Shown here: positions 1 to 64,000 of the stretch, one piece after another
How positions within the stretch are numbered: the stretch's first letter is position 1
How the letters are laid out: every line of letters begins with the position of its first letter
Source of the DNA: Achromobacter insuavis
Lineage (GTDB): Bacteria; Pseudomonadota; Gammaproteobacteria; Burkholderiales; Burkholderiaceae_B
NCBI RefSeq assembly: GCF_902859645.1
Contig: NZ_CADIJR010000019.1
Location: forward strand, 1 to 64,000
Length of the DNA stretch: 64,000 nucleotides
Reading direction: 5' to 3'
Made by a program: the position numbers and the translations under genes
The notes under the pieces: model-generated
Databases searched by the model: none
What the model was told of the DNA's origin: nothing
The model's input: only the letters and a program-made list of their open reading frames with translations

Positions 1-927
1 GGCGTCGCGCGCGCCCGGCGCGGATGCCGAGCCGGCCGGCCCGCGGTCGCGCGGTCCGCCCTGGCGCTGGCTGTCGAAGCGCTGGCGGCTGCCCGGATCG
101 GCGTAGGGCGTGTTGCCGCGACGCTCCGGGTTGTGCTGCCAGGCCACGCGGTTGCCATTGGCATTGCCGGCGTTGATGCGCTGGTTGACGTTGATGTTGT
201 TGTAGCGGTTGACGTTGATGTCGACGTCGTGGCGGCCCCAGTTGAAACCGCCCCACAGGGAATCGACCGCCGCCACCCCCAGGCCGAAGCCGATGCCGGC
301 CACCAGCGAGGTGGCGAACGCCGAGCCGGGCGGTGGCGGGTAGTAGGCGGGCGGATAGGCGGGATAGGGCCAGGTGCCGTAGACCACGGCGGGGTTGTAG
401 CTGGGCACGTAGATCACTTGCGGATCGGCCGGCTCGATCACCACCACGGTCTTGCCGCCCGTATCGGAAGCCGTGACCTTCTGCTGCGGCGTGCTGTTCA
501 GGTTGCCTGCCAGGCGCGCTTGCGCCCGCAGCCGCTGGACCGAGTCCATCACGTCGTCCGGCTGCGCCAGGAAGGCGTCGCCCAGCGACCGGACCCACTC
601 CGGCTGGCGGCCCATCATGTCCATGACGGACGGAAACGCGACCAGGGATTTGACGCTCGGGTCCCAGGGCTCGGCCTGGACCGCCTGCACGGCCGGGTCG
701 CCGGACTGGCTGGCATGCCCGGCGGACCACAGGGCCGCGGCCGCGATGTCATCGGGATAGGTCGCCCCCATCAGGATCTGCGACAGGAGGGCATCGGGAT
801 AGAGCGCCACGGGCGCCAGCAGCTGGTCCAGCTGCCCCTTGTCGAGCTTGCTCTGGGCCGTGGCGGGCAGGCACGCGGCCAACCCGAGGCACAGACAGCC
901 GAGGAACCACGCTTGCAGTCGACGCAT
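1..927 (-). CDS. DUF3300 domain lipoprotein (partial, 3' end outside window)
   Basis: Seen: an uninterrupted reading frame of 309 codons that runs off the left edge without a stop. The N-terminus is a hydrophobic signal with a lipobox (LAAC, Cys19). It is followed by the DUF3300 signature around residues 37-55 (LAPVALYPDALLSQIL) and the VIYVPSYNPAVVYGTWPYP segment typical of this family. A Pro/Tyr-rich stretch, a short glycine-rich hydrophobic segment (SLVAGIGFGLGVAAV) and an Asn-rich tract (DVDINVNRYNNINVNQRI) come next. Known: DUF3300 proteins are envelope proteins of unknown function. Inference: a cell-envelope lipoprotein. The ATG overlaps no upstream gene and lies beside a 125-bp gap. 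Family assignment is fairly sure; the role is unknown. Confidence 0.85.
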   Translation of the reverse strand, partial: MRRLQAWFLGCLCLGLAACLPATAQSKLDKGQLDQLLAPVALYPDALLSQILMGATYPDDIAAAALWSAGHASQSGDPAVQAVQAEPWDPSVKSLVAFPSVMDMMGRQPEWVRSLGDAFLAQPDDVMDSVQRLRAQARLAGNLNSTPQQKVTASDTGGKTVVVIEPADPQVIYVPSYNPAVVYGTWPYPAYPPAYYPPPPGSAFATSLVAGIGFGLGVAAVDSLWGGFNWGRHDVDINVNRYNNINVNQRINAGNANGNRVAWQHNPERRGNTPYADPGSRQRFDSQRQGGPRDRGPAGSASAPGARDA

Positions 928-1052
928 TTCCCGTTCTCCGTGATCGCAACGCACAAGCCACAAACCTGGAGTGAACCGCCGGATACCGCGCAGACAATAT
1001 ATACCGAAACCGGCGCCCGACAAGCGCCCGTTTCGGCGGTGGCCGCGGGCGC

Positions 1053-1268
1053 CTACAGCTTGGCGACGGACACCTCGGTGGCCTTGACGAAGGCCAGCAC
1101 CTCGGTGCCGACCTGCAGGTCCAGTTCCTTGACCGAACGGGTCGTGATGACGGAAGTGACGATGCCGGCAGGCGTGTCCACGTCGACCTCCGAAACCACC
1201 GGGCCGAGGATGATTTCCTTGATCTTGCCGCGGAACTGGTTGCGGGCGTTGATGGATTGAATGCTCAT
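1053..1268 (-). CDS. mop: Molybdenum-pterin/molybdate-binding protein (Mop, TOBE domain)
   Basis: A 71-residue single TOBE/Mop domain protein. It shows the molbindin pattern MSIQSINARNQFRGKIK...VVSEVDVDTPAGIVTSVIT followed by VGTEVLAFVKATEVSVAK, which forms a beta-barrel that oligomerises and binds molybdate or tungstate. Family members store molybdate in the cytosol or help homeostasis. The length matches the family. It stands alone between the DUF3300 gene and the sulfonate operon. The molybdenum cofactor is needed by SorA further along the window, but nothing here shows a direct link. Confidence 0.88.
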   Translation of the reverse strand: MSIQSINARNQFRGKIKEIILGPVVSEVDVDTPAGIVTSVITTRSVKELDLQVGTEVLAFVKATEVSVAKL

Positions 1269-1360
1269 GGTGCTGCTCCTGAAAAATGGAAGGATTTCCG
1301 TGGGATCCCGCTCGCGCCGGAATGGCGCTTGCCAGGAAAACCGCCCCCGCGGCCGGCGGA

Positions 1361-1403
1361 CTAGGGCCTGTTCACACTACAAGGAGCCTCGCACAGGCCC
1401 TAG
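1361..1403. terminator. Inverted repeat overlapping the ssuB stop codon
   Basis: A perfect 10-bp inverted repeat (ctagggcctg / caggccctag) with a 23-nt spacer. Its right arm contains the TAG stop of ssuB. It could form a hairpin at the 3' end of the long sulfur operon. There is no T-run, so a rho-independent terminator is only a guess. Confidence 0.35.
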
Positions 1404-2308
1404 ACCGCGAGACGCAGATGCCGTATCTGTATGACCGGCGCCAGGGGCCTGTCGTCCCCCGCCGCCGGCGCTTCCTGCTTCATCACCACCCGCAGCACCC
1501 TGGCTTCCAGCGCCGCGAAGGCGGCCGAGCCGCGCGACCGGGGCCGCGCCAGCTCGACGCGTTCGTCCAGCACCACGCGGCCTTCGTCGATCACCAGGAT
1601 GCGGTCGGCCAGCGCCACCGCCTCGCCGACGTCGTGCGTCACCAGCACCGCGGTGAAGCCGTCACGGCGCCAGATGTCCTCGATCAGCTGCTGCATGCCG
1701 ATGCGGGTCAGGGCGTCCAGCGCGCCCAGCGGCTCATCCAGCAGCAGCAGGCCGGGCCGGTGCACCAGCGCCCGGGCCAGCGCCACGCGCTGGCGCTGGC
1801 CGCCCGACAACCGCGCCGGCCAGTCGCCGCCGCGGTCGCCCAGGCCGACCTGGCGCAACACCTCGGCCGCCTGGGCCCGCGCCTGGCCGGGCAGGCCCAG
1901 CGCCACGTTCTGCAGCACGCTTTTCCACGGCAGCAGGCGCGCGTCCTGGAACATCATCCGTACCCGGCTGTCGGCCGACCACTGCGGAAAGTTGTCGAAC
2001 AGCACCGGCGAGCGCGCCGGCACGCCGCCCTGCGCCGCGCTGGGCGTTTCCAGGCCGGCCAGCAGGCGCAGCAGCGTGCTCTTGCCGCAGCCGCTCTGCC
2101 CCACCACCGCCACGAACTCGCCGGGCGCGATGTCCAGGTCCAGCCCCTTGAGCACCTGGCGCTCGCCATAGCGCTTGGACAGCTGGCGCAAGGTCACGCG
2201 CAGCGCGGCCCGCGCCGGCGCGGCATCGGCCGGCTCCGGCTCGCGTTCGCCGCGCCCCGGCACGTCCAGGTGCTGCAGCAGCTCGTACTCGCTGGGGTGG
2301 ATGAACAT
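1400..2308 (-). CDS. ssuB: Aliphatic sulfonate ABC transporter ATP-binding protein
   Basis: A 302-residue ABC ATPase with Walker A ([12 protein letters not shown], about residues 69-80), the signature [15 protein letters not shown] and Walker [13 protein letters not shown] followed by the H-loop VTHD. The order and the GALDALTR variant fit the nitrate/sulfonate/taurine group. It would energise import by SsuC with SsuA. It carries a 40-residue N-terminal extension and a basic C-terminal tail beyond the usual core. Oddly, it is the last gene of the operon, separated from ssuC by the monooxygenase gene and metNIQ. Pairing with ssuC is inferred, because no other sulfonate-type ATPase gene is present in this operon. 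Confidence 0.85.
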
Positions 2309-2333
2309 GGTCCGGCCTCCGGGCGCCGCGTCC

Positions 2334-3167
2334 TCAGCGGGACGCCGCCAGCTTCTGCTGGTAATCGGTCTTGACGAAGCCGGCGAACGATTTCTCGGTC
2401 ACCGCCAGGAACTCGGGCGAGGCGTAGGCCGCGGCGATGTCCTTGACGAAAGGCTTGTCCAGGTCGGCCGTGCGCACCGCCACCAGGTTCTGGTAGGTGG
2501 GCGTGGTCTTCTCCAGCGCCAGCGCCTCGGTCAGTTTCAGGCCCGAGGCCAGCGCGAAGTTGCCGTTCACGAACGAGTAGTCGGTGTCTTCCAGCGAACG
2601 CGGCAGCTGTGCGGCTTCCAGCGGGATCAGCTTGATTTTCCTGACGTTCACGGCCACGTCCTTCTCCGACACCTGCAGCGGGTCGTAGCCTTCACGCAGC
2701 TTGATCCAGCCCAGTTCCTGCAGCACCACCAGCGCGCGCGCCTGGTTGGTCGGATCGTTCGGCACCGCCACGCTCACGCCCTCGGGCGCGGCGTCCACGC
2801 TCTTGTACTTGCGGCTGTAGATGGCGATGGGCGCGGTCGGCACCTTGACCAGTTCCGACAGCTCCAGCTTGTTCTTGGCGGCGAAGTTCTTCAGGTACAC
2901 GATGTGCTGGAACGCGTTGGCGTCCAGCGCGCCCTGGGCCAGCGCGAAGTTCGGCTGCACGTAGTCGTTGAACTCGACGATGCGCACGGTGTAGCCCTGC
3001 TTCTCCAGGATCGGCTTGATGCCGAGCTTGATCTGGTCGCTGTAGGGGCCGGCGGTGGCGCCGAAGACGATTTCCTTCTTGGCCGGATCGGCCGCCAGCG
3101 CGCCGCCGGACAGCGACAGGACGGTGGCGGCCAGCGCCAGGCTCAGGAGATTGCGTTTGACGGACAT
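2334..3167 (-). CDS. metQ: Methionine ABC transporter substrate-binding protein
   Basis: A 277-residue NlpA/MetQ family binding protein with a Sec signal peptide (cleavage near residues 25-26, SGGALAADP). Family motifs are [38 protein letters not shown] and [16 protein letters not shown]. It lacks a lipobox cysteine, so it is probably a free periplasmic protein or is anchored by its signal. It lies 16 bp downstream of metI in a metN-metI-metQ order. It captures methionine or its derivatives for MetNI. Its position inside a sulfonate operon suggests regulation by sulfur limitation. Confidence 0.9.
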
Positions 3168-3183
3168 GGGGTTCCTCTCGGGA

Positions 3184-3846
3184 TCAGCGTTTGTCGATGC
3201 GTCGCGCGACGGTATTGCCGGCGAACTGGATGATCTGCACCAGCACCACGAGCAGCGCCACGGTCAGCACCATCACGTCGGTCTGGAAGCGGTAATAGCC
3301 ATAGCGGATGGCCAGGTCGCCGATGCCGCCGCCGCCCACCACGCCGGCTACCGCGGAATACGACAGGAAGCTCACCGCCAGCACGGTCAGGGCCAGCACC
3401 AGCCCGGAACGCGCTTCCACCAGCAGCACCCGGCGCACGATCTGCAGTTCGGATGCGCCGGCGGCGTGGGCGGCCTCGATGACGCCGCGCGGCACTTCGC
3501 GCAGGCATTGCTCGACCAGCCGGGCGAAGTACGGAATCGCCGCGAACGACAGCGGCACCGCCGCCGCCACCGGGCCGATCGAGGTGCCGGCGATCACGCG
3601 GGTGAACGGCACCAGCGCCACCAGCAGGATGATGAACGGGAACGAGCGCACGGTATTGACCGTCCAGCTCAACAGCCGGTGCGCCAGCGGGCGGTCGAGC
3701 GACTGGCCCGGGCCGGTCAGGAACACCAGCACGCCGAGCGGCCCGCCCAGCAGGATCGACGCGGCCAGCGCGATCGCCAGCATCAGGAAGGTCTGGCCGA
3801 CCGCCACGCCCAGCTCGGGCAACAATTGCACAAAGGTGTCCAGCAT
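3184..3846 (-). CDS. metI: Methionine ABC transporter permease
   Basis: A 220-residue inner-membrane permease with five predicted hydrophobic segments. The BPD-transporter EAA loop reads EAAHAAGASELQIVRRVLLVEARSG. The length equals that of MetI. The start codon shares one base with the metN stop (TGATG), which indicates translational coupling. It forms the membrane channel of MetNIQ. Confidence 0.92.
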   Translation of the reverse strand: MLDTFVQLLPELGVAVGQTFLMLAIALAASILLGGPLGVLVFLTGPGQSLDRPLAHRLLSWTVNTVRSFPFIILLVALVPFTRVIAGTSIGPVAAAVPLSFAAIPYFARLVEQCLREVPRGVIEAAHAAGASELQIVRRVLLVEARSGLVLALTVLAVSFLSYSAVAGVVGGGGIGDLAIRYGYYRFQTDVMVLTVALLVVLVQIIQFAGNTVARRIDKR

Positions 3847-4655
3847 CAGGCGACCTCTTCATAGGGATGGGTGGCTTCGCGGATCAGCTCGCGGCCGAGC
3901 GCGGAGGTCAGGTGGACGCCGGCGCCGGAGATCTCGGCCTGCTCCAGCACCTGGCCGTTCTCCATCACCGCCACGTGGCGGCACAGCGCCCGCACCACCG
4001 CCAGCTCGTGCGTGACGATGACGATGGTCACGCCCAGGCGCTTGTTGATGTCGCGCAGCACGCTCAACACCGAGCGCGTGGTCTCGGGGTCGAGCGCCGA
4101 GGTCGGTTCGTCGCACAGCAGCACCGCCGGCTCGCTGGCCAGGGCGCGCGCGATCGCCACGCGCTGCTTCTGGCCGCCGGACAGCTGCGCCGGATGGCTG
4201 GCGGTCTTGTCGGTCAGGCCGACGATCTCCAGGCATTCGCGCACCCGCGCCGCGATCTGCTCGCGGCCGCGGCCGCCATGCACCCGCAGCGGAAAGGCCA
4301 CGTTCTCGAACACGGTCTCGTTCTGCAGCAGGTTGAACTGCTGGAAGATCATGCCGATGTTCTGGCGCGCGGCGCGCAGCGCCGGCTTGCCGAGCGCGGT
4401 CAGTTCGGTGCCGCCGACCCGCACCGTGCCCGCGTCGGGCCGTTCGAGCAGGTTGATCAGGCGCAGCAGGGTCGACTTGCCGGCGCCGCTTTTGCCGATG
4501 ATGCCGAAGGTGTCGCCGGCGCGGATCGACAGCGACACGTCGCGCACCGCGTCGAAGCGGCCGGCGCGGGTGGCGAACGACTTGCTCACCGCGTCCAGCC
4601 GGATCAGCGGCTGCGGCAGCGAGGCCAGTTCGGGAAGGGAGGAAAGATCGGTCAT
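3846..4655 (-). CDS. metN: Methionine ABC transporter ATP-binding protein (short form)
   Basis: An ABC ATPase of 269 residues from the ATG before TDLSSLPE. Reading further upstream gives only out-of-character sequence that overlaps the next gene. Walker A is [26 protein letters not shown]-like, the Q-loop is MIFQQFNLL, the signature is LSGGQKQRVAIARAL and Walker B is VLLCDEPTSALDPETT. All match MetN. It is shorter than the usual 340 residues or so and lacks most of the C-terminal ACT-like domain that mediates methionine trans-inhibition. This importer may therefore not be shut off by internal methionine (inference). Confidence 0.88.
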   Translation of the reverse strand: MTDLSSLPELASLPQPLIRLDAVSKSFATRAGRFDAVRDVSLSIRAGDTFGIIGKSGAGKSTLLRLINLLERPDAGTVRVGGTELTALGKPALRAARQNIGMIFQQFNLLQNETVFENVAFPLRVHGGRGREQIAARVRECLEIVGLTDKTASHPAQLSGGQKQRVAIARALASEPAVLLCDEPTSALDPETTRSVLSVLRDINKRLGVTIVIVTHELAVVRALCRHVAVMENGQVLEQAEISGAGVHLTSALGRELIREATHPYEEVA

Positions 4656-4683
4656 CGGCGAATCAAGGTGAAGGTCATGCGCA

Positions 4684-5913
4684 TCAGGAATACGCGGTGG
4701 GTTCGGGAATCTGGTCCAGCAGCGCGTAGCGGCCCAGGTCGCGGATCTTGTAGGCCACGGGGTCGTGCAGGGTGTGCACGCGCGCGTTGCGCCAATAGCG
4801 GTCGTAGCCATAGCGCGCCGCGGTGGACGAGGCGCCGGTGACGTCGAACAGGCCGTCGCCCACCTCCAGCGCGGCGCGGTGCGCCAGCACCTTGGCCTGG
4901 GCGCCGGCCACCGCCACCTCGCCGCGCTCGTCCGCGGTCAGCGACGGCCCGCGCGCCAGCGCGGCGTCGAGCCTGAGGCCGGCCACGTCGGCCAGCGCCT
5001 GCGCCGCCTGCACCCGCAGCCAGAATTCGCCGAAGCGCTCCTGCACATAGGGGTCGTCGGCATGGCGCTGCACGCCGGACGCGAACCAGGGCCGCGCGTC
5101 GTCGCGCACGTAGCGGCGCGCTTCGCGGAAGGCGCCGCGGGCGATGCCCAGGTAGAGGTTGGTCATGATCAGCTGGGCCACCTGCGAGCGCAGCGTGGCG
5201 CGCGGCGCGGGATCCACGCCCGGCGCCTGCAGCACCTGCACCGGCTCCAGCCGCACGTGGTCGAAGCGCACGGTGCCGCTGTCGGTCTGGCGCTGGCCGA
5301 ACGCGTCCCAGTCGGGGTTGACGGTGATGCCCTCGGCGCGCGTCGGCAGCGCGGCGATCAGCGCGGTGCCCGAAGCCTTGTGCCAGGCGGAAAAGGTCAG
5401 CAGGTCGGAGCCGACCGAGCCGGAGCTGAAGCTCTTGACGCCGTCGATGCGATAACCGTCCAGCTCGGCCCGCGCCACCACCCGCCGGTCGAGCGGATTG
5501 AGCGCATTGCCCCAGAACAGGTTGCGCTCGACCGTGGGCCGCAGGAAATAGTCATGCTGCGCGGGCGTGCCATAGAGCAGCACGCCGGCCACCTGCAAGT
5601 GATGGAAGCCGAACACGTGCGCCAGCGCGCTGTCGGCCTCGGCCAGCGTGCGCACCGCCGCCAGCACGGTCGACCAGCTGGCGCCGGCGCCGCCGTATTG
5701 GGTCGGCACCGACAGGCGCAGCAGGCCGCTGGCGCGGATCCGCTCGCGCTCGGCGGCGGCGTGGCCGCCCTGGCGGTCGCGCTCGACGGCGGTGGCGGCC
5801 AGTTGATCGGCCAGGGCCTGGACGGCGCGCGGGATGTCGTCGGCCGCGCGCGCCGGCGCGGCGCCGGCGGCAGGCGCGTGTGCGGTATCGGGGTCGGTCT
5901 GGATCTTGGCCAT
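4684..5913 (-). CDS. Acyl-CoA dehydrogenase-fold flavin monooxygenase (DszC/SfnC-like)
   Basis: A 409-residue protein with the acyl-CoA dehydrogenase fold: an N-terminal helical part, a middle beta domain (FGQRQTDSGTVRFDHVRL) and a C-terminal helical part ending RYWRNARVHTLHDPVAYKIRD. The HTLHDP ending is typical of the DszC/SfnC/SfnB flavin-dependent monooxygenases, not of true dehydrogenases. It probably uses reduced flavin from SsuE to oxidise a sulfur compound. It lies 28 bp upstream of metN and 25 bp downstream of ssuC in the same operon. The exact substrate (sulfide, sulfoxide, sulfone or a sulfonate precursor) cannot be read from sequence. Confidence 0.82.
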   Translation of the reverse strand: MAKIQTDPDTAHAPAAGAAPARAADDIPRAVQALADQLAATAVERDRQGGHAAAERERIRASGLLRLSVPTQYGGAGASWSTVLAAVRTLAEADSALAHVFGFHHLQVAGVLLYGTPAQHDYFLRPTVERNLFWGNALNPLDRRVVARAELDGYRIDGVKSFSSGSVGSDLLTFSAWHKASGTALIAALPTRAEGITVNPDWDAFGQRQTDSGTVRFDHVRLEPVQVLQAPGVDPAPRATLRSQVAQLIMTNLYLGIARGAFREARRYVRDDARPWFASGVQRHADDPYVQERFGEFWLRVQAAQALADVAGLRLDAALARGPSLTADERGEVAVAGAQAKVLAHRAALEVGDGLFDVTGASSTAARYGYDRYWRNARVHTLHDPVAYKIRDLGRYALLDQIPEPTAYS

Positions 5914-5938
5914 GGAGTCTCGTCGTGGAAAAGGCGGG

Positions 5939-6724
5939 TCAGGCCGGCCGGTAGGCCGGGTTCCAGCGCAGCAGGCGGCGCTCCAGCAGCCGCGCCAGGG
6001 TGTCGGCCGCCTTGCCCAGCAGCGCGTAGAGCAGGATGCCCAGCAGCACCACGTCGGTCTGCAGGAACTCGCGCGCGTTCATCGTCATGTAGCCGATGCC
6101 CGATTGCGCCGAGATCGTCTCGGTCACGATCAGGATCACCCACACCAGCCCCAGCGCGAAGCGCAGGCCGACCAGGATTGAGGGCAGCGCGCCCGGCAGG
6201 ATCACGTCGCGATACAAACGCCAGCCCGTCAGGCCGTAGGAGCGCCCCATTTCGATCAGCGCCGGATCGACCGAACGGATGCCGTGGAAGGTATTCAGGT
6301 AGACCGGAAAGAACACGCCCAGCGACAACAGCGCCAGCTTGGCGGTCTCTTCGATGCCGAACCACAGGATGATCAGCGGAATCAGCGCCAGCACCGGAAT
6401 GTTGCGGATCATCTGCAAGGTGGTGTCCAGCAAGGTCTCGGCGGTGCGCGAGGAACCGTTCAGCAAGCCCAGCGCCAGGCCCAGCCCGCCGCCCAGCAGC
6501 AGGCCCCACAGCGCCCGCAGCGCGCTAATGCGCACGTGCTGCCAGAGCTCGCCCGACGCCGCCAGCGACCACGCCGCCGCCGCCACCGCCGACGGCGCCG
6601 GCAGGATGCGCGACGACAGCCAGCCGGCCTGCGCCGACAGCTGCCACAGGCCCAGGATCAGGGCGGGGACCAGCCAGGGCGCCAGCGCCGCGCGCCAGCC
6701 GCCGGGCTTGCGGGCGTCGGCCAT
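5939..6724 (-). CDS. ssuC: Aliphatic sulfonate ABC transporter permease
   Basis: A 261-residue permease with about six membrane segments and the loop EMGRSYGLTGWRLYRDVILPGALPSILVGLR-type EAA motif, typical of SsuC/TauC. The start (MADARKPGG) was chosen because its ATG overlaps the ssuD stop by one base (TGATG), and a longer reading would run inside ssuD. Partner proteins are SsuA, encoded upstream, and most likely SsuB, which is encoded 3.6 kb downstream beyond metQ. Confidence 0.92.
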   Translation of the reverse strand: MADARKPGGWRAALAPWLVPALILGLWQLSAQAGWLSSRILPAPSAVAAAAWSLAASGELWQHVRISALRALWGLLLGGGLGLALGLLNGSSRTAETLLDTTLQMIRNIPVLALIPLIILWFGIEETAKLALLSLGVFFPVYLNTFHGIRSVDPALIEMGRSYGLTGWRLYRDVILPGALPSILVGLRFALGLVWVILIVTETISAQSGIGYMTMNAREFLQTDVVLLGILLYALLGKAADTLARLLERRLLRWNPAYRPA

Positions 6725-7896
6725 CAGCTGGCCGCTTCCTTGGGCACCAGCTCGGTGGCCATGACTTCGCCGAACGGCCCGGTGAGCACCGTGTTGCCGA
6801 CCTGCTTGCCGCCCTTGCCGGGCAGCAGCGGGAACACCAGCTCGGCAAAGCGGTACGACTCTTCCAGGTGCGGATAGCCGGAGAAGATGAAGGTCTCGAT
6901 GCCCAGGTCGGCGTATTCCTGGATGCGCGCGGCCACGGTCTCGGGGTCGCCCACCAGGGCGGTGCCCGCGCCGCCGCGCACCAGGCCGACGCCGGCCCAC
7001 AGATTGGGCGAGATCTCCAGGTGCTTGCGGCCGCCGTGCTCGTCGTTGAGCTTGCCGCCGTGCAGCGCCGCCATGCGGCGCTGGCCTTCGGAATCCATCT
7101 TCGAGAACGCCGTCTGCGCGGCGCGCACGGCGTCCTCGCTCAGGTGGCTGATGAGGGCGTCGGCGGCGGCCCAGGCGGCCGCTTCGGTCTCGCGCACGAT
7201 CACGTGCAGGCGGATGCCGAAGCGCACCGTGCGGCCGTGCCGCGCGGCGCGCGCCTTGATGTCGGCGATCTTCTTCGCCACGGCCTCGGGCGGCTCGCCC
7301 CAGGTCAGGTACACATCGAGCTGTTCGGCGGCCAGTTCGTGCGCGGCCTCCGACGAACCGCCGAAGTACAGCGGCGGATAGGGCTTCTGCACCGGCGGGT
7401 AGATCACCTTGCCGCCCTTGGACACCAGTTGCTCGCCCTCGAAGCTGTAGCCTTCGGCCTCGTGGCTGTTCTCCAGGATGCCGCGCCAGATGCGCAGGTA
7501 GTCGGCGGTGATGGCGTAGCGCTCGTCATGGCTGACGAAGACGCCGTCGCCCTCCAGCTCGCCGGGGTCGCCGCCGGTCACCACATTGACCAGCAGCCGC
7601 CCTTCGGACAGGCGGTCGAAGGTGGCGGCCATGCGCGCCGAGAACTGCGGCGAGCTGACGCCGGGGCGGATCGCCACCAGGAACTTCAAGCGGCGCGTGG
7701 CGCCGATCAGGCTGGACGCCACCACCCACGCATCCTCGCAGGAGCGTCCGGTGGGCAGCAGCACGCCGTCGTAGCCCAGCGTGTCGGCGGCCACCGCCAC
7801 CTGGCGGAAATAGTCGTAGCCGGCCGCGCGCGCGCCGCGGCTGGTGCCGAGATAGCGCGAATCGCCGTGGGTGGGAATGAACCAGAAGACGTCCAT
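6724..7896 (-). CDS. ssuD: FMNH2-dependent alkanesulfonate monooxygenase
   Basis: A 390-residue bacterial luciferase-fold enzyme starting [17 protein letters not shown], which is diagnostic for SsuD. Further matches are [32 protein letters not shown] and [15 protein letters not shown]. It cleaves C1 and longer alkanesulfonates to aldehyde and sulfite with FMNH2 and O2. The FMNH2 comes from SsuE two genes upstream. The sulfite can feed cysteine synthesis or be oxidised by the SorAB enzyme encoded further along the window. Confidence 0.95.
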
Positions 7897-7913
7897 GGAA
7901 TGCCTGCCCTTGT

Positions 7914-8885
7914 CTATTTCAGGCCCGACGGCGCGGCGTCGAACACGTTGAGGGGTTTGGGGATCAGCTTGAGCGCGTGGAACGCATCGGCCACCTGCTG
8001 CTGTTCCTGCAGCACTTCCCGCGTGATCGGCTGCACGCCGTAGGCCAGCCGCTCGGCGGCCAGTTCGACCACCGCCTTGTCCAGCCCCAGCACCGGCTGC
8101 AGCAGCGCCACGGCCTCGGCGCGATGGTCGCGGGCCCACAGGTCGCCCTTGCGGATTTCCTCCAGCACGATCTGGATCACGTCGGGATGCGCTTTTTCGT
8201 AGGGACGCGCCGCCAGGAAGAACTGGTAGTTCTTGACCACGCCGGCGCCGTCGGCCAGCACCCGCGCGCCCAACTGCTTCTCGGCCGCGGCCTGGAACGG
8301 GTCCCAGATCACCCAGGCGTCGACCGACCCGCGCTCGAAGGCGGCGCGGGCGTCGGCCGGCGTCAGGTAGGCCACGTTCACGTCGGCATAGGGCACGCCG
8401 GCGCGCTCCAGCTGCTTGACCAGCAGGTAGTGCACGTTGGAGCCCTTGTTCAGCGCGACCTTCTTGCCCTTCAGGTCGGCCACGCTCTTGATCGGCGAGT
8501 CCTTGGGCACCAGGATGGCCTCGCTGGTCGGCGACGGCGGCTCGTTGCCCACGTACACCAGCGCCGCGCCGGCGGCCTGCGCGAACACCGGCGGCGCCTC
8601 GCCCACCGTGCCGAAGTCGATCGAGCCGACGTTCAGTCCTTCCAGCAGCTGCGGGCCGGCGGGAAACTCCGTCCACTTCACCGTGATGCCCTGCGCCGCC
8701 AGGCGCTTGTCCAGGTCGCCCAGGGCGCGCACGATGGTCAGCGTGCCGTACTTCTGGAAGCCGATGCGCAGCGTCTTGGCCTCCTGCGCCTGCGCTTGCG
8801 CGGCGGGCCACAACAGCGCGGCGCACAGCAGCGCCGCCAGCCAGCGGAAGACGGAAAGACGCGATATCCAGATGATGCTGCGCAT
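7914..8885 (-). CDS. ssuA: Sulfonate ABC transporter substrate-binding protein
   Basis: A 323-residue periplasmic binding protein with a Sec signal peptide (about residues 1-34) and the SsuA pattern [11 protein letters not shown], followed by [22 protein letters not shown] and [14 protein letters not shown]. It delivers aliphatic sulfonates to SsuBC. It lies 17 bp upstream of ssuD and 18 bp downstream of ssuE. Confidence 0.93.
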
Positions 8886-8903
8886 GCAAGCCCCTTGGTT
8901 GGT

Positions 8904-9497
8904 TCAGACGCTGAAGCCGCCCGCGAGCGCGAGCCGGCCAAGATCGAATGCTTCGTTGACGACCACGCCGCGCGGCCGCACCTGCTCGGCCAGGCGTTCC
9001 ACCGAATCCTCCAGCCGCGTCCGCACCTCGTCGTCGATCACGCTGGCGCCGTCGTCATCGATGCGCACCTGCTTGTCGGTGGCGTAGACGCCGGCCAGGA
9101 TGTGGCGCGCGCCCAGCGCCGACAGCACCGGCTTGAGGCCATACTCCAGCGCCAGCAGATGGGCCGGGCTTCCGCCCGTCGCGATCGGCAGCACCACCTT
9201 GCCCGCCAGCGCCTTCTCGTCCAGCAGGTCCAGCACCGCCTTCAGCCCGCCCGAGAACGAGGCCTTGTAGACCGGCGTCGAAATCAGCACCGCGTCGGCC
9301 GCGGCCACGCGGGCTCGCAGCGCATGCGCGGCCGGGCCGGCGTAGTGGCCCTCGACCAGGTCTTCGGCCGGCAGGTCGCGCAGCCCCAATTCGCTGATGG
9401 CCAGCCCGCGCGTGCGCAGCAGCTGCGCCGCATGGCGCAGCAGGGCGGAGGAACGGGAACGCTGCGACGGGCTGCCCGCCAGGGTGAGGATGCTCAT
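8904..9497 (-). CDS. ssuE: NADPH-dependent FMN reductase
   Basis: A 197-residue flavodoxin-like reductase. The N-terminal phosphate-binding segment is [19 protein letters not shown] and the flavin loop is [19 protein letters not shown]. Both match SsuE. It supplies FMNH2 to SsuD and possibly to the four other flavin monooxygenase genes nearby, since no second reductase of this kind is visible in the sulfur region. Confidence 0.93.
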
Positions 9498-9547
9498 GTG
9501 GGTTGGCCGGTGTTGCGTTGAAGAATCGTGCGCGGCGCCAGGCCGGC

Positions 9548-10354
9548 TCAGAAGGCGGGAATCAGCGAACCCTTGAATTCGCTGTCGATGAAGGTGCGTA
9601 CTTCGGGCGACTGGTAGGCGGCCACCAGTTTCTTGACCCAGGGCTGGTCGCGGTCCTTGGTGCGCACCGCGATGATGTTGGCGTAGGGACCATTGGCGGC
9701 TTCGCGGCCGATGGCGTCGCGCGCCGGTTCCAGGCCGGCCTGGGTGGCGTAGTCGTTGTTGATCGAGGCGGCGGTCAGGTCGTCGAGCGAACGCGGCAAC
9801 TGCGCGGCATCCAGCGGCACCAGCTTGAGCTTGCGCGGGTTGGACACCACGTCCGAGGGCGTGGCGTTGTTCTTTTCCTCGGCCTCGGGCTTGAGGGTGA
9901 TGAGCTTGTAGGCGGCCAGCAGGCGCAGCGCGCGGTTGCCATTGGACGGATCGTTCTGGATGCCGACCGAGGCGCCTTCGGGCAGGTCGTTGAGCGATTT
10001 GATCTTGCGCGAATAGAAGCCCAGCGGCGCGGTCACGGTCAGGCCGACCGGCACGATGTCGAAGCCGCGCGCCTTGATCTGGTTGTCGAGGAAGGGCTTG
10101 TGCTGGAAGGCGTTGGCGTCGAGGTCGCCGGCGTTCAGGGCGGCATTGGGAAGCTGGTAGTCGTTGAACTTGACCAGCTTGATCTCGAGGCCGTCACGGG
10201 CGGCGACCTTCTTGACGACGTCGAAGATCTTCTCGGTGGAGCCGACGGAGATGCCGACGGTGATGGTCTTTTTTTCCTGCGTGTCGGCGTGGGCCGTGCT
10301 GGTCAGGGCCAGGGCGAGGGTGGTCGCGGTGAGCAGGTGGCGAGTGAAGGACAT
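9548..10354 (-). CDS. MetQ/NlpA family substrate-binding protein (second copy)
   Basis: A 268-residue NlpA/MetQ family protein with a Sec signal (cleavage after TSTAHA, residues 18-23). Motifs are [25 protein letters not shown] and [16 protein letters not shown]. It is a diverged paralogue of the MetQ encoded 6 kb downstream in the same operon. It opens the operon. It may give MetNI a second specificity, for example oxidised methionine or another sulfur compound (inference). All valine codons in its first 60 codons are GTC, part of a local strand bias that continues into the upstream region. Confidence 0.88.
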   Translation of the reverse strand: MSFTRHLLTATTLALALTSTAHADTQEKKTITVGISVGSTEKIFDVVKKVAARDGLEIKLVKFNDYQLPNAALNAGDLDANAFQHKPFLDNQIKARGFDIVPVGLTVTAPLGFYSRKIKSLNDLPEGASVGIQNDPSNGNRALRLLAAYKLITLKPEAEEKNNATPSDVVSNPRKLKLVPLDAAQLPRSLDDLTAASINNDYATQAGLEPARDAIGREAANGPYANIIAVRTKDRDQPWVKKLVAAYQSPEVRTFIDSEFKGSLIPAF

Positions 10355-10423
10355 CTTGTTTTTCCGACGAGATTCGAATGAGTTGACTGGATTCTGTCAT
10401 TGCGAAATCTTTGGGAAAAATAC

Positions 10424-10498
10424 TTAGTGGGTATGAGGATATGTGGTGTGGGTTGGTTTTTTTTGGGGTTTGGGGGTTTTGGAAATATGAGGTTATTT
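10424..10498. other. 75-nt C-free, G/T-rich run
   Basis: The plus strand contains no C over these 75 bases and includes a run of eight T flanked by G-runs. The next 60 bases contain only seven C including the first. Such a tract is striking in a genome of this GC content. It could form G-quadruplex or R-loop structures. Confidence 0.85.
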
Positions 10499-10550
10499 CG
10501 GGGAGTTTGGGTGGGTGGGGGAGCGGGCAGGGTTTGGGTTCTTAAGGCGC

Positions 10551-10706
10551 GCGTGGTGGGGTCGGTGGGGGATGGCGGGGCTACGATTGCGGTCCGGAGC
10601 GTTCGCTCCGGACTTCCCCTTCGTCAACCTCGTCCGCCTTCGGCTCCCTACGGTTTCCCTCGGGCGCATCTACACGCCCCGCCATCCCCCACCGACCCCG
10701 CCACGC
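10551..10706. repeat. Large inverted-repeat element, copy A
   Basis: The outer arms are 31 bp (10551-10581 and 10676-10706) and match as inverted repeats at 30 of 31 positions. Between them lies a 94-bp core with a second palindrome (gtccggagcg-tt-cgctccggac) and a C/T-rich tail ending ccctcgggcgcat. The core is about 85% identical to that of copy B in reverse orientation, while the arms differ in sequence but stay self-complementary. Confidence 0.9.
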
Positions 10707-10801
10707 GCTCGCGATGAGACTTAGCTACGGGCTTTGGGGCGGGTGGTTTGCTTGGCATGCTGATGCAACGTCAAGGTTGGGGGGAGAGATTTACGGGGCC
10801 C

Positions 10802-10835
10802 GTCCTAAAAGGCCGCCCGGGCGGCCTTTTAGGAC
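10802..10835. repeat. Perfect 34-bp palindrome, repeat family C copy 1
   Basis: Perfect self-complementary arms gtcctaaaaggccgccc / gggcggccttttaggac. The centre ggccgcccgggcggcc recurs nearby with small changes, and the downstream flank (cttacg..gtcttgcg..ccgatggcgct..cgcgtgtgg) is shared with copy 3. It could act as a bidirectional terminator because the stem ends in A4/T4. Confidence 0.9.
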
Positions 10836-10948
10836 TTACGCGGTGTCTTGCGTCTGGCCGATGGCGCTCTCGCGTGTGGGTGGGGGTGTTGGTGTTTTTA
10901 TGGGGGGCTGGCGTGGATTGGAAGATCTTGCGGTGGTCGCCCTTCCTC

Positions 10949-10964
10949 GGCCGCGCGGGCGGCC
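10949..10964. repeat. Palindrome family C copy 2
   Basis: ggccgcgcgggcggcc, the centre of the palindrome family, followed downstream by gtcttgcg and gatgccgct as in copies 1 and 3. The outer arms have decayed. Confidence 0.75.
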
Positions 10965-11038
10965 ATCGGAGGGCATCCGCGGGGTCTTGCGGTTGAGGAT
11001 GCCGCTGCGCGCTTGCGAGGAGTGGTGGGGCGGGGCCC

Positions 11039-11073
11039 GCCTCAAACCGGCCGCGCGGGCGGCCTTTTGAGGC
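11039..11073. repeat. Palindrome family C copy 3
   Basis: An imperfect palindrome with arms gcctcaaaccggccgc and gcggccttttgaggc. The downstream flank aligns with that of copy 1 (cttac, gtcttgcg, atgccgct, tcgcgtgtgg). Direct orientation relative to copies 1 and 2. Confidence 0.85.
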
Positions 11074-11417
11074 TTACATGACGTCTTGCGATCCGTAATG
11101 CCGCTATCGCGTGTGGCGGCGACGAGATCATTGTCTTTGCAAGGCTTGCCGGCACCGCGAGTCGTTTGTCATTGAAGATATGCCAGCACCGCAGCGCATT
11201 GCCCCAAGACATACCCGCGCCAAAGCCCTTTGCCATTGAACACCTGCCCGCACCAAGACTGTTTGTGGTCGGCGCGCGAAGCTCGTCACGCGCAACACGG
11301 CGCACATCGCGCCGACCACCACCGCCCCTCCCCCTGACGTGCGGAATCAATAGAAAACCGCTCGCCACCCGCGCACAGCGCACCCGCCCCACCTTCAAAT
11401 GCACAAACGCCCAGCGT

Positions 11418-11433
11418 GGCCGCCCGCGCGGCC
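11418..11433. repeat. Palindrome family C copy 4 (opposite orientation)
   Basis: ggccgcccgcgcggcc, the reverse complement of the copy 2/3 centre, lying on the other side of the composition switch. Confidence 0.6.
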
Positions 11434-11504
11434 GCGATGGGCAGCCCTGCAGGTTTCATGCCCTGCACACAGCTCTAGCACCGCGACAAGCCTCGAAATC
11501 TGTA

Positions 11505-11668
11505 GCCCCTCGGTCGGGCGGACCCGATGGCGGGCAACCTCGATGCGCCCGAGGGAATCCGAAGGAGTCGCCGAAGGCGAGGACGAGGATGACGAAGGGG
11601 CAGTCCGGAGCGAACGCTCCGGACCGCAATCGTGGGCGCCCGCCATCGGGTCCGCCCGACCGAGGGGC
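11505..11668. repeat. Large inverted-repeat element, copy B
   Basis: The outer arms are 31 bp (11505-11535 and 11638-11668) and are perfect inverted repeats. The core, read on the minus strand, repeats the copy A core (attgcggtccggagcg... ccctcgggcgcat). The arms share only the gatggcggg part and a tcggt-ggg part with copy A; other changes are mirrored on both arms, so pairing is kept. Confidence 0.9.
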
Positions 11669-11703
11669 GACCTACGAAGCAACATCCGCCACGCAAAAAC
11701 AAG

Positions 11704-13074
11704 CTAAGCAATCACCCGCCGATACTCCCCAGCCACATGCTCCCCCGGCAACAACGCCCTCCCCGCCCCAAACAACTTCTCCCGCAACGTCCCCTCCGCA
11801 TAAGCCGTCTTGTACACCCCCCGTTCCTGCAACTCCGGCACCACCAGATCCACGAAATCCGCATAGCACTCCGGCGTCACCGTCCTCGCCAGGTTGAAGC
11901 CGTCGATGTCCGTTTCTTCCACCCACGACGCCAGTTCATCGGCCACCTGCGACGCGCTGCCCACCAGCGCCGGGTAGCGGCCGCCCAGCGCCATGTCCGC
12001 CAGCAGATCGCGTACCGTGCGGTCCGTGCGGGCCACCGTCAGGTTCTTCACCGCCGACTCGATCGCGTTGTTCTTCACGTAGCGGATCGGCTCGTCCGCC
12101 GCATAGCGCGAAAAATCGATGCCGGTCGAACTGGCGTAATGGGCCAGGCCCGCCTCCGGGTTGGCGTAGCGCAGGTACTCCGCGTGCTTCTCGCGCGCCT
12201 CGGCCTCGGTGCGGCCCACCACCGCCGTCACGCCCATGAAGAACTTGATATCGCGCGGATCGCGGCCCTCGCGGGCCACCGACTCGCGCACGCCCGCCAC
12301 CAGCTTGCGCAGGCCTTCCTTGGTCTGGCTCGACACGAACACGCATTCCGCGTGGCGCGCCGCGAAGGCCTGGCCGCGGCCCGACGAGCCCGCCTGGTAC
12401 AGCACCGGCGTGCGCTGGCGCGACGGTTCCGACAGGTGATAGCCCTGCACCTTGTAATACTTGCCCTCGTGATCGATGCGCCGCACCGCCGCCGGATCGG
12501 CATAGACGCGCGCGCGCCGGTCGGCGCGCACCGCGCCGTCGTCCCAGCTGCCTTCCCACAGCTTGTAGGCCACCTCCAGGAACTCGTCGGCGCGGTCGTA
12601 GCGCTCGTCGTGCGCGATCTGTTCCGACAGGCCCATGGCGCGCGCCGCGCTCTCCAGGTAGCCGGTGACGATGTTCCAGCCGATGCGGCCATCGGTCAGG
12701 TGGTCCAGCGTCGAAAAGCGGCGCGCCAGCAGGTACGGCGCCTCGTAGGTCAGGTTCACCGTCACGCCGAAACCCAGGTGGCGGGTGGCGGCGGCCATGG
12801 CGGAGACCGTCAGCAGCGGGTCGTTGACCGGCAGTTGGATCGACTCGCGCAGCGTCAGGTCGGCCGAGTCCTGGTACACGTCGTAGACGCCGACGATGTC
12901 GGCCAGGAACAGCCCGTCGAACAGGCCGCGCTCCAGCAGGCGCGCCAGGTCGGTCCAGTAGTCCAGCGTCTTGTACCGCGTCGACGTATCGCGCGGATGC
13001 GTCCACAGGCCGTGGTTGATGTGGCCGACGCAGTTCATGTTGAACGCGTTCAGGAGGATCTGCTTCTTCGCCAT
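11704..13074 (-). CDS. LLM-class flavin-dependent monooxygenase (NtaA/SnaA/DszA type)
   Basis: A 456-residue luciferase-like monooxygenase from the ATG before AKKQILLNAFNMN. NtaA/DszA-type motifs are NCVGHINHGLWTHPRD, GWNIVTGYLESAARAMG and VLYQAGSSGRGQAFAARHAE. It needs FMNH2 and O2. It is the last gene of a three-gene unit with two SfnB-like oxidoreductases, so a role in opening or desulfurising an organosulfur compound is likely. Odd: of its last 61 codons only three end in C (TAC, TTC, TGC), although C-ending codons dominate the rest. The end of the gene shares the G/T-rich bias of the downstream gap. Confidence 0.88.
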   Translation of the reverse strand: MAKKQILLNAFNMNCVGHINHGLWTHPRDTSTRYKTLDYWTDLARLLERGLFDGLFLADIVGVYDVYQDSADLTLRESIQLPVNDPLLTVSAMAAATRHLGFGVTVNLTYEAPYLLARRFSTLDHLTDGRIGWNIVTGYLESAARAMGLSEQIAHDERYDRADEFLEVAYKLWEGSWDDGAVRADRRARVYADPAAVRRIDHEGKYYKVQGYHLSEPSRQRTPVLYQAGSSGRGQAFAARHAECVFVSSQTKEGLRKLVAGVRESVAREGRDPRDIKFFMGVTAVVGRTEAEAREKHAEYLRYANPEAGLAHYASSTGIDFSRYAADEPIRYVKNNAIESAVKNLTVARTDRTVRDLLADMALGGRYPALVGSASQVADELASWVEETDIDGFNLARTVTPECYADFVDLVVPELQERGVYKTAYAEGTLREKLFGAGRALLPGEHVAGEYRRVIA

Positions 13075-13094
13075 GGCGTGCGGTTCCGAGGGAA

Positions 13095-14312
13095 TCAAGT
13101 GGTGCCGACGCGGCCGGGCGCGGCGTCGTTCAGGTAGTAGTTGCCGACCGCGTGGCGCTTCCAGCGCACCGGATCGTGCAGCGTGTGGGTGCGGGCGTTG
13201 CGCCAGTGGCGGTCCAGGTTCAATTGATCGAGCGTGGCCTGGGTGCCGGCCAGTTCGAACAGCTTGGTGCCGGCGGCCAGGGCCGACTCCGTCGTCAGGG
13301 CGCGGGCCTCGGCCACCGCGATGGCGGCGGCCGCCACCAGCTGCGGTTGCGGGTCGGCGGTGGCGATGTCGAGGATGCGGCCGGCGCGGGCCACCAGCGC
13401 GCGGGCCGCGTCCAGGCGGATCGACAGGCGGCCGAACTCGCTGACGGTCAACGGATCGTCGGCGGCGCGCTCGACGCCGGCGTCGATCCACGGCCGCGAG
13501 CGGTTGCGCACGAAATCCAGCGCATCCGCCAGGGCGGCCTGGCCGATGCCCAGGTCGATCGCGGCGTGGATGATCTGCGCCAGCGGCTTGATGGTGTTGG
13601 GCGGCGCGGCCGGATCGATCAGCACCATCACGTCCGCGGCGGGCACGGCCACGTCCTTGAACAGCACGGTGCCGCTGCCCGTCACGCGCTGGCCGAAACC
13701 GGACCAGTCGTCGATCACTTCCACGCCGGGGCTGTCGCGGCGCACGAAGGCCAGCCGCTGCAGGCCGTCCTCGCCCACCGTCGCGGTGGGGATCCATTGC
13801 GCGTAGAGCGCGCCGGTGCAATAGAACTTGCTGCCGTTGATGCGCCAGCCGCCCTGGCCATCGTCCGACAGGCGGGTGCGGCGCTCGGCCGCGGTGCGCG
13901 TGCCGATCTCGGCCAGCGCGTTGCCGAAGCGTTCGCCGGCCAGGGCGCGGGCGTAGAAGCGGCGCTGCTGGTCGGCGTTGCCGTTGACCCGCAACACCTC
14001 CAGCGCGTAGTAGTGGTTCTGCGGGATCTGGCCGAGCGAGCCGTCGGCGCCGGAGATGATCGCCGTGACCTGGGCCAGCGTCACCCGCGACACGCCGGCG
14101 CCGCCGTGTTCGCGCGGCACGGTGATGCCCCACAGCCCGGACTGCGAATAGCGCTCCAGCTCCGGCAACGGCAGGCGCCGTTCGCGGTCGCGCACGGCGG
14201 CGTCGCGAGCGAAGTCGGCGGCCAGTTCGCGCGCGACGTCGAGCGCCTCGGCGTCGCTGCCGATGATCGCGGCGCGCTGCGGCGCCAGGGTCGAGATGGC
14301 GATGTCGGTCAT
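13095..14312 (-). CDS. SfnB family sulfur-acquisition oxidoreductase (copy 1)
   Basis: A 405-residue acyl-CoA dehydrogenase-fold protein. SfnB-like motifs are GLWGITVPREHGGAGVS, SLGQIPQNHYYALEVLR, FYCTGALYAQWIPT and the C-terminal RHWRNARTHTLHDPVRWK. It most likely works with reduced flavin on a sulfur compound. It ends 20 bp before the LLM monooxygenase start and begins 4 bp after its paralogue, so the three are one operon. The paralogue shares the same motifs throughout, which indicates tandem duplication. Confidence 0.87.
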   Translation of the reverse strand: MTDIAISTLAPQRAAIIGSDAEALDVARELAADFARDAAVRDRERRLPLPELERYSQSGLWGITVPREHGGAGVSRVTLAQVTAIISGADGSLGQIPQNHYYALEVLRVNGNADQQRRFYARALAGERFGNALAEIGTRTAAERRTRLSDDGQGGWRINGSKFYCTGALYAQWIPTATVGEDGLQRLAFVRRDSPGVEVIDDWSGFGQRVTGSGTVLFKDVAVPAADVMVLIDPAAPPNTIKPLAQIIHAAIDLGIGQAALADALDFVRNRSRPWIDAGVERAADDPLTVSEFGRLSIRLDAARALVARAGRILDIATADPQPQLVAAAAIAVAEARALTTESALAAGTKLFELAGTQATLDQLNLDRHWRNARTHTLHDPVRWKRHAVGNYYLNDAAPGRVGTT

Positions 14313-14316
14313 GGCC

Positions 14317-15558
14317 TCAGATCCAGGAATGGCGGTTGGGGCGGCGCCCGTTCAACAGGTAATTGCCGACCGCGTGGTACTTCCAGCGCACCGGGTCGTG
14401 CAGCGTGTGGGTGCGGGCGTTGCGCCAATGGCGGTCCAGGTTGAATTCCGCCAGCGAGGCGCGGGCGCCCGACAGTTCGAACAGCGTTTCGCTGGCCGCC
14501 AGGGCGATCTCGGTGGTCAGCGCCTTGGCCCGCGCCACCGCGATCGAGGCGGCGGCCACGTCATCGGTATCCAGCGCGCGCGGCGTGGCCTCGTCCAGGT
14601 GCGCCGCGGCCTCGGTCAGCACCGCCTGCGCCGCGTGCAGGTCGATGAACAGCCGGCCCACGTCGCCGATCACGTAGGGGTCCTGGGTGGCGCGCTCGAC
14701 CCCGGCCTCGGCCCACGGCCGGGCGCGTTCGCGCAGGAATTTCACGGTGTCGTTCAGGGCCGCCTCGGCGATGCCGGCGTCGATGGCGGCCTGCATCAGC
14801 TGCGCGAACGGGCCTTGCAGCGCTGGCGTCTCCAGCAGCGTCCAGGCCGGCAGCACGGTATCCGCCTCGACCCGCACGTTGTCCAGCAGCACCGTGCCGC
14901 TGGCGGTCGTGCGCTGGCCGAAGCTGGACCAGTCATCCACCACCGTCAGGCCGGGCGCGCCGCGCTCGAGCAGCACCGTCACCAGCCGGCCCTCGGTATC
15001 CAGCGCCTTGGTCGGAATCCAGTGCGCGTACAGCGCGCCGGTCGAATAGAACTTGCGGCCCGACAGCCGGTAGCCGTCGCCATCCGCCACCAGCCGCGCC
15101 TGCACGTCGCGCGCATGGCGCGTGTGGCGTTCGGGGCCGGCGTTGCCCAGCCGCCGGCCGGCCAGCACGCCCTCGTAGTAGCGCCGCTTCTGCTGCGGCG
15201 TGCCGACCTGCCGCAGCAGGTTGAGCGCGCCGAAGTGGTTCTGCGGAATCTGGCCCAGCGACGGGTCGGCCGCGCTGATGATGCGGAACACGTCGGCCAG
15301 CGTCACGTGCGAGACCTGCGCGCCGCCATACTCGCGCGGCACGGTGATGCCGCCCAGGCCGCTGGCCGAATAGCGTTCGATCTCGCGCCACGGCAGGCTG
15401 CGCGCCTGGTCGCGCTGCGCCGCGCCCTGGGCGAAGTCCGCCGCCAGCGCGTGCGCGGCGTCGATGGCCTCGCCGTCGCCGCGGATGCGGGCGGCGGGCA
15501 CCACGCGCGGGGCCGCGTCGTCATCGATCGGGAGAGAGGAACTCGCGGCTTGGGGCAT
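14317..15558 (-). CDS. SfnB family sulfur-acquisition oxidoreductase (copy 2)
   Basis: A 413-residue paralogue of the next gene, with GLGGITVPREYGGAQVSHVT, SLGQIPQNHFGALNLLRQVG, FYSTGALYAHWIPTKAL and the ending RHWRNARTHTLHDPVRWKYH. It is the first gene of the minus-strand operon, divergent from the ferritin-like gene across a 229-bp gap. That gap contains a broken dyad (atttgga / tccaaat near 15640-15710) and no obvious regulator gene. Function is as for its neighbour. Confidence 0.87.
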   Translation of the reverse strand: MPQAASSSLPIDDDAAPRVVPAARIRGDGEAIDAAHALAADFAQGAAQRDQARSLPWREIERYSASGLGGITVPREYGGAQVSHVTLADVFRIISAADPSLGQIPQNHFGALNLLRQVGTPQQKRRYYEGVLAGRRLGNAGPERHTRHARDVQARLVADGDGYRLSGRKFYSTGALYAHWIPTKALDTEGRLVTVLLERGAPGLTVVDDWSSFGQRTTASGTVLLDNVRVEADTVLPAWTLLETPALQGPFAQLMQAAIDAGIAEAALNDTVKFLRERARPWAEAGVERATQDPYVIGDVGRLFIDLHAAQAVLTEAAAHLDEATPRALDTDDVAAASIAVARAKALTTEIALAASETLFELSGARASLAEFNLDRHWRNARTHTLHDPVRWKYHAVGNYLLNGRRPNRHSWI

Positions 15559-15787
15559 GGGACGATGCGGACGGAAGGGAAAGATACAGCCTATCGGCCC
15601 GCCGCGGCGCGCGGAAGGACGGATTTCTCATGCGGATATTTGGAATCGGTATATGCGCCGGAGCGCGCCCATGCCCTCCATTAGCGGCCCGCGCCCGGGC
15701 ATATCCAAATCACGAAAGAGTGTTTGCGGCGCGCTTCGGCGCTTGCTTAGAGTCGAGCTTTTCCGTTGACCGCCTGGCGTTGCCCTC

Positions 15788-16615
15788 ATGCCCGAACTGG
15801 ATCTGCCCATTGCCCTGGACTACGACGGCACGCTGGAAGCGCGCCTGTTCGACGACATCCGCCTGACGGTCGCGCCGAACATTCCGGCCGCGCGCATCGA
15901 GCCGCCGCGCGACCTGGCCGGCGCCGCAGAGCGCCAGGCCGCCGGCGAGTACGCCATCTGGAACACGGTGCACGACCTGTTCATCACCCAGGTGGCGGCG
16001 CACGCCATCGCCGGCCTGTTCCGCGATGACACCGATTTCCAGTTCGCGCTGGCGCGCCAGCTGGGCGACGACGCCGCCCATGCCGAGTTTTCGCTGGCGC
16101 GGGCCACCCTGCTGCTGGATCGCGACGCCAGATCGGAGGTCGAACAGGGCGTGCGCGATGCCTGGGACCTGGTCGGCGGCTTCGCGCTGCGCAACTGGCA
16201 GAACTTCCTGGCCTGGCAGTTCCACTACGAGCACTACATCCTGGCGCGCCTGTTCGTGAACCGTCGCACCGCGCGGGTGCTGGACTTCGGCCATCGCGAA
16301 TTCGGCGAGAACCGCATCCTGCCCGACGAGGAGGCGCATCGCATCCGCATCACGCAGTGGTGGCTGCGCAAGCTGGCCGGCGCCAGCGAGACCGAACGCC
16401 ACGAGTGGACCGAAGGCCTGATCCAGGCCGACGAGGACGTGCAGCGCCTCCTCGGCCCCTACCTGCGCGACTCCTGGCAGCTGAACCTGCGCGCCACCGG
16501 CCTGGACACCCGCGGCCACGTCGCGCTGTACGACGCCTGGCGGCGCGAACTGCTCGCCACCCTCCTGCGCGTGGCGCCCGACGACCTGCCCGCCCTGACC
16601 AGCCTGGCCGCCTGA
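15788..16615 (+). CDS. Ferritin-like putative diiron protein of unknown function
   Basis: A 275-residue soluble, mostly helical protein that I do not recognise as a named family. Seen: a ferritin-like set of possible metal ligands in order, Glu54 (AAGEYAIWN), Asp95-x-x-His98 (GDDAAHAEF), Glu148 (FHYEHYILA) and Glu181-x-x-His184 (PDEEAHRIR). Spacing fits four long helices. Known: E...(E/D)xxH...E...ExxH binds two irons in diiron oxidases such as PaaA-type hydroxylases and ferritins. Inference: a diiron oxygenase or oxidase acting on the compound imported by the ABC system that follows 37 bp later. Divergent from the SfnB-LLM operon. No signal peptide, hence cytoplasmic. Confidence 0.75.
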   Translation: MPELDLPIALDYDGTLEARLFDDIRLTVAPNIPAARIEPPRDLAGAAERQAAGEYAIWNTVHDLFITQVAAHAIAGLFRDDTDFQFALARQLGDDAAHAEFSLARATLLLDRDARSEVEQGVRDAWDLVGGFALRNWQNFLAWQFHYEHYILARLFVNRRTARVLDFGHREFGENRILPDEEAHRIRITQWWLRKLAGASETERHEWTEGLIQADEDVQRLLGPYLRDSWQLNLRATGLDTRGHVALYDAWRRELLATLLRVAPDDLPALTSLAA

Positions 16616-16652
16616 CGCGGCCGCACTCCCCCTCACGACCGAAGGAACCCGC

Positions 16653-18341
16653 ATGACCCAGCCCTTGCCCCCGGCGCCCGCCACCGACGCGCCGCAGGAT
16701 GACGTCAACCCCCTGCGCCGCTGGCTGATGAGCGCCGGCGCGCTGATGGGCGCCGGCGCCCTCTTCCCCAATGTGATCTTCGCGCCCGCCTATGCCGACA
16801 CGCAGAGCCTGCCCAACACCGTGCAGGGCGCGGTCAAGGGCGGCGTGCTGAACGCGGTGGTGCATCCCGAGCCGCCCACGCTGGCCTTCTACCTGAACTC
16901 GTCCACCCCCACCGGCGCCGTGGCCAGCAAGATCTTCGACGGCCTGGTGGAATACGGCCCCGACCTGAAGCCGCGGCCGCTGCTGGCGGAAAGCTGGAGC
17001 GTCGCCGACGACGGCAAGACCATCACCTTCAAGCTGCGCCAGGGCGTGCAATGGCACGACGGCAAGCCGTTCACCGCCGCCGACGTCAAGTGGTCGGCCG
17101 AGGAAGTCTGGCTCAAGCATGCGCCCAGCGCGCGCCGCGTGTTCCAGTACCTGCAGCGGGTCGAGACGCCCGACGACCACACGGTGGTGCTGCACCTGTC
17201 GCAGCCCACGCCGGTGGCGCTCAACGCCATCGACTCGCTGGGCGCGCCGATCCTGCCGCGCCACCTGTTCGAAGGCACCGACATCCAGAACAACCCGTAC
17301 AACAACAAGCCGGTGGGCACCGGGCCGTTCGTCTTCAAGGAATGGAACCGCGGCAACTACATCGTGCTCGAGCGCAACGAGCACTACTGGCAGCCCGAGC
17401 GCCCGTTCCTGGACCGCATCGTCTGGAAGATCGTGCCCGACGTCTCGGGCCGCGCCACCGCGCTGGAGACGGGCGCGGTCTCGTACGGCGAGCGCAATCC
17501 AGTGGCGTTCACCGACGCCACCCGCCTGTCCAGGCTGCCCAAGCTGGCGGTGGACACGGCCGGCTACAACGGCTTTGCCGCCTGGCTGTGGCTGGAAGCC
17601 AACCTGCGCGATCCGATCCTGTCCAACCTCAAGGTGCGCCAGGCCATCGCCCACGCCGTCGACAAGCGGGCGCTGGTGAAGACGGTGTGGAACGGCTACG
17701 CCGAGCCCTTCGTCAGCCCGGTGCCGTCGCTGGTCAAGCCCTATCACAACCCCAACGTGCAGCAGTATCCCTACGACCCGGCGCTGGCCGAGAAGCTGCT
17801 GGACGAGGCCGGCTACCCGCGCGGCGCCGGCGGCTGGCGCTTCGCGCTGACGCACGACTACATCCCGTTCGGCGATGATTACCGCCGCACCGGCGAGTTC
17901 GTGCGGCAGGCGCTGCGCAAGATCGGCATCGACGTGACGCTGCGCGGCCTGGACCTGGCCACCTGGACCCGCAACGTCTTCACCGACTACAACTTCCAGC
18001 TCATCAGCTCGTGGGGCACGGTGCTGATCGACCCGCAGCTGGGCGTGGAGACGCGCTACTGGAGCAAGGCGGAAGCGCGCGGCACGCCCTGGTACAACGT
18101 GTCCGGCTACAACAACCCCGAGATGGACCGCGTCATCGAGGCGGCCCAGGTCGAGACCGATCCGCAAAAGCGCATCGAGCAATACAACGAACTGCAGCGC
18201 CTGGCGCAGCGCGACCTGCCGCTGATCGGCCTGTTCGAGTTCCGCTGGTTCGGCGTGTGGGACAAGCAGTTGCGCAACGTGACCGACGCCTCGTCGCACT
18301 CGCGCAACAACTTCGCCCACGTCTGGCTCGGCAAGGCCTGA
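16653..18341 (+). CDS. ABC transporter substrate-binding protein, family 5 (peptide/opine type)
   Basis: A 562-residue family-5 binding protein. It has an unusually long N-terminal region (about 30 residues before the hydrophobic signal WLMSAGALMGAGALFP, cleavage near AYADT). Core motifs are LAESWSVADDGKTITFKLRQGVQWHDGKPFTAADVKWS, shown here in parts, and NNKPVGTGPFVFKEWNRG. The length fits DppA/OppA. It binds a peptide-like or other mid-size solute for the permeases that follow. The divergent monooxygenase genes suggest an organosulfur solute (inference). Confidence 0.88.
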   Translation: MTQPLPPAPATDAPQDDVNPLRRWLMSAGALMGAGALFPNVIFAPAYADTQSLPNTVQGAVKGGVLNAVVHPEPPTLAFYLNSSTPTGAVASKIFDGLVEYGPDLKPRPLLAESWSVADDGKTITFKLRQGVQWHDGKPFTAADVKWSAEEVWLKHAPSARRVFQYLQRVETPDDHTVVLHLSQPTPVALNAIDSLGAPILPRHLFEGTDIQNNPYNNKPVGTGPFVFKEWNRGNYIVLERNEHYWQPERPFLDRIVWKIVPDVSGRATALETGAVSYGERNPVAFTDATRLSRLPKLAVDTAGYNGFAAWLWLEANLRDPILSNLKVRQAIAHAVDKRALVKTVWNGYAEPFVSPVPSLVKPYHNPNVQQYPYDPALAEKLLDEAGYPRGAGGWRFALTHDYIPFGDDYRRTGEFVRQALRKIGIDVTLRGLDLATWTRNVFTDYNFQLISSWGTVLIDPQLGVETRYWSKAEARGTPWYNVSGYNNPEMDRVIEAAQVETDPQKRIEQYNELQRLAQRDLPLIGLFEFRWFGVWDKQLRNVTDASSHSRNNFAHVWLGKA

Positions 18342-18354
18342 GGAAGCCCCCGTC

Positions 18355-19332
18355 ATGCTTGCGCGCCTGCCCCGCCCCGTCCGCTACCTGCTGCAGATCC
18401 TGTTCGTGGTGGCCGCCACCGGGGTGGCCAACTTCTTCCTGCTCAAGCTGGTGCCGGGCGACCTGGTGGACGTGATCGCCGCCGAGAACAGCGGCATCAC
18501 CCCCGCCCACGTGGCCGAGCTGCGGCAGGCCTACGGCCTGGACCAGGGCGTGCTGGCGCAGCTGGGGTACTACCTCAAGAGCCTGGCGTCGCTGGACCTG
18601 GGCTACTCGTTCCGCTACGGCGAACCGGTGGCCCACCTGATCCTGGGCCGCCTGCCCGCCACGCTGGCGCTGATCGGCACCGGCCTGGCGCTGTCGGTGG
18701 CGCTGGGCGTGCTGCTCGGCGTGCTGGCGGCGCGACGGCCGCACGGCCTGCTGGACACGCTGCTGTCGGGCCTGGCCACGGCGGGCTATTCAGCGCCGAT
18801 GTTCTGGACCGCGCTGATGCTGATCGTCGGCTTCGGCGTGCACCTGGACTGGCTGCCGGTGGGCGGCATCCGCGACGTCGGCGCCGCCTACACCGGCTGG
18901 GCGCTGTGGCTGGACTATGCGCGCCACCTGGCGCTGCCGGTGGCCACGGTGGCGATCTACTACGTCGCCATCTACGCGCGGCTGTCGCGCGCCTCCATGA
19001 TCGAGACGCTGCAGGAAGACTACATCCGCACCGCCCGCGCCCGCGGCAACGGCGAGGCCCGCGTGATCTGGCGCCACGCGCTGCGCAACGCCATCCTGCC
19101 GGTGGTCACCATGCTCGGCCTGCAGAGCAGCGCGCTGCTGGGCGGCAGCATCGTGGTCGAAACCGTGTTCGCCTGGCCCGGCCTGGGGCAGCTGTCGTTC
19201 GAGGCCATCGCCAGCCGCGACGTCAACCTGCTGCTGGGCATCCTGCTGATGAGCGCGGCGCTGGTGGCGGTCATGAACATCGCCGTGGACGCCTGCTACG
19301 GCCTGCTGGATCCCCGCGTGAGGAAGACATGA
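18355..19332 (+). CDS. Peptide-type ABC transporter permease (DppB-like)
   Basis: A 325-residue permease with six membrane segments, the N-terminal VPGDLVDVIAAE motif of the DppB/OppB group and the EAA loop (RTARARGNGEARVIWRHALR). The stop overlaps the next start by four bases (ATGA). Confidence 0.92.
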   Translation: MLARLPRPVRYLLQILFVVAATGVANFFLLKLVPGDLVDVIAAENSGITPAHVAELRQAYGLDQGVLAQLGYYLKSLASLDLGYSFRYGEPVAHLILGRLPATLALIGTGLALSVALGVLLGVLAARRPHGLLDTLLSGLATAGYSAPMFWTALMLIVGFGVHLDWLPVGGIRDVGAAYTGWALWLDYARHLALPVATVAIYYVAIYARLSRASMIETLQEDYIRTARARGNGEARVIWRHALRNAILPVVTMLGLQSSALLGGSIVVETVFAWPGLGQLSFEAIASRDVNLLLGILLMSAALVAVMNIAVDACYGLLDPRVRKT

Positions 19333-20209
19333 AACCCGCCTTGCTGTTCCTGGCGCGCCTGCTGCGCGCGCCGTCCGCCGCCGTCGGCGCGGCGGTCCTG
19401 CTGGCGCTGGTGGCCGCGGCCGCCACGGCCGGCTGGCTGTATCCGGGCGACCCGCTCGAAATGGTCGGCGCGCCCTTCACCTGGCCCGGGACCGACGCGG
19501 CGTTTCCGGCCGGCACCGACCTGATGGGCCGCGACATCCTGGCCGGCCTGTTCCACGGCGCCCGCGTCTCGCTGCTGGTGGGCGGCGCCTCGGCCGCCAT
19601 CGCGCTGGCGCTGGGGCTGCTGGTGGGCGCCATCGCCGGCTACGCCGGGCCGCGCGTGGACGCGGCGCTGATGCGCCTGACCGAACTGTTCCAGACGGTG
19701 CCCTCGTTCCTGCTGGCGATCGTGCTGGTGGCGATCCTGGGGCCGTCGCTGTCGACCATCATCTTCGCGCTGGGCGTGACCTCCTGGACCGGCATCGCGC
19801 GCCTGACGCGCGGCGAGTTCATCACCCTGCGCGAGCGCGAATTCGTGCGCGCCGCGCAGGCGCTGGGCGCCGGCCACGCCCGCATCATCTTCCGCGAGAT
19901 CCTGCCCAACGCGCTGCCGCCCATCATCGTCACCACCGCGGTGCTGGTGGCCAACGCCATCCTGTCCGAGGCCGGCCTGTCGTTCCTGGGCCTGGGCGAC
20001 CCCAACGTGGTCAGCTGGGGCAGCATGGTCGGCGCCGGCCGCGAAGCGCTGCGCACCGCGTGGTACATGACCGCCCTGCCGGGCCTGACCATCATGGCGG
20101 CCGTGCTGGCCCTGAACCTGCTGAGCGACGCCATCAACGACGCGCTCAATCCCAAGCTGCGGCGGCGCGCCGCCGTAGCGCCCGCCGCCCCGCTACCGAC
20201 CGCCTCCCC

Positions 20210-20213
<4 letters not shown>
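19329..20213 (+). CDS. Peptide-type ABC transporter permease (DppC-like)
   Basis: A 294-residue permease with the DppC hallmarks GTDLMGRDILAGLFHGARVS near the N-terminus, the loop VRAAQALGAGHARIIFREIL and the ending SFLGLGDPNVVSWGSM. The start was placed at the ATG that overlaps the upstream stop, not at an earlier in-frame codon inside the upstream gene. It is also coupled to the following gene by ATGA. Confidence 0.92.
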
Positions 20214-21919
<1,706 letters not shown>

Positions 21920-21951
21920 CAGGGCGGGGCGCGGCGCTCATCCGAATGCGG

Positions 21952-21989
21952 TACTGGATTGCGGGCAGGGGCGGGCCTATACTGGATTG
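21952..21989. promoter_or_regulatory. Direct repeat upstream of the universal stress gene
   Basis: The 10-mer tactggattg occurs twice with a 28-bp period, 40-77 bp before the usp start. A tatact hexamer overlaps the second copy and could be a -10 element. A tandem regulator-binding site is a possible reading. Confidence 0.4.
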
Positions 21990-22028
21990 GCCCTTGCTGG
22001 ACGTTCCTTTTCTCAAAGGAGACGCAAC

Positions 22029-22466
22029 ATGTACAGGCATCTGCTCATCGCCGTGGACGGCTCCCTGCTGTCCGAATCGGCGTTCAAGAAGGCGCTCGTT
22101 TTCGCCAAGGAAATGAACGCCTCCATCACCCTGTTGCGCGCCATCCCGGAAGATCACCTGACGGTCTACCAGGCCGAGATGCTGGGCGCGCACCAGGCCC
22201 AGCACACCGACCAGGCCCGCAAGAACGCCAGCGCCTATCTCGACGGGCTGGAGACCGAGGCGCGCCACGCGCTGGTGCCGTGCGAGACCGCCGTCGCCGT
22301 CAACGACCATCCACACGAGGCCATCGTCGACACCGCGCAGCAGCGCGGCTGCGACCTGATCGTGATGGGATCGCATGGCCGCCACGGCATGACCGGCTTC
22401 CTGCTCGGCAGCGAGACCCAGCGCGTGCTGGCGCGCACCAAGCTGCCGGTGCTGGTGTTCCGCTAG
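22029..22466 (+). CDS. Universal stress protein (UspA family)
   Basis: A 145-residue single Usp domain starting [12 protein letters not shown]. The ATP-binding loop [20 protein letters not shown] (GxxG-9x-GS pattern) shows it belongs to the nucleotide-binding UspFG-like class. A strong ribosome-binding site (aaaggag) lies 8 bases before the ATG. It is monocistronic and converges on the reductase gene with a 12-bp gap. Confidence 0.93.
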
Positions 22467-22478
22467 GCGGGCGTCGCC

Positions 22479-23495
22479 TTACGGCATCGCCGCCGCGGCC
22501 GGCGCGTGCTGGAAGGTGAAGCTGTCGGCGTAGACGTGATCGAGGCTGGCCCCGCGCCCCGCCAGCAGCGCGGTCGCCTCGCTGATCATCGCCGGCGCGC
22601 CGCACAGGTAGATGGCGTGCTCGGACAGGTCGCCGTGGTCCGCCAGCACCGCCTGTTGCACATGGCCGCGCCGCCCCTGCCAATCGGCGCCGGCGCGCGA
22701 CAGCACCGGCACGAAATTGAACTCGTAGAGGCGCCCGGCCCAGCCCGCGATCTGGTCGCGCAGATACAGGTCGGCCTCGGTCCGCATGCCCCAGTAGAGC
22801 GTCACTGGCGGGCAATCGTCGCTGTCCAGCAGCGATTCCAGGATGGCCTTGATCGGCGCGATGCCGGTGCCGGTCGCCATCATGATCATCGGCCGCCAAT
22901 CTTCCTCGTGGTAGCTGAACACCCCCAGCGGCGCCTCGATCTCGAGCGCCGCGCCCGGCCGCGCCTGGCCCAGCCACTGGTCGGTGTAGCGGCCGCCCGG
23001 AATGCGGCGCACGTGGAAATCCACCAGGTTGCCGGCGGGCGCCGAGGCCATCGAAAAACTGCGGGTGGCGCCGTCCGGCAGCACCACGTTCATGTACTGC
23101 CCGGGCGCGTAGTCCAGCGGCGCATCCGGCGGCAGCGCCAGCGTCAGGTGGATGACGTCGTCGCACAGCGCCGCGATGCGGTGCACGGTGGCATCCAGCC
23201 GGCGCGGCTCGGCGAATTGGCGCCGGTTGGCGACGCTGATGCACAGGTCGCCGCGGGGCCGCGCCTGACAGGCCAGGGCATAGCCCTGGGCCGCCTCTTC
23301 CGGCGTCAGCGCCATCGGGAACTCCTCGTAATCGACCGCCCCTTCGGCCAGCTTGATGCGGCAGGTGCCGCAGCCGCCGAAGGTGCATTCATGCGGCAGC
23401 CGGACCGCGGCGCGCTCGGCCGCCGCCAGCACGGATTCGCCGGGCTCGGCCTCGAAGGTCTGGCCGGTCTCGAGCAGATGAATGCGATGTGCCAT
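22479..23495 (-). CDS. NAD(P)H oxidoreductase with N-terminal 2Fe-2S and FAD domains
   Basis: A 338-residue class IB-type oxygenase reductase. The N-terminal plant-type ferredoxin domain has Cys37-x4-Cys42-x2-Cys45 and Cys76. The FAD domain has GQYMNV and RSFSMAS (145-151). The NAD domain has GTGIAPIK (209-216) and CGAPAMI (298-304). The same architecture supplies electrons in phenol hydroxylase (DmpP) and related oxygenases. Here no Rieske or toluene-monooxygenase component is encoded next door. The likely acceptors are the two ferredoxins and the HDO diiron protein encoded in the same GTATAC-linked block (inference). Last gene of an operon with the GlcG and aldehyde dehydrogenase genes. Confidence 0.88.
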   Translation of the reverse strand: MAHRIHLLETGQTFEAEPGESVLAAAERAAVRLPHECTFGGCGTCRIKLAEGAVDYEEFPMALTPEEAAQGYALACQARPRGDLCISVANRRQFAEPRRLDATVHRIAALCDDVIHLTLALPPDAPLDYAPGQYMNVVLPDGATRSFSMASAPAGNLVDFHVRRIPGGRYTDQWLGQARPGAALEIEAPLGVFSYHEEDWRPMIMMATGTGIAPIKAILESLLDSDDCPPVTLYWGMRTEADLYLRDQIAGWAGRLYEFNFVPVLSRAGADWQGRRGHVQQAVLADHGDLSEHAIYLCGAPAMISEATALLAGRGASLDHVYADSFTFQHAPAAAAMP

Positions 23496-23517
23496 GGAAT
23501 TCCCCGCCTGCCGGCGC

Positions 23518-23997
23518 TTATTTCTTGATGTCCGCCTGCACCAGCACCTTCAGGCCGCGCGGCTCCAGCATTTCGGCCAGCGCCGTCAGCGCCGCCAGGC
23601 CCGCCTGGGTGTCCTGTTCGCCGTTGCCGCCGCTCAGGCCCACGCCGCCAATGACCTCGTCGTTGACCACGATGGGAAAGCCGCCCACGAACGCCGCGAA
23701 CTTGCCCTCGAAGCTCCACTGGATGCCGAAGGCCTCGTTGCCGGGCAGCGCCGGCCCGTTTGGCGGCGTGGTGAACAGGTGCGTCGAACGCTTGTGGCCG
23801 GCGGCGGTGAAGGCCTTGTTCCAGGCGATCTGCGGGCCGGTGATGCGGGCGCCGTCCATGCGCTCCAGCGCGATCGGGTAGCCGCCGTCATCGACGATGC
23901 ACACCGATTCCAGCACGCCGATCTGTTCCGATCGGGCGATGGCCGCGCGCACCATGGCGCGCGCTTCTTCCAGTTCCAGGCGATAGATCTGCTTCAT
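23518..23997 (-). CDS. GlcG/HbpS family heme-binding-type protein (DUF336)
   Basis: A 159-residue cytoplasmic protein with the GlcG/HbpS fold. Motifs are SVCIVDDGGYPIALERMDGA, AWNKAFTAAG, FPIVVNDEVIGGVGLSGGN and TQAGLAAL. Family members often accompany catabolic operons; some bind heme or cobalamin derivatives. There is no signal peptide. It sits between the aldehyde dehydrogenase (20 bp) and the reductase (22 bp). Its role here is unknown. Confidence 0.87.
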   Translation of the reverse strand: MKQIYRLELEEARAMVRAAIARSEQIGVLESVCIVDDGGYPIALERMDGARITGPQIAWNKAFTAAGHKRSTHLFTTPPNGPALPGNEAFGIQWSFEGKFAAFVGGFPIVVNDEVIGGVGLSGGNGEQDTQAGLAALTALAEMLEPRGLKVLVQADIKK

Positions 23998-24017
23998 GTC
24001 TGTTCTCCAAAGGGCCG

Positions 24018-25478
24018 TCAGCCGGCGCGGTAGACGGTCTTGATCTGGGTGTAGAACTCCAGCCCGACCCGGCCCGATTCGCGGAAGGTCGAGGTGCTGG
24101 AGCTTTTCAGGCCGCCGAACGGCGCGTTGATGAGATTGCCGGTGGTGGTGCGGTTGATCTTGACGGTGCCGGCCTGGATGTCGCGCGCGAAGCGATGGGC
24201 GTAGCGCGCGTCGCGGGTGGCGATGGCGGCGGCCAGGCCGTACTCGGTGTCGTTGGCGCAGGCGATGGCCTCGTCGTAGCCGTCCACCGCGATCAGCGCC
24301 AGCACCGGGCCGAAGATTTCCTCGCGCGCGATGCGCATCTGCTGCGTCACGTCGGTGAACAGGGCCGGGGTCACGTAATAGCCGCGCTCGAAGCCCGGAC
24401 CGTCCAGGCGCTCGCCGCCGATCAGATGGGTGGCTTCCTGCTTGCCCAGCGCGATGTAGCTCAGCACCGTGTCGAGCTGCTTGCGGGTGGCCAGCGGCCC
24501 CAGGTCGAAATTGCCCTCCAGGCCGTTGCCGATGGTCAGCTTGGCCATGCGCGCCAGCAGCTTCTCGGTGAACGCCGGCAGCACCTTGCGATCGACCAGC
24601 AGCCGGCTGGTGCCGGTGCAGGCCTGGCCGCTGAGCGAGAACCCGCCCTTGACCGCCAGGTCCACCGCGCGATCCAGGTCGGCGTCGGCCAGCACGATCA
24701 GCGGGTTCTTGCCGCCCAGCTCCATCTGCGTGCGCGTGGTCAGGCCGGCGCCGCGGTGGATCTGCTCGCCGGCGGAGGTCGAGCCGGTGAAGGAAATGGC
24801 GCGCACCGCCGGCGCGGTGGTGATGGCCTGCCCCACCTTCGAGGCCGGCCCCGTCACGAAATTCAGCACGCCCGGCGGCAACCCCGCCTCGATCAGCGCC
24901 TGCGCCAGGCGGTAGCCGGACAGCGGCGCGTCCGACGACGGCTTGAACACCACGGTATTGCCGGTGATCAGCGCCGGCGCGATCTTGCGCGCCGGAATCG
25001 AGATCGGGAAGTTCCACGGCGAAATCACCGTCACCACGCCCAGCGGCTCGCGCTGGCTGTAGACCACCATGTCCGGATCGTCGTTGACGAAGGTCTCGCC
25101 GGTGAACGACTGCCCTTCCACCGCATAGAACCGCAGGGTCTGGGCCGAGCGCAGCACTTCGTCGCGGGCCAGCGCCAGGCCCTTGCCTTCCTCGCGGGTC
25201 AGTTCGCGCGCCACGCTGTCGGCGCGGTCCTCCAGCAGTTGGGCAGCGCGGAACAGGATGGCGGCGCGCTTGGAGATCGGCGTGTCGCGCCAGGCGGGAA
25301 AGGCGGCGGCGGCCGCCGCCACGGCGCGGGCGCCATCGGTGGCGTCCGATTGCTGGAACCGCCCCACCACGTCGGCGCTGTCGGCCGGGTTCAGGTTCGG
25401 CGCCGTCGCGCCCGAGGCGCAGGCGACCCATTCGCCGCCGATGTGATTCAGAAATGCCTGCTGCGAAAGCTCGTCCAC
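24018..25478 (-). CDS. Aldehyde dehydrogenase, alpha-ketoglutaric semialdehyde type
   Basis: A 486-residue NAD(P)-dependent aldehyde dehydrogenase with Asn156 (SPWNFP), Glu253 (MELGGKNP) and catalytic Cys287 (GQACTGT). I chose the GTG start (VDELSQQAFLNHIGG) because a strong site, aaaggaagga, lies just before it; an upstream ATG would add 23 uncharacteristic residues. The C-terminal segment KINRTTTGNLINAPFGGLKS with FRESG and FYTQIKTVY resembles 2,5-dioxopentanoate dehydrogenases, which make 2-oxoglutarate. That assignment is from remembered motifs and is moderate. A GTATAC site lies 70 bp upstream. First gene of the operon with the GlcG and reductase genes. Confidence 0.87.
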   Translation of the reverse strand: MDELSQQAFLNHIGGEWVACASGATAPNLNPADSADVVGRFQQSDATDGARAVAAAAAAFPAWRDTPISKRAAILFRAAQLLEDRADSVARELTREEGKGLALARDEVLRSAQTLRFYAVEGQSFTGETFVNDDPDMVVYSQREPLGVVTVISPWNFPISIPARKIAPALITGNTVVFKPSSDAPLSGYRLAQALIEAGLPPGVLNFVTGPASKVGQAITTAPAVRAISFTGSTSAGEQIHRGAGLTTRTQMELGGKNPLIVLADADLDRAVDLAVKGGFSLSGQACTGTSRLLVDRKVLPAFTEKLLARMAKLTIGNGLEGNFDLGPLATRKQLDTVLSYIALGKQEATHLIGGERLDGPGFERGYYVTPALFTDVTQQMRIAREEIFGPVLALIAVDGYDEAIACANDTEYGLAAAIATRDARYAHRFARDIQAGTVKINRTTTGNLINAPFGGLKSSSTSTFRESGRVGLEFYTQIKTVYRAG

Positions 25479-25540
25479 GGAAGTCCTTCCTTTGCCGGGC
25501 TGGCCGGGATGCCCGGAAATTGGCCGTCTGAGGTAATTTC

Positions 25541-25554
25541 TGAACATTGTATAC
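25541..25554 (-). promoter_or_regulatory. GTATAC operator candidate before the aldehyde dehydrogenase
   Basis: tgaacattgtatac on the plus strand, identical over all 14 bases to the sequence before the HDO gene and in the same orientation relative to the gene. It may be a GntR operator overlapping a -10 hexamer (TACAAT on the minus strand). Confidence 0.6.
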
Positions 25555-25595
25555 TTTAATCTAAATGGTTCGATCCGCGTAAACCCGAACGGGCG

Positions 25596-27128
25596 TCAAT
25601 GCCAGATCAGCACGGCGCAGATCGTCGACACGAACAGCGCCAGCAGCACGGGCAGCAGCAGCGCCCGCACCAGCGACAGCACGTGGACGCGCGCAAACCC
25701 CGCCACGGCGATCAATGACGACCAGGCGATCAGGGTGCCGCCGCCGGTCCACACCGCGCCCATCTGGCCCACCGCCGCCAGTGTGGCCGGGTCCACGCCC
25801 ACCACCGGCCCCAGCGCGCCCGACAGCGTGCCCGTCAGCGGCAGGCCGGCGAAACCCGAGCCGTCGATGCCGGTGATCATCCCCACCAGCAGCACGCCGA
25901 ACGCCACCAGGAAGTGGTTCTCGGGAATCAGGTGCTGGCCCGCCGAGATCACTTCGAACAGCAGCCCCGGGGCCTGCGCCTGCGGCATGCCCAGGATCTG
26001 CGCGGCGGTCTCGTTGGCGCCGACGAAGAAGAAGCCGGCGATCGGCAGCACCGAGCCCATCGCCTTGAAGGCGAACACGAAGCCGTCGGTGACGTGCTCG
26101 GGGCAGACGTCCAGCATCTTGCGCGGCCCTTCGGCGGCCAGCGTCACCAGCATCATCACCACGAACGCCACGCCGCCCACCAGGGCCGCCGCGTCGCCGC
26201 CGCGCAGCGCCGGCAGCGACGGGAACAGCCGCGGCAGCACCATCACCGCGATCACGCCCAGGAAGGCCAGCGGCGTCACCACCGCGAACACGCGCGACCA
26301 GCGCACCCGGCGCCGTTCCTCGTCGTCCAGCCCCGGCCCGCGCGGCAGCGCCGGGTTGGCGCCCATGGTGCCGCGCGCCAGCTCGGCCTTGTCGAACGAG
26401 CCGGACTGCTCGATCTCGGCCAGGCTGCCGTCCTGGGCGCGCGCCTGCCAGGCCGACAACAGGCCCGGGTCGGCCGGCACGATGTGCTTGCGCACCAGCA
26501 GGTAGGCGACGGTCAGCGCCACCGCGCCGGTGATCAGCGACAGCACCAGCGCGCGGTCCGCCACCACCGCGGCGCTGACCGCCGCGCCGGCGGCCTTGGC
26601 GCTGATGCCCGGCGCCACGCCGATCACGTAGTCGGACGACAGCGCCATGCCCTGCCCGGCGATGGCGATGGCCATGGCGCCCGCCAGCGGCGGCAGCCCG
26701 GCCGCGATGGCCGCCGGCAGCAGGATCGCGGACACCAGCGGCACCGCCGGCGTCGGCCAGAAGAACAGCGAGATCACATAGGTACAGAGGGCGATGATGA
26801 CGAACGACGAATGGCCGCCGCGCATCACTCGCCGGAACGGCTGCACCATGCGCACGTCCGCCTGCAGCGTCTTGAGCGCGTTGAGCAGGGCGGTCATGAA
26901 GGTGATGACCAGGAAAATGTTGAAAAGCTCTTTGGCGGCCACGAAGCTGGCCGAGAAGATGCCGATCAGCGCGCTGATCGGGTTGCCGGTGATGGCCAGC
27001 ACCACCAGAAAAGTGCCGATGACCGACGGCACCACCACGTTGGCCCGCAGGACCATCGTCAGGATGATGGCGGCGACGCTGGCCAGGTACATCCAGTGAG
27101 CGGCGTTGAGGACGACGTCCGATTGCAT
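25596..27128 (-). CDS. 12-TM secondary transporter, CitMHS/GntP-like (carboxylate type)
   Basis: A 510-residue polytopic membrane protein with about twelve hydrophobic segments in two halves. A central hydrophilic loop (residues ~220-280, rich in charged residues) separates them. Re-entrant-like Gly/Pro segments such as FWPTPAVPLVSAILLPAAIAAG and GIDGSGFAGLPLTGTLSG are seen. The pattern fits ion-transporter superfamily members that carry citrate, gluconate or other organic anions. A GTATAC site lies 43 bp upstream. It is probably the uptake system for the substrate of this catabolic block. Family placement is tentative. Confidence 0.75.
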   Translation of the reverse strand: MQSDVVLNAAHWMYLASVAAIILTMVLRANVVVPSVIGTFLVVLAITGNPISALIGIFSASFVAAKELFNIFLVITFMTALLNALKTLQADVRMVQPFRRVMRGGHSSFVIIALCTYVISLFFWPTPAVPLVSAILLPAAIAAGLPPLAGAMAIAIAGQGMALSSDYVIGVAPGISAKAAGAAVSAAVVADRALVLSLITGAVALTVAYLLVRKHIVPADPGLLSAWQARAQDGSLAEIEQSGSFDKAELARGTMGANPALPRGPGLDDEERRRVRWSRVFAVVTPLAFLGVIAVMVLPRLFPSLPALRGGDAAALVGGVAFVVMMLVTLAAEGPRKMLDVCPEHVTDGFVFAFKAMGSVLPIAGFFFVGANETAAQILGMPQAQAPGLLFEVISAGQHLIPENHFLVAFGVLLVGMITGIDGSGFAGLPLTGTLSGALGPVVGVDPATLAAVGQMGAVWTGGGTLIAWSSLIAVAGFARVHVLSLVRALLLPVLLALFVSTICAVLIWH

Positions 27129-27171
27129 GCGCTATTCCCCTTGTGACGTGGCTGTTGAGATCGCCACTTCG

Positions 27172-27177
27172 GTATAC
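27172..27177. promoter_or_regulatory. GTATAC operator candidate before the transporter
   Basis: cttcgGTATACtatatttcg, 43 bp upstream of the transporter start and in the divergent gap shared with the TSUP permease gene. Confidence 0.5.
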
Positions 27178-27329
27178 TATATTTCGTTATGCGCCATACC
27201 AACCGAAATATGCGCCGCCTAGGGAAACCGATAATTCTGAAATTTCCATGAATATCCCAGGAAAATCAGTGCATTAAGTTGGGGCGCAAGCCCAATCTTG
27301 GTGCACGACCGGTTTTCAGTCAGACTACC

Positions 27330-27335
27330 GTATAC
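27330..27335. promoter_or_regulatory. GTATAC operator candidate before the TSUP permease and gntR
   Basis: actaccGTATACataaaag, ending 18 bp before the ATG of the permease gene. Its position would let a bound repressor block transcription of its own operon. Confidence 0.5.
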
Positions 27336-27353
27336 ATAAAAGAGACTTCTGAC

Positions 27354-28091
27354 ATGCCCGTCGCCCTTCCCGATCTCTGGCATTACGCGGCCATGGCCGC
27401 GGTCGTCTTCGGCGCCGCGCTGGCGCAGGGCGTGGGCGGCATCGGCTTCGCCATGTTCGCCGCGCCGGTGGCGGCGCTGTGCTTCCCGCAGCTCGCCCCC
27501 GGCCCGCTGCTGACGCTGGGCGGCTTCATCTCGCTGCTGACCGCGCTGCGCGAACGCGGCGCGATCGACTGGCCGGCGGTCGGCTATGCCCTGACCGGGC
27601 GCGCCGCCGGCACCTTGATCGCCATCTACGCCATGGCGCGCTTCGCGCCGCAGGCGCTGGGCCTGCTGTTCGCCGCCATGATCCTGGCGGCGGTCGTCCT
27701 CAGCGCCGCCGGCCTGCGCTTTGCCGCCACCCCGGGCCGGGTCTCGGGCGCTGGCGTGGCCTCGGGCATCATGGGCACCATGACCTCGGTCGGCGCCCCG
27801 CCGATCGCCCTGGTGCTGCAGCACGCCGAGCCGCCGCGGCTGCGCGCCACGCTGGGCATGGTGCTGTTCCTGGGGTCGATCTTCTCGCTGGCGATGCTGG
27901 CGCTGGCCGACCGCTACACCGGTTACCACGCCGCGCTGGCGCTCAGCCTGGCGCCGTTCCTGCTGGCCGGCTTCGCCGTTTCCGGCCGGCTGCGCTCGCG
28001 GCTGCCGCCGCGCGCGGTGCGCGCCGTGCTGCTGGTCGCCTGCGCCCTCGGCGCGCTGGGCGTGATCGCCAAGGCCCTGTGGGCCGGCTGA
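27354..28091 (+). CDS. TSUP family (TauE/SafE) membrane permease
   Basis: A 245-residue membrane protein with about eight segments. The family-typical N-terminal FGAALAQGVGGIGFAMFAAP and mid-protein GVASGIMGTMTSVGAPPIAL are repeat halves. I used the ATG preceded by aaaagaga, not the earlier in-frame codon inside the promoter. TSUP proteins export or import small organic or sulfur anions. It forms an operon with the GntR regulator (41 bp) and likely moves a substrate or product of this block. Confidence 0.85.
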   Translation: MPVALPDLWHYAAMAAVVFGAALAQGVGGIGFAMFAAPVAALCFPQLAPGPLLTLGGFISLLTALRERGAIDWPAVGYALTGRAAGTLIAIYAMARFAPQALGLLFAAMILAAVVLSAAGLRFAATPGRVSGAGVASGIMGTMTSVGAPPIALVLQHAEPPRLRATLGMVLFLGSIFSLAMLALADRYTGYHAALALSLAPFLLAGFAVSGRLRSRLPPRAVRAVLLVACALGALGVIAKALWAG

Positions 28092-28132
28092 CGCCGCCCG
28101 CCGACGCCGTGGGCGCCCCGCCCGGTAATACA

Positions 28133-28885
28133 ATGAAGACTGTATCCATTCCGCCAGACCTGCTCGCCATGACCACTTCGCCCGTCAGCTCGCAAGCCGT
28201 AGACACGCAGCAATCTGCTCCGCTGAAGATCGGCGAGCAGCATCCGCAGTTGTTCGCGGTCATCCGCGACAAGCTGCGCGAGCGCATCCTCAGCGGCGAA
28301 TTCACGCCCGGCGACCGCCTGGTCGAAGGCCGCCTGTCGGAAGAAATGGGCGTGTCGCGCATCCCGGTGCGCGAAGCGCTGCGGGCGCTGGCCGCCGAAG
28401 GGCTGGTCACCATCGAACCGCGCCGCGGCGCGTCGGTGTCGGTGCTGTCGGACGCGGTGGCCTACGACATGGTGGAAGTGCGCGCCACGCTGGAAGGCCT
28501 GAACGCCAAGCTGGCCGCGCAGCGCCGCGACGACAAGACCGTCGAACGCCTGCAGGCGTTCCTGCGCGAAGGCACCGAGGCCGCGCGCAGCGAGCAGCTG
28601 GACAAGTTCCTGGCGCTGAATTCGCAGTTCCACGAAATGCTGGCCACCATCGGCGGCAACGTGGTGCTGACCGACCTGATGCGTTCGCTGCGCGACCGCA
28701 CCGCGCTCTTGTTCGCCCCCAGCAACATGCACCGCGCCAAGCAGAACTGGGACGAACACTCGCAGATCCTGAACGCCGTCATCGCCGGCAACGGCGACCT
28801 GGCCGCGCTGCTGGCCAGCCAGCACGTGCACAACGCCGCCAAGGCCTACACCGAGACGCGCCAGGCGCACTCGTCGGCCGCCTGA
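28133..28885 (+). CDS. GntR family transcriptional regulator, FCD (FadR-type) domain
   Basis: A 250-residue regulator. The N-terminal winged helix-turn-helix reads LRERILSGEFTPGDRLVEGRLSEEMGVSRIPVREALRAL in its core (about residues 48-86), followed by GLVTIEPRRGASV. The C-terminal FCD ligand-binding domain shows ALNSQFHEMLATIGGN with conserved Asn/His, and DEHSQILNAVIAGN. FCD domains bind metals and carboxylates. A second ATG 12 codons in is also possible. Likely controls the surrounding block through the GTATAC sites, as a repressor relieved by an organic acid (inference). Confidence 0.88.
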   Translation: MKTVSIPPDLLAMTTSPVSSQAVDTQQSAPLKIGEQHPQLFAVIRDKLRERILSGEFTPGDRLVEGRLSEEMGVSRIPVREALRALAAEGLVTIEPRRGASVSVLSDAVAYDMVEVRATLEGLNAKLAAQRRDDKTVERLQAFLREGTEAARSEQLDKFLALNSQFHEMLATIGGNVVLTDLMRSLRDRTALLFAPSNMHRAKQNWDEHSQILNAVIAGNGDLAALLASQHVHNAAKAYTETRQAHSSAA

Positions 28886-28944
28886 GCGCGGCCGCGGCCA
28901 TCAGGCGCGGCCGTCGCGGCGCCGTGACGATGACCGCGCGGCGC

Positions 28945-29289
28945 TCATGACGCGGCCGGCTGCGCCTCAGCGTCCGTCACCACGCCCTTGCCGTCGCGCA
29001 CCACCCAGGACACGGCCACGTCGCCCAGCACGAAGGTCTGGCAGGCCATGCGATAGCCGGCCTCGAAGTCTTCGGGCCGCAGGTGCTTGCGTTCCTTGGG
29101 CTTGATGGCGTCGGTGTTTTCCAGCCCCTGCTCGATGCGGCACTTGCAGGTGCCGCACAGGCCGCCGCCGCACTTGAACGGAATGCCGCCCTTTTCCTTC
29201 AGCGACACCCGCAGCAGATTGCTGTTCTCCGGGGCCTGGGCCACCTTGCCGCCATTCGATAGAAACGTGATCTTGACCATGCTGCTCAT
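28945..29289 (-). CDS. 2Fe-2S ferredoxin (copy 1)
   Basis: A 114-residue plant-type ferredoxin with Cys40-x4-Cys45-x2-Cys48 and Cys83 (KCGGGLCGTCKC, MACQT); an extra Cys50 is present. The start overlaps the stop of the 113-residue gene by four bases (ATGA), so the two are translationally coupled. It is last in the HDO operon. Likely an electron carrier between the reductase and the diiron protein. Confidence 0.9.
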   Translation of the reverse strand: MSSMVKITFLSNGGKVAQAPENSNLLRVSLKEKGGIPFKCGGGLCGTCKCRIEQGLENTDAIKPKERKHLRPEDFEAGYRMACQTFVLGDVAVSWVVRDGKGVVTDAEAQPAAS

Positions 29290-29627
29290 TGCTCCGCGGC
29301 GACGCGGTCGGGATGCCGCGTCAGGGTGGTATCGATGCTGCCGAAGCGGGTCAGGTGGATAAGCTCCTGGCGCGCGGCCTCCAGCGAACCGAAGGCCTCC
29401 AGGAACTTGGACGGCACCCGGTTCACCACATAGGGCGGCGTTTCCTCGGTGACCACCAGCCGGCTCGGTCCGCGCAGCCGCGCGATGCTGAAGACGGCGC
29501 GCAGGCGGCCATCGCAGGCGTAGTCGTAGGTCTCGACGATCTCGGCCAGCGCGTCCGCCTCGGTGCGGTACACGCCAGGCTTGGACGTCAGGATCACGAA
29601 CACGGCGTCATTCGCGTCGCGGGTCAT
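29286..29627 (-). CDS. Hypothetical 113-residue protein between two ferredoxin genes
   Basis: I do not recognise a family. It is soluble, without signal or membrane segment or cysteine pairs (one Cys at residue 38). It appears as an alpha/beta protein: DAVFVILTSKPGVYRTEADALAEIVETYDY, shown here only in part (VFVILTSKPG), then RAVFSIARLRGPSRLVVTEE and a C-terminal helix. The codon use is like its neighbours. It is tightly coupled to ferredoxin copy 1 and 42 bp from ferredoxin copy 2, so it probably acts with them, for example as a coupling or regulatory subunit of the HDO oxygenase (inference). Confidence 0.8.
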   Translation of the reverse strand: MTRDANDAVFVILTSKPGVYRTEADALAEIVETYDYACDGRLRAVFSIARLRGPSRLVVTEETPPYVVNRVPSKFLEAFGSLEAARQELIHLTRFGSIDTTLTRHPDRVAAEQ

Positions 29628-29669
29628 GCGCGGTTCCTTTGCAGATTGCGTTCGGGAAGGGCCTGGCGG

Positions 29670-30008
29670 CTAGCGCTGCTCGGCGGCGGCAACGACCTCG
29701 CGCGGCGCCGCCGCCTCGACGTCCTGCGCCAGTTCGATATCGTGGTCGAGCCACAGCTGGCAGGCCAGTCGGTAACCCGCGTCGATGCGCTCGCCCAGCT
29801 GCTTCTTTTCCTTCCAGTTCACCGGCGGCAGGTGTTCCGCCCCCGACAGCACGCGGCAGGCGCATTTGGCGCACTTGCCCATGCCGCATTCGTAACGCAG
29901 GTGCGGAAAGGGAAACTGCCGGATGCCGGCGCGCACCACCAGGTTGGCGTTGTCCGGCACCACCCCGGTATGGGTCTGGCCGTCTTTGTGGAATACGACG
30001 GTAGGCAT
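29670..30008 (-). CDS. 2Fe-2S ferredoxin (copy 2)
   Basis: A 112-residue plant-type ferredoxin with Cys41-x4-Cys46-x2-Cys49 and Cys83 (ECGMGKCAKCAC, LACQL). It is clearly diverged from copy 1, with an acidic Ala-rich tail. It follows the HDO gene by 70 bp. Two different ferredoxins in one operon suggest either two acceptors or two redox steps. Confidence 0.9.
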   Translation of the reverse strand: MPTVVFHKDGQTHTGVVPDNANLVVRAGIRQFPFPHLRYECGMGKCAKCACRVLSGAEHLPPVNWKEKKQLGERIDAGYRLACQLWLDHDIELAQDVEAAAPREVVAAAEQR

Positions 30009-30078
30009 GGATCAGGTATCCAGTGGCGCCCGCCGCGGTCCGCGCGGACGGCGCGGGCGGCGGCGGCGGGCAGGGGAC

Positions 30079-30810
30079 TCAGGCGGCCAGGCCCAGCTCG
30101 GGCAGCGCGATTTCCTGCTGCACGTAGTCGGTATAGAGCGCGGTGGTGTACAGCAGCCGCATCTGCGCGCCGATCTCGCAGATCTTCAGGCAGCGCTGCT
30201 GCAGCTCCACCGTGTTGGCGTGCTCCAGCACGATCTGGTAGCCGCGCTCGCCATGGATCTCGTCGGACACGATGTGCAGGTCGAAGAACTCGACTTCCTC
30301 ATCGGTGAAGCCATATTTCTCGCGCAGGGTCGGCGTCTGCTTGCGGTAGATCGACGGCACCTGCGATTCCAGGCCCACCACCAGGCCGGCCACGGCCACG
30401 ATCGGGTCTTCGCGCATCGCCACGGCGTAGCACCAGCTTTGCAGCGCCCGCGTCGTGGGCGACATGTTGTCCGGATTGGTGACCCGTTCGCGGGTGGTGC
30501 CGCAGGCCTCGGCGAAGCGGATCAGCAGATCGGTATGGCGGTCGCCGCCGATTTCCTCTTCATACATGTTGGCCAGCAGGAAATCCTTGGCCTCGGTGTA
30601 GGTGTCGGGCGTGCGGGCGTACAGGTAGCCCAGGTAGTCGGCGAACGGGCCGACGTAGTGGTAGTGGTTCTCGGCCCAGCGCGACAGGTGTTCGCGGCTG
30701 AGCTTGCCTTCGGCCCAGGCGATCGAAAACGGCGAGGCGTTGGCGCTCTTGCCCTTGATTGCGTTTTCCAACGCGGTACGGAATTCATCTCGGTTCATCA
30801 GTTCAGCCAT
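30079..30810 (-). CDS. Heme-oxygenase-like diiron oxidase (HDO/CADD/PqqC-like) protein
   Basis: A 243-residue, all-helical, TenA/PqqC-fold protein. Seen: the full six-residue HDO metal set with the right spacing, Glu85 and His92 (EEEIGGDRH), Glu148 (VVGLES), and His179-x3-Asp183-x2-His186 (DLHIVSDEIH). Known: this E-x6-H / E / H-x3-D-x2-H pattern binds two irons in CADD, UndA, BesC and SznF, which oxidise fatty acids or amino acids with O2. PqqC has the same fold without iron. A lysine (Lys157) lies nine residues after Glu148, near where CADD has its own lysine. First gene of an operon with two ferredoxins. The substrate is unknown; a p-aminobenzoate synthase (CADD type) is the main alternative. 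Confidence 0.85.
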   Translation of the reverse strand: MAELMNRDEFRTALENAIKGKSANASPFSIAWAEGKLSREHLSRWAENHYHYVGPFADYLGYLYARTPDTYTEAKDFLLANMYEEEIGGDRHTDLLIRFAEACGTTRERVTNPDNMSPTTRALQSWCYAVAMREDPIVAVAGLVVGLESQVPSIYRKQTPTLREKYGFTDEEVEFFDLHIVSDEIHGERGYQIVLEHANTVELQQRCLKICEIGAQMRLLYTTALYTDYVQQEIALPELGLAA

Positions 30811-30862
30811 GACGCGCTCCAGGTCTGGTGAGGGAGGGGCGGCCGAAGTCTTCGACCGATGA

Positions 30863-30876
30863 TGAACATTGTATAC
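30863..30876 (-). promoter_or_regulatory. GTATAC operator candidate before the HDO operon
   Basis: tgaacattgtatac on the plus strand, 60 bp upstream of the HDO start, identical over 14 bases to the site before the aldehyde dehydrogenase operon. Confidence 0.6.
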
Positions 30877-30973
30877 CGTCTACCGTTTTGATCGACTAGG
30901 GTATTCCCGCTGCGGATCGTTCATAAAAGGGACGGTCCCTCTGATATCAAGGACTTGGCGTGGGCAACCGGGG

Positions 30974-31003
30974 TTGGCGGCATGGGCGGCCGACTGGTAC
31001 AAT
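30974..31003 (+). promoter_or_regulatory. Sigma70-type promoter candidate
   Basis: TTGGCG, an 18-bp spacer and TACAAT, upstream of the small 69-residue gene. The spacing is good; it would start transcription near 31010. Confidence 0.4.
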
Positions 31004-31034
31004 GAATACACTTTCAATGCAATACGGAAATACC

Positions 31035-31244
31035 ATGACCACCCGCCATCCCCTGGGAGACGCCCCCATCGGCCAGCAGCTGCTGGCTCACTACGCCGGC
31101 CGCGATGCCGTGCGCCATGCCACGCCCTTGTTCCCCTCGTCGTGGTCGGAATGCCTGGCGCCGTTCCGCAACGCCCGGCTGCGGCCGCAAGCCGCGCCGT
31201 CGGTCCAGGCCGACAAGCGCACGCCAGCCATCCAGGCGGGCTGA
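31035..31244 (+). CDS. Small hypothetical protein, 69 residues
   Basis: A short frame with strongly C/G-ending codons and a candidate promoter just upstream; two earlier in-frame ATGs (31002, 31017) are possible starts. The product MTTRHPLGDAPIGQQLLAHY... is basic, has one Cys and no signal or membrane segment. I know no family for it. It lies divergent from the HDO operon and converges on the DUF2809 gene. Real gene status is uncertain. Confidence 0.5.
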   Translation: MTTRHPLGDAPIGQQLLAHYAGRDAVRHATPLFPSSWSECLAPFRNARLRPQAAPSVQADKRTPAIQAG

Positions 31245-31318
31245 CGCCGGTCGCCCTCCATCAGGACGGGCGCGATCCATCCGGGGCGCCTTGCGCGCGC
31301 CCGGCCAGCCCCGATGGC

Positions 31319-31735
31319 CTAGGTCCCGGCGGCCTGGGAGCCGACCGGTTGACGGCCCGAGCGCCACCGACGCCGCGCCCCGGCCAGCAGCAGCACCAGG
31401 AAGAACCCCAGCGTGTAGGCCAGCACGTCCCACCAGTCCGGCACGCTGCCCAGCAGGATGCGCAGCACCGGCTGTTCCAGGCGCCAACCGAACAGCCGCG
31501 CCAGGTACTGGCCGAACTCGACCGCGTAGCCGGTCAGCAGCGCCGCGACCGCCAGCGGCAGCACGCCCGCGCGGATGAAGCTGCGATACACCAGATAGGC
31601 CCAGCCCACCGCCAGCACATCGCCCACGAACCCGCGCAACAGCGGGTAGGGCTTGCCCAGGGTGGCGATCAGCACCTCCACCACGGTCACGGCGAGCAGG
31701 GCGGCGAACGCCGATCGGTTGAAGGTCAGTCGCAT
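31319..31735 (-). CDS. DUF2809/VanZ-like small membrane protein
   Basis: A 138-residue integral membrane protein with four hydrophobic segments and the DUF2809 pattern LRGFVGDVLAVGWAYLVYRSF, seen in parts, then YAVEFGQYLARLFGW and SVPDWWDVLAYTLGFFL. I used the ATG before RLTFNRSAF; upstream in-frame sequence lies in the promoter of sorA. Function unknown. Confidence 0.82.
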   Translation of the reverse strand: MRLTFNRSAFAALLAVTVVEVLIATLGKPYPLLRGFVGDVLAVGWAYLVYRSFIRAGVLPLAVAALLTGYAVEFGQYLARLFGWRLEQPVLRILLGSVPDWWDVLAYTLGFFLVLLLAGARRRWRSGRQPVGSQAAGT

Positions 31736-31878
31736 CGGGAGGTCAGGCGCGCTGGGCGCGGAAAACGCGGTTATTGGAACGGCCGACGCAACTGTTAACG
31801 CATTTGTCAGGCCGGCGGGCGTAGCCTGATTCGACCACGCCGCAGGCGAGGGTACTAGAAAAACACAAGGAGACATGC

Positions 31879-33114
31879 ATGAGCGCATTCGATACGGATG
31901 GGCGCAGGCGCTTCCTGCGCCAGGCCTGTACCCTGGGCGCGACCGGCACGCTGGCCGGCCACGCCCTCACCAGCCTGGCGGCCCCCGCCACCGTCACCCT
32001 GCCGTTCGCCAATGGCGAGCGCGACCTGATCGCCTACCCCCAGAAACGCCCCCTGATCCGCCAGACCTCGCGGCCGCCGCAGCTGGAAACGCCGTTCGCG
32101 GTGTTCAACGACAGCGTGATCACGCCCAACGACGCCTTTTTCGTGCGCTACCACCTGGGCAACATCCCCACCGCTATCGATGCCACCGCCTACCGGCTGC
32201 GCATCGGCGGCTCGGTCGGCACGCCGCTGGAACTGTCGCTGGCGGACCTGAAGCAGCAATTCGGCCAGCCGGTCGAGCTGGTGGCCGTGACGCAGTGCTC
32301 CGGCAACAGCCGCGGCTTCTTCGAGCCGCGCGTGGGCGGCGGCCAGCTCGGCAACGGCGCCATGGGCAACGCCCGCTGGCTCGGCATCCCGCTCAAGCGC
32401 GTGCTGGAGAAGGCCGGCATCCAGGCCGGCGCGCGCCAGGTCACGTTCCAGGGCCTGGACCGGCCGGTGCTGCAGGGCACGCCCGCCTTCGTCAAGGCGC
32501 TGGACGCGGCCCATGCGCTGGACGGCGAGGTGATGCTGGCCTACGCCATGAACGGCGCCGACCTGCCGATGCTCAACGGCTATCCCGTGCGGCTGGTGGT
32601 GCCCGGCTATTACGGCACCTACTGGGTCAAGCACCTGGCGGACATCCAGGTGCTGGACAAGGAGTTCGACGGCTTCTGGATGCAGAAGGCCTACCGCATC
32701 CCCGACAACGACTGCGCCTGTACGCCCGCGGGCAAGGCGCCGGACAAGACCCGTCCCATCGGCCGCTACAACGTGCGCAGCTTCATCACCAGCCTGGCCG
32801 ATGGCGCCCGCGTCGCCAAGGGCGCGCGCGTGCAGGTGCGCGGCATCGCCTTCGACGGCGGCCGCGGCATCCGCGAGGTGCAGTTCTCGGCCGACGACGG
32901 CAAGACCTGGCGCGCCGCCACGCTGGGCCAGGACCTGGGACGCTATTCCTTCCGCGAATGGCATGCCGAGTTCACGCCCACCCAGGCCGGCCGCTACGCG
33001 CTCAAGGCGCGCGCCACCAACCAGGCCGGCGAGACCCAGCCGCTGGAGCCGCTGTGGAATCCGGCCGGCTACATGCGCAACGTGGTCGAAACCGTGCGCA
33101 TCGACGCCGCCTGA
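31879..33114 (+). CDS. sorA: Sulfite:cytochrome c oxidoreductase, molybdenum subunit
   Basis: A 411-residue sulfite-oxidase family enzyme. It has a Tat signal (RRRFLRQACTLGA, residues 9-21), the molybdopterin domain with the Mo-ligand Cys140 (VAVTQCSGNSRGFF) and a C-terminal Ig-like dimerisation domain (GIAFDGGRGIREVQFSADDG). It is exported folded to the periplasm, where it oxidises sulfite to sulfate and passes electrons to SorB. It would detoxify sulfite released by SsuD-type enzymes. A ribosome-binding site (aaggag) precedes the ATG. Confidence 0.92.
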   Translation: MSAFDTDGRRRFLRQACTLGATGTLAGHALTSLAAPATVTLPFANGERDLIAYPQKRPLIRQTSRPPQLETPFAVFNDSVITPNDAFFVRYHLGNIPTAIDATAYRLRIGGSVGTPLELSLADLKQQFGQPVELVAVTQCSGNSRGFFEPRVGGGQLGNGAMGNARWLGIPLKRVLEKAGIQAGARQVTFQGLDRPVLQGTPAFVKALDAAHALDGEVMLAYAMNGADLPMLNGYPVRLVVPGYYGTYWVKHLADIQVLDKEFDGFWMQKAYRIPDNDCACTPAGKAPDKTRPIGRYNVRSFITSLADGARVAKGARVQVRGIAFDGGRGIREVQFSADDGKTWRAATLGQDLGRYSFREWHAEFTPTQAGRYALKARATNQAGETQPLEPLWNPAGYMRNVVETVRIDAA

Positions 33115-33128
33115 GCCAGGAGCCCGCC

Positions 33129-33452
33129 ATGATCCCCTTTGCCCGCCTGGTCCTGGCGCTGGCCGCCGCCAGCGCCGCCGCGCCCGCGTTCGCCCTGGAC
33201 ATCCAGCTGCCCCAGGAAACCGCCACGCTGCATCCCGGCACCGGCCCCGGCGCCCAGGGCGCCACCCTGTGCCTGATGTGCCATTCGGTCGATTACCTGT
33301 CTTCGCAGCCGCCCATGCCGCTGGGCTTCTGGGATGCCGAGGTCAAGAAGATGGTCGGCACCTATGGCGCGCCGATTCCGGCCGAACAGGTGCCCCTGAT
33401 CGTCGAGTACCTGAACCAGGCCTACCCCGGCCCGGCCCCGGCCAAGCCCTGA
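33129..33452 (+). CDS. sorB: Sulfite dehydrogenase cytochrome c subunit
   Basis: A 107-residue periplasmic monoheme cytochrome c with a Sec signal (residues 1-22) and heme site Cys48-Leu-Met-Cys51-His52. Met63 (QPPMPLGFW) is the likely sixth ligand. It lies 14 bp after sorA and takes its electrons. The size and context match SorB. Confidence 0.9.
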   Translation: MIPFARLVLALAAASAAAPAFALDIQLPQETATLHPGTGPGAQGATLCLMCHSVDYLSSQPPMPLGFWDAEVKKMVGTYGAPIPAEQVPLIVEYLNQAYPGPAPAKP

Positions 33453-33463
33453 GCGCGTCCCGC

Positions 33464-33492
33464 GCGCCGCGCGTCTCCGGGGCGCGCGGCGC
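33464..33492 (+). terminator. Hairpin after sorAB
   Basis: A perfect 10-bp stem (gcgccgcgcg / cgcgcggcgc) with a 9-nt loop 11 bp after the sorB stop, followed by cttgcctt. A probable terminator, though the T-tract is weak. Confidence 0.5.
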
Positions 33493-33572
33493 CTTGCCTT
33501 AACCCGGCCTCTCAATAGGCGTACCATTGGACAGCCCCCACCCGCCGTCGCCGGGTGATCACAGAGGCCTCC

Positions 33573-35276
33573 ATGCTCCAGCCCGTCTCGGCCAACAACG
33601 ATCTTCCCCCCACATCGCCGGGCGCGCCCGCCGCCGCCCCCAAGCCGGTCCTGCGGGTCAGCACGCTATCCCCCTTTGCCTTCCCGGCGTTCCGCATCAT
33701 CTGGATCGCCAACCTGTTCGCCAACCTGGGCACCTGGGCGCAGTCGGTGGCCGCGGCCTGGGTCATCACCACCGAGCAGAGCAGCCCGCTGATGGTCGCC
33801 ATGATCCAGGTGGCCGCCGCCTTCCCGCTGGTGGCCCTGTCGATCCTGACCGGCGTGCTGGCCGACAACTATGACCGCCGCAAGGTCATGCTGGTCGGCA
33901 TGCTGCTGGAGCTGGCCGGCGGCATCTTCATCACCGTGCTGGCCTTCATCGGCCTGCTGCACCCCATCACCCTGATCGTCTCGGTCTTCTGCATCGCCAT
34001 CGGCAGCGCCATCGTCACCCCCGCGTGGCAGGCGGCGGTGGGCGAACAGGTGCCGCGCGAGCACATCGGCAGCGCCGTGCTGCTCAACAGCGTCAACTAC
34101 AACGTGGCGCGCGCGGTCGGGCCGGCCATCGGCGGCCTGCTGCTGGGCGCGGCCGGCGCGCCCGTCGTGTTCCTGCTGAACTGCGTCTGCTACGGCGGCC
34201 TGATCTGGGCCATCTGGCGCTGGCGCCGCGACGTGGCGCCGCGCCGGCTGCCGCCGGAACGCCTGCTGGAAGGCGTGGTCGCCGCGCTGCGCTACACCCA
34301 GCACTCCACCGTGACGCGGGTGGTGATGCTGCGCGCGTTCGCCTTCGGCCTGTCGGCCAGCGCGCTGTGGGCGCTGCTGCCGCTGCTGGCCTACGACCAC
34401 GAGGACGGCAACGCGCTGCTGTACGGCTACATGCTGGGCGCGCTCGGCGTCGGCGCCATCCTCGGCAGCGCCGTGGTGCGCCGGCTGCAGGCGGCCTGGG
34501 GCGCCAGCGGACTGGTGAGCGTGGCGGCCGGGCTGCTGGCCGCCTGCCTGCTGATCCTGGGGCTGACCAGCACGCTGTGGCTGGCGTTTCCGGCGCTGCT
34601 GGTGTCCGGCGCCTGCTGGATCGGCGTGCTGGCCACCTACAACACCACCGTGCAGATGCTGGTGCCCGACTGGGTCAAGGCGCGCTCGCTGGCGCTCTAC
34701 CAGACGGCGATCTTCGGCGGCCTGGCGGCGGGCTCGTTCATGTGGGGCCACTTCGCCGGCACCATGGGCGTGTCCGGCGCGCTGTCGGCGGCGGGCGTGA
34801 TGCTGGCCATCACCGTCGCGCTGCTGTACCGCTCGCGGCTGCCGGAGCAGGTCAACACGCAATCGCTGGCGCGCGCCGACACCACCGAGCCGGCGCTCTC
34901 GGCCGCCGGCTTCAACACCCAGCACGGCGCGGTGCTGGTGGCGGTGGAATACCTGATCCCCAAGGAAAAGCTGTCGGCCCTGATCGACGCGGCGCGGCCC
35001 TTGCGCCTGCTGCGGCTGCGCAATGGCGCGCAGCAATGGCAGCTGTTCCGCGACCTGGAGCGCGAGGGCGTCTGGCGCGAGGTCTTCCTGGTGGAAAGCT
35101 GGATGCAGTACCTGCGCATGATCGACCGCATGACGCTGGCCGACAAGATGGTGCTGGACGGCCTGCTGGCGCTGCATGACGGCGACAAGCCGCCGGTGGT
35201 GTCGCGCAACGTCAGCTACCTGGCGATGAACGAGGCGCAGGGCTTCTCGCTGCGGCGCGAGCCCGAATCGCTGTAG
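33573..35276 (+). CDS. MFS exporter, MFS_3/EntS-like, with C-terminal extension
   Basis: A 567-residue transporter. I chose the ATG preceded by acagagg; an in-frame GTG six codons earlier is less likely. About twelve membrane segments follow an N-terminal Pro/Ala-rich tail. The MFS loop reads GVLADNYDRRKVMLVG and the second TM region has AVGPAIGGLLLG. The last 130 residues or so form a soluble domain (HGAVLVAVEYLIPKEKLSAL, then DRMTLADKMV) seen in the MFS_3 family. Probably an efflux pump for a siderophore-like or toxic compound. It converges on the pilus operon. Confidence 0.85.
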   Translation: MLQPVSANNDLPPTSPGAPAAAPKPVLRVSTLSPFAFPAFRIIWIANLFANLGTWAQSVAAAWVITTEQSSPLMVAMIQVAAAFPLVALSILTGVLADNYDRRKVMLVGMLLELAGGIFITVLAFIGLLHPITLIVSVFCIAIGSAIVTPAWQAAVGEQVPREHIGSAVLLNSVNYNVARAVGPAIGGLLLGAAGAPVVFLLNCVCYGGLIWAIWRWRRDVAPRRLPPERLLEGVVAALRYTQHSTVTRVVMLRAFAFGLSASALWALLPLLAYDHEDGNALLYGYMLGALGVGAILGSAVVRRLQAAWGASGLVSVAAGLLAACLLILGLTSTLWLAFPALLVSGACWIGVLATYNTTVQMLVPDWVKARSLALYQTAIFGGLAAGSFMWGHFAGTMGVSGALSAAGVMLAITVALLYRSRLPEQVNTQSLARADTTEPALSAAGFNTQHGAVLVAVEYLIPKEKLSALIDAARPLRLLRLRNGAQQWQLFRDLEREGVWREVFLVESWMQYLRMIDRMTLADKMVLDGLLALHDGDKPPVVSRNVSYLAMNEAQGFSLRREPESL

Positions 35277-35297
35277 GGGCGATCCCGGCGCCGGCCC

Positions 35298-36290
35298 TCA
35301 GAACGTGATCGTGACCAGGATCGTGTCGCTGTAGTTGCCCGGCCGCGGCGTGGTCTGCGCCGGCACGCGGCCATAGACCGTGAACTGCTGGTTGGCTCCC
35401 GTGCCCGTGCTGTTGAGCGCGGTGCCGCCGGTCACGCCATCGCCCCAGACCGTCGCGTAGTTCGAATCATGGTAGAGCTGATAGCTGACGGTATCCGCGG
35501 CGGTCGCGTGCTTCATCTTGCGCGCCAGCACGTTGCCGGCCACCGAGCCGCCGTTGAGCGCGACGGCGAAGGCATTGTTGTTGGTGCACAGCACCGTGAT
35601 CTGGGCCGTCGCCGTCACGGCCTGCTTGAGCAGCCCCTGCGGCGCGAACGCCATGTTGGTCGTATTGATGGAGCAGTTCTTCTGCACCGTCGCCTGCACC
35701 GTCAGCGGCACGTACAACGTCTGGCTGGGCGCGGCGATCGGACAATTCACCAGCAGGCTCGCCAACAGCCCCCAGGAGATGTCGACGCGTATCGTGTTGG
35801 TGTAGCTCTCGCTGTACAGCGTGTTGGCGTTGCCGACGGTCGACACGGTGGTCTGGCTGCCCGGCAATTTGGCGTAATAGGCGAACGACGTCGACGCCGA
35901 CCCTGTCGACAACACCGGCCCGGCCAGCAGCACCGAGGTCGGCGCCGAGGTGGTCGCATTGCCCCAGACCTGGCTGTGGCCGCTGTCGGTGTACAGGTTG
36001 TAGTTCATGCGATAGGCGCCCGAGCCCAGCGCCCGCGCCGCCGTCGACGGGCTGGTGGTGCCCACCCCGGCGGAAAAGCACAGACGCGCGCCAAACGCGA
36101 GCGCGGTGAAATTGCACGTCACCGCCACGGTGTTGCTGTCGGCGTAGGTATCGGTGGACAGCAGCGGATTGACCGGGCCGAAGTTGGTCGTATTGGTGGT
36201 CGCGGCGCCCAGCGAACACGAGGTCGCCTGGGCATCGGCCGACCATCCCGCCCCCAACGCCACCCCCAGCGCGAACAGGATGGACTTCAT
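35298..36290 (-). CDS. Two-domain spore coat U (SCPU) pilin/tip adhesin, CsuE-like
   Basis: A 330-residue secreted protein with a Sec signal (cleavage near SADAQATS) and two SCPU beta-sandwich domains: residues ~25-175 and ~190-330, each ending in the characteristic beta-strand (GNYSDTILVTITF). Such two-domain proteins are tip adhesins of archaic chaperone-usher (Csu) pili. The ATG overlaps the usher stop (ATGA). It is the last gene of the pilus operon. Confidence 0.87.
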   Translation of the reverse strand: MKSILFALGVALGAGWSADAQATSCSLGAATTNTTNFGPVNPLLSTDTYADSNTVAVTCNFTALAFGARLCFSAGVGTTSPSTAARALGSGAYRMNYNLYTDSGHSQVWGNATTSAPTSVLLAGPVLSTGSASTSFAYYAKLPGSQTTVSTVGNANTLYSESYTNTIRVDISWGLLASLLVNCPIAAPSQTLYVPLTVQATVQKNCSINTTNMAFAPQGLLKQAVTATAQITVLCTNNNAFAVALNGGSVAGNVLARKMKHATAADTVSYQLYHDSNYATVWGDGVTGGTALNSTGTGANQQFTVYGRVPAQTTPRPGNYSDTILVTITF

Positions 36291-38632
36291 TGGCCGGGCT
36301 CCTTCAACGGCTGGCAAGTGAACGGCCCCAGCGTGGGCAGCGGCCGCGCGGGATCGTGCCGGTACGGGAACTCCACCACGCACGACACGCCGCCGCCCTT
36401 GACCCGCAGATGGTTCTCCGCCTGCAGGTCCTCGACAAAGGCGATGCCGTCGTAGCCCACCACCGACTGCTTGCCGCTTTCGATGTGCGCGACCTGCGCG
36501 CCCACCGGCACCGCCGCGCCGTCGGGCCGCCGCAGGATGACCGAGGCCGCCGCGTAGCGCTGCAGTTCGAACTTGACCAGCACGCCGGAACCCGACTGCG
36601 GCACCGCCACCGCCTTGGTCGTCTCCAGCTTCATGTCCACCGGCAGTTCATCGGGGTCGATGGACAGCCGGTTGACCTGGTAGGAATTCAGGTCCGGCAC
36701 CAGCAGGTGGCCGGCGCTGTTGGTGCGGCCGAGCTTGCGGTTTTCGTGCAGCACCGAGACATCCGGCGTGCCGTCGGTGCTGACCAGCGCGAAGCCATCG
36801 TTGATGCGGCGCGAGGGCGTCAGCGCGCCGTCCATCAGCACCACGGCGCCGGTGGCCTGCAACGCCGCCTGGCTCTTGCCGCCGTAGTCCTGGCCCAGCG
36901 CGGTCAGCTGGCCATAGCGTCCCAGGAACTGCACCTTGCCCTGGTTGTACTGCCGGCCGCCGCTGCGGCCGTTCTCCACGCCCCAGCCCCAGCCGCCGTC
37001 ATAGTCCACATTGTGCTGCGCGCCGACGCTGTAGATGCTCTGGTCGCCCTGCCGGCCCACCGAGGCGCTGGCCTGGGTGTTGTCGCCCAGCAGGATGGAA
37101 AAGCCAAGATAGACACCGTGCGAATTGGTTTGCGAGAAATCGTTGTACGCGCTCAGGTTCATCGAAACGCGGCTGTGCAGGTTGGCGGTGTACGAGGCCG
37201 ATCCGATCCGGGCGGCGGGCGTCTGCGGCATGCGGAATCCGATATAGCTGAACGCGACGCTCTGCGAGGTCGTCAGCGGCAGCGAGAAGGTCACGCGGTC
37301 GGTCTGGCGCGGCATCGGCGCGTCCTCGCGCGAGCCCAGGTCGCCATAGTCGCCCAGCGCGCGCACGGTCTGCAGTTCGACGCTGAACGCGGGCTCGACA
37401 TACTGGTAGCCCACGCTCACCTGGCCGCCGTTGTAGTGCCCGGCGCTGCCCGACAATGCGCCGTTGACCACGCCCGCCTGGCCCAGCCGGACCAGGGCGC
37501 CGGCGCCGACGTTGTAGACGCCGGCGCTCATTTCGGAATGGCCCTCCAGCGTCAGCGCGTCGTCCAGGCCGTAACGGCCCGAGGCGGTGACGGCGGGACG
37601 CTTGTCGTAGTCGAAGGAGCGCACGCTGAACTGGCGCCGCGCCACGCCCATCTCGATGGAATAGCTGGAAAGCCCGGCCGCCAGCATGCGCGTGTCGATG
37701 TAGAGCGGCACCGAAGTGCTGACGCTGCGCCCCAGCGCGTCGCGCGTGACCAGCGTGGCCTGGCCCGAGCCGGTGATGCCCGGGATCTGGTTGACCACGA
37801 ACGGCCCGGCCGGCACATTGCCCGAATACTGCTGCACGCCGTTGACGTACAGCGACACCGACGACGGCACCACCGACGACGCGCTCAGCGACGATACCGG
37901 AAACGTCACCAGGTCCGGACGCAACGCGAAATTTCTCCCCCACTGGATGCCGGCCACCCGCACCGAGCGCGACCAGTTCAGGGACGAGGTGATGGTGTCG
38001 CCGATCCGCAGCGTGCGCAGCGTGTCCTGGTTGGAATGGGTCCAGTAGGTGTCGTAGCGCACATAGCGGTCGGCGCGTCCGCCCAGATAGGTGGTGCCGG
38101 TATTGCTGAGCGTGCCATGGCTGTCGAAATAGCGCTGTTCGCTGTACAGCGACACGGTGCTGTAGGCATCGGTCTGCGCATAGGCCTCGTAGTTCACCAG
38201 CAGGCCGCGCCCCGCGGTCGCGCGCGGCGTCTGCGGCAGGCCGCGGGTATCCACCTGGAACGGTTGGCGCAGCCCGTCGGGGACCACCAGGTTCACCGAT
38301 TGCATGGCGGCGTTGTAGGTGTAGCGCAGCCCGGCGACGTCATCGAGCCGGATCTCGCTGTCGCGCGCCGCGCCCATCTTGCTCACGTCCACGCCGACCG
38401 ACCCCAGCGCGCCGGGGCTGGCCGACAGGCGGCCCTGTGCGTCCCGGAAACGCAACAGCTGCGTCGTGTTCACGCCGTTGATACTCACCTCCAAATAGAC
38501 ATCGCGTTCGGCGATATCGCCGAACGACACCAGTTGGATGGGCAAATCCGCCGCCACCGCCGACGCTCCGAACAGCACGAGCGCGAAGCGGCATGCGCAG
38601 CGCCCGCATGCACGGATAGCGCGTACTGCCAT
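36287..38632 (-). CDS. Archaic (Csu-type) fimbrial outer membrane usher
   Basis: A 781-residue usher. The start (MAVRAIRAC) has the ribosome-binding site agaagg; an ATG 17 codons upstream would add a Pro/Arg-rich tail. Signal peptide residues ~1-29, N-terminal chaperone-binding domain, then a beta-barrel with the plug region (SVSLYVNGVQQYSGNVPAG, PFVVNQIPGITGSGQATLV), and C-terminal domains ending in CxxC-less VVEFPYRHDPARPLP. It secretes and assembles SCPU pilins. It lies 55 bp after the chaperone gene. Confidence 0.9.
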   Translation of the reverse strand: MAVRAIRACGRCACRFALVLFGASAVAADLPIQLVSFGDIAERDVYLEVSINGVNTTQLLRFRDAQGRLSASPGALGSVGVDVSKMGAARDSEIRLDDVAGLRYTYNAAMQSVNLVVPDGLRQPFQVDTRGLPQTPRATAGRGLLVNYEAYAQTDAYSTVSLYSEQRYFDSHGTLSNTGTTYLGGRADRYVRYDTYWTHSNQDTLRTLRIGDTITSSLNWSRSVRVAGIQWGRNFALRPDLVTFPVSSLSASSVVPSSVSLYVNGVQQYSGNVPAGPFVVNQIPGITGSGQATLVTRDALGRSVSTSVPLYIDTRMLAAGLSSYSIEMGVARRQFSVRSFDYDKRPAVTASGRYGLDDALTLEGHSEMSAGVYNVGAGALVRLGQAGVVNGALSGSAGHYNGGQVSVGYQYVEPAFSVELQTVRALGDYGDLGSREDAPMPRQTDRVTFSLPLTTSQSVAFSYIGFRMPQTPAARIGSASYTANLHSRVSMNLSAYNDFSQTNSHGVYLGFSILLGDNTQASASVGRQGDQSIYSVGAQHNVDYDGGWGWGVENGRSGGRQYNQGKVQFLGRYGQLTALGQDYGGKSQAALQATGAVVLMDGALTPSRRINDGFALVSTDGTPDVSVLHENRKLGRTNSAGHLLVPDLNSYQVNRLSIDPDELPVDMKLETTKAVAVPQSGSGVLVKFELQRYAAASVILRRPDGAAVPVGAQVAHIESGKQSVVGYDGIAFVEDLQAENHLRVKGGGVSCVVEFPYRHDPARPLPTLGPFTCQPLKEPGQ

Positions 38633-38687
38633 GGGCTGCCTTCTCTTACCCCGAGGCCGCCGACAAGGCGGCGCGGGACGCAATCAG

Positions 38688-39422
38688 TCAGTCGGTTCGC
38701 GGTGTCACGGTGACGGGATTGCCGTTCACCAGCGCTTTGATCCTTACCTGTCCGGGCGCGGCCTGCCTGGCGGGAAAGCGCCACTCGCGCTGACGCTGCG
38801 CCAGGGCATAACCCAGCAGCCCGTCGACCTTGCCCAGCTGCGCATCGGCGCCGCCCACGACCTGCAGGGCCGCCACCTGCGCATAGCGGGTGCCGGTATT
38901 GGCGAGTCGCAATACCCATTCCTTGCCGTCGCGCGCCAGGTGCCAGGCCAGCTCCGGCGTCGGTTCGGGCGTGGCGCCGGCCACGAAGACCGGCACCGAA
39001 TAGCGCATGCGCAACACCACGCCATTGACCAGCGGCGTGGACGGATCGGGAATCTCGTCGATCACCAGCCGGTAGCTCTGCTCCAGCGGCGCCACGTCCT
39101 TGCCTGCCCGCACCAGCCGCACCAATTGCTCGCCTTTGGGCGGCACCTGGATAATGGGCGGACTGGCCTGGATCGCCTCGGTCGGCGCCAGCACGTCATC
39201 GCCCTGGGCCTGGTCCCAGGCGTAGACGCGCACCTGGCCGTAAATGGGCGTGATGCCTGGATTGCGCAGCATGATGCCGGTGGCGCTCTGCTGCGGCGGC
39301 AGGTCCACCAGCACGGGCGATATCTGCAGCGTCGCCGCCCGCGCCGGCACGGCCAGGACGCTCCAGGCGAACGCCGCACCGACCAGTATGCGGAAAAGAC
39401 GGCCCGCGAATGGGCGGGCCAC
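38688..39422 (-). CDS. Pilus assembly periplasmic chaperone, CsuC-like
   Basis: A 244-residue PapD-like chaperone with a Sec signal and two Ig domains. Motifs are LQISPVLVDLPPQQSATGI, the G1-region QASPPIIQVPPKGEQLVRLV, and YRLVIDEIP. It starts with GTG, whose first base is shared with the last base pair of the upstream pilin stop, so the genes are coupled. It donates strands to SCPU subunits. Confidence 0.9.
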   Translation of the reverse strand: MARPFAGRLFRILVGAAFAWSVLAVPARAATLQISPVLVDLPPQQSATGIMLRNPGITPIYGQVRVYAWDQAQGDDVLAPTEAIQASPPIIQVPPKGEQLVRLVRAGKDVAPLEQSYRLVIDEIPDPSTPLVNGVVLRMRYSVPVFVAGATPEPTPELAWHLARDGKEWVLRLANTGTRYAQVAALQVVGGADAQLGKVDGLLGYALAQRQREWRFPARQAAPGQVRIKALVNGNPVTVTPRTD

Positions 39423-39937
39423 TAGAAATACACCGTCGCGGTCACGGTCGAGGAATACGTATCGGGCGCCGGCGTGCTCTGCACGGGCACCGTGCCGTTC
39501 ACGGTCAGCGCCTGCGATGAGCCATTGCCGACGCCGCCGACGCGATCGGTGGAGCCGGTATCGCCCCAGACCACCGTCTGGTTGGGCGCCGGCTGGTACA
39601 ACTGGTATTGCACCGTGCTGGCGGTATTGCCCGTCCCGGTCCCGTTCATATAACGGGTGGCGAAGGTGGATCCCGAACCGCTGCCGGCGCTCAGGCCGAC
39701 GGTATAGGGCGTGGTATTGGTGCAGGTCACGTTGACCGTGGTATTGCCCGTCACCGCGGTGGTGAGCAGGCCGTGACTGCCGAAGCTCAGGTTATTCGCG
39801 GCAATGGTGCAATTGGCCGTAATGGTCAGCGTCACCGTCATGTTGGCCGTGGTCTGGGCCAACGCCGCCTGGGGCAGGGCGCCGGCCGCCGCCAGTGTCA
39901 AAGTCAGAGTCGTCGCGCACAAGGACAAGCGTTTCAT
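39422..39937 (-). CDS. Major SCPU pilin subunit, CsuA/B-like
   Basis: A 171-residue secreted protein with a Sec signal (cleavage after QAALA, residue 27). One SCPU domain follows, with a disulfide pair (NCTIAANNLSFGSHG, VTCTNTTPYTVGLSAG) and the C-terminal strand DTYSSTVTATVYF. Unusually Thr/Asn/Gly-rich. First gene of the four-gene pilus operon, so it is likely the most expressed subunit. Confidence 0.9.
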   Translation of the reverse strand: MKRLSLCATTLTLTLAAAGALPQAALAQTTANMTVTLTITANCTIAANNLSFGSHGLLTTAVTGNTTVNVTCTNTTPYTVGLSAGSGSGSTFATRYMNGTGTGNTASTVQYQLYQPAPNQTVVWGDTGSTDRVGGVGNGSSQALTVNGTVPVQSTPAPDTYSSTVTATVYF

Positions 39938-40444
39938 GAATCACTCCCACGAAATACTGCTGCACTGTCAGACCTGCATAACAACCATGGTACGGCGAAT
40001 AAAGTAGGCGGGCACAATTTGGTTAAATTCAAACCCGCATCGCTTACCACTTCTCACCAAACGGATTAAGAATCCCGGACAACGAATTGAATTGTCTCTA
40101 TGAAAACACGATTAATCCGGGATTGGATATTTTGTTGTAATTCAGCACATTAGAGAATTTCAATTAGTAACAGACGTCCTGAAAAATGCGGGAATTGCCG
40201 GCGGCGAGATTATGCTTTGATGATTATTCCGCCGCCGCCACGGGTGACCGCCCGGTCGCATTAATGCCGAGCGGCCGATAATCACCCCGCGCGCGCCATT
40301 GCGCTCGCCCGCCATGCGCGCGCCACGCCCGGTCGACGGCGCGGTCATGCGCGCCCGGCTGACGAAGCGTTGAATCGACATGTCGCACTAGAATCAACGC
40401 TCACCCACAGCCGTCGGCCCCGGCGTTTCGCCGCGCGTCTCCTC
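39938..40444. promoter_or_regulatory. 507-bp AT-rich regulatory region between pilus operon and exporter gene
   Basis: No gene is seen. The part 39950-40240 is far more AT-rich than the rest of the window and must hold the pilus promoter. It includes an inverted repeat and several short AT direct repeats (gaattgaattg, gagaatttcaattag). No homopolymer tract typical of slipped-strand phase variation is present. The part from 40240 on is GC-rich again and holds the exporter promoter. Confidence 0.7.
40071..40124. promoter_or_regulatory. Dyad in the pilus promoter region
   Basis: A 9-bp perfect inverted repeat (aatcccgga / tccgggatt) separated by 36 bp, about 135-190 bp upstream of the pilin start. 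It may be a paired regulator site with DNA looping. Confidence 0.45.
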
Positions 40445-41854
40445 ATGTTCTCCTTCTCAAGCAACACCATCCATCCGGCGGGCCGCGGCCTGCCGGCGTC
40501 CGAACGCCTGGGCGCGCTGCTGGCGGTCATGCTGGCGGTCTGCATGGCCAGTCTCGACACCGCCATCGCCAACACCGCGCTGCCGACCATCGCGCGCGAC
40601 CTGCAGGCCAGCGACGCGGGCTCCATCTGGGTCATCAGCGGCTACCAGCTGGCGATGGTCGCGGGCCTGCTGCCGGCGGCGGCGCTGGGCGAGATCCTGG
40701 GGCACCGGCGCGTCTACATGGTCGGCATCGTGGTGTTCACGCTGTCCTCGCTGGCCTGTGGGCTGGCGCCGTCGCTGCCGGTGCTGGTGGCGGCCCGCAT
40801 CCTGCAGGGCCTGGGCGCGGCTGGCGTCATGAGCGTGAACGCGGCCCTGCTGCGCTTCATCTATCCGGCCCCGGTGCTGGGTCGCGGCATGGGCCTGAAC
40901 GCGATGGTGGTGGGCCTGTCGTTCGCCGCGGGGCCGACCGCGGCCTCCACCATCCTGCTGCTGGGATCGTGGCACTGGCTGTTCCTGATCAACGTGCCGA
41001 TCGGCCTGCTGGCGGTGGCGCTGGGCCTGCGCGGCCTGCCCCTGACCACGCGCGCGCCGCACGGCTTCGACGGCCTGGCGGCGGCGCTCTGCGCGCTGAC
41101 GCTGGGCCTGTTCGTGCTCGGCTCGAACGAACTGGCGCACAGCGCGCCGTGGCCGCGCGTGACGCTGGAATGGGGCCTGGCGGCGGCCAGCCTGTGGCTG
41201 CTGATGCGGCGCCAGGCCGGCCACCCCGCGCCGATCCTGGCGGTGGACCTGTTGCGCCGGCCGCTGTTCGCGCTGTCCGCCGCCACCGCCGTGTGCGCAT
41301 TCGCGGCGCAGGCGCTGGCGTTCGTGTCGCTGCCGTTCCTGTTCCAGACGGTGCTGGGCTACACCCAGGTGCATACCGGCTTTCTCATCACGCCGTGGCC
41401 GGTGGTGGTGGCGATCATGGCGCCCATCGCCGGCCGCCTGTCGGACCGCTATCCGGCCGGCATCCTCGGCGGCGTGGGGCTGGCGCTGCTGGCCCTGGGC
41501 ATGGCGTCGCTGGCCGTGCTGCCGGCCGCGCCCTCGGCCTGGGACATCTCGTGGCGCATGGCGCTGTGCGGCGCCGGCTTCGGCTTCTTCCAGTCGCCCA
41601 ACCTGCGCGCCATCATGACCTCGGCGCCGCCGTCGCGCGCGGGCGGGGCCAGCGGCATGATCGGCACGGTGCGGCTGCTGGGGCAGGCCACCGGCGCCGC
41701 GCTGGTGGCGGCGTGCTTCAACGTGTCGACCACCCATGGCGCCGTGATCGCGCTGTGGCTGGGCGGTTTGTGCGCCGCCCTGGCCAGCCTGGCGAGCTTC
41801 GCGCGGCTGCGCTTTGGCGCGATCGAACCGGCCGAAGCGCCCGCCGCACGGTGA
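40445..41854 (+). CDS. MFS multidrug exporter, DHA2 (14-TM, EmrB/QacA) family
   Basis: A 469-residue transporter with about fourteen hydrophobic segments. Motif D1-like LDTAIANTALPTIARDLQAS, motif A LGEILGHRRVYMVGI and motif C GAGFGFFQSPN-like are seen. I used the ATG at MFSFSSN because the upstream in-frame part is promoter sequence. Likely drug or solvent efflux. No adaptor or regulator gene adjoins it. Confidence 0.87.
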   Translation: MFSFSSNTIHPAGRGLPASERLGALLAVMLAVCMASLDTAIANTALPTIARDLQASDAGSIWVISGYQLAMVAGLLPAAALGEILGHRRVYMVGIVVFTLSSLACGLAPSLPVLVAARILQGLGAAGVMSVNAALLRFIYPAPVLGRGMGLNAMVVGLSFAAGPTAASTILLLGSWHWLFLINVPIGLLAVALGLRGLPLTTRAPHGFDGLAAALCALTLGLFVLGSNELAHSAPWPRVTLEWGLAAASLWLLMRRQAGHPAPILAVDLLRRPLFALSAATAVCAFAAQALAFVSLPFLFQTVLGYTQVHTGFLITPWPVVVAIMAPIAGRLSDRYPAGILGGVGLALLALGMASLAVLPAAPSAWDISWRMALCGAGFGFFQSPNLRAIMTSAPPSRAGGASGMIGTVRLLGQATGAALVAACFNVSTTHGAVIALWLGGLCAALASLASFARLRFGAIEPAEAPAAR

Positions 41855-41999
41855 AAAGACACTTTTATTACAGTTAATGTCGTTATATATCGTGGATCAA
41901 TCGACACATACGTAAGATGTGCAACACGCGCTAAATATCAAAGGGGGCCGGGCCGTTGTCCGGGGTGAGGCAGTCTCCTACCCCCCTAGAAAGACGCGT

Positions 42000-43622
42000 A
42001 TGACACAGTTCCTGAAAGACATCACCATCCGCCGCATGATCCTGAGCACGCTGCTCATGATCAGTGTCCTGTTCGCCGGCCAGGCGACCATCAGCGTCAA
42101 CGGCCTGCGCCACGCCGGCGAGGCCCTCGAAGCCAGCAACGACCTGCTGAACGAAGTTTCCTCGCTGTCCCTCATCAACGACCAGATCATGCGCGCCCGC
42201 CTGCGGCTGGCGCGGCAGCTGGAGTACGCCCGCGACGGCCTGGCCGCGCCGGCCGCCGAAGAAGGCCGCGCGATCGACGCGGCGCTGCAGGAAGCCCGCA
42301 AGAACCAGCAGGCGTTCCTGGAGTCGGCCAAGAACGATACCCCCGCGTCGATCCTCGACCCGTTGCGCAACGACTTCGACGCGCTGGTCAACGGCGGCAT
42401 CGCGGTGCAGCGCAATTTCCTGGCGCAGGATGACATCGAGAAGGCCCGCGCCCATGCTTCGGGGCCGGTCGTCACCGCCAGCCGCGCCTTCGGCAAGAGC
42501 ATCGAGAACTACCAGGCCTACGCCAGGCAGCGCCAGGAAGACCTGATCGCACGATCCAGCGTCGAACGCCGCGACGCCTATGTCGGCATCGGCATCGTGC
42601 TGGGCATCAGCCTGCTGTTGCTGGTGCTGGGCGACCGCTATGTCGTGCTCTTCATGCAGCGGCCGCTGAACGTGGTCAAGCGCCACTTCCAGCACATCGC
42701 CTCGGGCGACCTGACCGCGCCCATCGCGACCTACGGCAACAACTGCGTCGGCCAACTGATCCCGTATCTGCAGGAAATGCAGGCCAGCCTGGTCCAGACG
42801 GTGCATTCGGTGCGCGACGGCGTGGCCGAGATCAACACCGGCTCCAGCGAGATCGCCGCGGGCAACCAGGACCTGTCCAGCCGCACCGAGCAACAGGCCG
42901 CCTCGCTCGAGGAGACCGCGGCCAGCATGGAACAGCTGCTGTCCACCGTCACCAGCAACGCCGACAACGCGCGCCAGGCCAACGCCATGGCCGCCGAGGC
43001 CTCGGAAGTGGCCCGCCGCGGCGGCGCGGCGGTGCAGAGCGCGGTCGCCACCATGCGCGAGATCGCGCAGGACTCGGGGCGCATCGAGGACATCGTCGGC
43101 GTGATCGACGGCATCGCGTTCCAGACCAACATCCTGGCGTTGAACGCGGCGGTCGAGGCCGCGCGCGCCGGCGAGCAGGGCAAGGGTTTCGCGGTGGTGG
43201 CCGGCGAGGTGCGCTCGCTGGCGCAACGCAGCGCCAGCGCGGCCAAGGAAATCAAGCAGCTGCTGGGCGCCTCGGGCGAGACGGTGCAGGCCGGCGCGGT
43301 GCAGGTCGAGACCGCCGGCCGCACCATGGAGGAAATCCAGGCGGCGATCGAGCGGCTGACCACGCTGGTCGGCGACATCGCCAGCGCCTCGCACGAACAG
43401 GTGACCGGCATCGACCAGGTCAACACCGCCGTCACGCAGATGGATCAGGTGACGCAGCAGAACGCCGCGCTGGTCGAACAGGCCGCCGCCGCGGCGGCCT
43501 CGCTGGAATCGCAGGCGCAGCGCCTGCAGCAGTCGGTCAGCACCTTCCGGCTGCCGGCCGGCCAGCAGGAATACGCGCCGCCGGCCCTGCCGGTGCGTGA
43601 ACGCCTGGCGCTGTCGGCCTGA
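42000..43622 (+). CDS. Methyl-accepting chemotaxis protein
   Basis: A 540-residue chemoreceptor. TM1 is at residues ~11-33, followed by a periplasmic four-helix-bundle sensor (residues ~34-190), TM2 ([17 protein letters not shown]), HAMP and a cytoplasmic signalling domain. The hairpin tip is [21 protein letters not shown]. There is no C-terminal pentapeptide for CheR tethering. The start before TQFLKD was chosen because it puts TM1 near the N-terminus. The gene stands alone; the ligand is unknown. Confidence 0.92.
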
Positions 43623-43635
43623 TCCCCGCGCGCGG

Positions 43636-43654
43636 CGCCGGCCTCGGGCCGGCG
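43636..43654. terminator. Bidirectional hairpin between chemoreceptor and hutI
   Basis: A perfect 8-bp GC stem (cgccggcc / ggccggcg) with a 3-nt loop in the 40-bp gap between convergent genes. It is suited to end transcription from both sides. Confidence 0.5.
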
Positions 43655-43662
43655 TCGCCGCG

Positions 43663-44880
43663 TCAGTCCAGCGCGGTCGCGCAGACCGGCTCGCCGTGGC
43701 GGATGACCCGCTTGGGCAGTTCGCCGCCGATCCAGTACGCCAGCTCGGCGGGATGCGCGATGTCCCACGCCACGAAGTCGGCGACCTTGCCCGGCGCCAG
43801 CACGCCGTGGCTGGCCTGCAGGCCCAGCGCGCGCGCCGCGTGGACCGTGGCGCCCGCCAGCGCCTCCTGTGGCGTCAGGCGGAACAGGGTGCACGCCATG
43901 CTCAGCATCAGCCGCAGCGACAGCGCGGGCGAGGTGCCCGGATTCAGGTCGCTGGAGATCGCGATCGGCACGCCGTGGCGCCGCAGCAGGTCGATCGGCG
44001 GCAGCTGCGTTTCGCGCAGCGCGTAGAACGCGCCCGGCAGCAGCACCGCCACCGTGCCGGCCGCCGCCATGGCGCGCACGTCGGCCTCGGTCAGGTATTC
44101 CAGGTGATCCGCCGACAGCGCGCCATGGCGCGCGGCCAGGCTGGCGCCATGCAGCGACGACAGCTGCTCGGCGTGCAGCTTCACCGGCAGGCCCAGCTGG
44201 GCCGCGGCCTGGAACACGCGCTCGACCTGCGCCGGCGAAAAGGCCAGGTGCTCGCAGAAGGCGTCCACCGCGTCCACCAGCCCCTCGGCCGCCAGCACCG
44301 GCAGCATGCGGCGCGCGACCTCGTCGATATAGTCATCGGCGCGGCCGGCGAATTCAGGCGGCAGCGCGTGCGCCGCCAGACAGGTGGCGCGCACGGTCAA
44401 CGGCAGGGTCTGCCCCAGGTGGCGCGCCACCCGCAGCATCTTGCGTTCATTGGGCAGGTCCAGGCCGTAGCCGGACTTGATCTCCAGCGTGGTCACGCCA
44501 TCGCGCAGCAGGTGCAGCGCGCGCCGCCGCGCGCTGGCGTACAACTGCGCCTCGGTGGCGGCGCGGGTGGCGCGCACCGTGCTGGCGATGCCGCCGCCCT
44601 GGGCCGCGATCACCGCGTAGTCCACGCCCTGCAGGCGCTGTTCGAATTCCTGGCTGCGATCGCCGCCGAACACCAGGTGGGTGTGGCAGTCGATCAGCCC
44701 CGGCGTCACCCAGGCGCCGCCCAGGTCGTGCTCGGCCGCCTCGTCGCCGCGCGGCAGGTCGGCTTCCGGGCCGACCCACTCGATATGTTGGCCGCGCGTC
44801 ACCAGCGCGGCGCGTTCGACGGCGGCGTATTCGCCGCCGGCCATCGTCGCCACGTGGCAGTTGCGCCAGATCTGTTTCAT
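43663..44880 (-). CDS. hutI: Imidazolonepropionase
   Basis: A 405-residue amidohydrolase with the metal site [12 protein letters not shown], the [16 protein letters not shown] segment and [14 protein letters not shown] near the C-terminus, all typical of HutI. It hydrolyses 4-imidazolone-5-propionate to N-formimino-L-glutamate, the third step of histidine breakdown. It is the last gene of the hut operon, 28 bp after hutH. Confidence 0.95.
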
Positions 44881-44908
44881 GGGCGTGCTCCCGTCATCGT
44901 CGATGCGC

Positions 44909-46438
44909 TCACAGGCTGGGCAACAGGCCGGCCGGCATCAGCGCATTCAGGTGGCGGCCGGCGATCAACCGGCTGGCGGCCTCGATGTCGGGCGCGAAGA
45001 AACGGTCCTTCTCGTAGTGCGCGACCTGCTCGCGCAGCAGGCCGCGCGCGCGCTCCAGCTTGGGCGAGGTCTTCAACCCCGCGCGGAAGTCCAGTCCCTG
45101 GCAGGCGCCCAGCCACTCGATCGCCAGGATGTCGCGCACGTTGTCGGCCATCGGCCAAAGCCGCTTGCCGGCGTTGGGCGCCATCGACACGTGGTCTTCC
45201 TGGTTGGCCGAGGTCGGCAGGCTGTCGACGCTGGCCGGATGCGCCAGCGCCTTGTTGTCGCTGGCCAGCGCGGCCGCCGTGACCTGCGCGATCATGAAGC
45301 CCGAATTGACGCCGCCGTTGCTCACCAGGAACGGCGGCAGCTGCGACATGTGCTTGTCCATCATCAGCGAAATGCGGCGTTCGGACAGCGCGCCGATCTC
45401 GGCCAGCGCCAGGGCCAGGTTGTCGGCCACCAGCGCCACCGGCTCGGCATGGAAGTTGCCACCCGACAGCACGTCGCCCTGTTCGGCGAACACCAGCGGG
45501 TTGTCGGACACGGCATTGGCCTCGATCTGCAGCACCTGCGCCACGTGGCGGATCTGCGTCAGGCACGCGCCCATGACCTGCGGCTGGCAGCGCAGCGAGT
45601 AGGGGTCCTGGACCTTGTCGCAATCGACGTGCGAATGGCCGACCTCGCTGTCTTCGGTCAGCAGGTCGCGGTAGACGGCGGCCACGTCGATCTGGCCGGG
45701 CTGGCCGCGCGCCTCGTGGATGCGGGCGTCGAACGGCACGCGCGAGCCGAGCATCGCTTCCACGCTCAGGCTGCCGCAGACCAGGCCGGCGGCCAGCAGG
45801 TCCTCGGTCTCGAACAGGCCGCGCAGCGCATAGGCGGTCGACACCTGGGTGCCGTTCAACAGGGCCAGGCCTTCCTTGGCGGCCAGCGTCAGCGGCGCCA
45901 GGCCAGCTCGGGCCAGCGCGGCCTTGGCCGGCAGCCACTCGCCGTCGCAGCGGGCGCGGCTTTCGCCCAGCAACAGCAGCGACATGTGGGCCAGCGGCGC
46001 CAGGTCGCCCGAGGCGCCCACCGAACCCTTGAGCGGGATGTGCGGATAGACGCCGGCATTGACCAGCGCGATCAGGCTGTCGATGACCTGGCGGCGGATG
46101 CCCGAGCGGCCGCGCGCCAGGCTGTTGATCTTGAGCACCATGATGAGCCGCACCATGGCGTCGTCCAGCGGCTCGCCCACGCCGGCCGCGTGCGACAGCA
46201 CCAGCGAGCTCTGCAGCGCCTGCAGGTCCTCGCGCGCGATCTTGGTGGAAGCCAGCAGGCCGAAGCCGGTGTTGATACCGTAGGCGGTGCGGCCCTCGGC
46301 GATGATGCGTTCGACGCAGGCGACGCTGGCGTCGATCGGGCCGTAGGCGGCCGGGTCCAGCGTCACGCGGCCCGCGTGCTGGTACACCTGGCGCAGTTGC
46401 GCCAGGGTCAGGTGGCCGGGGTTCAGGTGCAGATCCAT
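44909..46438 (-). CDS. hutH: Histidine ammonia-lyase
   Basis: A 509-residue enzyme with the Ala142-Ser143-Gly144 triad that forms the MIO cofactor ([16 protein letters not shown]). [12 protein letters not shown] and SNPLVF-like [22 protein letters not shown] are also present. It converts histidine to urocanate and ammonia. It lies 29 bp after the permease gene. Confidence 0.96.
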
Positions 46439-46467
46439 TTCTTATTCTCCAGGACGGATGTTCGGTG

Positions 46468-47874
46468 TCATGCGATGTCGTGTCCGCGCCGGACCGGGCG
46501 GGGCGCGGGCGCCTGCCCGCGGCGGGCGAACACGTAATAGAGCAGGCCGGGCACGATCAGCCCGATGATCCAGGAAATGTCGACGCCGCCCAGGCGCGCG
46601 ACCATCGGGCCGGTGTAGAGCTTGGTCGAGATGAAGGGCATCTGCACCAGCACCCCGAACACGTACACCAGGATGCCGGGCCAGTTCCAGCGGCCATAGC
46701 GGCCGTCCGGATCCGACAGTGCCGCCACATCGTAGCGCTCGCGGTTGATGAAGTAATAGTCCACCAGGTTGACGGCGCTCCAGGGCGTGAAGAAGGCCAG
46801 CAGGAACAGGATGAACGACTTGAATGCGTTCAGGAACGAATGCTGGCCCGCCAGCGCCACGCAAGTGGCCGCGCCGACGATCAGCACCACGAATACCAGC
46901 CGCTGGCGCCGCGAGATATCCACATGGCCGCGAAAGCCGCTGATGATGGTGGCGATGCACATGAAGCTGCCGTACGAGTTCAGCGTCGAGATCGTGACCT
47001 TGCCAAAGGCGATGCTGAAGTACAGCAGCGCCGCGGTGGCGCCGGCGCCGCCCAGGCCGACGATGTAGGCCACCTCGCGGCCGGCGAACTGCCCGGCCGC
47101 CATCGCCGCCGCCAGCACGCCCAGCGTCATCGCGATCTGCGCGCCCACCACCGACCCCAGGCCCACCGCCAGAAAGGTCTTGAACGACGAGGTGCGGCTG
47201 GGCAGGTAACGCGAGTAGTCCGCCACGTACGGGCCATAGGCGATCTGCCACGAGGCCGCCAGCGACACCGCCAGCAGGAACGAGGCCCAGCTGAAATGAC
47301 GGATCTGCAGCAGCTGGCCGACGTCGCCCAGCACGATCACGCGGCTGAAGAGGTAGACAAACGCGATCAGCCCCAGCACGCTGGCGACCCGCCCGATGAG
47401 GTGGATCATGCGGTAGCCGAACACCGTCACCAGCACGATGACGGCCGCGAACAGCAGGATACCGGCGCTGTCGCTGACGCCCAGCAGCTGGCCGATGGCC
47501 TGACCCGATAGCACGGTGCCGGTGGCCGTGAACCCCAGGTACATCAGGCACACCAGCACGATCGGGATGGCCGCGCCGTAGACGCCGAACTGCACCCGGC
47601 TGGAGATCATCTGCGGCAGGCCCAGCTTGGGGCCCTGGGCCGCGTGCAGCGCCATGACGGCGCCGCCGAACACCTGGCCGATGAACAGCCCGATCAGCGA
47701 CCAGAACACGTCGCCGCCCAGCACCACGGCCAGCGCGCCGGTGACGATGGCGGTGATCTGCAGATTGGCGCCCAGCCACAGCGTGAACTGGCTGTAGAGC
47801 CGGCCGTGGCGCTCGGTCTCGGGAATGAAGTCGATCGAGCGCCGTTCGATCAGCGACCCGCGGTCCTGCCCCAT
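46468..47874 (-). CDS. NCS1-family permease, CodB-like (putative histidine/urocanate uptake)
   Basis: A 468-residue membrane protein with about twelve segments and NCS1 motifs RRSIDFIPETERHG (N-terminus) and SWQIAYGPYVADYSRYLP. The ATG is preceded by caaggaga. NCS1 members carry cytosine, allantoin and similar compounds. Inside hut operons they are thought to import histidine pathway substrates; which one cannot be told from sequence. Confidence 0.87.
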   Translation of the reverse strand: MGQDRGSLIERRSIDFIPETERHGRLYSQFTLWLGANLQITAIVTGALAVVLGGDVFWSLIGLFIGQVFGGAVMALHAAQGPKLGLPQMISSRVQFGVYGAAIPIVLVCLMYLGFTATGTVLSGQAIGQLLGVSDSAGILLFAAVIVLVTVFGYRMIHLIGRVASVLGLIAFVYLFSRVIVLGDVGQLLQIRHFSWASFLLAVSLAASWQIAYGPYVADYSRYLPSRTSSFKTFLAVGLGSVVGAQIAMTLGVLAAAMAAGQFAGREVAYIVGLGGAGATAALLYFSIAFGKVTISTLNSYGSFMCIATIISGFRGHVDISRRQRLVFVVLIVGAATCVALAGQHSFLNAFKSFILFLLAFFTPWSAVNLVDYYFINRERYDVAALSDPDGRYGRWNWPGILVYVFGVLVQMPFISTKLYTGPMVARLGGVDISWIIGLIVPGLLYYVFARRGQAPAPRPVRRGHDIA

Positions 47875-47939
47875 GCGTTGTCTCCTTGCGGGCGCCGCGC
47901 CGCGACGCCCGGTTCTTGGCGGTGCGCGCCGGCCGCGGC

Positions 47940-49631
47940 TCAGCGCTGGGCGTTGACCATGGGCAGGTCCAGGCCCTGCTCGCGGGCGCAGTCGATCGCG
48001 GCCTGGTAGCCGGCATCGGCATGACGCATCACGCCGGTGCCCGGGTCGTTGGCCAGCACGCGGGCGATGCGTTCGGCCGCGGCATCGGTGCCGTCGCACA
48101 CGATCACCATGCCGGCATGCTGCGAGAAGCCCATGCCGACGCCGCCGCCGTGATGCAGCGACACCCAGGTGGCGCCGCCCGCCGTGTTCAGCAGGGCGTT
48201 GAGCAGCGGCCAGTCGGACACCGCGTCGGAACCGTCGCGCATGGCCTCGGTTTCGCGGTTGGGGCTGGCGACGGAGCCGGAATCCAGATGGTCGCGGCCG
48301 ATCACCACCGGCGCCGACAGCTCGCCGCTGCGCACCATCTCGTTGAACGCCAGGCCCAGCTTGGCGCGCTGCCCCAGGCCGACCCAGCAGATGCGCGCCG
48401 GCAGGCCCTGGAAGCGGATGCGCTCGCGCGCCATGTCGAGCCAGCGATGCAGGTGCGCGTCATCGGGGATCAGTTCCTTGACCTTGGCGTCCGTCTTGTA
48501 GATGTCCTGCGGATCGCCCGACAGCGCGGCCCAGCGGAACGGCCCCACGCCGCGGCAGAACAGCGGGCGGATGTAGGCGGGCACGAAGCCCGGGAAATCG
48601 AAGGCGTTGGCGACGCCTTCCTCCTTGGCCATCTGGCGGATGTTGTTGCCGTAGTCGAACGTCGGCACGCCCTGCCGCTGGAACGCCAGCATGGCTTCGA
48701 CGTGGACGGCCATCGACTGCTTGGCGGCCTTGACCACGGCGGCCGGCTCGCGCTTGGCGCGTTCGCGGTATTCGGCCCAGGTCCAGCCGGCCGGCAGGTA
48801 GCCGTTGAGCGGATCGTGGGCGCTGGTCTGGTCGGTGACCATGTCCGGGCGCACGCCGCGCCGCACCAGCTCGGGCAGCACCTCGGCGGCGTTGCCGCAC
48901 AGCGCCACCGACACCGCGCGGCCTTCCCGGGTGTAGCGGGCGATGCGGGCCAGCGCGTCATCCAGGTCGGCCGCCTGTTCATCGACATAGCGGGTGCGCA
49001 GGCGGAAATCGATGCTGGCCTGCTGGCATTCGATCGTCAGCGAGCAGGCGCCGGCCAGCGTCGCCGCCAGCGGCTGCGCGCCGCCCATGCCGCCCAGGCC
49101 GGCGGTCAGCACCCAGCGGCCGGCCAGCTTGCCGCCGTAGTGCTGGCGGCCCGCCTCGACGAAGGTCTCGTAAGTGCCCTGCACGATGCCCTGGCTGCCG
49201 ATGTAGATCCAGCTGCCGGCGGTCATCTGGCCGTACATGGCCAGGCCCTTGGCGTCGAGTTCGTTGAAATGCTCCCAGGTGGCCCAGTGCGGCACCAGGT
49301 TGGAATTGGCGATCAGCACGCGCGGCGCGTTGGCGTGGGTCTTGAACACGCCGACCGGCTTGCCCGACTGCACCAGCAGGGTCTCGTCGTCCTCCAGGCG
49401 CTTGAGCGTCTCGACGATCTTGTCGTAGCAGTCCCAATCGCGCGCGGCGCGGCCGATGCCGCCGTAGACCACCAGTTCCTTGGGATTCTCGGCCACGTCC
49501 GGATCGAGGTTGTTCATCAGCATGCGCAGCGGCGCTTCGGTCAGCCAGCTCTTGGCGGTGAGCTGGTTGCCGCGCGGCGCGCGGATCTCGACGTCGCGGT
49601 ATCGGTTCGATTGTTCCAAGGCAGTCTCCAT
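47940..49631 (-). CDS. hutU: Urocanate hydratase
   Basis: A 563-residue NAD-dependent enzyme with [20 protein letters not shown], the dinucleotide loop [12 protein letters not shown] and the active-site region [20 protein letters not shown], all diagnostic for HutU. It converts urocanate to imidazolonepropionate. First gene after the HutC operator. Confidence 0.96.
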
Positions 49632-49685
49632 GATCGACGCCGCGGCGCGATGCGCGGCCTGTTGGCGGAATCATAGGATGCCTAT

Positions 49686-49701
49686 GCTTGTATATACAAG
49701 C
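49686..49701. promoter_or_regulatory. HutC operator upstream of hutU
   Basis: A perfect 16-bp palindrome, gcttgtatatacaagc, 55 bp before hutU and after hutD. It closely matches the known HutC recognition pattern CTTGTATGTACAAG from Pseudomonas. It should mediate urocanate-inducible repression of hutU-permease-hutH-hutI. Confidence 0.88.
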
Positions 49702-49771
49702 TGATTGGACCAGGTTCCTGATCAGGGATTTCCCGTACGACGCCGCGCTCGGCGGGCGTCGCAAGGCGGCA

Positions 49772-50374
49772 TCAGCCCTGGCGCGGCTGCAGCTCGATCA
49801 GGCAGGCGTCCAGGACCGTGGCGGATTCCAGGCGGTATTCGGCCAGGCCTTCCGCGCTGTCCAGATGCAGGCAGTCGTAGCGCGCGGGCGACGGCAGCAA
49901 CAGGCCATCGCGCCGCGCCGTGAGCGCGTCGCCGGCATTGAACAGCAACACGATGCTGGCCGCGCTGTGGAAGGTCCAGTCGCGCGCGCCGCCGATCCAT
50001 TGCAGCCGCGCGTGGTAATGGCGTGGCGAATAGATCAGGTTGAAATCACGGATAGGGCCATCCAGCAGCCGGCAATCGACCCGCGCGTCGCCGGAGAACG
50101 CATAGGCCTGCCGCGCCAGCAGCGGCGCCTTCTCGCGACCGTCGACGGTCAGCGCGATGCCCGCGCCTTCCAGCACGGTGATGACGCGCTGCAGGCCGCT
50201 GAACGCGGAAAAGCCGCCCGCCTGCGCCACGTCGGCGATCGACAGGCGCCAGGTGAACGCGGCGCTGCTGCCGCCGGCGTTGCACGCCACTTCCTGGGTG
50301 GTGCCGCCGCCATTGCGCCACGGCATGCGGGGATAGTCCTGTGCCCGATACAGGCGCACGTCAAGCGAAGTCAT
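49772..50374 (-). CDS. hutD: HutD family protein
   Basis: A 200-residue cupin-like HutD protein with YPRMPWRNGGGTTQEV, FSAFSGLQRVITVLEG and PIRDFNLIYSPRHYHA. HutD is proposed to tune histidine catabolism by binding the formylated end product. Its ATG overlaps the hutC stop by four bases. Confidence 0.92.
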   Translation of the reverse strand: MTSLDVRLYRAQDYPRMPWRNGGGTTQEVACNAGGSSAAFTWRLSIADVAQAGGFSAFSGLQRVITVLEGAGIALTVDGREKAPLLARQAYAFSGDARVDCRLLDGPIRDFNLIYSPRHYHARLQWIGGARDWTFHSAASIVLLFNAGDALTARRDGLLLPSPARYDCLHLDSAEGLAEYRLESATVLDACLIELQPRQG

Positions 50375-51114
50375 GTGGAGAATTTTCCTTCCAGGCGATG
50401 GCGCGAACCGGGGTGGATCAGGCGCGCCAGGGTGACGGCGCGTTCGCCCGACCAGGTGCGCCGGCGGATCAGCAGGCAGGGCTCGTTGCGGTCGATCTGC
50501 AGCAGCTGGCATTCGCGCGGCTTGGCGACGATGGCCTCGACCACATGTTCGCCCTCGGTCAGCGGCGCCACCCGCGTCAGGTATTCATAGGGCGTGTGGC
50601 GGGTGAAGTCCTGCTTCAGGTAGTCGGGCGCCAACCGCACGTTGACGTAGCGGTCTTCGAGCTGGATCGGCACGTCGTCCTCGAAGTGCACAATGAGCGA
50701 ATGGAACACCGGCTGGCCTTCGCGGATGTCGAGCGCGGCGGCCTGTTCGCTGCCGGCGGCTTCCTCGGCCAGCCGCACCACGCGGCTGTGGTGGCGATGG
50801 CCGCGGGCCGTGATCTCGTCGGCGATATTGTTGACCGCGAACAGCGCCGAACGCGTCTTGGGCTGGGCCACGAACGTGCCCACGCCCTGCATGCGCACCA
50901 GCAGGCCCTCGGCCGTCAGCTCGCGCAGTGCGCGGTTGATGGTCATGCGGGAATAACCCAGCTCCTGCACCAGCTCGCTTTCCGAGGGCACGCGGTAATG
51001 CGCCGGCCACGCGCCGCTGCGGATCTGCTGGGCGATCATCTGCTTGAGTTGCGCATAAAGCGGCGCGGGCAGGGCGTTGGCCTGGGCCGGCAGGCTGGGC
51101 GGATTGGAAGCCAC
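50371..51114 (-). CDS. hutC: Histidine utilisation repressor (GntR/HutC family)
   Basis: A 247-residue regulator with a GntR helix-turn-helix (RVPSESELVQELGYSRMTIN and RALRELTAEGLLVRMQGVGT) and a UTRA ligand domain (RSALFAVNNIADEITARGH, EDRYVNVRLAPDYL). It represses hut until urocanate binds. It is divergent from frmR. A possible second, imperfect site (catgtacagacag) lies about 50 bp upstream of its start. Confidence 0.93.
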   Translation of the reverse strand: MASNPPSLPAQANALPAPLYAQLKQMIAQQIRSGAWPAHYRVPSESELVQELGYSRMTINRALRELTAEGLLVRMQGVGTFVAQPKTRSALFAVNNIADEITARGHRHHSRVVRLAEEAAGSEQAAALDIREGQPVFHSLIVHFEDDVPIQLEDRYVNVRLAPDYLKQDFTRHTPYEYLTRVAPLTEGEHVVEAIVAKPRECQLLQIDRNEPCLLIRRRTWSGERAVTLARLIHPGSRHRLEGKFST

Positions 51115-51156
51115 GGAATATCCTGTGTCGTGCCGTTGGACGAAAACCGATTATAG

Positions 51157-52674
<1,518 letters not shown>

Positions 52675-52692
52675 TCGCGCCCCGCGCGGTTG

Positions 52693-52725
52693 AAAAGCCC
52701 GTCGCGCAAGCGGCGGGCTTTTTTT
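52693..52725 (+). terminator. Rho-independent terminator after frmRA
   Basis: A stem of agcccgtcgc against gcggcgggct (one G-T pair) with a short loop and a run of seven T, starting 18 bp after the frmA stop. The clearest terminator in the window. Confidence 0.9.
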
Positions 52726-52758
52726 CATGACAGCGGCAAGTCAATCCGCGCGTCGATC

Positions 52759-52774
52759 ATGACACGTCTGTCAT
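52759..52774. promoter_or_regulatory. Dyad upstream of the 5'-nucleotidase gene
   Basis: atgaca-cgtc-tgtcat, an inverted repeat that includes ctgtcat, the half-site of PhoB boxes. A second direct half-site is not clear, so a Pho box is only a possibility. Confidence 0.3.
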
Positions 52775-52804
52775 TCATCTTCACGTAATCCTGGCCCGCG
52801 ACCA

Positions 52805-52832
52805 TGCATCCCTCCGAAAACAGAGGGATGCA
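52805..52832 (+). promoter_or_regulatory. 5'-UTR hairpin enclosing the ribosome-binding site
   Basis: A perfect 10-bp stem (tgcatccctc / gagggatgca) with an 8-nt loop ends five bases before the start codon of the 5'-nucleotidase gene. The only purine-rich ribosome-binding sequence (gaggg) is in the 3' arm and would be paired when the hairpin forms. Confidence 0.65.
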
Positions 52833-52837
52833 CGCGA

Positions 52838-54751
52838 ATGATCACGTGGAAGAGGAATGCCGGCGCGGCGGCATTGAGCCTGGTGGCGCTGCTGGCCGGT
52901 TGCGGCGGCAGCGACGACGACGATACGCCGGCCAGCCCGGCGCCGGTCGCCAGCCGGCCCATGGAACTGACGATCCTGCACATCAACGATCATCATTCCA
53001 ACCTGGACAGCAGGAAGAAGGATCTCAAGCTCAAGAACGCCGCCGGCGCGCGCGTGACGGTCAACACCGACGTCGGCGGCTTTCCGCGCGTCACCGCGGC
53101 CTTCGCCGCCCTGGCCGCGGCATCGCCCAACGTGCTCAAGCTGCACGCCGGCGACGCCACCACCGGCACGCTGTACTTCAACCGCGCGGGCGAACCCGGC
53201 GAAGCCGACGCAGCGCTGATGAACACGGTCTGCTTCGACGCCATGACGTTGGGCAACCATGAATTCGACAAAGGCGACAGCGGCCTGAAGCGCTTCATCG
53301 ATCTGCTGCATGCTGGCGCCTGCCAGACGCCGGTGCTCAGCGCCAACGTCACCTTCGGCGCCAACTCGGCGCTCAATCCCTCGCGCGCCCCGGGCATGGT
53401 CAAGCCCGCCATCGTGGTGCAGCGCGACGGCCAGCCGATCGGCCTGGTCGGCCTGACGATCGCCAACAAGACCCAGCAATCGTCCAGCCCCGACCCTGGC
53501 ACCCTGTTCTCCGACGAGACCGCCGCCGCGCAGCAGCAGATCGACGCGCTGCGCGCCCAGGGGGTCAACAAGATCGTGGTGATGAGCCACATCGGCTATG
53601 ACTACGACAAGCAGATCATTCCCAAGCTCAGCGGCGTCGACGTGGTGGTTGGCGGCGACTCCCACACGCTGCTCGGCCCCGACGCGCTGACGACCTACGG
53701 CGTCGGCTCGCCCGCCGGCGCGTACCCCACCGAACTGCGCAACAAGGACGGCAAGCGCGTCTGCCTGGTGCAGGCCTGGGAATACTCGCAGGTGGTGGGC
53801 GAACTGAAGGTCAGTTTCGACGCCAATGGCGATGTGACGGCCTGCGCCGGCACTCCCCATGTGCTGCTGGGCGACACCTTCAAGATCGGCGGCGCCGCAC
53901 CCGCCGCCGCCGACCAGACCGCCATTCTGGCCGACGTGGCCGCCAGCGGCTTCCTGCGCCTGCAGCAGCCGGATGCGCACGCCACGGCCGTGCTGCAGCC
54001 CTTCAAGACCAAGGTCGACGCGTTCAGCGCCAGCCTGGTGGCGACGGTGCCGCAGGAACTGTGCTCGCGGCGCGTCCCCGGCGGCCCCGGCTCGCGCGAC
54101 TACAGCCGTTCCAGCGTCGCCTGCAACACCCTGGGCAACGTCAACCTGCACGGCGGCGACATCCAGCAGTTGGTGGCGCAGGCCTATCTGGAAGTGGCCA
54201 ACACCAACTACGGCGGCGCCGACATCTCGTTGCAGAGCGGCGGTGGCGTGCGCATGCCGTTGCTGGGCAACGTGACCGCGGCCAGCGTGATCGAAGTCGT
54301 GCCCTTCGGCAACATGCTGTGGCGTCTGGATGTCACCGGCGCCGAGGTCAAGAACATGCTGGAAGACGGCATGCAGGCGGTCTACGGCCCCGGCGGTTCG
54401 ACCGGCCCGTACCCCTACGCGGGCGGCTTGCGCTGGGACGTGAACGCCGCGCTGGCCGAAGGCAGCCGCGTGTCGAACATCGAGGTGCGCGACAACGTCA
54501 GCGGCAACTGGCTGCCGCTGGACCTGAACCGCACCTACAAGCTGTTCGTCCTGAGCTTCAACGCCACCGGCGGCGACGGCTACAAGACCCTGGCCAACGT
54601 GCCGGCGGCCCGCCGCCAGGACATCGGCGTGCTCGATGCCGACGTGCTGCAGGCCTACATCGACAAGCAGGCCAAGAACCCCGTGTCCGGCCTGCCGGTG
54701 CTGAACCTGCTGCCGATCAGCCTGTACAGCACCAAGACGTACAGCGAGTGA
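52838..54751 (+). CDS. 5'-nucleotidase/2',3'-cyclic phosphodiesterase family lipoprotein (UshA-like)
   Basis: A 637-residue exported enzyme. The lipoprotein signal ends LLAGC (Cys22) followed by GGSDDDD, whose Asp residues favour a particular membrane. The metallophosphatase domain has LHINDHHSNLD, GDATTG, TLGNHEFD, SHIGYDYD and GGDSHTLLG, giving the two-metal site. The C-terminal 5'-nucleotidase domain has LQSGGGVRMPLLGNVT and ending NATGGDGYKTL. It probably hydrolyses extracellular nucleotides to release phosphate and nucleosides. Unlike E. coli UshA it is predicted to be lipid-anchored. Confidence 0.9.
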   Translation: MITWKRNAGAAALSLVALLAGCGGSDDDDTPASPAPVASRPMELTILHINDHHSNLDSRKKDLKLKNAAGARVTVNTDVGGFPRVTAAFAALAAASPNVLKLHAGDATTGTLYFNRAGEPGEADAALMNTVCFDAMTLGNHEFDKGDSGLKRFIDLLHAGACQTPVLSANVTFGANSALNPSRAPGMVKPAIVVQRDGQPIGLVGLTIANKTQQSSSPDPGTLFSDETAAAQQQIDALRAQGVNKIVVMSHIGYDYDKQIIPKLSGVDVVVGGDSHTLLGPDALTTYGVGSPAGAYPTELRNKDGKRVCLVQAWEYSQVVGELKVSFDANGDVTACAGTPHVLLGDTFKIGGAAPAAADQTAILADVAASGFLRLQQPDAHATAVLQPFKTKVDAFSASLVATVPQELCSRRVPGGPGSRDYSRSSVACNTLGNVNLHGGDIQQLVAQAYLEVANTNYGGADISLQSGGGVRMPLLGNVTAASVIEVVPFGNMLWRLDVTGAEVKNMLEDGMQAVYGPGGSTGPYPYAGGLRWDVNAALAEGSRVSNIEVRDNVSGNWLPLDLNRTYKLFVLSFNATGGDGYKTLANVPAARRQDIGVLDADVLQAYIDKQAKNPVSGLPVLNLLPISLYSTKTYSE

Positions 54752-54757
54752 GCCGGC

Positions 54758-54790
54758 GCTCCGGCCGCGCTATCACGGCGCGGCCGGAGC
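54758..54790. terminator. Bidirectional hairpin between the nucleotidase and glycosyltransferase genes
   Basis: A perfect 13-bp GC-rich inverted repeat (gctccggccgcgc / gcgcggccggagc) with a 7-nt loop fills the 40-bp gap between two convergent stop codons. Confidence 0.65.
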
Positions 54791-54791
54791 C

Positions 54792-55994
54792 CTAGCCCAG
54801 GCAGGCCGCGCTGTTCTGCACGGCCGTGCTCACCAGCACCCCCGCCGACATCAGCTTGTAGCGCAGGCGCGGCGCGCGCAGCGGGCCGGCTTCGTCATAG
54901 ATCCGCTCGGTCTCGCGCACGAAGGCCTCCAGGGAAAAGTCCCGCACCGCCCTGCGGCGCGCGGCGGCCGCCATCCAGTCGAGCAGGATGCGGTTCTCCA
55001 GGATCTCGGCCAGCGTCTCCGCCACCCGTGGCGGCGCCGACACCGGCACGATCCAGCCATTGCCGCCTTCGGTGACGTTCTCGGCCAGGCCGCCGGTATC
55101 GCTGACGATGACCGGCTTGCCCGCCGCCATCATCTCGCGGCAGGCAAAGGAAATCGTCTCCAGGCGCGACGACAGCACGAAGCCCACATCCATCGCCGCC
55201 AGCAGCGGCCGCACGTCGCGCAGCAGGCCGGTGAACACCACCGCGCCGGCCATGCCCAGCGCCTCGACCCGCCGCAGATCGGCGGCGGCGGGCGGCAGGC
55301 CGGCGATCAGCACGGCGATCTGTCCGCGCTGGTCTGGCGGCAGCAGGGCCACGGCGGCGACCATGTCCAGCCAGTTCTTGTAGCTGGCCGTGCCGGCGTG
55401 GCTGCCGACCACCAGGCGGTCCCGCAATGCCGGCGGCAGCAATGCCTCGCGCGCCCGCGCGGCCTCGTCCGGCGCCGCCGGACGGTAGTGCGCCGTGTCC
55501 ACGCCGTTACGCACCAGCCGCAGGTCCTGCGGGCGGAAGGCCGAGCGGCCCATGCCCTCGTAGGTGTGCTGGCTGACGCAGATGACGCGGTCGGTGGCCA
55601 GCGCGGCCCGCAGCCGCGCGCCCAGGCTGCGGGGATGGCGGCCATTGTGCTGGGTGTAGACCATGAACGGCCGCAGCGGCCCGAGCCCCACGGCCGCCAG
55701 CATGCAGAGGCGATGATCCGCCGAGCCATTGACGTGCACCACGTCGAACGCCTCGGCCCGCAGCAGCGCGCGCAACTGGCGCAACGTGCGCCACTGCCGC
55801 GCCGGCGCGCCCTTGAACTGCAGCGCCACCGTGCGCACCCCTGGCAGCGCGGCCGCCTCGTCCAGCAGCCGGCTGCCGCGCGGCGCCGCCACCGTGACGT
55901 CGGCCCGCGCGCCCAGCGCGCGCGCCAGCGACATGACGTAGGTCGTGTGGCCGCCGCCATCACCCAGGTGGAAATTGGTGTACAGGATCTTCAT
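54792..55994 (-). CDS. Glycosyltransferase family 4 (GT-B fold)
   Basis: A 400-residue GT-B enzyme. The N-terminal loop LGDGGGHTTYVMSLARAL, an acceptor-side segment VHVNGSADHRL, and the C-terminal nucleotide-sugar site with the EX7E motif (ETISFACREMMAAGKPV) and VSDTGGLAENV are seen. It likely adds a sugar to an envelope polysaccharide or lipid. It lies 9 bp after the small secreted-protein gene. Donor and acceptor are unknown. Confidence 0.88.
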   Translation of the reverse strand: MKILYTNFHLGDGGGHTTYVMSLARALGARADVTVAAPRGSRLLDEAAALPGVRTVALQFKGAPARQWRTLRQLRALLRAEAFDVVHVNGSADHRLCMLAAVGLGPLRPFMVYTQHNGRHPRSLGARLRAALATDRVICVSQHTYEGMGRSAFRPQDLRLVRNGVDTAHYRPAAPDEAARAREALLPPALRDRLVVGSHAGTASYKNWLDMVAAVALLPPDQRGQIAVLIAGLPPAAADLRRVEALGMAGAVVFTGLLRDVRPLLAAMDVGFVLSSRLETISFACREMMAAGKPVIVSDTGGLAENVTEGGNGWIVPVSAPPRVAETLAEILENRILLDWMAAAARRRAVRDFSLEAFVRETERIYDEAGPLRAPRLRYKLMSAGVLVSTAVQNSAACLG

Positions 55995-56003
55995 CGCCCG
56001 CCC

Positions 56004-56372
56004 TCAATCCTCCCGCAGCGCCTGGCACAGGGCGGCGGCGTACTCGGGGCCGCTGCGCATCCGCACATAGGTCGCGTAATGCTGGCGGTAGCGCTCGCTG
56101 TAGACATCCGGCAGGGGCCGCGCACGCGACAGCTGCGACATGCCCGAGGCGCGCCAGACTTCGACCTGCGCGCGCACCTCGGCGCGCGTCAGCTGGCCCT
56201 GCGCCTGACGGCGCTCGAAAGCGTCGCGCACGGTATCCGGCAACTCGCACGCGGACGCCGGCGCCATCGGCAGACCCTGGCCGGGCGCCGGCTCGGCCGC
56301 CCAGGCGGGCAGCGCCGCGGCCAGGCCCGCCACCAATGCGGCGCGCCCGGCCGCCTGTTTCCATCGCTGCAT
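56004..56372 (-). CDS. Small secreted protein of unknown function, 122 residues
   Basis: A signal peptide (residues ~1-25, PAWAAEP) is followed by a mostly helical, charged domain with RQAQGQLTRAEVRAQVEVW and two Cys (residues 42 and 116) that may form a disulfide. The helix LTRAEVRAQ recalls DUF4148-type proteins but I cannot place it. It is cotranscribed with the GT4 gene (9-bp gap). Confidence 0.72.
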   Translation of the reverse strand: MQRWKQAAGRAALVAGLAAALPAWAAEPAPGQGLPMAPASACELPDTVRDAFERRQAQGQLTRAEVRAQVEVWRASGMSQLSRARPLPDVYSERYRQHYATYVRMRSGPEYAAALCQALRED

Positions 56373-56469
56373 AAAGCCTCCCTGGCGTCCACCCCGCGCC
56401 GCCGATGGGCACGGCCGGTGAACAGGACCAGTCTAGGAAGCGCGCCGCGACAGGACGCGAACAGGCAGA

Positions 56470-57810
56470 TTAGTTTTCTGTAATGTTGCCGCCGGCGATC
56501 CAGAAGCCGATGGTGCTGACGCCGCCCTCGGAACATGCGAACGGCCGGCCGCCATGCATGCGCGCGATGGCGGCCACGATGGCCAGGCCCAGCCCGTGGT
56601 GGTTGGCATCGAACGGACGCGCCGCGTCCATGCGATAGAAGCGGTAGAACAGCCGCGGCAGGTGCTCCGCGCCGATCGGCTCGCCGTGGTTGCGCACGGC
56701 GATGCGCACGCCTTCGTCGCCACGGTCGATCAGCAGGTCGATGCGGGTGCCGGGATGGGCATAGCGCACCGCGTTGGACACCAGGTTGGACACGGCGCGC
56801 TGCAACAGCGAGCGGTCCACCCGCGCCGCCGCCTCGCCGGACACCGCGAACGAGACCCGTGCGTCCATGGCTTCGGCCTCGTGGTAGTCGGCCACCTCGG
56901 CGACGACCTGCGCCAGGCTGGGCGTCCAGCTGCCGCGCGCCTGGGCGCCGCGGTCGGCCTGCGACAGGAACAGCATGTCGTTGACGATGCCGGACAGGCG
57001 CTGCAACTCCTCCAGGTTCGAGCCCAGGATCTCGCGCAGCGCCGCTTCCGGCCGCTTGCCGCTGAGCGCCAGCTCGGTCTCGCCGATCAGCGTCGCCAGC
57101 GGCGTGCGCATCTCGTGCGCGACATCGGCATTGAAGCCTTCCATCTGCACATAGGCGCGTTCCAGCCGCTGCAGCACCGCGTTGAACTGGTGCACCAGCG
57201 GCCGGATCTCTTCGGCCTGATGGCTCTCGTCCAGCCGCTCGCCAATGCGGTCGGGCGACAGCCGCGCGGCCTGCCGTCCGAGTTCATCGACCGGCGCCAT
57301 CGCCCGCCGCACCAGCCGCGTGCCGATCGCCGACACCACGATGGCGCCGGCCAGCGCGCAGCCCAGCAGCGTCCATGCCAGCGCCGCGCGCAGGTGCAGG
57401 TCGGAGGTGATGTCCAGCACCAGCTCCGCGTTCATCGAACCGCCCGGCGAACCCGGCACCGGCAGCGTGAAGCTGATGCGGCGGTCGTGCCCGTCACCGC
57501 CGTCATCCGGACCGCCGTAGACCACCCTGGCGCCGTCGATCTCCAGCGCCAGCGAGAAATCGGGGCGGCCGTAGAAGAAATCCTCGAGCTTGTGGCGCAG
57601 CGACGCCGAATCGCCCTTGGCCGCGTTCTCTTCGACCAGGTGCTTGATGACTTCCATCTTCTGCGCCAGCAAGGCCTCCTGGCGGATGGACAGGTTGCGG
57701 TTGGTGGCCCAGTAGACCGCCACGCACACCAGGCCAAGGCCGGCAAAGGTCAGGATCGCCAGCCAGCGCGTGAGCCAGCGCCGCAGCGACCGGGGCCGGG
57801 GCGAGGCCAT
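56470..57810 (-). CDS. Heavy-metal sensor histidine kinase (CusS/CzcS type)
   Basis: A 446-residue kinase with TM1 (~13-35), a periplasmic sensor (~36-142), TM2 (~143-165), HAMP, the H-box around His232 (DVAHEMRTPLATLIGE), the N-box (AVSNLVSNAVRYAHPG) and the G-box (HHGLGLAIVAAIARMHGG). The architecture is that of the heavy-metal kinase family. The start shares a base with the regulator stop (TGATG). It should sense periplasmic metal and control the divergent czcCBA genes. Confidence 0.9.
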   Translation of the reverse strand: MASPRPRSLRRWLTRWLAILTFAGLGLVCVAVYWATNRNLSIRQEALLAQKMEVIKHLVEENAAKGDSASLRHKLEDFFYGRPDFSLALEIDGARVVYGGPDDGGDGHDRRISFTLPVPGSPGGSMNAELVLDITSDLHLRAALAWTLLGCALAGAIVVSAIGTRLVRRAMAPVDELGRQAARLSPDRIGERLDESHQAEEIRPLVHQFNAVLQRLERAYVQMEGFNADVAHEMRTPLATLIGETELALSGKRPEAALREILGSNLEELQRLSGIVNDMLFLSQADRGAQARGSWTPSLAQVVAEVADYHEAEAMDARVSFAVSGEAAARVDRSLLQRAVSNLVSNAVRYAHPGTRIDLLIDRGDEGVRIAVRNHGEPIGAEHLPRLFYRFYRMDAARPFDANHHGLGLAIVAAIARMHGGRPFACSEGGVSTIGFWIAGGNITEN

Positions 57811-58499
57811 CAGTCTTCCCGCACTTCCAGCACGTAGCCCATGCCGCGCACGGTGTGCAGCAGCTTCTTCTCGAACGGGTCGTCGACCTTGCCGCGCAGG
57901 CGCCGCACGGCCACCTCGACCACGTTGGTGTTGCTGTTGAAGTTGATGTCCCAGACCTGCTCGGCCAGCTCCAGGCGCGACAGCACCTCGCCCTGCTTGC
58001 GCATCAGCAAGGCCAGCAGCGTGAATTCCTTGGCGGTCAGGTCCAGCCGCGTCCCGGCGCGATAGGCGCGCCGGCGCAGCAGGTCGAGTTCCAGGTCGCC
58101 GATGCGCAGCACGTTCTGGCCGCCGGCCTCGGCCACGTTATGGCCGCTGCGGCGTCCCAGCGCCAAGACCCGCGCCAGCAGCTCGGACAGCGCGAACGGC
58201 TTGGCCAGATAGTCATCGGCGCCATCGCGCAGGCCCTTGACGCGGTCTTCCAGCTTGTCGCGCGCGGTCAGCATCAGCACCGGCACGCGATCGGTCTTGC
58301 GCAATTCGTGCAGCACCGAAAACCCGTCCATGCCCGGCAACATCACGTCCAGCAGCACCAGGTCGTACTGGCTTTCACGCGCCAGGTGCAGGCCGCTGAC
58401 GCCGTCCATGGCCACGTCGACCACGTAGCTGTGCTCGGTGAGCGCGCGGCGCAGGTATTCGGCGAGTTTTTTTTCGTCTTCAATGACCAGTATTTTCAT
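57810..58499 (-). CDS. OmpR-family response regulator (CusR/CzcR type)
   Basis: A 229-residue regulator. The receiver domain has the acidic pocket Glu7/Asp8, phosphorylation site Asp51 (VLLDVMLPGMDG), Thr (MLTARD) and Lys (YLAKPFALSEL). The C-terminal winged helix has LDLTAKEFTLLALLMRKQGE, SNTNVVEVAVRRLRGKVDDP and RGMGYVLEVRED. Partner of the adjoining kinase. Likely activator of czcCBA, and perhaps of the DUF4148 gene. Confidence 0.92.
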   Translation of the reverse strand: MKILVIEDEKKLAEYLRRALTEHSYVVDVAMDGVSGLHLARESQYDLVLLDVMLPGMDGFSVLHELRKTDRVPVLMLTARDKLEDRVKGLRDGADDYLAKPFALSELLARVLALGRRSGHNVAEAGGQNVLRIGDLELDLLRRRAYRAGTRLDLTAKEFTLLALLMRKQGEVLSRLELAEQVWDINFNSNTNVVEVAVRRLRGKVDDPFEKKLLHTVRGMGYVLEVRED

Positions 58500-58576
58500 G
58501 AGGCCCCGGATGGAGAAAGGGACGAACCGCGACGCAGTGCCACCCTATTCTACGTTCGCGGCGTCGGAATACGACA

Positions 58577-58611
58577 GCCGCCGTCCGCGCGCCAGGGCGC
58601 GGGACGGCGGC
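58577..58611 (-). terminator. GC hairpin between the DUF4148 and response regulator genes
   Basis: A 10-bp stem gccgccgtcc / ggacggcggc with a GC-rich loop that can pair further. It lies 72 bp downstream of the DUF4148 stop. No T-run follows. Confidence 0.45.
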
Positions 58612-58682
58612 GGCGGTCGGGCCGTACCGGTTGCCACCCGCGGCGCGCTGGCCGCGGACGGCGCGGAAACGACGGGGCGCGT

Positions 58683-59021
58683 TCAACCCGGGGTATAGAT
58701 CGCGTCCAGCCGGGCGCGCTCGGCCGGCGTCATCGCCTCGACTTCCGCCAGCGCGTCGGCGCGGGTGCGCGACGTGCCCTGCTTGGCCCAGCCCGGCTTG
58801 CCCAGGTTGTAATACGTGAAAAACCACTGGCGCTTGTCGGCCTTGGCGGCGGCCAGTTCGCTGGCGACCTGCTCGCCGGTCTTGCCCATGGCCGCATGGT
58901 CCGGCGCGATGCTGTAGCCGATCTCGGTGTTGGTCGGGTGCCAGGTGCTGTTGGCGCTGGCCAGGGCCGGCACGGCCAGGGCGCCGCACAGGGCGAGGGT
59001 GGCGACGATGCGTTGCTTCAT
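58683..59021 (-). CDS. DUF4148 family small secreted protein
   Basis: A 112-residue protein with a Sec signal (residues 1-23, ALASANS). Motifs STWHPTNTEIGYSIAPDHAAMGKTGEQVASELAAAK are seen in part (e.g. GKTGEQVASELAAAKAD), with RTRADALAEVEAMTPAER at the C-terminus; both are typical of DUF4148. I used the ATG before KQRIVATLAL. Known: such genes are abundant in Alcaligenaceae and Burkholderiales and often metal-induced. It sits divergent from czcC and upstream of the regulator pair, so coregulation by metal is likely. Confidence 0.85.
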   Translation of the reverse strand: MKQRIVATLALCGALAVPALASANSTWHPTNTEIGYSIAPDHAAMGKTGEQVASELAAAKADKRQWFFTYYNLGKPGWAKQGTSRTRADALAEVEAMTPAERARLDAIYTPG

Positions 59022-59141
59022 GAGGATATCTCCCAGTTTCGGTGACTTGCCGGGGCGGCCAGGACGCCGCGCCTGCACGCTTTTTGTTAAGCGGTGAAGA
59101 CACTCTACGGACACGACCGCGTCAATTCGCCAACACGCCGA

Positions 59142-59155
59142 TTACGAATTCGTAA
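59142..59155. promoter_or_regulatory. Palindrome in the divergent czc promoter region
   Basis: A perfect 14-bp palindrome, ttacgaattcgtaa, midway between the DUF4148 start (121 bp) and the czcC start (122 bp). It is followed by ccttaccgaaatgtcattttt. A plausible binding site for the metal regulator acting in both directions. Confidence 0.55.
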
Positions 59156-59276
59156 GGCGCGCGAACCTTACCGAAATGTCATTTTTCTGTCGGGGATCTG
59201 ACGAGGCCCGTTGGATAGAGTGCCCACCAATGCCTGCCTCAGCCCGAGTCCGTGGCGCCCTCCCTTGGTTGACCTC

Positions 59277-60530
59277 ATGCGTTCATCCCCGATACCGCTC
59301 GTCGTGGCGGCAGCCTTCTTCCTCTCGCCGGCCTGGAGCCAGCCCGGCCCCGCCGCTGCTCCGCCTGCCGCCCGCGCGGCGTCGGCCGCGCCCGCCTTGA
59401 CGCTGGAGCAGGCGCTGGCCACGGCCTACGAGCGCAGCCCGCTGCTGGCGGCCGCGCGCAACGAGGCCGCGGCCAGCGAAGGCCAGGTCACGCAGGCCGG
59501 CGTCATCCCCAATCCGAGCCTCGAAGTCGGCATCGACGACAACCGCCGCGCCACCAGCACCACCACCACCGCGCTGAGCATGCCGGTGGAACTGGGCGGC
59601 AAGCGCGGCGCGCGCATCAAGGCGGCCGGCCTGGCGCGCGACATCGCCCAGCGCGATCTGTCCAGCGCGCGCGCCGACCTGCGCGCCGCCGTCATCGCCG
59701 CCTTCTTCGACGTGGCGGTGGCGCAGGAAACGGTGCGGGTGTCGCAAGGCACCGTGGACATCGCCCAGAACGCCCTGCGCCTGGCCGAACGGCGCGTCGC
59801 CGCCGGCAAGGCGCCGCCGCTGGAAAGCAGCAAGGCCCGCGTCGAACTGGCCAACGCGCGTATCGACGCCCGCGCCGCCGACGCCACGCTGGACGCCGCG
59901 CGGCGCAAGCTCGGGCAACTGTGGGGCGCGTCCGCGCCTGACTTCGCGCGGGTGGGCACCGACCTGCAAGCGCTGCCGCGGCGCGAGGCCATCGACGACC
60001 TGCGCGCCGCCCTCGCCACGTCGCCACGCATGGAGGCGGGCCGCCTCTCGGTCGAGCTGGGGCGGGCGCAACTGGAGGTCGAGAAGAGCAAGCGCTATCC
60101 CGACATCACCCTGAGCGCCGGCGTGGCGCGCGACAACGAGCAGGGCCGCAACAAGGCGCAGTTCGGCGTCGCGATCCCGCTGCCGCTGTTCGACCGCAAC
60201 CAGGGCAACGTCTACTCGGCCACGATGCAGTCGTACAAGGCGCAGGACCTGTATCGCGAGCTGGAGTCGCGCCTGACCGCCGACCTGCTGCAATCCGTCT
60301 CGCAGTTCGACCTGGCCGCCAATTCGGTGCGCGAGTACCGCGCCACCGTGCTGCCCGGCGCCGCCGAGGCCTACGACAGCGCCCGCAAGGGCTTCGAGGC
60401 CGGCAAGGTCAGCTTCCTGGAAGTGCTGGATGCGCAACGCACCCTGTCGCAAGGAAACATCGGCTACCTGAACGTCCTGGCCGGCGCCTATCAGGCGGCG
60501 GCGGACATCGATCGCATTCTCGGACGTTGA
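59277..60530 (+). CDS. czcC: RND efflux outer membrane factor (CzcC-like)
   Basis: A 417-residue TolC-family protein with a Sec signal (cleavage after AWSQP-region, residues ~1-22), then two OEP repeats: LTLEQALATAYERSPLLAAA and, in the second half, LSVELGRAQLEVEKSKRYPDI. The GLARDIAQRDLSSARADLR helices are predicted coiled coils. It forms the outer-membrane channel for CzcBA. The start before RSSPIPLVV was used because it begins the signal peptide directly. Confidence 0.9.
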   Translation: MRSSPIPLVVAAAFFLSPAWSQPGPAAAPPAARAASAAPALTLEQALATAYERSPLLAAARNEAAASEGQVTQAGVIPNPSLEVGIDDNRRATSTTTTALSMPVELGGKRGARIKAAGLARDIAQRDLSSARADLRAAVIAAFFDVAVAQETVRVSQGTVDIAQNALRLAERRVAAGKAPPLESSKARVELANARIDARAADATLDAARRKLGQLWGASAPDFARVGTDLQALPRREAIDDLRAALATSPRMEAGRLSVELGRAQLEVEKSKRYPDITLSAGVARDNEQGRNKAQFGVAIPLPLFDRNQGNVYSATMQSYKAQDLYRELESRLTADLLQSVSQFDLAANSVREYRATVLPGAAEAYDSARKGFEAGKVSFLEVLDAQRTLSQGNIGYLNVLAGAYQAAADIDRILGR

Positions 60531-60544
60531 ACCCTATCCCTCCC

Positions 60545-61768
60545 ATGACCATGCACACCGCGCTTTCCGCCCTTTCCCGCCCGGCGCTGGCCGCCGCCCT
60601 GTCCGCCGCCTGCCTGCTGGCGCTGGCCCTGCCACGCCCGGCCCTGGCCGACGCGGCCGGCGACGGACACAGTCATTCCGCCGCCGAGACCGCGCCCGAT
60701 GGCAAGACCGGCCAGGCCGACTCCCCGGCGGAGCATGACGAAGACAAGATCACGCTGAGCGCCGAACAGATCCAGGCCGCCGGCCTCGGCATCGAAACGG
60801 CCGGCCCCGCGCGGCTGGAGACCGCCTCGCAATTCCCTGGCGAAATCAAGTTCAACGCCGACCGCACCGCGCACGTAGTGCCGCGCCTGGCCGGCGTGGT
60901 GCAGGAGGTGTCGGCGGACCTGGGCCAGCAGGTCAAACAAGGCGACCTGCTGGCGGCGCTGTCGAGCACCGCGTTGTCGGAACTGCGCAGCGAATGGCTG
61001 GCCGCCAGCAAGCGCCGCGACCTCGCCGCCGCCACCCACCAGCGCGAACTCAAGCTGTGGCGCGAGAAGGTCTCGGCCGAACAGGACTACCAGCAGGCGC
61101 GCACCGCGCTGCAGGAGGCCCAGATCGCCGTGCAGAACGCCGCGCAGAAACTCGCCGCCATCGGCGCGCCGCCACAGTCCAGGGACCTGAGCCGGCTGGA
61201 GATCCGCGCGCCGTTCGACGGCGTGGTGGTCGAGAAACACATCGCCCTGGGCGAGGCCCTGCCCGACACCGCCAGCATCTTCACGCTGTCGGACCTGCGC
61301 ACGGTCTGGGCCGAGTTCGTGATCGCGCCCAAGGACCTGCAGGACGTGCGCGTCGGCGAAGCCGCCAGCGTCGCCTCGGCGGCCTTCTCCGGCCAGGCCC
61401 GAGGCAAGGTGTCGTACATCGGCTCGCTGCTGGGCCAGCAGACCCGCACGGCCACGGCCCGCGTCACCCTCGACAACCCCGACATGGCCTGGCGACCGGG
61501 CCTGTTCGTCTCGGTCAACGTCGTCACCAGCAGCGCCGACGCGCCGGTGGTGGTGGCGGCCGACGCGGTCCAGACCGTCGAGAACGAATCGGTGGTGTAC
61601 GTCGAAACGCCGGGCGGCTTCCTGGCGCAGCCGGTCAAGCTCGGCCGCGCCGCGGGCGAGCAGGTCGAAGTGCTGTCGGGCCTGGCCGCCGGCGCCCGCT
61701 ACGTCGCGCGCAACGCCTTCGTGCTCAAGGCCGAGCAGGGCAAGGCCAGCGCCAGCCACGCGCACTGA
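60545..61768 (+). CDS. czcB: RND efflux periplasmic adaptor (CzcB-like)
   Basis: A 407-residue membrane fusion protein with a signal peptide (to ~residue 37). The His/Asp-rich N-terminal stretch (AGDGHSHSAAE, then AEHDEDK) and C-terminal SASHAH are candidate metal-binding segments. Hairpin and barrel motifs are PRLAGVVQEVSADLGQQVKQ and LEIRAPFDGVVVEKHIALGE. The start is uncertain: an upstream TTG overlapping the czcC stop and an ATG two codons later are alternatives. It bridges CzcA and CzcC and may hand over metal. Confidence 0.9.
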   Translation: MTMHTALSALSRPALAAALSAACLLALALPRPALADAAGDGHSHSAAETAPDGKTGQADSPAEHDEDKITLSAEQIQAAGLGIETAGPARLETASQFPGEIKFNADRTAHVVPRLAGVVQEVSADLGQQVKQGDLLAALSSTALSELRSEWLAASKRRDLAAATHQRELKLWREKVSAEQDYQQARTALQEAQIAVQNAAQKLAAIGAPPQSRDLSRLEIRAPFDGVVVEKHIALGEALPDTASIFTLSDLRTVWAEFVIAPKDLQDVRVGEAASVASAAFSGQARGKVSYIGSLLGQQTRTATARVTLDNPDMAWRPGLFVSVNVVTSSADAPVVVAADAVQTVENESVVYVETPGGFLAQPVKLGRAAGEQVEVLSGLAAGARYVARNAFVLKAEQGKASASHAH

Positions 61769-61784
61769 GCCGGAGCATCCAGAC

Positions 61785-64000
61785 ATGTTCGAACGCCTGA
61801 TCCGCTTCGCCATCGAGCAACGGTGGCTCGTCATCTTCGTCACCCTGGGCGTCGCCGCCATCGGGGTCTACAACTACACCCGGCTGGCCATCGACGCCGT
61901 GCCGGACATCACCAACGTGCAGGTGCAGATCAACGTCGGCGCGCCCGGCTACTCGCCGCTGGAGACCGAACAGCGCATCACCTATCCGATCGAGACCGTC
62001 ATGGCCGGCCTGCCCGGCCTGCAGCAGACCCGCTCGCTGTCGCGCTACGGCCTGTCGCAGGTGACGGTGATCTTCAAGGACGGCACCGACATCTACTTCG
62101 CCCGCCAGCTGGTCAACCAGCGGCTGCAGGAAGCCAAGGAAAGCCTGCCCGAAGGCATCACGCCGACCATGGGGCCGATCTCGACCGGCCTGGGCGAAAT
62201 CTACCTGTGGACGGTGGAGGCCGAGCCCGGCGCCAAGAAGGAAGACGGCACGCCCTATACGCCCACCGACCTGCGCGAGATCCAGGACTGGGTCATCAAG
62301 CCGCAACTGCGCAACATCACCGGCGTCACCGAGATCAACTCGATCGGCGGCTTCGCCAAGGAATACCAGGTGGCGCCCAATACCGAGCGGCTGGCCTCCT
62401 ACGGCCTGTCGCTGACCGACATCATGACGGCGCTGGACCGCAACAACGCCAACGTCGGCGCCGGCTACATCGAGCGCAAGGGCGAGCAGTACCTGATCCG
62501 CGCGCCAGGCCAGGTGCGCTCCATCGACGACATCCGCGACGTGGTGCTGACCGCCGTGGACGGCCAGGCCATCCGCATCCGCGACGTGGCCGACGTCAGC
62601 ATCGGCCGCGAGCTGCGCACGGGCGCGGCCACCGACAACGGCCAGGAAGTGGTGCTGGGCACCGTCTTCATGCTGATCGGCGAGAACAGCCGCGCGGTGT
62701 CGCAGGCGGTGTCGGCGCGCATCGACGCCATCAACAAGACCCTGCCGGCCGGCATCAAGGCCGTCACCGTGTACGACCGCAGCAACCTGATCGACAAGGC
62801 CATCGCCACGGTCAAGAAGAACCTGCTGGAAGGCGCGGCCCTGGTGATCGTGATCCTGTTCCTGTTCCTGGGCAACATCCGCGCCGCGCTGATCACCGCC
62901 ATGGTGATCCCGCTGTCGATGCTGTTCACCTTCACCGGCATGGTCACCTACAAGGTCAGCGCCAACCTGATGAGCCTGGGCGCGCTGGACTTCGGCATCA
63001 TCGTCGACGGCGCGGTGGTGATCGTCGAGAACTGCGTGCGGCGGCTGAGCCACGCGCAGGAACAGCAGGGCCGGCCCCTGACCCGCAGCGAACGCTTCCA
63101 CGAAGTCTTCGCCGCCGCGCGCGAGGCGCGTCGGCCGCTGCTGTTCGGCCAGCTCATCATCATGGTGGTGTACCTGCCGATCTTCGCGCTCAGCGGGGTC
63201 GAAGGGCGCATGTTCCATCCCATGGCCCTGACCGTGGTGCTGGCGCTGCTGGGCGCAATGATCCTGTCGGTCACCTTCGTGCCGGCGGCGGTGGCGCTGT
63301 TCATCGGCAAGAAGGTCTCGGAAAAGGAAAACCGCCTGATGCTGTGGGCCAAGCGCCGCTACGCGCCGCTGCTGGACCTGGCCCTGCGCCGCACGCCGCT
63401 GGTGCTGGCCGCCGCCACCCTGTTCGTGGCGGTGTGCGGCGTGATCGCCGCGCGCATGGGCAGCGAGTTCATCCCCAATCTGAACGAGGGCGACATCGCC
63501 ATCCAGGCGCTGCGCATTCCCGGCACCAGCCTGAGCCAGTCGCTGGAGATGCAGAAGCAGCTGGAGACCCGGCTGAAGCAGAAATTCCCCGAGATCGAAC
63601 GCGTGTTCGCCCGCACCGGCACCGCCGAGATCGCCTCCGACCCGATGCCGCCCAATATCTCCGACGGCTACATCATGCTCAAGCCCCGCGATCAGTGGCC
63701 CGCGCCGCGCAAGACCCAGGCCGAGCTGTTGCAGGCGATCCAGGAAGAGGCCGCGCAGATTCCGGGCAACAACTACGAATTCTCGCAACCGATCCAGCTG
63801 CGCTTCAACGAGCTGATCTCCGGCGTGCGCAGCGACGTGGCGGTGAAGATCTTCGGCGACGACAACGACGTGCTGAACCGTTCCGCGGCCGAGGTCGCCC
63901 AGGTGCTGCAGGCGATTCCCGGCGCCTCCGAGGTCAAGATCGAGCAGACCACCGGCCTGCCGGTGCTGACGGTCAACATCGACCGCGCCCGCGCCGCCCG
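61785..64000 (+). CDS. czcA: Heavy-metal RND efflux pump (CzcA-like), partial
   Basis: 738 codons are visible before the right edge. The HME-RND signature DFGIIVDGAVVIVEN has Asp402, Asp408 and Glu415, the residues essential for proton-driven transport in CzcA and at the same numbers. This variant points to Co/Zn/Cd (HME1-2 type) and not to Cu/Ag. TM1 (residues 12-31), porter domains, TM2-6 (~350-500) and the start of the second half (SEFIPNLNEGDIAIQALRIP) are present. It pumps metal from periplasm or cytosol out through CzcB and CzcC. Confidence 0.93.
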   Translation, partial: MFERLIRFAIEQRWLVIFVTLGVAAIGVYNYTRLAIDAVPDITNVQVQINVGAPGYSPLETEQRITYPIETVMAGLPGLQQTRSLSRYGLSQVTVIFKDGTDIYFARQLVNQRLQEAKESLPEGITPTMGPISTGLGEIYLWTVEAEPGAKKEDGTPYTPTDLREIQDWVIKPQLRNITGVTEINSIGGFAKEYQVAPNTERLASYGLSLTDIMTALDRNNANVGAGYIERKGEQYLIRAPGQVRSIDDIRDVVLTAVDGQAIRIRDVADVSIGRELRTGAATDNGQEVVLGTVFMLIGENSRAVSQAVSARIDAINKTLPAGIKAVTVYDRSNLIDKAIATVKKNLLEGAALVIVILFLFLGNIRAALITAMVIPLSMLFTFTGMVTYKVSANLMSLGALDFGIIVDGAVVIVENCVRRLSHAQEQQGRPLTRSERFHEVFAAAREARRPLLFGQLIIMVVYLPIFALSGVEGRMFHPMALTVVLALLGAMILSVTFVPAAVALFIGKKVSEKENRLMLWAKRRYAPLLDLALRRTPLVLAAATLFVAVCGVIAARMGSEFIPNLNEGDIAIQALRIPGTSLSQSLEMQKQLETRLKQKFPEIERVFARTGTAEIASDPMPPNISDGYIMLKPRDQWPAPRKTQAELLQAIQEEAAQIPGNNYEFSQPIQLRFNELISGVRSDVAVKIFGDDNDVLNRSAAEVAQVLQAIPGASEVKIEQTTGLPVLTVNIDRARAA

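Follow-up and report, generated by a model that had tools for sequence, protein, structure and literature searches.

The window, by which we mean the whole 64,000-nucleotide stretch of Achromobacter insuavis DNA analyzed here, carries a block in which an HDO-type diiron oxidase is encoded together with redox, transport, and regulatory genes. A sequence-only reading had proposed ten genes at this place, and all ten were found there; its idea of a single ten-gene block holds for gene content but not for operon structure, as two minus-strand groups are split by a plus-strand pair. The first minus-strand group encodes the 243-aa HDO (30079..30810; PF14518, Haem_oxygenas_2, E = 6e-39, 134.1 bits against a cut-off of 28.9), a 112-aa 2Fe-2S ferredoxin, Fdx1 (29670..30008; PF00111, 1.6e-9), an orphan 113-aa protein that matches no family, U113 (29286..29627), and a 114-aa 2Fe-2S ferredoxin, Fdx2 (28945..29289; PF00111, 2.1e-12). 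The second comprises a 510-aa membrane permease without family (25596..27128), a 486-aa aldehyde dehydrogenase (ALDH; 24018..25478; PF00171, 4.3e-164), an HbpS/DUF336 protein (23518..24003; PF03928, 1.9e-31, 109.2 bits against a cut-off of 25), and a BenC/MmoC-type reductase with 2Fe-2S, FAD, and NAD domains (22479..23495; PF00111, PF00970, PF00175). The plus-strand genes between them encode a TSUP (TauE/SafE) permease (27354..28091; PF01925, 2.2e-18) and a regulator with both a GntR and an FCD domain (28133..28885; PF00392, 3.6e-21; PF07729, 1.2e-25). The ALDH reading frame opens at 25547, and we put its probable start at the GTG at 25478 because many homologues align from residue 24; the TSUP frame opens at 27279 (TTG), with a probable ATG start at 27354. 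The hexamer GTATAC lies upstream of HDO (30871..30876), the 510-aa permease (27172..27177), ALDH (25549..25554), and the TSUP-GntR pair (27330..27335), the last two sites being intergenic if the assigned starts are right. An Rfam search of the window matched nothing.

The HDO appears to be a genuine member of its superfamily. Residues E85, H92, E148, H179, D183, and H186, which we take to be the metal ligands from CADD numbering and from the earlier reading, fall within the stretches alignable to solved 4-aminobenzoate synthases. None of the six varies in an alignment of 28 sequences, from the window and 27 loci. This would satisfy the pattern of three histidines and three carboxylates and, with the PF14518 match, bears out the predicted full set of six diiron ligands. 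Among five block proteins compared, the HDO is the most conserved; relative to the L037 ortholog its protein identity is 0.92 while 0.66 of fourfold sites have changed. Among solved sequences it comes closest to 4-aminobenzoate synthases (6e-18) and PqqC-type proteins (3e-11), a kinship that could be taken to mean that it is itself a p-aminobenzoate synthase of the CADD/PabS type, or else a PqqC without metal. That reading has next to no probability. The self-sacrificed Tyr and Lys of CADD/PabS are replaced by Ser29 and Gln158, again in all 28 sequences, and the protein scores far under the cut-offs of both models (TIGR04305 for CADD/PabS, 100.1 bits against 200; TIGR02111 for PqqC, 52.9 against 240); we rule it out on these grounds. 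Of five more distant homologues aligned, three keep both Tyr and Lys (L076, L077, and L078) and two have neither (L086 and L115).

The two ferredoxins and the three-domain reductase that had been proposed are likewise confirmed by their Pfam domain matches. Cysteines are found at positions 41, 46, 49, 51, and 83 of Fdx1 and at positions 40, 45, 48, 50, and 83 of Fdx2; the Fdx1 alignment has 24 rows, one of which (L047) diverges at its end. The best NCBIfam model for the reductase is BenC, with a score under that model's cut-off. U113 is the unknown that it had been taken for, with no family in Pfam or NCBIfam, no match to the Pfam effector families, and no convincing match among PDB sequences. 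Where present, it sits between Fdx1 and Fdx2 (26/26 and 25/25 loci outside Achromobacter), which makes it a candidate effector or coupling protein. It is absent from two genomes, G238 and G807, that retain both ferredoxins. HDOs studied to date require no protein effector (PMC13108848, section 5), an observation that counts against the explanation favored below.

The genes of the block recur together in many Burkholderiales, in exchanged order and with some members absent from part of the loci. In Achromobacter, HDO directly precedes Fdx1-U113-Fdx2 (25/25 loci); outside that genus it directly precedes ALDH-HbpS-reductase, HDO and ALDH being adjacent in 23/25 loci and HDO and Fdx1 adjacent on one strand in just 3/28. 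Because the loci share descent, neither these counts nor those that follow are independent. Across 268 genomes of the family, HDO and U113 occur together in 75, each alone in 1, and neither in 191. The 510-aa permease (E <= 1e-40) is found in 74 of the 76 HDO genomes and in none of the 192 others; the two HDO genomes without it are G129 and G264, and in G131 it is just 41% identical. HbpS accompanies HDO at 30 of 31 loci outside Achromobacter, the remaining one being a cut contig. The reductase, with its three domains (NAD, flavin, 2Fe-2S), lies near HDO at 25/31 loci outside and 24/25 within Achromobacter. Six of the 31 outside lack the reductase nearby (L044, L046, L083, L085, L087, and L114) and six lack ALDH (L046, L049, L083, L085, L087, and L114); a contig end accounts for the missing reductase at L044 and L087 only and for the missing ALDH at L087 only, so both enzymes may be replaceable or lie elsewhere. 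TSUP, present at only 18/31 of these loci, is therefore accessory. The ferredoxin-U113 module is present yet unlinked to HDO in G083 and G197. G129 was dropped from this count: its HDO contig stops after HbpS and another contig starts with the reductase, so the separation is probably an assembly break. In many Burkholderiales, then, the block genes form a single unit in function and probably also in regulation. Neither of the two outcomes that the sequence-only reading had named as fatal to it, an HDO grouping with CADD-type synthases or PqqC and a block not shared by other genomes, came about.

The GTATAC motif points the same way. Across genera it precedes HDO, Fdx1, and the permease, and the 200 bp ahead of the gene contain it for HDO in 30/32 sources, for the permease in 24/26, and for Fdx1 in 20/32, against 76/4317 background windows. 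It was seen upstream of none of 27 reductase, 30 U113, and 31 Fdx2 genes, which are operon-internal at most loci. It also lies upstream of an unlinked ferredoxin module (L111) and between the duplicated GntR and permease genes of three transporter/regulator duplicates (L122 to L124); no consistent metabolic context was found around these second permease copies. From its placement, the palindrome is probably the operator of the GntR protein. The site upstream of HDO is the sole exact match to the extended palindrome in its own genome, and the remaining three GTATAC sites of the window depart from that longer form. Two copies of a 7-base form occur in the window, a number that is not unusual, as 12 of 100 shuffles held as many. 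Allowing one mismatch, the extended pattern gave four sites in the genome against two for a reversed control; besides the exact HDO site, one overlaps it and two lie elsewhere, and therefore no wider regulon was found.

What the block takes up and makes can be narrowed only in part. The 510-aa permease has 12 hydrophobic segments in a simple scan, in agreement with the 12 transmembrane segments first proposed; the carboxylate class assigned with them is not supported, as the protein has no convincing match in Pfam, NCBIfam, or PDB sequences. One locus (L080) has an efflux-type MFS neighbor. A route ending at 2-oxoglutarate, also part of the sequence-only reading, is unsupported: with the alpha-ketoglutarate semialdehyde dehydrogenase model NF042993, whose cut-off is 770 bits, the ALDH of the window reaches only 542.6, and the nearest solved sequences to the L037 ortholog are betaine aldehyde dehydrogenases. 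Genes for DUF336 proteins accompany those of catabolic pathways, among them some that form aldehydes, according to part of one source (PMC8153426), and HbpS is a candidate partner that handles the product or aldehyde. GGT-like and OCD-like accessory proteins of L037 found only paralogs in the window's own genome (42% and 34% identity or less), so their orthologs are absent from it; none were present at the 25 Achromobacter loci. The substrate clues point to no single compound. Homarine catabolism was dropped as a template; a literature search found no matching operon.

We favor, with reasonable but limited confidence, a GntR-controlled uptake and oxidation system in which the HDO is fed through the reductase and ferredoxins and its product passes to the aldehyde dehydrogenase. 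The FCD-GntR protein would sit on the GTATAC palindromes ahead of the transcription units and leave the DNA once it has bound the substrate or a metabolite. The orphan permease would import a small polar, probably carboxylated compound; in other genera, GGT-like, esterase, and isochorismatase-like hydrolases would split larger precursors to yield this core substrate. Electrons would pass from NAD(P)H through the FAD/2Fe-2S reductase to Fdx1, Fdx2, or both, and on to the diiron center, which would activate O2 and turn the substrate into an aldehyde by cleavage or oxygenation. For U113, with its fixed place between the ferredoxins, a role in coupling or gating their contact with the HDO is probable. 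HbpS would hold or process the labile product and ALDH would oxidize it. The catabolic setting suggested earlier is likely, to judge from the gene content, because importer, FCD-GntR regulator, ALDH, HbpS, and accessory hydrolases occur together.

Other readings of the block were weighed. The plus-strand genes that split the window's two minus-strand groups could mean that two unrelated systems adjoin by chance; this is very improbable, and the operon exchange, the co-occurrence of HDO with U113, the distribution of the permease, and the shared upstream motif led us to rule it out. A more serious alternative, although still an unlikely one, is that the HDO draws its electrons straight from the BenC-like reductase and that the ferredoxin-U113 module has its place at a different redox step of the pathway; re-reduction of another enzyme and delivery to HbpS are examples of such a step. 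The reductase has a 2Fe-2S domain of its own, and HDO, ALDH, HbpS, and reductase adjoin one another at most loci outside Achromobacter, where HDO seldom adjoins Fdx1. There is also a precedent in MboB, the redox partner of MboA, for which the part of the published account consulted describes no separate ferredoxin (PMC13185094). Against direct feeding, HDO adjoins the ferredoxins at every Achromobacter locus, and four loci (L046, L083, L085, and L114) hold HDO, HbpS, and ferredoxins with no reductase nearby. We give distinctly less credence to a biosynthetic or detoxifying cluster, with an HDO that produces a specialized metabolite or disposes of a toxic one, and with export or exchange of that compound by the permease and TSUP. 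Characterized HDOs are described as enzymes of natural product biosynthesis (PMC13108848, in part), and TSUP and the MFS neighbor at L080 could act in export. However, no peptide synthetase or ligase was identified among the recurrent neighbors in the part of the ORFs scanned, and FCD-GntR, ALDH, HbpS, and hydrolases recur, with ABC or tripartite receptors also noticed by eye.

Multicomponent soluble diiron monooxygenases such as sMMO and phenol hydroxylase use a ferritin-like oxidase. The block resembles them in how it would work, with an MmoC/BenC-type reductase and a possible small coupling protein; it differs in that its oxidase is of the HDO type and U113 falls outside the Pfam effector families. 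CADD/NePabS synthases, the nearest solved relatives, share its pattern of three histidines and three carboxylates, and the block HDO departs from them in lacking the self-sacrificed Tyr and Lys, in scoring below their model's cut-off, and in its gene setting. UndA, BesC, HrmI, and SznF belong to the same superfamily and activate O2 on acids or amino acids; unlike what is proposed for the block, they are biosynthetic, with no protein effector required, in the part of a 2026 review that we draw on (PMC13108848). That part presents the superfamily in terms of the biosynthesis of natural products and cofactors, puts the number of functionally validated HDOs at about a dozen, and states that the second step of MboA needs MboB (Figure 2 legend). 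The earlier view that characterized HDOs act without a dedicated electron chain is outdated, since the mangotoxin acetylenase pair MboA-MboB has been published, with an NAD(P)H/flavin/Fe2S2 reductase encoded beside the HDO (PMC13185094, in part). The pairing of an HDO with a redox partner is therefore not new in itself, and it sets a precedent for the reductase of the favored scheme. MboAB, as that source presents it, serves biosynthesis and has a peptide as its substrate; the block adds two ferredoxins, an orphan protein, an importer, an ALDH, and a GntR regulon.

What is new here is U113, the presence of two ferredoxins, and a regulon that looks catabolic, and a search of titles and abstract openings did not find this gene cluster described. 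We put forward only tentatively, and with more doubt than belief, that the multicomponent soluble diiron monooxygenases have here their first HDO-type counterpart, one with a reductase of its own, two ferredoxins that differ in role, U113 as a nearly obligate coupling protein of a new family, and a catabolic function on an imported substrate for which no degradation route has been described. If this is true, the regulon would be a natural test of how HDOs obtain electrons in the cell, and it would open a catabolic branch of the superfamily. The block also places U113 and the 510-aa permease, two protein groups that the libraries used leave unannotated, in a gene setting, and the inducer could be sought with GTATAC as a candidate operator.

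All ten open reading frames that the sequence-only reading had placed at 22479..30810 are present there, laid out as two minus-strand groups with the plus-strand TSUP permease gene (PF01925) and the gene for an FCD-type GntR regulator, so identified with Pfam, between them. The heme-oxygenase-like diiron oxidase (HDO) belongs to PF14518 (6e-39), PF00111 is found in both ferredoxins (Fdx1 and Fdx2) and at the N-terminus of the reductase, which also carries FAD and NAD domains, and HbpS and the aldehyde dehydrogenase (ALDH) fall into PF03928 and PF00171. Two products are orphans: neither the 113-residue protein U113 nor the 510-residue permease, in which a simple Kyte-Doolittle scan gave 12 hydrophobic segments, has a match among the families of Pfam or NCBIfam, and profile searches against the PDB returned weak, implausible matches only. 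A gene for a molybdopterin oxidoreductase with a Mo-co dimerisation domain (31879-33114) adjoins that of the HDO in the window and in many Achromobacter loci; among the loci checked elsewhere it occurs once only, farther off (L081).

The six diiron ligands proposed for the HDO (E85, H92, E148, H179, D183 and H186) are all there, and the segments that carry them align with solved 4-aminobenzoate synthases. In an alignment of 28 sequences (that of the window plus those of 27 loci, four from Achromobacter) all six are invariant, as are 153 of the 243 columns. The p-aminobenzoate synthases consume residues of their own, Tyr27 and Lys152 in CADD and Tyr25 and Lys159 in NePabS (PMC11965152); the counterparts in the HDO are Ser29 and Gln158, invariant in 28/28. 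Its separation from CADD and PqqC held up against profile models of both, with scores of 100.1 and 52.9 bits under cut-offs of 200 and 240. Among five remoter homologues, Tyr and Lys are kept in L076, L077 and L078, and neither is kept in L086 or L115. The latter two (L086:9513-10199, 33%; L115:8472-9194, 28%) have similar ligand segments and lie in other settings, one of them beside what appear by eye to be tripartite-receptor and MFS genes.

By sequence, the HDO orthologs are a tight group. Identities run from 85 to 100% in the family search (268 genomes), where the next best match is 29%, and from 82 to 100% in the order search (399 genomes), where it is 33%; among 369 genomes spread over the class, only the window's own ortholog was found, the best other match being 31%. 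Named records outside Achromobacter are replicons of Cupriavidus (4) and Caballeronia (2), 89-93% identical, and the record of Caballeronia sp. SBC2 has the same neighbors annotated under generic names. The HDO was the most conserved of five proteins measured in all six loci compared: the comparison with L037 gives 92% identity for the HDO, in spite of changes at 66% of fourfold sites, and 59% for the reductase. This conservation may not be purely protein constraint: fourfold changes, too, are fewest in the HDO gene in L079 (0.24; other genes, 0.25-0.46) and L058 (0.23; others, 0.32-0.36).

The genes proposed as a block do recur together in other genomes, in two gene orders (genes being counted as adjacent when they share a strand and lie no more than 350 bases apart). 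In Achromobacter, Fdx1 directly follows HDO in 25/25 loci, and the permease-ALDH, ALDH-HbpS and HbpS-reductase pairs are adjacent in all 24 loci holding them, L073 being a cut contig. In the 31 loci outside Achromobacter, which were selected for holding HDO, ALDH directly follows HDO in 23 of the 25 with both genes, and adjacency is complete for ALDH-HbpS (25/25), HbpS-reductase (25/25), Fdx1-U113 (26/26) and U113-Fdx2 (25/25). HbpS is present in 30 of these loci, Fdx1 and GntR in 28, Fdx2 in 27, U113 in 26, the permease, ALDH and reductase in 25 each, TSUP in 18, and OCD-like and GGT-like genes in 17 and 13, counts in which contigs end near the cluster in L044, L087 and L116 and less than 10 kb is available on one side in L046 and L049. 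Gene order thus suggests that the block genes form one system.

Co-occurrence irrespective of distance was also counted. Among the 268 family genomes, HDO and U113 orthologs occur in 76 each, HDO excluding G060, whose homologue is only 29% identical (77 with it). Both are present in 75, HDO alone in one (G238), U113 alone in one (G179) and neither in 191; outside the window's genus the counts are 33, 1, 1 and 190, and all carry phylogenetic dependence. G179 is 72% complete, and its contig L113 begins within ALDH, where HDO would be next. A U113 scan of the genome collection, which detects close relatives only, gave 25 loci, all Achromobacter (best, A. dolens, 98%). Of the 399 genomes of the order, 10 have HDO orthologs and 9 have U113; G807 has both ferredoxins without U113. 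The ferredoxin module (Fdx1-U113-Fdx2) is unlinked in G083 (~0.5 Mb or more away) and G197 (~64 kb), and in G129 it lies on a separate contig, probably through an assembly break between HbpS and the reductase. The permease (E <= 1e-40) occurs in 74 genomes, every one with HDO, and in 0/192 without; it is absent from two HDO genomes, G129 and G264, and only 41% identical in G131. In G083 the permease gene beside HDO (L040) was matched in two overlapping frames and may be broken, or reflect a sequencing slip; a paralog lies elsewhere in that genome.

The palindrome GTATAC is likely the operator of this GntR family, as its distribution upstream of genes, the L111 module and the duplicates in L122-L124 indicate. 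Four of its five occurrences in the window fall in intergenic gaps of the block, given the proposed ALDH and TSUP starts; in number the 7-base form GGTATAC does not stand out (2 found; at least 2 in 12/100 shuffles). Within 200 bp upstream of HDO it occurs in 30/32 sources, against 1.06 expected from resampled sequence. The corresponding counts are 24/26 for the permease, 15/19 for TSUP, 20/32 for Fdx1, 14/30 for GntR, 9/26 for ALDH, 4/19 for OCD, 2/31 for HbpS, 1/13 for GGT, and 0/27, 0/30 and 0/31 for the reductase, U113 and Fdx2, against 76/4317 background windows; genes with fewer than 100 upstream bases are dropped, and divergent genes may share one site. GTATAC also precedes the unlinked ferredoxin module in L111 (L110 has a near match only) and occupies the gap separating a second GntR gene from a second permease gene in each of L122, L123 and L124. 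A genome-wide search with an extended operator pattern gave no clear further target. The second permease (64-67%) and GntR (56-59%) copies of L122-L124 are distant from the HDO cluster, and L122 and L124 also have, by eye, apparent acyl-CoA ligase and branched-chain ABC receptor genes.

The HDO superfamily and the idea of an HDO redox partner are already known, the published precedent for a dedicated partner being MboB, a flavin and Fe2S2 reductase (PMC13185094); we found no description of this cluster in the open-licence PMC literature. From gene content we infer a mechanism in which, by analogy with MboB, electrons would pass from NAD(P)H through the reductase, and perhaps Fdx1 and Fdx2, to the HDO, with U113 placed to couple these carriers to it. 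An aldehyde intermediate would then be handed to ALDH, which fits the DUF336 proteins encoded with catabolic pathways, some of them aldehyde forming, and the formaldehyde binding of the family member EfgA (PMC8153426).

Accessory genes in other genera may point to a precursor that contains nitrogen or an amide group. L037 encodes a GGT-like hydrolase (G_glu_transpept, 2.6e-100) and an OCD-like protein (1.4e-42) that matches structure 3hdj (2e-104), named only "probable ornithine cyclodeaminase" and presumably from Bordetella pertussis. An isochorismatase-like hydrolase is found in 5/31 loci, beside apparent ABC transporter genes (by eye), and additions in other genera include an alpha/beta hydrolase (L080) and, by eye, a carboxylesterase-like ORF (L083) and tripartite-receptor-like ORFs. 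GGT and OCD orthologs are absent from the window's genome; these two therefore feed or extend the core and are not part of it. L036 (1926-2996) and L050 (12718-13839), without the usual OCD-like gene, have second-type OCD-family genes (28-30% to the usual one) near the HDO cluster.

Elsewhere in the window lie histidine utilization genes (43663-51114), in which Pfam identifies an aromatic amino acid lyase, a urocanase and an amidohydrolase and near which a GntR-like gene was noted by eye, and a fimbrial region (35298-39937) with an usher gene (Pfam Usher) and, by eye, probable chaperone and pilin genes.
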